Source: a virus. Taken from it: a DNA stretch of 24,022 bases. This document shows positions 1 to 24,022 of this stretch, in pieces. The DNA is taken from positions 1-24,022 of IMG/VR virus record IMGVR_UViG_3300042466_001294. One strand, given 5' to 3'. Position 1 is the stretch's first letter, and each line of letters opens with the position of its first letter. Below the pieces are notes generated by a model. It was not told where the DNA came from, made no database searches, and saw only the letters and a list, made by a program, of their open reading frames with translations. The position numbers were made by a program, and so were the translations under genes.

Positions 1-576
1 ACATTTGTTGAAAATGGGTCTGGTTCTTTAATGAATGGAACTATAATAGTTGGAGATGTATTTTATGACCATGGATTGGTTGTATATACTCACACTGCTT
101 CATTAAATAGTACATTAACTGGTGATTGGCAGATAGAGTTTAAATCAACCGAAACTATTTATGAAAATGAATATTTACTAATCGTAAACGAAGATGAATT
201 TAATATTTCTCAAAACCCTTCAGCAGTTGTTAAAGTGGGTGGTGTTACTTCTACTTTTACAGATACCGATGGAATTGTTAGAACAATCAATGAAGAGCAA
301 CCGGTTAGATATATTAGAAAGAAAACAGCATTAGATAATGGTACGACTTTAGATTTCAGATATGGCTCAAGTGTTAATAGCGCTATTAGTGGTGGATTTG
401 AACATATCGATTTAAGTGGTTCAGTAGATAGTACTGGTTCATTTTTAACACCATTCATTACAACAATCGGATTGTATGATGATAATTGTGATTTAGTGGC
501 TGTTGCTAAACTTCCACAACCAATTAAGTCTGAACCTGATTTTCCTGTGAACTTTATTGTTCGTTTTGATACTTAA
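1..576 (+). CDS. Virion structural-type protein, 3' end (5' partial)
   Basis: The reading frame is open from base 1 and runs through the ATG at 31 without a stop, so this is the C-terminal 191 codons of a longer gene that begins outside the window; the ATG at 31 is probably an internal Met. The protein is rich in Ser, Thr, Gly and beta-branched residues, with no signal peptide, membrane segment or Cys cluster. The end (a threonine-rich strand, then TIGLYDDNCDLVAVAKLPQP, then a terminal VRFDT) has the look of C-termini I associate with virion proteins of marine T4-like phages: a statement that the product is consistent with an intact structural subunit. That resemblance is from memory and not proven. 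A candidate promoter and a small gene follow. Structural role is inferred; the exact virion part cannot be named. Confidence 0.6.
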   Translation, partial: TFVENGSGSLMNGTIIVGDVFYDHGLVVYTHTASLNSTLTGDWQIEFKSTETIYENEYLLIVNEDEFNISQNPSAVVKVGGVTSTFTDTDGIVRTINEEQPVRYIRKKTALDNGTTLDFRYGSSVNSAISGGFEHIDLSGSVDSTGSFLTPFITTIGLYDDNCDLVAVAKLPQPIKSEPDFPVNFIVRFDT

Positions 577-580
577 CTTA

Positions 581-598
581 TATTTATATTAAACAATA
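581..598 (+). promoter_or_regulatory. Candidate promoter/leader motif TATTTATAnnAAACAATA
   Basis: In the 28-base gap before the ATG at 605 the sequence TATTTATATTAAACAATA occurs. Sixteen of its 18 bases recur at 5708-5725, just upstream of the giant tail-fibre gene. A TTG at 557-559 lies 19 bases before TATATTTA (579-586), which is one base off the Bacteroidetes -7 box TAnnTTTG. The motif may therefore be a variant host promoter or a phage-specific late promoter. Function is inferred from position and recurrence only. Confidence 0.4.
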
Positions 599-604
599 GA
601 AATT

Positions 605-907
605 ATGTCAAAGATAGAAGAATTATATAAGGCAAAGCAAAAAGAATTAGGACTTGATACAATTGGACCGGGTTCTGGTTTTGTTGGTAAAAGTGGTGGT
701 CGTTATAGTGGAGATTCTACTCCATATTCGCTAGGAAATGGATTTGCTGGTAAAAAGGATATAGATGAAGAAGGATTAAAAGCAGTAGAACTTAGAAATG
801 CAAAAGGAAACAGATACCAAGTTGGAGAATTTGGTGGTGGTTGGAAAAATGCACCTGGTTATACCGATAAGAAAAAATATTCATCGGTAGCTGCTACAAA
901 AAAATAA
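605..907 (+). CDS. Small hypothetical phage protein (100 aa)
   Basis: I do not recognise this family. The protein is short, basic, and rich in Gly and Lys. It starts with a likely helix (about residues 2-16, Lys/Glu-rich) and continues with a Gly/Ser/Tyr-rich stretch containing two similar GFxGK pieces (GFVGK near residue 25 and GFAGK near residue 46). The C-terminal third is Gly/Lys/Tyr-rich and ends in a basic tail. There is no signal peptide, membrane helix or Cys. The ATG at 605 is the first in frame after the upstream stop and has an A/T-rich leader without a Shine-Dalgarno sequence, like the other genes here. It sits between a virion-type gene and endonuclease I, only 8 bases before the latter, so the two are probably co-transcribed. 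A minor structural or DNA-associated role is possible but unsupported. Confidence 0.65.
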   Translation: MSKIEELYKAKQKELGLDTIGPGSGFVGKSGGRYSGDSTPYSLGNGFAGKKDIDEEGLKAVELRNAKGNRYQVGEFGGGWKNAPGYTDKKKYSSVAATKK

Positions 908-915
908 AAAACTTA

Positions 916-1326
916 ATGGCTAAAAAAGTTACAAAGAAATCTAGCACTTGGGTTGCTAGAAAGTATGGGTTTAAATCAGGTCTTGAAGAGAATATCTCTG
1001 TACAAATTGAAAGCAAAGGAATAAAAGTAGAATATGAAACCGAAAAGGTGGCTTATACTATACCTGCTTCTCAACATACTTACAATCCTGATTTTAAGTT
1101 ACCAAATGGTATCTTCGTAGAAACAAAAGGTAGATTTGTTGCCGCTGATAGGAAAAAACACTTGTTAGTTAAGGCGCAAAACCCTACACTTGATATTCGT
1201 TTCGTATTCTCCAATTCAAAGAATAAAATCACTAAAACATCAAAAACCACTTATGGGGATTGGTGTGATAAGAACGGATACATATATTCTGACAAAATAA
1301 TACCAGATTCTTGGTTCGAGGAGTAA
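916..1326 (+). CDS. T7-type endonuclease I, Holliday junction resolvase
   Basis: This is a homologue of phage T7 endonuclease I (gp3), a homodimeric PD-(D/E)XK nuclease that resolves four-way junctions and debranches replicating DNA. The similarity is direct and almost colinear. The five active-site residues of T7 (Glu20, Glu35, Asp55, Glu65, Lys67) correspond here to Glu24 in SGLEE, Glu39 in KVEYE, Asp59 in YNPDF, and Glu69 and Lys71 in FVETKG, a constant offset of four. The IPASxHTY and LPNGIFVETKG blocks are conserved, as is the RKKHLLV block and the C-terminal LIPxxW-type ending (IIPDSW). At 136 residues it is slightly shorter than the 149-residue T7 enzyme, lacking the basic tail. It precedes primase and the Mre11-Rad50 fusion, so it likely resolves recombination and replication intermediates before packaging. 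In T4 this role belongs to the unrelated endonuclease VII. Confidence 0.96.
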   Translation: MAKKVTKKSSTWVARKYGFKSGLEENISVQIESKGIKVEYETEKVAYTIPASQHTYNPDFKLPNGIFVETKGRFVAADRKKHLLVKAQNPTLDIRFVFSNSKNKITKTSKTTYGDWCDKNGYIYSDKIIPDSWFEE

Positions 1327-1342
1327 AATAGTTCCCAAATTA

Positions 1343-1374
1343 TTTGGAAATATCAAATATTGTTCATATATTTG
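1343..1374 (+). promoter_or_regulatory. Bacteroidetes-type promoter upstream of primase
   Basis: TTTG at 1343-1346 (TTG 1344-1346) is followed after exactly 20 bases by TATATTTG at 1367-1374. This matches the Bacteroidetes housekeeping promoter pattern TTG-N19-21-TAnnTTTG. The same pattern, with the same spacing and a shared TTGGAAAT at the upstream box, occurs at 18551-18581. The predicted transcription start falls about 5-7 bases after the -7 box, essentially on the GTG at 1379, so the primase message may have almost no leader. Confidence 0.65.
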
Positions 1375-1378
1375 TATT

Positions 1379-2320
1379 GTGTTGAATAGTACTGACAAAT
1401 CCAAAGTTATTACAACGCTTTCTAATGCGTTGGGTAGTTACTCCAATCTAAAGGGTAATGAACTCGCATTCCACTGTCCATTTTGTAATCACCATAAACA
1501 AAAACTCCAAGTCAATACCGAAACTCAAAAGTGGCATTGTTGGACTTGTAATAGTGGTGGTAAGAAATTGACCTCATTATTAAAGAGGTTGGATGTGGAT
1601 AGGAAAACAATCTCAATCATTAGAGAAATATACGGAGATTCTAATTATAATCCCCAAAATGAGGATGCAGATACAAAAGTATACATTTCCTTACCAAAAG
1701 AATTTAAATCGCTTAATGAAGTTCCTAAAGGGTTTAATCCCGAATACAAACATGCTATGTTCTATCTTACACAAAGGGGAATTGGTATGAAGGAAATTAT
1801 CAAATATAATATTGGATATTGTACGGAAGGTTTGTATGCAAAACGAGTTATTATACCATCATATTTATCAGATGGGCAATTAAACTACTTTGTTTCTCGT
1901 TCATATTATCCAGAAGAAAAAATGAAATATAAAAATCCTCCAATCAGTAAAAATGTAATTTGTTTAGAATCGCAGATAAATTGGAACGAACCAATTATAT
2001 TATGTGAGGGAGTATTTGATGCAATTACAATTAGAAGAAACGCAATTCCACTATTGGGTAAGTTTCCATCACGATTATTGGTTGAAAAAATCTTTATGAG
2101 TGGAGTTAGTGATATTATTATCTCATTAGATAGTGATGCAATAAATGAAGCATTAAAAGCAGCAGAATATTTTAGAAAACAGGGAATAAATGTAAAAATG
2201 ATGCATATGAAAGATAAAGATGCATCTGAAATTGGATATGATAAATTTTATGAAGAACTAAAGAAAACTAAAGAGTTTTCATCCAATGAATTATTATTAA
2301 ATAAGATTATGAGTTTATGA
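1379..2320 (+). CDS. DNA primase (zinc-finger plus Toprim)
   Basis: A 313-residue primase that would make RNA primers for lagging-strand synthesis (the gp61 role in T4). An N-terminal zinc ribbon is visible: Cys33-x2-Cys36, then Cys54-x2-Cys57 (CPFC ... CWTC). The C-terminal half carries Toprim motifs: the acidic CEGVFDA with Glu210, and the LDSDA strand with Asp251 and Asp253, which bind the catalytic metals. There is no fused helicase domain, so a separate replicative helicase should lie elsewhere in the genome. The start is GTG at 1379 (TTG at 1382 is the alternative); no in-frame ATG lies before the zinc ribbon, so the start must be near here. It has its own host-like promoter (1343-1374). 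The stop overlaps the next gene as ATGA, which suggests translational coupling to the recombination protein. Confidence 0.88.
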   Translation: MLNSTDKSKVITTLSNALGSYSNLKGNELAFHCPFCNHHKQKLQVNTETQKWHCWTCNSGGKKLTSLLKRLDVDRKTISIIREIYGDSNYNPQNEDADTKVYISLPKEFKSLNEVPKGFNPEYKHAMFYLTQRGIGMKEIIKYNIGYCTEGLYAKRVIIPSYLSDGQLNYFVSRSYYPEEKMKYKNPPISKNVICLESQINWNEPIILCEGVFDAITIRRNAIPLLGKFPSRLLVEKIFMSGVSDIIISLDSDAINEALKAAEYFRKQGINVKMMHMKDKDASEIGYDKFYEELKKTKEFSSNELLLNKIMSL

Positions 2321-5300
2321 GTAGATTAAAAAAGATTTACCACATTGCCGATGTACACATCCGTAATGTAAAAAGACACAATGAGTATAGACAAGTGTTT
2401 GAAAAAATGTTTGATGAGATTCGTAAAAGAGGTACGGAAGATTCAATCATTTATTTAGCAGGGGATATTGCCCATGCTAAATTAGAATTATCTCCTGAAT
2501 TAGTTAGAGAGATAAGTTGGTTATTTACGGAATGTTCTAAATTATGTGAAACAATCCTTATTACAGGTAATCACGATTGTAATATGAACAACTCCGATAG
2601 ATTAGATGTACTTACTCCAATTGTAGAGGCATTAAATCTTCCAAACTTTACATATCTAAGAGATACGCAAGTTTATGGAATTGGTGGAGTTGATTTTGCA
2701 GTATTTAGTATTTTTGATAACAAAGATAATTGGCCTAAAGCAGATACTTTAAGTGGAAACAAAAAGATTGCTTTATTTCACGGACCAGTTGATAATTCTC
2801 AAACGGATATTGGATATGTAGTATCTTCTCGTCATTTTACAACCGATATGTTTGATGGATACGATTTAGCTTTATTAGGTGATATCCACAAACGACAAGA
2901 GATGATTTCTCCAAAAGGATGTAAGGTAGTTTATGCCGGTTCATTGGTTCAACAAAACTTTGGTGAAACTTTGGATAAGCACGGATTCCTTGTTTGGGAT
3001 TTGGATACAATGAGCTATGAAGCAGTTGATATTCATAACGATTATGGGTATTATACTATGGATATTGATAATGGTAAAGTTCCTATCGTATCGGATATGC
3101 CAAACAAACCTCGTCTAAGAGTTCGTTTATCTAATACTGATTCTGCTGATACTAAAAGAGTAATGGCTGAAATTAAAATGAGATATGGTGTTGAGGATTT
3201 CACAGTTATCAGAACCGATTCTCTTTCTAAATCAAAAACAGGTAATAGATTAAACAAATTAGACTTTGAAGATATTTCGGATATTAATTATCAGAACTCA
3301 CTTATAAATGAGTACATTGAGAGAATGATGCCGTTTGTAGCTAAAGAAGATATCGAAAAATTAGAAGGAATTAATAGAGATATAAATAGTAGAATTGTAA
3401 ATGAAGATGTACAAAGAAATATTCAATGGAAACCGATTCGTTTTGAGTTTTCAAATATGTTTAGTTATGGAGAGAATAACAAAATTGATTTCACAAAGTT
3501 AGGTGGGTTAATGGGATTATTTGCACCAAATGCAACAGGTAAATCTTCTCTATTTGATGCTATATCATTTTGTTTATATGATAAGAGTAGTAGAGCTTAT
3601 AAAGCTCAAAATATTCTAAACAATCGTAAATCGGATTTCGTTTGTCACTTACACTTTCAAATCGATGGGTTAGATTATCATATTGAAAGAACTGCAAAAA
3701 CAATTAACAAAGGTAAAAATGTTAAAGTTGATGTACAATTTTGGAGACAAGATGGTGATGATAGGACTTCTTTGAATGGAACGGAGAGAAGGGATACAAA
3801 TCAGATTATCGAACAATATGTTGGTAAGTATGAAGATTTTGTATTAACTGCTTTATCTTTGCAAGGTAATAACGCACTTTTCATAGACAAATCCCAATCA
3901 GAAAGAAAAGATTTGTTAGCACAATTTATGGGATTGAATGTATTCGATAAATTATATGAAACGGCTACTGAAGATATTAAGGAAGTATCTGTCCTAATTA
4001 AGAACTTTAAGAAAACTGATTTCACAACTGAATTAGCTGATAAGGCAACCGAATTAAAAGATAAGAAGGGTGAATTAAAAGAATTTGAAAAAGAATTAGG
4101 TAGATTAAATACTGATTCTACTGATTTAAATAATAGAATTGTTGGATTGAGTGCAGAACTTACTCCAATGGATGGTAATTTAGATTTGGATAGTTTAACT
4201 AAACAAGAAGGAACTATTGGTAGGGATATATTACATATTCTTGCAGAAAAGAAAGCCAAATTAGAATTGATTGAATCTCAAACTAATATTTTAAATGAAT
4301 TATCACAATCAATAGAAGATAAAAAATTATTTAATCAAACTATTGATATAGAAGCGGCATATTCAAATTATCAACGAGAACAAAAAGCATTAACCGAAGC
4401 AACTAAAACTTATGATATTGCAAAGTTGCATGTAAGTTCTGCAGAAGAAACGATTTCACATTTAGATAATCATAAATACGACCCAAATTGTAAGTTTTGT
4501 TGTGATAATACTTTTGTAAAAGATGCAATGAGAGTAAAAGAATTATTACCTCAATTGAAAGAAATACTTAGAGAAGCATTAGTTGATTGTACCGGTATTC
4601 AACAAACATTGGATACGATGGAAGGTGTGGAAGAACAATACAATGTGTGGAATGATTTGAAAGTTAAATATAGTAAAGCAATTGTTATTAAAGAAAAATC
4701 TGAAGCGGAGTTAGAAGGAATGAGTAGTAAAGAACAATTGCTAGAACATCAATTAGAATCGGTTAAAGTTAATATTCAAAAATATCACGATAACGAAGCA
4801 ACTATTAAGAAGAATGCACAAATTAATGAAGTGATATTGGGTCTAAAACGAACCAAAGGTGAGATTGATGATGAAATCAAAAAAGTTACAAAGGATATAG
4901 CAAGTGTGAATGGCTCTATTTCTTCCATATCTTCGTTTATAGAGGGGATAAAAGGTAAGATGAATGATGTTAAGGAGTTGGAAGAAAAGAACCGCCTATA
5001 CACCTATTATTTAGATGCAGTCAAAAGAGATGGTATACCTTATGAGTTAATTTCAAAAGCATTACCGGTAATTGAAAACGAAGTGAATAATATACTTTCA
5101 CAAGTTGTAGATTTTGGAGTTGTAATGGATGTTGATGGTAAATCTATTAATGCAAAAATCGTTTATGATGACCAAGAATGGCCATTAGAAATGTGTAGTG
5201 GTATGGAGAAATTTGTAAGTGGATTGGCTATTAGAGTTGCACTTATAAATGTATGTAACTTACCTCGTCCAAACTTCTTAGTAATCGATGAAGGATTTGG

Positions 5301-5466
5301 TACATTGGATAGTGATAACTTATCATCTCTATTTATGATGATGCAGTATCTTAAAACTCAATTCGATTTCATTTGGGTAATTTCTCACTTAGAACAAATG
5401 AGAGATATCGTAGATGGATTGATAGAAATAAAAAAAGAAAATGGATTTAGTAAGATTGACTTCTAA
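2317..5466 (+). CDS. Fused Mre11-Rad50 (gp47-gp46/SbcDC-like) recombination nuclease-ATPase
   Basis: One 1049-residue chain joins the two subunits that T4 encodes as gp47 and gp46 (SbcD and SbcC in bacteria), the complex that resects DNA ends for recombination-dependent replication. Residues 1 to about 340 are the Mre11-type phosphoesterase: ADVH (Asp12, His14), LAGD (Asp50), TGNHD (Asn85, His86) and GDIH (Asp189, His191). From about 375 the SMC-like ATPase follows: a Walker A-type APNATGKSS with Lys409 (first Gly replaced by Ala), a long Lys/Glu-rich coiled coil, a zinc hook Cys725-Lys-Phe-Cys728, a second coiled coil, the ABC signature CSGME (960-964) and Walker B LVIDEGFGTLD (988-998). All key residues are present, so it should be active. 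There is no stop or frameshift at the junction. It overlaps primase by 4 bases and a convergent minus-strand gene by 20. Confidence 0.95.
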   Translation: MSRLKKIYHIADVHIRNVKRHNEYRQVFEKMFDEIRKRGTEDSIIYLAGDIAHAKLELSPELVREISWLFTECSKLCETILITGNHDCNMNNSDRLDVLTPIVEALNLPNFTYLRDTQVYGIGGVDFAVFSIFDNKDNWPKADTLSGNKKIALFHGPVDNSQTDIGYVVSSRHFTTDMFDGYDLALLGDIHKRQEMISPKGCKVVYAGSLVQQNFGETLDKHGFLVWDLDTMSYEAVDIHNDYGYYTMDIDNGKVPIVSDMPNKPRLRVRLSNTDSADTKRVMAEIKMRYGVEDFTVIRTDSLSKSKTGNRLNKLDFEDISDINYQNSLINEYIERMMPFVAKEDIEKLEGINRDINSRIVNEDVQRNIQWKPIRFEFSNMFSYGENNKIDFTKLGGLMGLFAPNATGKSSLFDAISFCLYDKSSRAYKAQNILNNRKSDFVCHLHFQIDGLDYHIERTAKTINKGKNVKVDVQFWRQDGDDRTSLNGTERRDTNQIIEQYVGKYEDFVLTALSLQGNNALFIDKSQSERKDLLAQFMGLNVFDKLYETATEDIKEVSVLIKNFKKTDFTTELADKATELKDKKGELKEFEKELGRLNTDSTDLNNRIVGLSAELTPMDGNLDLDSLTKQEGTIGRDILHILAEKKAKLELIESQTNILNELSQSIEDKKLFNQTIDIEAAYSNYQREQKALTEATKTYDIAKLHVSSAEETISHLDNHKYDPNCKFCCDNTFVKDAMRVKELLPQLKEILREALVDCTGIQQTLDTMEGVEEQYNVWNDLKVKYSKAIVIKEKSEAELEGMSSKEQLLEHQLESVKVNIQKYHDNEATIKKNAQINEVILGLKRTKGEIDDEIKKVTKDIASVNGSISSISSFIEGIKGKMNDVKELEEKNRLYTYYLDAVKRDGIPYELISKALPVIENEVNNILSQVVDFGVVMDVDGKSINAKIVYDDQEWPLEMCSGMEKFVSGLAIRVALINVCNLPRPNFLVIDEGFGTLDSDNLSSLFMMMQYLKTQFDFIWVISHLEQMRDIVDGLIEIKKENGFSKIDF

Positions 5467-5632
5467 CCTTGTCAGCTTTCAACACACCCGCTTGAGGTTT
5501 AGGAACACCAATGTGTTTCTTAATTAAGTTTTCTACTAAACTTCCCATTTTGAACCCGTGTTCTTCACAATAATTTTTGAGAAGTTCATGGGTTTCTTTT
5601 TTGATTTGTAGCATTGAGTATTTCATAACCAT
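5447..5632 (-). CDS. Small ribbon-helix-helix-like DNA-binding protein
   Basis: A 61-residue protein read from 5632 down to 5447. Residues 7-41 follow the ribbon-helix-helix (CopG/Arc) plan: a short strand MLQIK, a helix KETHELLKNYCEEHG, a turn, and a second helix that begins MGSLVENLIKKH. Such proteins bind DNA as dimers and usually repress transcription. A basic tail follows. The start could be Met1 or Met3; both lie before the strand, and the leader is A-rich. It is the only supported reverse-strand gene here and is convergent with the Mre11-Rad50 gene, overlapping its last 20 bases. It is divergent from the tail-fibre gene, with 105 bases between them, so it could regulate that junction. 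The amino-acid pattern is coherent, which argues against a chance frame, but the call rests on a short motif. Confidence 0.7.
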   Translation of the reverse strand: MVMKYSMLQIKKETHELLKNYCEEHGFKMGSLVENLIKKHIGVPKPQAGVLKADKVRSQSY

Positions 5633-5676
5633 TTTAGTTTTCTTTAGTTTAATAAAGTATTTGTTAGTTTTCTAAA

Positions 5677-5725
5677 TATAAATATGTAGAGTTTATTTTT
5701 TTAGAAATATTTATAGGAAACAATA
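5677..5725 (+). promoter_or_regulatory. Divergent control region with two TATA-type boxes
   Basis: The 105-base gap between the minus-strand gene and the tail fibre holds two AT-box elements. TATAAATA at 5677-5684 equals the T4 late promoter consensus on the plus strand. TATTTATAGGAAACAATA at 5708-5725 matches 16 of 18 bases of 581-598, and its first eight bases read TATAAATA on the minus strand. Either box could drive the fibre gene at 5738, and the second could serve the minus-strand gene. In such AT-rich DNA eight-base AT boxes also arise by chance (similar ones occur inside genes near 14566 and 16455), so the longer repeat is the stronger evidence. Confidence 0.4.
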
Positions 5726-5737
5726 CAAACTTTATAA

Positions 5738-8700
5738 ATGGCTTTACTTAAAAAAACTCTATTTGATGAAAAATTAGAGACATACAATGTATTAGTTGAA
5801 GATACTGCGCCTTTTAGTAATTATTTTAAGATAACTGAATTATCAGATGTATTTACAGGTGGTAAAAACGCTTTCTTAATTCAAGGTTCTCCTGAATTAG
5901 TTGCCGATAGTCTTATTAAAATACAAATAAAAGATTCTCAAGGTAATACAATATATAACGAGCCCGGTGAAGGTATACCCGAATACTATGAAGGTACATC
6001 TAAGGTTGTAGCTGTTTATATTTACCCCGATACTTCATTCGGTCCATGTACTATAACAATTTTAGGAGAATTAAAAGAATATTATTCTAACAATGGTGTA
6101 TTAAATCCTGTACCTGGAAATTGGGAGGGTACTTATAATGTTAGATGGCAAAAACAAATAAATGTAAATCCATTATTACAAAATACTTCTAAAATTCGTT
6201 TCTATCGTAGACCTAAAGTTGCTATTGAAGAAACAATTTTACCAATTTATAATAGAAGTGTAAATAGAAAAACAATAAGTGGTAGCGTCGATGGTGTATC
6301 TATTAATCCATTAGCTGGAGCTAATTTTAAAACATTTAAGGGCGATACTTTGTATGAATTAAGAATTAGTGGAAGTAGTTTTTCATCATCTATGGAAGGT
6401 GAAACTATTACTATTACTAATTTAAATCAATCGTATTCTACAACTATTAAAGATGTAATAACTTCGAATAAAGCAAATGCTACTATTCCATATTATGAAA
6501 CATCATCGGTAACTTCTCCACAAATTATAAAAAATTTCAGTTCCGCTTCTTTTTCATTAGCATATAATGAAAGTGTAACTCTTACAAATTCATCTGTTAG
6601 TTCATCATTTGCTAAGATTAAATTAACTGACTTAGAAGCATTTAGTGGTGATGTAAATCGTTTAAGAATATATGCAAGTAGAAAAGCTGATATTGGAAAT
6701 TATACTTTATTAGAAGATATTCAATTAGAATCTAATGAATTATTACAAACTGATGAATATAGTGGTAGTGTAAACATAAGAACGGGTGTTTTTAGTTCGC
6801 AAAATATAGTAAATGAATTTTGGGTATATAAAGATTACGATTCATCAACAAACTATACTGCTACATTAAATAATACCGATTTAGTTTCATCTGTGAAATT
6901 ATTAGATGATGGTATTCAAAATACATCGGATTATCCACAAAGAATATTTTATTATTCATCATCGCTTGATTTATTAAAGAATACAGAATACCAATTAGAT
7001 TTTACACCAATACTATCATCATCTTTATATGGAAATAATATAATAGAAATATATGGTAGTGGTTCTGCTTTTGTTAATTTAGGTAGTAATATTGGATTGG
7101 GGAAAAACATAGGTAAATTGGTTACCAATTCTCAATTTATAAGATATGATAAACAACAAGTTAATTTTAAAACAGATGCTGATGGTACGGGTACTATTGT
7201 ATTTGCTGTTTATCAGGGAAATTGGCAACTATCAAATATAAGTTTAAGAGCAACTCAAGAAACAAATTTTTCTCCAAATGAGATAACTTTAAATGTAGCA
7301 GTTCCTACAAAAGTTAAAAATGATACTTTTGATTTTAAATTTGAATTTTACGATATAAATAACAATTATGTTCCTGTAAGTTTAAATCAAGAGTTTACAT
7401 TTACAGGCGGAAATGATTTAGTTGTTAGAAAAAGTATAACAGTAACTCCGGATGGAAACTTATTTAGTTTTTCAGGTTCAGGAGAATCAATAGGAGTATC
7501 TTCTATTAATTTTGATATTACTAAAGTTGGATTAACTGGTTCAACTATATTTTATTCATCGGCATTTGATGAAAATGGAGATTACATACAGCCAGCAGTT
7601 TATGGTTCACAACCTTTTTATCCAGGTTTATTAACAAATGTAACATCAGGTTCTGCTACACTAACGGTATCTAATTTTACAGGCTCATTAACTACTCCAA
7701 AAGTTACAAGAATATTGTATACCGCATCATGCGAAGATGTACAAGATTTAATAAACATTTATAGAGTAGACCAAGGTGCAAATGGACAAGATGGAAGAGA
7801 TGGTTCGGATGGTGCAACTTTTATACTAGTAGCTAATAAAAACCAATTTGTATACGACCCTGATAATCATTTTGAGCCCGCACAATCAAATGATTTTATT
7901 GATATTAAACTATCATCAAATATAGTAAGTGGTTCTTTAACAATTACTTCTGGTTCATTTTTACCAAAATTACAAAAATTAAGCACAACTCAGGTTGGAT
8001 TTTATACTGAATCTGTTTATAGAATTTATAGTGGGAACGATGAAGAAGATGTTGCTATGCTTGGTACAAATGCGGCATCTTGGTCTTACTATACGCCTAC
8101 AAATCTTCTACATAAAGGAACTTATTTATTCAGTCAAAATGGATTTAGTTCATCCGTACAATTAGAAGGTATTTTAAAAGGAGATAAAAGTAAAAACTTA
8201 AATGCAACTTCAAACGCTAATCAGTTTTTTTATAAAATGACTGATGTTAGTTTATCTCCTTCTGGACAAAGTATTACGATAGATGTAAAAAGAAATAATT
8301 TAGGAAGTACTACAAATGCAATTACAGTAACAAGTGGTAGTGGTAAACCTGTATTGACTGTAGGTTCTAATAACGGAACAACCGGAGTACAATCATATAG
8401 TATTGATGGTAGCAATTATCCTTATTCGGCTGGAGCAACTACATATACATTTTTTGCAGAAGATTTAAACTTTGATGGGTATACTGATACTATAACAATT
8501 ACACCTGTAATAGCTGAATCACAAATAGCTGTAAATGTATCAAATGAAAATACAACATTTCCTGCCTATTCCGGAGGAAATGTATTTGGTGGATTTTTAG
8601 CAAGTAGTGGTTCTATTTCGGTAAAAGTGGGTAGTGAAGATATCGCATATGCATCTACGATTGCAAACAATAGATTTAGTGCAAGTATATCATCTTCTAC

Positions 8701-11700
8701 AAATGTAACCGGAGTATTAACAAATAACAATTATTCAATTACCGCATTATCAGCTGATAGTGGTAGTTTGAATTTGAAAGTAACATATAGAGATGGTAGA
8801 GGTAGTGATAGTACATTTACAAAATTAGTAACTTATTCGAAAGCAAAGGCTGGTGCACCTAATGTATTAGTAGCTGTATCCCCTTCGGCACAATCAATTG
8901 CTGCAAATTCAAGAACAAGTGGTTCAGCCACCCCAGCTTCAGTAACTGTAACTGCATTAGAAGCTGGTACAAGCAGATTTACATCAATAGGAACTCCTGT
9001 TTACACCAATGGATTAGCAGGTGATGTTTCATCTAATACAATAACATTTACATCCACCGCATCATCCATAGCAGGTTCTACTGCACAGGTAACAATACCT
9101 GTAAACTATACGGATAGTGAGGGAGTTACGGGAACAAAAAATGTTGTAGCTACTGTTTCCAAAGCATTAGCATCCGCACCATCGACTATTGTTTCTATTG
9201 AAAAAGATGGACAAACTATTACGAGAAGTAAAACTGGAACATATGGTACTCCATCTTCATTCAGAATAAATGTTTTAGAAGGGGCAAACTCATCATCTTA
9301 TGATAATACTGAGCCATTTGCGTCGTCCACTTTTAGAATTACAAATGTAACAAATGGTACATTAAACGCTACCGATTTAGATAAATATGCAACAATAACA
9401 CCATCTACACCATCATCCACTTCGGGATTAGTTGTAAGTATTACGGGGTCATATGTAGATTCTGAAGGAAGTACTACTACATTTTTAAAAACACATAATG
9501 TAAATGTTGCAACCGATGGAAGTGATGGTGCTACGGGTGCATCTGGACCTGGTATTGTTTTTAGAGGTCCTTGGAGTTCTACAATAACTTATTTTGATAC
9601 CGATGATTCCCCTGGCCGTAGAGATGCGGTATTATATAGTGGAACTTATTATGCAACAAAAACAAATGCAACCACAAACTTAAATAAACAACCAAATATT
9701 GAAACTACATTTTGGGAATCATTGGGAACTGATAGTTTCTTTGTAGCAGCTAAAATTATCATATCTGAAAATTCATTTGTACAAGAAACTTTAAATGTAG
9801 GTACAAATTCTTCCGGTAATGCAAATATAACATTAAGAGGTGGTACTGATAAACCATATATTTCAATAGCACAAGCAGTACAAGAATTTGGTACAAATGG
9901 AATTTATTTAGGTATAACCGGTTCAGTTGGCAATGCAGTTGTTAGTTTCCAAAGTGGTAGTAATTATTTCAAATATAATTCATCTGCAGCTGGTACTATT
10001 ACTGACCCCGTAATTAGTGTTGGTGGAAATATAGCAGCAACTTATATAACAGCAACTTCGGGAGCAATTGGTGGTTTTACAATTGGAAGTAATACAATGA
10101 CTGCCGGTAATTTATTATTAGATGCAGGTAATAATAGAATTTTAATTGGTAGTAATAATAATTTAGTTGCAATGAGTCCAACTGATGGATTTTATGCCGG
10201 AAGCGCGACTCCTACATTGGCTAATTTTAGAGTAAAAACTGATGGTATTATGACCGCAGTTGGAGCTAGTATAACAGGTACAATCACCGCCACCGGTGGT
10301 AACATTGGAGGTTGGGAAATTGGAGATGGTAGAATATTTAAAAGTAAAATTGAATTAAAAGCTACTTCTACGCAAGAATATATAAATGTCCAAGGTTCAA
10401 CCGAAGCTGGTTCAGCGGGTAACTATGTTAGAATTACACCAGATAGTTTGTCTAGTTTAACATTATCGGGAGCAGGAGATGGGGTCGCATCTACTGCCGC
10501 AGGTACTTCATTTACTAATTTAGGTACGGGTACTACATTAACCACATATTATGTTGGTAATAGTGGAGCAAGTACAACTTTAAGTACAGATGCTGGAAGT
10601 GTTAGTAATAGTACTAATAATGGAGCCGCTTATACTGGCACTGTATCTGTAAGATATAAATTAGCAGCTACATTTTCAGCTCAAAAACCTATTATGGGTG
10701 AAGGGAGTATTTTTGATAGGCCGACATTCCCATCTGCCCAAGCCGCGTATCAGGCATCTCAAGATAATCTAATTGGAATTAGTCCAACTATAAATGGAGC
10801 TAAACTACAATGGAATCAAGCGGTAAATGGAGTATTAGGGTATAATGATTCCGAATATTTCGTATTGAATGCAGTGGAGGGTACTCAAGTGACTGTTGCG
10901 ATAGTATATGGAGATTATAACGGTACAGAAACAATTTCATCTACTTTATATTATAATAATACAGCAATTGGTACTAATACTAAAACTTTAACTCTTACAG
11001 GAGCAAACACTGAAGTAAGTGAAATTGTTAGTATGGCGGGTTCATTTACTCAAGTAAATGGTGCAGACTTTAAAGTTACTTCAACAAGAACAAATGGAGG
11101 TTTTAATATATATAGGATAGCTATAACATGGGAATTAGGAAAATGGTTCGAACCTGATTTTAATAAACCATTTTATAGTTGGTTTCCAGCAGAAGATACG
11201 GGTGGATTTGAATTTGCATCTGAAACAACAGCATATGTAGCACCTACTGCATTAGCTGCAGGTTCATTGAGTAGATTCTTAGAAATTACACCATCTGGAT
11301 TACAAGCTGTATTTAATTCCGCAAAAAATTACTTTAGAGTGGATTATGTTGGTGGAAACGACCCATCTACTTCAAATTTTAATATAAATTCAGCAGGATA
11401 TTGGAAACATACTGGAGAAATGCATTCAACTGGTGATATCATAGGCTTTACAACCGCAGGTGCATCAGATGAAAGATTAAAAGATACTATTGAAAATATA
11501 ACTGAAGAGGATTATTTGAAATTGAAAGAATTAGTTCCTGTAACTTATTCTTGGAAAAGTGATAATGAAAAAGAAAAACATTATGGCTTAATAGCTCAGC
11601 AAGTCGATAAGGTATTTCCAGAATTAACTCGTAAGAAATTATTTGGAGAATATATGACGATTAATTATATTGGATTAATACCTATATTAGTTGGTATGAT

Positions 11701-11758
11701 ACAAAAGCAAAATAGTAGAATATCAGAATTAGAAAGAAGATTAAATAGTTCCAAATAA
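5738..11758 (+). CDS. Giant tail fibre with C-terminal S74 chaperone
   Basis: A 2006-residue fibre, likely trimeric and receptor-binding. The N-terminal ~160 residues look like a virion-attachment domain. The rest is Ser/Thr/Gly-rich beta structure with recognisable islands. Collagen-like Gly-X-Y runs lie at 680-692 and 1261-1271. Tandem Ig-like repeats (~107 residues) sit around 1034-1255. A module at 1277-1328 (GPW ... YSGTYYATK ... FWESLG) resembles CBM5/12-type carbohydrate-binding domains. Two GAIGGFTIG/GNIGGWEIG repeats lie at about 1442 and 1521. The end is a peptidase S74 intramolecular chaperone: the SDERLK motif at 1910-1915 supplies the Ser/Lys pair, with predicted self-cleavage before Ser1910, and GLIAQQV and a terminal helix follow. 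The ATG at 5738 follows an A/T-rich leader. The stop overlaps the next start (TAATG), so expression is coupled. Confidence 0.88.
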   Translation: MALLKKTLFDEKLETYNVLVEDTAPFSNYFKITELSDVFTGGKNAFLIQGSPELVADSLIKIQIKDSQGNTIYNEPGEGIPEYYEGTSKVVAVYIYPDTSFGPCTITILGELKEYYSNNGVLNPVPGNWEGTYNVRWQKQINVNPLLQNTSKIRFYRRPKVAIEETILPIYNRSVNRKTISGSVDGVSINPLAGANFKTFKGDTLYELRISGSSFSSSMEGETITITNLNQSYSTTIKDVITSNKANATIPYYETSSVTSPQIIKNFSSASFSLAYNESVTLTNSSVSSSFAKIKLTDLEAFSGDVNRLRIYASRKADIGNYTLLEDIQLESNELLQTDEYSGSVNIRTGVFSSQNIVNEFWVYKDYDSSTNYTATLNNTDLVSSVKLLDDGIQNTSDYPQRIFYYSSSLDLLKNTEYQLDFTPILSSSLYGNNIIEIYGSGSAFVNLGSNIGLGKNIGKLVTNSQFIRYDKQQVNFKTDADGTGTIVFAVYQGNWQLSNISLRATQETNFSPNEITLNVAVPTKVKNDTFDFKFEFYDINNNYVPVSLNQEFTFTGGNDLVVRKSITVTPDGNLFSFSGSGESIGVSSINFDITKVGLTGSTIFYSSAFDENGDYIQPAVYGSQPFYPGLLTNVTSGSATLTVSNFTGSLTTPKVTRILYTASCEDVQDLINIYRVDQGANGQDGRDGSDGATFILVANKNQFVYDPDNHFEPAQSNDFIDIKLSSNIVSGSLTITSGSFLPKLQKLSTTQVGFYTESVYRIYSGNDEEDVAMLGTNAASWSYYTPTNLLHKGTYLFSQNGFSSSVQLEGILKGDKSKNLNATSNANQFFYKMTDVSLSPSGQSITIDVKRNNLGSTTNAITVTSGSGKPVLTVGSNNGTTGVQSYSIDGSNYPYSAGATTYTFFAEDLNFDGYTDTITITPVIAESQIAVNVSNENTTFPAYSGGNVFGGFLASSGSISVKVGSEDIAYASTIANNRFSASISSSTNVTGVLTNNNYSITALSADSGSLNLKVTYRDGRGSDSTFTKLVTYSKAKAGAPNVLVAVSPSAQSIAANSRTSGSATPASVTVTALEAGTSRFTSIGTPVYTNGLAGDVSSNTITFTSTASSIAGSTAQVTIPVNYTDSEGVTGTKNVVATVSKALASAPSTIVSIEKDGQTITRSKTGTYGTPSSFRINVLEGANSSSYDNTEPFASSTFRITNVTNGTLNATDLDKYATITPSTPSSTSGLVVSITGSYVDSEGSTTTFLKTHNVNVATDGSDGATGASGPGIVFRGPWSSTITYFDTDDSPGRRDAVLYSGTYYATKTNATTNLNKQPNIETTFWESLGTDSFFVAAKIIISENSFVQETLNVGTNSSGNANITLRGGTDKPYISIAQAVQEFGTNGIYLGITGSVGNAVVSFQSGSNYFKYNSSAAGTITDPVISVGGNIAATYITATSGAIGGFTIGSNTMTAGNLLLDAGNNRILIGSNNNLVAMSPTDGFYAGSATPTLANFRVKTDGIMTAVGASITGTITATGGNIGGWEIGDGRIFKSKIELKATSTQEYINVQGSTEAGSAGNYVRITPDSLSSLTLSGAGDGVASTAAGTSFTNLGTGTTLTTYYVGNSGASTTLSTDAGSVSNSTNNGAAYTGTVSVRYKLAATFSAQKPIMGEGSIFDRPTFPSAQAAYQASQDNLIGISPTINGAKLQWNQAVNGVLGYNDSEYFVLNAVEGTQVTVAIVYGDYNGTETISSTLYYNNTAIGTNTKTLTLTGANTEVSEIVSMAGSFTQVNGADFKVTSTRTNGGFNIYRIAITWELGKWFEPDFNKPFYSWFPAEDTGGFEFASETTAYVAPTALAAGSLSRFLEITPSGLQAVFNSAKNYFRVDYVGGNDPSTSNFNINSAGYWKHTGEMHSTGDIIGFTTAGASDERLKDTIENITEEDYLKLKELVPVTYSWKSDNEKEKHYGLIAQQVDKVFPELTRKKLFGEYMTINYIGLIPILVGMIQKQNSRISELERRLNSSK
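8837..9520 (+). repeat. Tandem ~107-residue Ig-like repeats in tail fibre
   Basis: At the protein level SKAKAGAPNVLV (from residue 1034) recurs as SKALASAPSTIV (from 1141), exactly 107 residues later. Each is followed by a QSI/QTI strand, and each unit is preceded or closed by Y-x-D-x-x-G strands: YRDGRG near 1020, YTDSEG near 1128 and YVDSEG near 1241. The third copy ends by running into the collagen-like segment at 1261. Sequence divergence between copies shows these are old modules and not a recent duplication. Confidence 0.65.
11465..11755 (+). other. S74 self-cleaving chaperone domain (residues 1910-2006)
   Basis: These 97 codons encode the predicted released C-terminal domain of the tail fibre. 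By analogy with phage endosialidase fibres, the domain guides trimer folding and then cuts itself off before the Ser of the SD-x-RLK motif (Ser1910, with Lys1915 as partner). The GLIAQQVDKVFPEL motif typical of the family is present and the domain ends in a long charged helix. Cleavage itself is inferred. Confidence 0.85.
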
Positions 11759-14700
11759 TGGCTTCAAACATTAAATTAAAAAATTTAGCCAGAAGTGCAG
11801 GTAAAACAGTTGATGCAAGTGGAAATCCAATAGCAGCAGCTTCCGGTTCTGATATGGCTAATATTTTTTTAACAGGCGATGTAAATCAAACTGTTTATAG
11901 ACATGTTCCTGATACCATTGGTTCTATTAGTGGAACAAGCCCAAGACCAATTGGAGACCAATATCAATTTTACGAATTCGATGGTGTGGTTCCTGGCATT
12001 GCTTTTACATCAATAAGTACTATATCAGATAATACCAATGTAAATATAGGTAGACAGATAACTTTTACATTTACTACAACTGGGGTGATATCTACAAATT
12101 ATAATGTTAAATTATATGGATATGATGCTAATCAACAAAATGAAGTTCTTTTAGACACTTATGGTGGGTATGGTGACAATGTAACAAATGAATCAAAAAC
12201 ATTTACGGGAACATTATTTCCAAATCAAATAAATTTCTTTAAATTATTATTAACAACCACAAGCGGACCTACTAGATTTGGAGAAGATATTACATCAATT
12301 TATATCTATCCAATAGATTTAACAATATCATCGGTAGTAACATCGCCAATATTTACAGGCGCAGGTACTCACAACTACACAACAGGTTCAGTTGGATTTA
12401 CTGTTAATGTTAATGGCGGAGTTCCTCCATATTATTATAATTTTAATGGAGCAGGATTTGGAGTTGCCGATGCAAATACTGCTACTTTTAATAATTCTAC
12501 AACTACTACGGATGATGCATATGATATTGTAGTTAAAGATTCACATACACCAACATTTGATACAGCTACAACTAGAGCAACAACATTCAGACCTCCAATT
12601 AGAGTTTCTTCTATTTCTACAAATTCTTCACCAGAACCATATGTTGATTATACAATAACACCAACTATTGCAAATAATACGGATGGCCTTCCATTAGTGT
12701 ATGCATGGGCTTTAGATGGTACTACACCTTCTACGAGTACCACATCGGCTCCTACTGTATTTTATACATCGTTAGGTGCAAAAACACACAGAGTTGATAT
12801 AACTAATTCTACGAATAGTAGTATACGACATAATAATACTACGGCAGTTACCGTAGCTATGATAGCACCTGGATTTACATCCGTTGAATATACTCCAAGT
12901 AGTGAAACTTTTTCTATATCATTAAATGTATCATCATTAGGAACTGCTAGAAGTGGTACTACAAGAAAGTTTGATATAGAATATAGAGTAAAAGATAGTG
13001 GAGGTACTTATGGTAGTTGGACATCTATAACATCAGATAGTACATCAACATCTACTTCTGTATCTATTAGTGGAAAAACAAATACTACACAAGTTGTACA
13101 AGCTAAAGCTAGAACACGAAGAACTAATGGTATAACTGAATTTATTTCTTCCTATGCTGAATCAACTGAAGTAACTATTCCACAAAAGGGAATAGTAAAT
13201 ATGAATAACCAAACCAGTTTATTAACAGGTGGAGATAGAAGTTTTGATGGTAGTGTTACAATTGGTGGAGTGGCTGATACGGGGTATAATACACCAACAA
13301 TAACAGCAGTTACTACGGATGGTACTGTTACCGCTAGTATTAGTAAACCATCTTCTAATATCGTTAGAGTAGTTGTTAATAATCCATGTACAAGTGTAAA
13401 TGATGGAACTGCTAGCCATGTTATATCTTTAAAAGATGGTAATGGTTATAATCTAACTAAATCTTTTACAACTCAATATAAGATAAATACTACATCAATA
13501 AATTTAACTACTACTTGGGGAAATGAAAGATATTATAATGGAGCCGCAAATGCAATCGCAAATAGCTTAGCACAATACTCATTTACATTAAATTCATTTG
13601 CTTATAAAGTTGGAGCTGGTTCATATAGTACACTAAATAGTGGAAATATGTCAAGTAGTTATTCACATACTTATACTGCACCCACTTCAGACCAGACTTG
13701 GACTTATAGAATTGTTGCTAGTGGGGGAACATATACGACATCGGATACAGCAGAAACTTCTTTGACCGTATATGGATATCCTGGACAATCTTATGGTTAT
13801 TCGGTTGCAGGTGTTCCATCATCTGGTACATTATCTCAAGTGGGTAGTGTTGTAGCAAGAGTAAGTAGAAGTAGTGGTAATTTCGCAAAAATATCAGTAG
13901 ATAGTTATTATGTAACTAGACCTACGGGAACAAATGTATCACCTGCTGGTAAATCGGAAGCAAGTATCACCGATTCAGCAACTAGCTTTGATTCAGCTAC
14001 ATTTTCATTATACGATTCGGCAGAATGTGGTAATAATGTAACGGGTATAGCAACTTTAATGGCTTATTTAAAATATGAAATCGATGCATCGAGATATTAT
14101 TTACATCAACTAATATCTTCAGGTGTATCTGTTTTAAATGAACCACCAAGCCTAACCTCTACATTAATTAGTGGTATTACAAGTGATTATGCAATTAGAG
14201 GAAATATTATAACACACGAGATTTCATATTCTTCATATGGTCCTCCAATAGCAGGTTATTACGATTTTAATGGTACATTTTATGATAATTCTGCGTACGC
14301 ATATCTTTCTCAAAATACAAATCCATCGAGTTTTTCAGGTATAACAGTCAATGATGAAAATTCACCAGAGTCACCTTCAATTGGATATTACCGAATAGCT
14401 ACCGATGGGACATTTTGTAGAAAGACTAGAAATTTATCATTTGAATACACACCAACTTCAGGCCAGGTAGGTACTAATATAACATTAAATTATTATGCGA
14501 GAGAATACCAAATAGATGAAATAGAAATTGATGAAGGTGATGGAAGAGGTGGAAGTCTTTTTACTTATTTATATGATTATTATTTTGATGGAAGTGAAGC
14601 AACTTTAACTTCTACAAAAACATATAGCGTTAGAGGAAGAAGATTAGGTACTAGTGGTAATTCTTGGAGTATTACAATTTATGTAAACAAAGGATATAGT

Positions 14701-16680
14701 GATTTACAATTTGGATTGGGTAGTGGTACATTAACAGGACCAGATGGAGCTATTGATTATTACAATGGAAATTTAGATGCTTTAACATATGTTTATCAAA
14801 GATATAATGGAAGTAGTTGGGTAGATATCGCTGGTTCATCTTACGATCCAGGTACATTCGGAACTACTTTAGTTAGAGTTAAATTTACAGATACATGGGG
14901 TAATACATTTGAATCAGCTCAGCAAAGTGCAACTACTTCGGATTTAGATTATACATTTAATGTAACTAATGAAGGCGGCCAGCCTACTGTATATGCTTAT
15001 GTTGGTTCTGGTCAATCTAGTGCACCTGTTATATTAACTCCAGGATTTACCAATAACAGAGCCATATGGTCAACTGGAACAAATATCAGTATTGATAATA
15101 TGACTGTAAATGATTATGTTATAGTATATGAACATAATGTATCAGGTATGGATGAGAGAGGAACATATTCTAATTTTCCAGGTGCATATACTACCATAGG
15201 TGTATCTGTTACAGCAGGTAGTACTCCCACATATGGAATGTTTAGAACATTTACTTATACACTTAGTACTAATCAACAAGTAATAGCAACTAGAGATTAT
15301 AGTGGAAGTCCTTATGCAAACGCAACTGGCACAGATATATTAGGTATTAAATCATTTCAAATGTTTAATTCTGGAGATAGTTCAGGAAACGCTACTTTAT
15401 TTGGTACAGGTGGTATTAGTGGTAACTTTAGATTGATGGCATTACTAAGAGCACCATCAGTATATGATGCAACTGCTACATATACATTACATGGACAAAA
15501 AGCTTCAAACAATACACAGCAAGGTACAGACTATTATGTAGTGTTAAAGACAAGGGGTGTTCAAAATGTTGTTAATATATTAACTCAAACGGGTTTGTGT
15601 GGAGGAATATATGTTGAATATAGAACAGGCCAGCTTGATACTGCCACTACTTTAGAAATACAAGAAAGTACGGATAATTCAACATTTACTAATAATGCTG
15701 TATATTCAAGCATCGCATCTAATACTACATATAATGCATTTATAACCGTAACAGGTAATGCTATACGCTATTATAGAGCAAGATTGTTAAATAGTAGTGG
15801 TGGTGTAATATCTACTGGAACAACTTATTCATACACAAACTATGCAGCTGGAGCAGCTGGAAATTATAGTTTTTTAAATATACCAGGAGTTTGTACTTCG
15901 TTTACATATAGAGTCGATAGACCTTCTGGTGGTAATTCTAATAATAATGCATATTTTGCTATTTCGTGGGCAACTGCTGATGAATATGGAACTGTTGGTG
16001 CAGAAATCACATCAGCTACTGGCAAAGCATATAATACGAATCATGTACAAAGTCTTTCTGGATTCCCATGCGATACACCAATACAAGTTACTATAACACC
16101 ATATTCTGCAACAGGATGCGATGGAACATCTGATACTAGTTTTGAAACTTCACATAAATCAGATGCGATAAATGAATTTTGTGGATGTGCGGGTGGTGGC
16201 GGATGTTTGGTATATGGTACTAAAGTTTTAATGTATGATGGTTCTTTAAAAAATGTTGAAGATTTGATTATAGGAGATATTGTTAAAAGTATAGCAATAA
16301 GTGGATTAAATCCTAATATAGAATTAAATTGGATAGATTGGTTAACAAATGATTTTCAATATGAAGATGGTTTATCAATAATAATGAGTATTGATGATAA
16401 TTCATTCTCTCAATATTATGTATTTAATAATTTATTGAAGGCAACATATGAGCATCCTATATTTATAAAAAGAGATAATGTGTGTATGTTTCAAATGGCT
16501 GAAAATTTGGTAATAGGTGATTATTTTTTTAATTCTAATAATGAATTTGAAATTATTTCATCAATTGATATAATAGATGAACCAATTCAAACAATTAATA
16601 TTAATATTGAAGAAAATGATGTCTACTTTGCAGATGGAATTTTAGTACATAACGCAGCACGACCAAAAGACGAAGCTTAA
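11758..16680 (+). CDS. Giant beta-rich adhesin with C-terminal Hint domain
   Basis: A 1640-residue virion adhesin candidate directly downstream of the tail fibre, overlapping its stop by one base. It has no signal peptide. The bulk is a Ser/Thr/Tyr/Asn-rich chain that looks like many small beta-sandwich (Ig, PKD or fibronectin-III-like) domains, for example around residues 370-480 with WxSITS and QAKARTR strands. Cys is rare until the last 170 residues, where a Gly/Cys segment (CGCAGGGG) leads into a Hint domain from Cys1483 to Asn1632. Only eight residues follow that Asn. The arrangement implies self-cleavage that trims the adhesin or attaches it to something. The next genes encode a Hint-like relative and a glycosyltransferase, which fits a maturation module. 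Tail or fibre location is inferred from the neighbourhood; receptor specificity cannot be read from the sequence. Confidence 0.8.
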   Translation: MASNIKLKNLARSAGKTVDASGNPIAAASGSDMANIFLTGDVNQTVYRHVPDTIGSISGTSPRPIGDQYQFYEFDGVVPGIAFTSISTISDNTNVNIGRQITFTFTTTGVISTNYNVKLYGYDANQQNEVLLDTYGGYGDNVTNESKTFTGTLFPNQINFFKLLLTTTSGPTRFGEDITSIYIYPIDLTISSVVTSPIFTGAGTHNYTTGSVGFTVNVNGGVPPYYYNFNGAGFGVADANTATFNNSTTTTDDAYDIVVKDSHTPTFDTATTRATTFRPPIRVSSISTNSSPEPYVDYTITPTIANNTDGLPLVYAWALDGTTPSTSTTSAPTVFYTSLGAKTHRVDITNSTNSSIRHNNTTAVTVAMIAPGFTSVEYTPSSETFSISLNVSSLGTARSGTTRKFDIEYRVKDSGGTYGSWTSITSDSTSTSTSVSISGKTNTTQVVQAKARTRRTNGITEFISSYAESTEVTIPQKGIVNMNNQTSLLTGGDRSFDGSVTIGGVADTGYNTPTITAVTTDGTVTASISKPSSNIVRVVVNNPCTSVNDGTASHVISLKDGNGYNLTKSFTTQYKINTTSINLTTTWGNERYYNGAANAIANSLAQYSFTLNSFAYKVGAGSYSTLNSGNMSSSYSHTYTAPTSDQTWTYRIVASGGTYTTSDTAETSLTVYGYPGQSYGYSVAGVPSSGTLSQVGSVVARVSRSSGNFAKISVDSYYVTRPTGTNVSPAGKSEASITDSATSFDSATFSLYDSAECGNNVTGIATLMAYLKYEIDASRYYLHQLISSGVSVLNEPPSLTSTLISGITSDYAIRGNIITHEISYSSYGPPIAGYYDFNGTFYDNSAYAYLSQNTNPSSFSGITVNDENSPESPSIGYYRIATDGTFCRKTRNLSFEYTPTSGQVGTNITLNYYAREYQIDEIEIDEGDGRGGSLFTYLYDYYFDGSEATLTSTKTYSVRGRRLGTSGNSWSITIYVNKGYSDLQFGLGSGTLTGPDGAIDYYNGNLDALTYVYQRYNGSSWVDIAGSSYDPGTFGTTLVRVKFTDTWGNTFESAQQSATTSDLDYTFNVTNEGGQPTVYAYVGSGQSSAPVILTPGFTNNRAIWSTGTNISIDNMTVNDYVIVYEHNVSGMDERGTYSNFPGAYTTIGVSVTAGSTPTYGMFRTFTYTLSTNQQVIATRDYSGSPYANATGTDILGIKSFQMFNSGDSSGNATLFGTGGISGNFRLMALLRAPSVYDATATYTLHGQKASNNTQQGTDYYVVLKTRGVQNVVNILTQTGLCGGIYVEYRTGQLDTATTLEIQESTDNSTFTNNAVYSSIASNTTYNAFITVTGNAIRYYRARLLNSSGGVISTGTTYSYTNYAAGAAGNYSFLNIPGVCTSFTYRVDRPSGGNSNNNAYFAISWATADEYGTVGAEITSATGKAYNTNHVQSLSGFPCDTPIQVTITPYSATGCDGTSDTSFETSHKSDAINEFCGCAGGGGCLVYGTKVLMYDGSLKNVEDLIIGDIVKSIAISGLNPNIELNWIDWLTNDFQYEDGLSIIMSIDDNSFSQYYVFNNLLKATYEHPIFIKRDNVCMFQMAENLVIGDYFFNSNNEFEIISSIDIIDEPIQTININIEENDVYFADGILVHNAARPKDEA
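16204..16653 (+). other. Hint (bacterial intein-like) autoprocessing domain
   Basis: Residues 1483-1632 of the adhesin carry the intein/Hedgehog motifs in order. Block A is CLVYGTKVLMYDGS with Cys1483, followed by VEDLIIGDIV. Block B is TYEH with Thr1563 and His1566. The C-terminal block is VYFADGILVHN with His1631 and Asn1632. The 150-residue length leaves no room for a homing endonuclease. The residue after Asn1632 is Ala, not Cys, Ser or Thr, so normal protein splicing is not expected and cleavage is, as in bacterial intein-like (BIL) domains. Confidence 0.85.
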
Positions 16681-16681
16681 A

Positions 16682-17125
16682 ATGGATATTACAAATATAC
16701 TTAGCTATAATAATTTAAGAATTTCTATATTAGATATAGCTTCTAATAATTCTATTAGTGGTTGGTCTTTAAATAAAAAGAAATATACTACTGAAAAAAT
16801 TATATCATGTACTCCAACTAAAGTAGATACATACTATATTGTAAACGGAATAAGATTTCATATAAATGCAGAAGTTTTAATTAAAGTAGATGGTGAAATA
16901 AAAAATATGTTTCTTAAAAATTTATACGAAGATTTTGTAAATAATAAAGTTGTATCAATTTTAAATTACAAATTAGAAGATGTATTAATTACCGATTTTA
17001 TATTTGAAGAAAGAGCTAGTGTTAGAAATAGATGTATGTTTTTAAGTGTAAATGTATATGGAAATACTATTTATCTACCATATTCAGAATATTCCATACT
17101 TATAAGAGGAGCATTATTTGTATAA
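16682..17125 (+). CDS. Degenerate Hint-like protein, predicted inactive
   Basis: A 147-residue protein starting 1 base after the adhesin stop. I read it as a stand-alone relative of the preceding Hint domain. YYIVNGIRFHINAEVLIK (51-68) lines up with YYVFNNLLKATYEHPIFIK of the adhesin, followed in both by a hydrophobic stretch where Hint domains have L-x-x-GD. NTIYLPYSEYSILIRGA (128-144) lines up with the DVYFADGILVHNA end. Every catalytic position is lost: there is no Cys at the N-terminal junction, the TxxH is INAE, and the terminal His-Asn is Arg-Gly. Without catalysis it may chaperone, inhibit or structurally partner the active domain, or be a minor tail protein. No signal peptide or membrane helix is seen. 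The alignment was made by eye and is suggestive, not proven; alternatively it is an unrelated small beta protein. Confidence 0.6.
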   Translation: MDITNILSYNNLRISILDIASNNSISGWSLNKKKYTTEKIISCTPTKVDTYYIVNGIRFHINAEVLIKVDGEIKNMFLKNLYEDFVNNKVVSILNYKLEDVLITDFIFEERASVRNRCMFLSVNVYGNTIYLPYSEYSILIRGALFV

Positions 17126-17140
17126 GTTATTTAAATTGTT

Positions 17141-18550
17141 ATGGTACATAAATTGGGAATATGCATTCCATATAGGGATAGAGAAACTCATTTAAAAACT
17201 CTAATTCCACATCTTACAAAGTTTCTTAATAAAAAAGATATTAAGCATTCTTTTTATATAGCACATCAAATTGATGATAAGTTATTTAATAGAGGGGCAA
17301 TGAAAAATATTGCCGCTAAACATGCATTTGAAGATGGGTGTGATTATGTAGCATTTCACGATGTAGATATGTTACCTGAAAATGAAAATTGTGATTATTC
17401 ATATCCTATCGATTATCCAACCCATATTGCAACAAAACTTTCTAAATACAAATACAAATTGAATTATGAGCAGTACTTTGGTGGGGTTGTATTATTTACA
17501 AAAGAGCAAGTAGAAAAAACCAATGGTTACTCAAATGATTATTGGGATTGGGGTATGGAAGATGATGATTTGTTTTGGAGATGTGTATATGAAGATATGA
17601 CAAATTGTGTAATATTTTCAAAATATACAAATAAAAAATATTTTGCTTTTAATGGGGATGGTTCATATATCCATATAAGGAAAGAATTGGGGTTACATTC
17701 GATTTTATCTAATTCTCACACTATTTCTATATTATGTAGTATAGATAATCAACCGGATAAATATAATCATTGGTTGGTAGGGGATGAAGCAAAATCATTT
17801 ATAGAATATCCTATTTTTAGAAGTAATAACAAAAATGGTTATGGAATTGGATTTAACAATTCTAGAGCAATATGTTCTTCTATTAGAAATTCCAATAATA
17901 ACTTTAATTATGGATGGATTAAGCGAAACTTTAATGAGTGGACTTGGGTAACCATATCAGTTGATACCAATTCTAATAATATATATTTTTATTGTAATAA
18001 CAAACTTATAAAAAATACAACCAATGGTACATTAGAAGAAAGTTATTCTAATTATGAAGGTACATTACAAAAAATAGATTCTGACTTTTATATAGGTAAA
18101 AATTCAGATAATATTACTGATATGATTGCTCCTTTTCTAAAAGGCAAAGTTGCAGAAATTAAAGTGTGGAATAAATTTTTTAAAAAAGAAGAAATTGAAG
18201 ATATTATATTAAAAAATAAAGAAACTCCATATTTTGAATTAACAAATGATAATAAAAAATTACATTACAACAATATAGTGGAAGAAAGTGCAACATTTGA
18301 TGTAATTAATAATATAATACCACATCGAAGAGAAGGGAGATTTCTCTCATTACCCCATACCGATGAAGGGTTTGTTGGTGGTAAATGGGCAAAAGGAGAA
18401 ACTACTGCACGAAATGAAAAAAGATTTTTCTTAGAAATGAAAGCAAAAAAACTAAATTACAAAGATGATGGTATAGCTCAAATTAAGTATGATTTGGTAT
18501 CAAAAGAGCAAATAGCAGACAATGCTTGGATGATAAATATAAAACTTTAA
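17141..18550 (+). CDS. GT7 beta-1,4-galactosyltransferase-like enzyme with inserted LamG domain
   Basis: A 469-residue glycosyltransferase of the beta-4-galactosyltransferase family (GT7, GT-A fold). The catalytic signatures are clear: CIPYRDRETHL (8-18) for nucleotide-sugar binding, FNRGAMKN (49-56), the metal-binding HDVDMLP (73-79), and YFGGVVLFTKEQV (112-124) followed by NGYSNDYWDWGMEDDDLFWR (128-147), which closely parallels the acceptor-site WGWGGEDDD loop of animal enzymes. Residues ~188-360 are different: a LamG/concanavalin-like sandwich with WTWVTISVD, IYFYCNNKLI, YIGK and FLKGKVAEIKVWN. The GT7 C-terminal part then resumes (RNEKRFFLEM, then DDGIAQIKYDLVS). The enzyme is cytoplasmic (no signal peptide). 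Its place beside the adhesins suggests it decorates a virion fibre or a host surface sugar. UDP-galactose as donor is a family-based guess. Confidence 0.87.
   Translation: MVHKLGICIPYRDRETHLKTLIPHLTKFLNKKDIKHSFYIAHQIDDKLFNRGAMKNIAAKHAFEDGCDYVAFHDVDMLPENENCDYSYPIDYPTHIATKLSKYKYKLNYEQYFGGVVLFTKEQVEKTNGYSNDYWDWGMEDDDLFWRCVYEDMTNCVIFSKYTNKKYFAFNGDGSYIHIRKELGLHSILSNSHTISILCSIDNQPDKYNHWLVGDEAKSFIEYPIFRSNNKNGYGIGFNNSRAICSSIRNSNNNFNYGWIKRNFNEWTWVTISVDTNSNNIYFYCNNKLIKNTTNGTLEESYSNYEGTLQKIDSDFYIGKNSDNITDMIAPFLKGKVAEIKVWNKFFKKEEIEDIILKNKETPYFELTNDNKKLHYNNIVEESATFDVINNIIPHRREGRFLSLPHTDEGFVGGKWAKGETTARNEKRFFLEMKAKKLNYKDDGIAQIKYDLVSKEQIADNAWMINIKL
17702..18220 (+). other. LamG/concanavalin-like domain inserted in GT7 fold
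   Basis: Residues ~188-360 of the glycosyltransferase. The strand pattern W-x-W-V-x-I-x-V-D, then I-Y-F-Y-x-x-N-K, then Y-I-G, then F-x-G-K-V-x-E-I-K-V-W-N and a terminal KKEEIEDI helix is typical of LamG-like sandwiches, which often bind glycans. GT7 motifs occur on both sides, so this is an insertion and not a terminal fusion. The boundaries are approximate. Confidence 0.75.
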
Positions 18551-18581
18551 TTGGAAATTTGAAAAAAATTTCGTATGTTTG
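18551..18581 (+). promoter_or_regulatory. Bacteroidetes-type promoter upstream of 1438-aa gene
   Basis: TTG at 18551-18553 is followed after exactly 20 bases by TATGTTTG at 18574-18581, matching the TTG-N19-21-TAnnTTTG pattern. The upstream box reads TTGGAAAT, identical to the one before the primase gene. Predicted transcription starts near 18586-18588, giving a leader of about 50 bases that contains a small hairpin. Confidence 0.65.
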
Positions 18582-18597
18582 ACCTAAAAAAAGACTA

Positions 18598-18614
18598 GTA
18601 CTTACTAAAAGTAC
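18598..18614 (+). other. Small leader hairpin
   Basis: GTACTT (18598-18603), a five-base loop and AAGTAC (18609-18614) form a perfect 6-bp stem between the promoter and the ATG at 18637. No run of T follows it, so it is not a convincing intrinsic terminator. It could stabilise or modulate the leader of the next gene. A TATTTATA box follows at 18626-18633, three bases before the ATG. Confidence 0.35.
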
Positions 18615-18636
18615 AATAAATAAGATATTTATACAC

Positions 18637-21600
18637 ATGAATATAAAAGAAATAGATAAACCTGAAATTAAAAAAGTAGTAGTAGTTTACGCTGGTAGAT
18701 TTCAACCCTTCCATAAGGGACACTATGCTACTTATCAGAAATTAGTTTCTAAGTTTGGCGCAAATAATGTTTACATTGGAACTTCTAATGATACATCAGG
18801 TCCTAAATCCCCATTTGATTTTAATGAAAAGAAAACTATAATGAATAAAATGTTTGGTATTTCTCCAAACAAAATAGTTCAAGTTCGTAATCCATATGCA
18901 CCTAAAGAAGTTTTAAGTGGTATGGATGGAAAGACTACTGCATATGTTGCGGCAGTTGGTGAAAAAGATGCAACTAGATTAGCAGGTAAATATTTTAAAC
19001 CATACAAAGGTAAAGCTGGATATGGTTATGATGAAATTGGTTATGTATATCCGGTGCCGGCAGAAGATAACGCTATAAGTGGAACTGATGTTCGTAATTG
19101 GTTAAGTAAAGGCGATGATAAAGCTAAACAAAAAGGATTTACGAAAGCATATCCAAAATTTGATAAAGATATATTCAATATGATAACAGGTAAATTAAAT
19201 GAAGAACTATACAAAGGTTACCCTTCAAAAGAACAAGTAAAAGATATAGAAAGGAAAAATAAAGAATTTAGAAATTCAGCTGATTCAACTTCAGATGATG
19301 AATATCTTTATGACCCAATAGCTGAAATATTAGGTAGAGTTGCAGCAGAAGATATATTTGAAGAATTTGTTAAATCATATTTTAAAGAAGAAACTGAAGC
19401 TGAAAAAATGGGATTAACCCATTTAGGTGGTGGTTATTATGGAAAAGAAGGACAACCTGCATCACATAAATCAGATAATGGTAAGATTCGTACATTAACT
19501 CCTCAAGAGGTTGATGCTGTTAAGAAAAAATCAATGGCTAAAGGTCCTTCAGATGCTCCCGTTAATGAACCCAAGCCATCTCAGCCAGGTCAACCTGTTA
19601 ACAAAGGGGCAACGGCTCAAGGTAAAGTTGATAAAGCAAAAGAAGAACCTACTGATAAAAAAACAGGTGGCGAAAAGCCAGGAGAACAAGCTCCTCCACC
19701 TGAACAAAAATTAAGTGGAGCAGAATTGAAATCCTCCGCAGAAATGAGTGATAAAGATAAAGGCGAACAAAAAGTTAAAGAAACCTTAGATAAGGCTAAA
19801 AAAGATTTATCAAAAGAAGATAATGAATCAATTGATAAAGTAAATAACCCTCAATCACAGGAAAGAAAGGGAGCTATTGGTGTACTAAAAAAAGCAGCAT
19901 CATATATAGGACATGGCATTATGCATACATTGGAGCATAATAAAGAAATGATGGTTGGAACTGGTAGAGCTATAAAATCATTAGCAACTACCGGAAAAAT
20001 GGGAAGTATTAAAGATAAAGATGGTAATAATGTTCATTGGGATAGATACACCGAAGTAGGTGAAAAAGATTTTTTTGGAAATGAGCAACCAAAGATGAAA
20101 GAAGTTCCTGTTTATAAAACAGATAGTCATGGACATGCTATTAAAGATAAAGATGGGAACAAAATACAAGATACAAATTTATTAGGAAAATTAAAAACAA
20201 AAAAAGAACCTGTATATAGAGAAGGATTATCAGCAGAAGAAAAAGAATTAGCAGAAAAGTCTTGGAAAGAGAGTCAAAGACAAAAAAATGGTGTTAAAAC
20301 TCTTGCAAAAACCACTGCATTAATTATGGGTTCAATTGCAGTTACGGGTGGTTTAATGGGTGGTGGAGCAGCTGCTATGAAAGGAGCTGGTGCTAGTGGT
20401 ATCTTAAAAGGTGCCGGAGCAAAAATAGCAGCTAAATTTGGCGGAGGCCATTTGGGTTCATATGTAATGAAAGATATTATAAAACACTCTGCGGCAGAAG
20501 CCTTAGGAGCTAATGCAATTCAAGCATCTGGCGTAGGTATTGCATTAGGAGCTGCTGGTATATTTGAAAATAAAGATGGCGAAGAGGGGTTTGATACTAA
20601 AAAATTCGTACCAAACTTTATGGAAAAAACATTAGAAATAATGCAAAACTATAAACTTTCAGATGAGCAATTAATAGAAACACTTAATCAGTATAAAAAA
20701 GAAGGAACTAAAAATCAATCTATGGCTAACGCTTCAGATTTGATGAAAGAAGATATTTCAGAATCAAAGCAACAATCTATTCAACATTTTGTAGAATTTG
20801 CAACTAAACGATTAAAATTAAAAGAAACACCAAATATTACATTAGTTGGTGGTAGAGAATTTGCTGAAGTAAAAACATCATTGGGTGGATATAATCCAGA
20901 TGATAAATCAATATATGTAGCAACCGAAGGTAGATTAACTGCTGATATTTTAAGAACACTTGCACATGAAATGGCTCATAGAAAGCAAGATGAGATGGGA
21001 TTAGTTACAAATGCAGAAACCGATGGCGCAGATGGTTCTCCAATAGAAAATAAAGCACATGCAGTAGCTGGAATCCTAATGAGAGAGTATGGTAGAATCA
21101 ACAAACAAATCTATAATGAAGATATTAATGTAGATGTTGATAAGGGTGATACTGTTTTAATGGGTAAGTTTAAAAATAAAAAAACTACCGTTAAAGATAT
21201 TGGAACTGATGACCATGGGATGCCAACAATTAATGGTAAGAAAGCAACTACATTCAGAATTCCAAGAGGAGAAGAAGAAAAATCAAATCCACAATCAGTA
21301 TTTAATGAAGTAGGCCCAAATGATTGGCACTTCAAAGCAATTATGAAAATGTGGGATACTGCTAATTCATTTAGTAGAAAAAAGATTGGAGTAGTGGTAT
21401 GTAATAATCCTAAAGCTGATAGAAATGATGTAGCTAGAACATTAAGAAACTACGGATATAAAGAAGTAACCCATGTTACCGATAAGTTGGGATTGGAAGA
21501 AAAAAAAAACCTAAATGAATTAACACAAGGTTTATTCGCAGGTAAGGTTAAAATAGGTGGACAACCGGTTGAAATTGAAGTAGAATTATTAGGAGCAGAT

Positions 21601-22953
21601 AATAAAACAAAAGAATTCATAACAAAAATAATTCACATTGATAAGAAATATCAAAGTAAATTACCTATTGGTTCGGAATTTAAAATACCAGCAAGAATAT
21701 TCAGAATGCCAGGCGGTGGTTGGCATAAAATCAAATCATCTGCATTTAAAGAATCCCTAAACGAAGGTGGAGCATACGGACACATGTCACATCCATTTGA
21801 TGATATGGATTTAACTTTTGGTGATTTGAAAAAGATTATCAAAGGAGCATTGACAGGTAATTTAGAATTGACAAGAGAAAAAACCGATGGACAAGCCCTA
21901 GCAATAAGTTGGAAGAATGGTAGATTAATTGCCGCAAGAAACAAATCACATTTACAAAACGCCGGAGTAGGGGCAATGGGTATTGAAGATGTAGCATCAA
22001 AGTTTGGTGGAAGAGGTGGATTAACCGATGCTTACAACTTTGCTATGAGAGATTTAACTGCGGCAATTAGTGGATTATCTGAAGCACAAAGAAAAAAGAT
22101 ATTTGATGAAGGCAAGTGTTTTATGAATTTGGAAGTAATATGGCCAACTTCGGTAAATGTAATTCCTTATGGACAGGCTTTATTAGTATTCCATAACACA
22201 ACTTGTTATGATGAAAAAGGTTCTGCGATTGGTGCAAATCAGGGAGCAGCAACTATGTTAGCAGGAATGATTAAGCAAGTGAACGCTGATGTTCAATCAA
22301 AGTATACAATACAAGGTCCACCTGTAACAGAACTACCTAAAAAAGAGGAGTTAAGTTCAAAACAAACAAAGTACCTTACTCAATTGCAAAAGATACAATT
22401 TCAGTTCCAATTATCCGATAAAGATGGTGTATCTGAATATCATCAAGCTTGGTGGGAAGATTTTGTAAATAAATCAAAAGTTAAATTACAAAAATTAGAA
22501 AAGGAAGCATTAGTAAGAAGATGGGCATTTGGTGATAAATCATTCCGTTTAAATACTATTGCTGATAAAGATGCTCAAAGTTGGGCAATCGAAAATGATA
22601 AAGTAAATGTAGCTAAACAACAAAAAGATAATGTTAGACAATTTGAAGAAATATTTTTGGGTGTTGGGGCAGATGTTCTTTCATTTATGGGTTCAGTATT
22701 AACTGTAAATCCAGATGCAGCTGTTCGTAATATGAAAGATAGATTAAAATCAACTGCTGAAAAAGTAAGAGGTAGTGGTGATGTATCTAAAATAGCTAAA
22801 TTAAAAATGGAATTAAGTAGATTAGCTAGTATTGGTGGTAAAGATAAAATAGTACCAAACGAAGGTATTGTATTTGTTTATAAAGGTAATACATATAAAC
22901 TAACAGGTACATTCGCACCACTAAATCAGATATTAGGTATATTTTACGAATAA
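18637..22953 (+). CDS. Multidomain polyprotein: HxGH nucleotidyltransferase, HExxH peptidase, KxDG ligase-like
   Basis: A 1438-residue chain that combines several enzymes. Residues ~14-190 are a cytidylyl/adenylyltransferase: GRFQPFHKGH (His26, His29) and ISGTDVR (147-153), like NMN adenylyltransferases. Residues ~190-400 are a charged, Pro/Lys/Glu-rich linker. A Gly/Ala-rich hydrophobic segment lies at ~555-643 (for example GGLMGGGAAAM), able to enter membranes. A metallopeptidase-like motif follows: HEMAH (777-781) with a likely third ligand Glu804 in PIENKAHAVAG. From Glu1043 (EGGAYGHMSHPF) to the end is a ligase-type nucleotidyltransferase: EKTDG with Lys1082 as the likely adenylated residue, FMNLE with Glu1166, EGIVF (1409-1413) and YKLTG with Lys1421. 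The ATG at 18637 is needed because the HxGH motif starts 19 residues in. The whole may be a virion polyprotein or an injected enzyme; this is inference. Confidence 0.85.
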   Translation: MNIKEIDKPEIKKVVVVYAGRFQPFHKGHYATYQKLVSKFGANNVYIGTSNDTSGPKSPFDFNEKKTIMNKMFGISPNKIVQVRNPYAPKEVLSGMDGKTTAYVAAVGEKDATRLAGKYFKPYKGKAGYGYDEIGYVYPVPAEDNAISGTDVRNWLSKGDDKAKQKGFTKAYPKFDKDIFNMITGKLNEELYKGYPSKEQVKDIERKNKEFRNSADSTSDDEYLYDPIAEILGRVAAEDIFEEFVKSYFKEETEAEKMGLTHLGGGYYGKEGQPASHKSDNGKIRTLTPQEVDAVKKKSMAKGPSDAPVNEPKPSQPGQPVNKGATAQGKVDKAKEEPTDKKTGGEKPGEQAPPPEQKLSGAELKSSAEMSDKDKGEQKVKETLDKAKKDLSKEDNESIDKVNNPQSQERKGAIGVLKKAASYIGHGIMHTLEHNKEMMVGTGRAIKSLATTGKMGSIKDKDGNNVHWDRYTEVGEKDFFGNEQPKMKEVPVYKTDSHGHAIKDKDGNKIQDTNLLGKLKTKKEPVYREGLSAEEKELAEKSWKESQRQKNGVKTLAKTTALIMGSIAVTGGLMGGGAAAMKGAGASGILKGAGAKIAAKFGGGHLGSYVMKDIIKHSAAEALGANAIQASGVGIALGAAGIFENKDGEEGFDTKKFVPNFMEKTLEIMQNYKLSDEQLIETLNQYKKEGTKNQSMANASDLMKEDISESKQQSIQHFVEFATKRLKLKETPNITLVGGREFAEVKTSLGGYNPDDKSIYVATEGRLTADILRTLAHEMAHRKQDEMGLVTNAETDGADGSPIENKAHAVAGILMREYGRINKQIYNEDINVDVDKGDTVLMGKFKNKKTTVKDIGTDDHGMPTINGKKATTFRIPRGEEEKSNPQSVFNEVGPNDWHFKAIMKMWDTANSFSRKKIGVVVCNNPKADRNDVARTLRNYGYKEVTHVTDKLGLEEKKNLNELTQGLFAGKVKIGGQPVEIEVELLGADNKTKEFITKIIHIDKKYQSKLPIGSEFKIPARIFRMPGGGWHKIKSSAFKESLNEGGAYGHMSHPFDDMDLTFGDLKKIIKGALTGNLELTREKTDGQALAISWKNGRLIAARNKSHLQNAGVGAMGIEDVASKFGGRGGLTDAYNFAMRDLTAAISGLSEAQRKKIFDEGKCFMNLEVIWPTSVNVIPYGQALLVFHNTTCYDEKGSAIGANQGAATMLAGMIKQVNADVQSKYTIQGPPVTELPKKEELSSKQTKYLTQLQKIQFQFQLSDKDGVSEYHQAWWEDFVNKSKVKLQKLEKEALVRRWAFGDKSFRLNTIADKDAQSWAIENDKVNVAKQQKDNVRQFEEIFLGVGADVLSFMGSVLTVNPDAAVRNMKDRLKSTAEKVRGSGDVSKIAKLKMELSRLASIGGKDKIVPNEGIVFVYKGNTYKLTGTFAPLNQILGIFYE

Positions 22954-22956
22954 AAT

Positions 22957-22976
22957 TATATATATATACATATATA
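22957..22976. repeat. Alternating AT tract in intergenic gap
   Basis: A 20-base alternating T/A run, broken only by one C at 22969, fills part of the 47-base gap after the 1438-aa gene. It can fold back on itself, but with only A-T pairs, and no T tract follows. It may be a weak stop for transcription or just an easily melted spacer. An AACAATA at 22987-22993, as found before the genes at 605 and 5738, lies just before the next ATG. Confidence 0.5.
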
Positions 22977-23000
22977 AAAGGTTATTAACAATATAGAATT

Positions 23001-23669
23001 ATGACAAAAAGAAAAAGTTTTGATGAAAAATCAAAGGGGATGCACAAATCTCGTAAACTAATTATAGATACGGTATTTGGTAGAACTGATAATAATCAAA
23101 GGGTTCATGGTTACGAAGCAGATACAGAACAAAAGAGAGAAGTTGGCGAAGTGTGGACTGATAAAGATGGTAAAGAGTGGGAGCAAAAAGAAGGATTTAA
23201 AATCAACCGTTCTAAAATGGATGATGTTAGAGAATATCTTTCTAAATTAAACACTTGTTCAGCTGAAAATTGCGAAACTATACAATATGGTAACGCAGAT
23301 AAAAAATTAATTCGTAAAACAGGATTATGTACATCTTGCTTAGCTAAATTAGAAAGTGAGTTAAGAATAGATGGAACATTTCCATTTTATGAAGATTATA
23401 AAATAAGTAGAAATCAACTAGCATATGTTAGAGATTTAAAAATGAGATTTGAAGATGCTTTAGCAGGAGTTACTAAACAATTTGAATTTGTTAATGAAGA
23501 TGGTAGCATGAGTAATTGGCAATGGGATATTGATTTAGAGAAAGTTAAAGAAGATTTACAAAAAGATATTGATGGAGCTGCCGATGCAATAGAAGCACTA
23601 TTGGAAAGGAAAGAAGCATTAGAAAATAAGTTACGAGAATTAAATCACTCAGAATTAATAAAAAACTAA
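23001..23669 (+). CDS. Zinc-ribbon and coiled-coil phage protein
   Basis: A 222-residue protein with a probable zinc ribbon, Cys86-x4-Cys91 and Cys110-x2-Cys113. It is preceded by a GEVWTDKDGKEWEQKEG strand segment (49-65) and followed by a charged helical region; residues ~178-217 (Glu/Lys/Leu repeats ending in KLRELN) should form a coiled coil. From memory, proteins that combine this VWxxxxGKxW segment with a zinc ribbon recur in marine T4-like phages as conserved unknowns, so the family is probably phage-specific. The N-terminal ~45 residues are basic. No signal peptide or membrane helix is present. The ATG at 23001 follows the A/T-rich leader AACAATATAGAATT, and the next gene begins 3 bases after the stop, which suggests co-transcription. 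A nucleic-acid-binding or regulatory role is possible; none is shown. Confidence 0.75.
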   Translation: MTKRKSFDEKSKGMHKSRKLIIDTVFGRTDNNQRVHGYEADTEQKREVGEVWTDKDGKEWEQKEGFKINRSKMDDVREYLSKLNTCSAENCETIQYGNADKKLIRKTGLCTSCLAKLESELRIDGTFPFYEDYKISRNQLAYVRDLKMRFEDALAGVTKQFEFVNEDGSMSNWQWDIDLEKVKEDLQKDIDGAADAIEALLERKEALENKLRELNHSELIKN

Positions 23670-23672
23670 ATT

Positions 23673-24022
23673 ATGAAAAAATTCTTAAACATTAAGAACA
23701 TAGCAATTGCAGTATTAATCGCAATTGTTTTATTAGAATGGTTCAACCCAGGTGGAGTTATGCCAGGTAAAAAGGTAATTATAGCTGGTAAGGCGTATGA
23801 AGTTATCAAACACGAAATCGATACTGTTGATATTGTAAAGACTAAAGTAGTAACTAAGAAAGGTGAAGATATCTACCATGAAACAATTGTAGAGAAGGAA
23901 GTACTTATTCCAGCAATCATTGATACAGCTGCATTATTAAAAGATTACTATTCAAAAGTATTATACAAAGATGTATTAGTATTGCCTGATTCATTAGGAA
24001 CTGTGTCTGTAATTGATACAAT
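23673..24022 (+). CDS. Membrane-anchored protein, N-terminal part (3' partial)
   Basis: A frame opens at the ATG at 23673 and stays open to the window end: 116 complete codons. It begins with a basic MKKFLNIKN, then a hydrophobic helix of about 15 residues (IAIAVLIAIVLLEWF), so it should be anchored in the inner membrane with the rest in the periplasm (N-in). The remainder is Val/Lys/Asp-rich with a likely beta-strand and helix character (for example VDIVKTKVVTKKGEDIY) and a hint of helix near the end. Single-pass proteins of this shape include i-spanins and other lysis or envelope proteins, but no lysis partner is visible and the C-terminus lies outside the window. The product is therefore unassigned. 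It is 3 bases downstream of the zinc-ribbon gene. Confidence 0.75.
   Translation, partial: MKKFLNIKNIAIAVLIAIVLLEWFNPGGVMPGKKVIIAGKAYEVIKHEIDTVDIVKTKVVTKKGEDIYHETIVEKEVLIPAIIDTAALLKDYYSKVLYKDVLVLPDSLGTVSVIDT

Follow-up and report, generated by a model that had tools for sequence, protein, structure and literature searches.

In bacteriophage T4 and in E. coli, Mre11 and Rad50 are encoded by two genes (gp47/gp46 and sbcD/sbcC, respectively), but one open frame in the viral DNA studied here appears to encode both enzymes, which raises the questions of whether such a single chain is genuine, what kind of protein it is, and what it would do for a phage. The frame occupies 2317-5466 on the plus strand of the window, by which we mean the whole 24,022-nucleotide stretch analysed (positions 1 to 24,022 of IMG/VR record IMGVR_UViG_3300042466_001294), and comprises 1049 codons plus stop, for a product estimated at about 119 kDa. 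An initial sequence-only reading had called it an uninterrupted fusion of two enzymes that T4 and bacteria make from separate genes, and both points are borne out: the frame is open, and Pfam and PHROGs match each half. Above their cut-offs, Pfam places Metallophos at residues 6-192 (E 1.2e-9) and AAA_23 at 379-594 (E 2.2e-8) and also matches SMC_N (E 4.5e-13), while PHROGs places an SbcD-like family at residues 5-348 (E 1.1e-34) and an SbcC-like family at 276-1048 (E 1.3e-55). The NCBIfam SbcC, SbcD and Rad50 models match as well, all under their curated cut-offs (sbcc 110.1 bits vs 478.5; sbcd 28.7 vs 77.65); judged by such profiles, the protein is homologous to, but outside, the canonical cellular SbcC and SbcD subfamilies. 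We regard a single-chain Mre11-Rad50 encoded by one phage gene as confirmed.

A single-chain AlphaFold2 model of the whole protein (pTM 0.45) gives the same division. The Mre11-like phosphoesterase and capping domain (residues 1-318; 2317..3270, plus strand) aligns through model residues 4-299 with the nuclease and capping domain of S. aureus SbcD (7dog_A; VIA-align Z 25.0, 275 residues, rmsd 3.3), and the modelled Rad50 half aligns with E. coli SbcC (7yzo_D; Z 32.0, 348 residues, rmsd 3.0). The latter half comprises an N-terminal ATPase lobe (residues 370-560; 3424..3996, plus strand), assigned by Pfam, motifs and fold match, with its Walker A at 3523-3546, and a C-terminal lobe (residues 886-1049; 4972..5463, plus strand) that carries the signature, Walker B and the His switch.

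The claim that every motif of both enzymes is present holds for Rad50, and for Mre11 with one exception. The Rad50 part has Walker A (APNATGKS, 403-410), a zinc hook (CKFC, 725-728; 4489..4500, plus strand) whose C728 and C725 are found in 54/54 and 53/54 aligned sequences, the signature SGME (961-964), a Walker B ending in IDE (990-992) and H1024. The initial Ala of Walker A had been taken for a deviation, a reading that we reject: Ala stands there in 207 of the 211 complete ORFs of the clade and is its ordinary state. The PROSITE P-loop pattern is [AG]xxxxGK[ST]. E. coli SbcC has GPTGAGKT as its Walker A, and an Ala-first match to the pattern at its residue 1002 is not the Walker A. The Mre11 part has DVH (12-14), GD (49-50), GNHD (84-87), H155 and GDIHKRQ (188-194), the last of which is the exception, as this motif V reads GDxH in the window protein and GHxH in T4 and E. 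coli. Phosphoesterase metal ligands are thus found at every motif position only if Asp is accepted for the motif V His, and a strict GHxH fails.

The motif V substitution (2878..2898, plus strand) places Asp at residue 189, which matches the position of His206 in P. furiosus Mre11. It is fixed in the clade (211/211 complete ORFs; 182/182 distinct proteins). An earlier study describes the same replacement in Mimivirus R555, where Asp242 takes the place of P. furiosus His206 (PMC3175470). Asp occupies the site in 25 of the 26 fused sequences used for trees and His in 13 of the 14 split ones, and motif I has Gln for His in 5 of 54 aligned relatives. On these grounds the protein might be a nuclease-modified variant, in which the Asp changes the second metal site and the complex chiefly tethers DNA or cuts it with a different specificity. 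We consider this unlikely. Asp can also bind metal, loss of activity would not be expected because D50, N85, H86, H155 and H191 are invariant in 54/54 aligned sequences, and the association with fusion is not strict, since the fused protein of phage PAU has GHIH and the split D12 of T5 has GDLH. Nuclease activity of the predicted enzyme could nevertheless be altered, given the Asp at motif V and the occasional Gln at motif I, and this conserved metal-site Asp poses a simple, testable question.

Between the two enzymes the model predicts a helix-loop-helix (helices 323-337 and 343-357; 3283..3387, plus strand; pLDDT 85-89 in the blocks spanning residues 321-360), which its position and its likeness to the domain described in PMC3175470 make a probable Rad50-binding domain. 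A 12-residue linker follows (residues 358-369; 3388..3423, plus strand), so that sequence and model together show both enzymes in one conserved frame, with the predicted helix-loop-helix and then the linker running up to the first Rad50 strand. The linker is under purifying selection of a strength like that on the nuclease part (dN/dS 0.078 for residues 358-372 and 0.074 for the nuclease, vs 0.25 for the coiled coil). The distance from Q326 to N380 is nearly fixed, at 52-55 residues in 54/54 aligned sequences, which fits the earlier suggestion that fusion constrains how the nuclease sits on the ATPase heads; the 1:1 stoichiometry also suggested follows from the definition of a single chain. 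N353 (53/54), N368 (50/54) and W371 (51/54) are near-invariant, and distances computed for the Mre11 half correlate with those for the Rad50 half (r = 0.92; 1431 pairs, not independent of one another).

The same features bear on whether the chain is a precursor that is cut at the linker during infection to yield the usual two-part complex. The low model confidence of the block at 361-370 (pLDDT 61, below its flanks) would suit a cleavage site, but the constraint on the linker, its almost fixed length and its near-invariant residues make a precursor very unlikely. Nor does a separate Rad50 seem to be made from an internal start. In-frame ATGs occur at codons 337, 338, 381 and 399; Met337 and Met338 are unconserved (15 and 13 of 54 rows), and Met381, although near-invariant (53/54), and Met399 both lie inside the Rad50 head.

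Phage Mre11-Rad50 fusions are not new, having been known since 2011. Yoshida, Claverie and Ogata described Mre11/Rad50 fusions in Mimivirus R555, a Bacillus phage, plasmids and eukaryotes, inferred that fusion had been recurrent, and inferred that aquatic phages carry R555-like fusions beside primase and T7-gp3-like endonuclease genes, direct confirmation of the fusion there coming from just a handful of long scaffolds (PMC3175470). The R555 type resembles the window protein: an N-terminal Mre11, a helix-loop-helix, a short linker (9-12 residues expected, 12 here) and a C-terminal Rad50 in one chain, with Asp for His at motif V, and its GOS homologues share scaffolds with phage primases and T7-gp3-like endonucleases (PMC3175470), the kinds of neighbour that the window gene also has. 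R555 is longer, with 1351 residues and a longer coiled coil, whereas the 1049-residue window protein belongs to a tailed phage. We conclude that the gene very probably encodes an R555-like single-chain Mre11-Rad50 (SbcD-SbcC) nuclease, the phage counterpart of T4 gp46/gp47. In a fold search of viral proteins with the whole chain, rows 1-9 have 16-25% identity, and rows 1-5, 8 and 9 are proteins of giant viruses.

Modestly new here is the grouping of the phage fusions. In separate trees of the Mre11 and Rad50 halves, built from 40 sampled sequences (26 fused and 14 split rows, four of the latter bacterial, with L286 and L290 left out), all 26 phage fusions group together, apart from the 14 split rows and outside the canonical split clades; the T4 and E. 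coli proteins fall outside the fused group in both. The four bacterial rows are not one group in one of the half-trees, where the long Chlorohelix branch lies next to phage sequences. Fusions of Tenacibaculum phages PTm1 and pT24, Sphingomonas phage PAU and Chryseobacterium phage MA9V-1, each with Mre11-Rad50 in one gene, fall within the window protein's group in both half-trees. Their genes are distant, variously annotated and longer, at about 1300 residues (PTm1 has 22.7% identity to the window protein over 41% of it). A closer relative is WWT39521.1 of Microcystis phage Mel-JY01, a full-length single-chain Mre11-Rad50 with 42.1% identity, annotated only as 'AAA domain containing protein'. 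The recurrent fusion inferred in PMC3175470 contrasts with the one group formed by the phage fusions sampled here. Tentatively, single-chain Mre11-Rad50, with its His-to-Asp metal site and nuclease-fixing helix-loop-helix and linker, might have had one early viral origin rather than arising by recurrent fusion; that aquatic tailed phages, Bacteroidetes/Sphingomonas jumbo phages and giant viruses share this one lineage is a reading we hold with similar caution.

The gene lies directly behind a DnaG-like primase (1379..2320, plus strand; PHROG DNA primase, E 2.5e-46), whose stop codon its ATG overlaps, and a primase match lies upstream of the fusion in 215 of the 225 related loci whose upstream sequence is 1200 bases or longer. 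Farther upstream is a T7 gp3-like endonuclease I (916..1326, plus strand; Pfam Phage_endo_I, E 6.4e-57), by its family presumably of the Holliday-junction resolvase type, matched upstream in 131 of the 205 loci whose upstream sequence reaches 2000 bases or more, and found in all 11 long IMG/VR contigs searched. In Mel-JY01 the fusion likewise stands close behind a primase-like gene, but upstream of that is a GIY-YIG gene where the window has endonuclease I, for which no match was found in the Mel-JY01 genome. Of the 13 related records searched for RecA, six have a match; the seven that lack one are all contigs under 110 kb and may be fragments. A megablast search of phage records with the window gave no match, a tRNA scan found no tRNA, and Rfam had no match at gathering score in locus L083 or the window and only a weak snoRNA match (E 0.37) around the LR756508 insert. 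Seven plasmid records match, none reaching 80% query coverage.

The job of T4 gp46/47 is DNA-end resection, according to PMC3016280. By analogy with T4 gp47/gp46 and E. coli SbcD/SbcC, with which it would share this job, the single-chain enzyme likely resects DNA ends for recombination-dependent replication. Two chains would pair through the Rad50 heads, depending on ATP, and through the zinc hooks. The helix-loop-helix may dock on the base of the coiled coil, so that the linker would pre-position one nuclease per ATPase head. ATP-gated cutting would then resect DNA ends into 3' single strands for a phage RecA, and the neighbouring endonuclease I may resolve the resulting branches. Fusion would ensure that the two parts assemble 1:1 and are transferred together, and cleavage of the chain would not be needed. 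Because stoichiometry is fixed, this compact protein could allow biochemists to study ATPase-nuclease coupling without subunit exchange.

Kinship with SMC-type proteins suggests another role, in defence or counter-defence rather than replication and recombination, for example as a relative of Lamassu LmuB. The PADLOC LmuB model matches residues 380-1016 (E 1.5e-29), and Lamassu structures appear at Foldseek ranks 9, 11 and 27, but Foldseek ranks 1-3 are Mre11-Rad50 and SbcC chains, as are the top rows of VIA-align, and the chain has an Mre11 domain. A PADLOC scan that covered seven neighbours other than the three giant ORFs found no Lamassu partner (LmuA or LmuC) and matched only the primase (reverse-transcriptase-associated DnaG-like model, E 3e-5). 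The neighbouring primase and endonuclease I also speak against this reading. A defence protein is highly improbable, and end resection is the role that we prefer.

What was inferred from metagenomes in 2011 is now represented by complete genes, in their gene neighbourhoods, on long phage contigs. In each of the 11 longest contigs the fusion accounts for the single SbcD-like match and the single strong SbcC-like match; five of the 11 have additional SbcC-like matches, which are weak (E 1.9e-5 to 7.6e-5). Of the related loci, 252 gave a usable match: the ORF is complete in 214, still open where the fetched sequence ends in 35, and interrupted in three. The sequence-only reading had named a missed stop or frameshift around residues 340-375 as evidence that would count against the fusion, and none of the three breaks is at the junction: two fall near residues 195-200 and the third near 452 (L087 query numbering). 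A sequencing or assembly artefact that joined two adjacent genes is almost certainly not the explanation, for although one-base joins do occur, 249/252 loci lack a break at identities down to about 25-45%, Mel-JY01, PTm1, PAU, pT24 and MA9V-1 have annotated single genes, the linker is constrained, and the independent contigs refute it. Such a one-base difference is seen between two Listeria phages, LMTA-57 with one 1009-residue gene and LP-048 with a span that is longer by one base and divided into two genes; because of that single base LMTA-57 is not counted as a fusion, yet it is included in the 214 complete ORFs.

The frame at 2317-5466 (+) runs for 1049 aa without a stop, and the sequence-only reading that it holds Mre11 and Rad50 uninterrupted is borne out, with Pfam and PHROGs matching both an N-terminal Mre11/SbcD-type phosphoesterase and a C-terminal Rad50/SbcC ATPase. 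The NCBIfam SbcC, SbcD and Rad50 models concur, all below their own curated cut-offs. An AlphaFold2 model built from a 54-sequence input (mean pLDDT 82.7, pTM 0.45) assigns residues up to about 300 to the nuclease and capping part, followed by a weak stretch (residues 302-316, pLDDT < 50), two helices forming a helix-loop-helix (HLH; 323-337 and 343-357) and a linker at 358-369. The Rad50 N lobe starts at residue 370, and a coiled coil flanking the zinc hook (725-728) precedes the C lobe. In VIA-align comparisons of this predicted model, the Rad50 half aligns with E. coli SbcC (7yzo_D) over 348 residues (Z 32.0, rmsd 3.0), and the Mre11 half with S. aureus SbcD (7dog_A) over 275 residues (Z 25.0, rmsd 3.3). 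The protein is a true, well conserved single-chain Mre11-Rad50.

Proteins of this kind have been in print since 2011. Yoshida, Claverie and Ogata (Virol J 2011; PMC3175470) describe the Mre11 and Rad50 fusion of Mimivirus R555 and twelve more fused proteins, Bacillus phage 0305phi8-36 included, and discuss the HLH and a linker of 9-12 residues. They find R555 homologues plentiful in aquatic metagenomes and argue that these are viral, some probably phage, on scaffolds that also hold phage primases and T7-gp3-like endonucleases; this gene content matches the window's order of endonuclease I (Pfam), primase (PHROGs) and fusion. Judging by abstract openings, no paper after 2011 among the matches listed is devoted to phage Mre11-Rad50 fusions. 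A 2019 Mimivirus paper names R555 once (PMC6466248), and the excerpts of a jumbo-phage review call SbcC and SbcD near-universal, with no mention found of their fusion (PMC7824862). This analysis adds confirmation from whole genes in large numbers, a constrained linker, a clade-wide Asp and a single group among the sampled phages.

A missed stop or frameshift at residues 340-375 had been named as the artefact that could undo the fusion. We took the best 80 of the 596 relatives confirmed in an IMG/VR scan with the window protein, 78, 20 and 73 loci from scans with three distant relatives (5 loci appear on two lists), and two MAG contigs, which may be misplaced phage sequence, from a genome-collection scan. 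Five named records brought the set to 253 loci, of which 252 had a usable tblastn match, the sole exception being PTm1, annotated as one gene. Within the 252, two contigs count double: L191 is the same gene as L219, and L250 and L270 are two parts of one contig. The ORF is complete (at least 950 aa) in 214 loci, still open where the fetched stretch ends in 35 and interrupted in 3, and by tblastn and ORF check none of the 252 breaks at 340-375: LR756508.1 (L083) and L202 break at about residue 195-200, and L254 at about residue 452 of its query protein (L087), near a contig end. The 214 include Listeria phage LMTA-57, which we rejected as a reliable fusion: its annotation shows one gene, LP-048 has two genes there, and the two spans differ by one base. 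Split close relatives may be under-represented, as the scans started from fusions and retained just the top matches; none was seen among the matches listed. Without the named records, the complete ORFs number 211, or 182 distinct proteins.

The junction itself appears to be under purifying constraint. By a counting method with JC correction, pooled over 172 non-independent pairs from 71 coding sequences (84-98.5% protein identity), dN/dS is 0.074 for both the nuclease and capping part and the HLH, 0.078 for the linker (358-372), 0.092 for residues 340-375, 0.059 and 0.031 for the two ATPase lobes, and 0.25 for the coiled coil. Across 54 aligned sequences, with identity to the window protein down to 25%, Q326 and N380 lie 52-55 residues apart, and N353, N368 and W371 recur in 53, 50 and 51 sequences. 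The low dN/dS, near-fixed spacing and conserved residues together suggest, as far as sequence can tell, a junction that is translated and constrained, and no loose tether.

The leading Ala of Walker A (APNATGKS), initially taken as a deviation, is the normal form in this family, since 207 of the 211 complete clade ORFs (179/182 distinct proteins) share it. All 211 have Asp for the usual His in Mre11 motif V (GDIHKRQ in the window protein), as R555 is reported to have (PMC3175470). Among sequences chosen for trees, this Asp is shared by 25 of 26 fused rows, PAU being the exception with His; the split rows show His in 13 of 14 cases, the exception being T5 D12 with Asp. Motif I His is replaced by Gln in 5/54 aligned relatives; loci L088, L106, L112, L114 and L117 read DIQ for DxH, in addition to the motif V Asp.

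One origin of the fusion is the simplest reading for the sampled phages. Trees of the Rad50 lobes and of the Mre11 part were built separately (362 columns each) from 40 sequences, 26 fused, 10 split phage and 4 split bacterial, and all 26 fused rows fall on one side of a branch in each (support 100/99 and 98/98, respectively), although several split rows are long branches in both trees and the root rests on the four bacterial rows only. The fused group also survives when the Mre11 parts of the fused rows are shortened by their final 55 residues and columns must be 85% filled (99/94), and in a quick tree without four long branches (SH-aLRT 97.6). Recurrent fusion, as claimed in 2011 (PMC3175470), is not refuted in general by these trees, because their fused rows are phage proteins and include neither R555 nor the eukaryotic and plasmid fusions.

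Among the 11 longest contigs (63-245 kb) of the best 80 IMG/VR relatives, each contains a single SbcD-like match and a single strong SbcC-like one, and both fall in the fusion, which is therefore the only such enzyme seen there; some SbcD-like matches extend 5' of the start codon and thus cross stops, and 5/11 contigs have a second, weak SbcC-like match. Endonuclease I occurs in all 11, and in 12/13 records when Microcystis phage Mel-JY01 (no match) and LR756508 (two weak matches, neither of them near the fusion) are added. RecA is found in 6/13: the four of the 11 contigs that are longer than 130 kb, Mel-JY01 and LR756508. Upstream of the fusion lies a primase match in 215/225 loci with at least 1200 upstream bases, and an endonuclease I match in 131/205 with at least 2000. 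T4 gp46/gp47 act in resection (PMC3016280), and by analogy the fusion's likely task would be DNA-end resection that feeds RecA-dependent recombination and replication; perhaps it could also degrade host DNA.

Mel-JY01, of which we found no mention in the papers searched, encodes a relative that is full-length, shares 42.1% identity and bears the annotation 'AAA domain containing protein'. The 735-kb LR756501 and the phages PTm1, pT24, PAU and MA9V-1 have single-chain forms longer than the window protein. In LR756508, a 484-kb phage, the gene is interrupted directly 3' of the catalytic GDIHKRQ by a ~1 kb insert (about 5580-6640), whose 305-aa ORF resembles a Tn7 TnsA-like endonuclease domain (Pfam PF08722, E 5.8e-6). 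The insert appears to be a mobile intron or a homing element, and Rfam gave no intron match for it. The distant relative L202 has a short frame-breaking insert (about 3880-4000) at the same place, after GDIHKMQ, which may be chance, an error or the remnant of an element of the LR756508 kind.

Elsewhere in the window, a 2006-aa tail fibre (5738-11758) ends in an S74 intramolecular chaperone, a 1640-aa protein (11758-16680) has a Hint-like C-terminal domain (PT-HINT, under the Pfam cut-off at E 3.4e-5), and one phage protein (17141-18550) combines galactosyltransferase (GT7) and concanavalin-like lectin domains. A 1438-aa protein (18637-22953) begins with a cytidylyltransferase (PHROG 395, E 1.3e-16); a HEMAH motif picked out by eye and a weak DUF6782 match mark a possible metallopeptidase region, and a ligase-like KTDG motif, also picked out by eye, lies in the C-terminal third. 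An Arc-like repressor gene (5447-5632, minus strand) runs opposite to the fusion gene and overlaps its 3' end by 20 bases.
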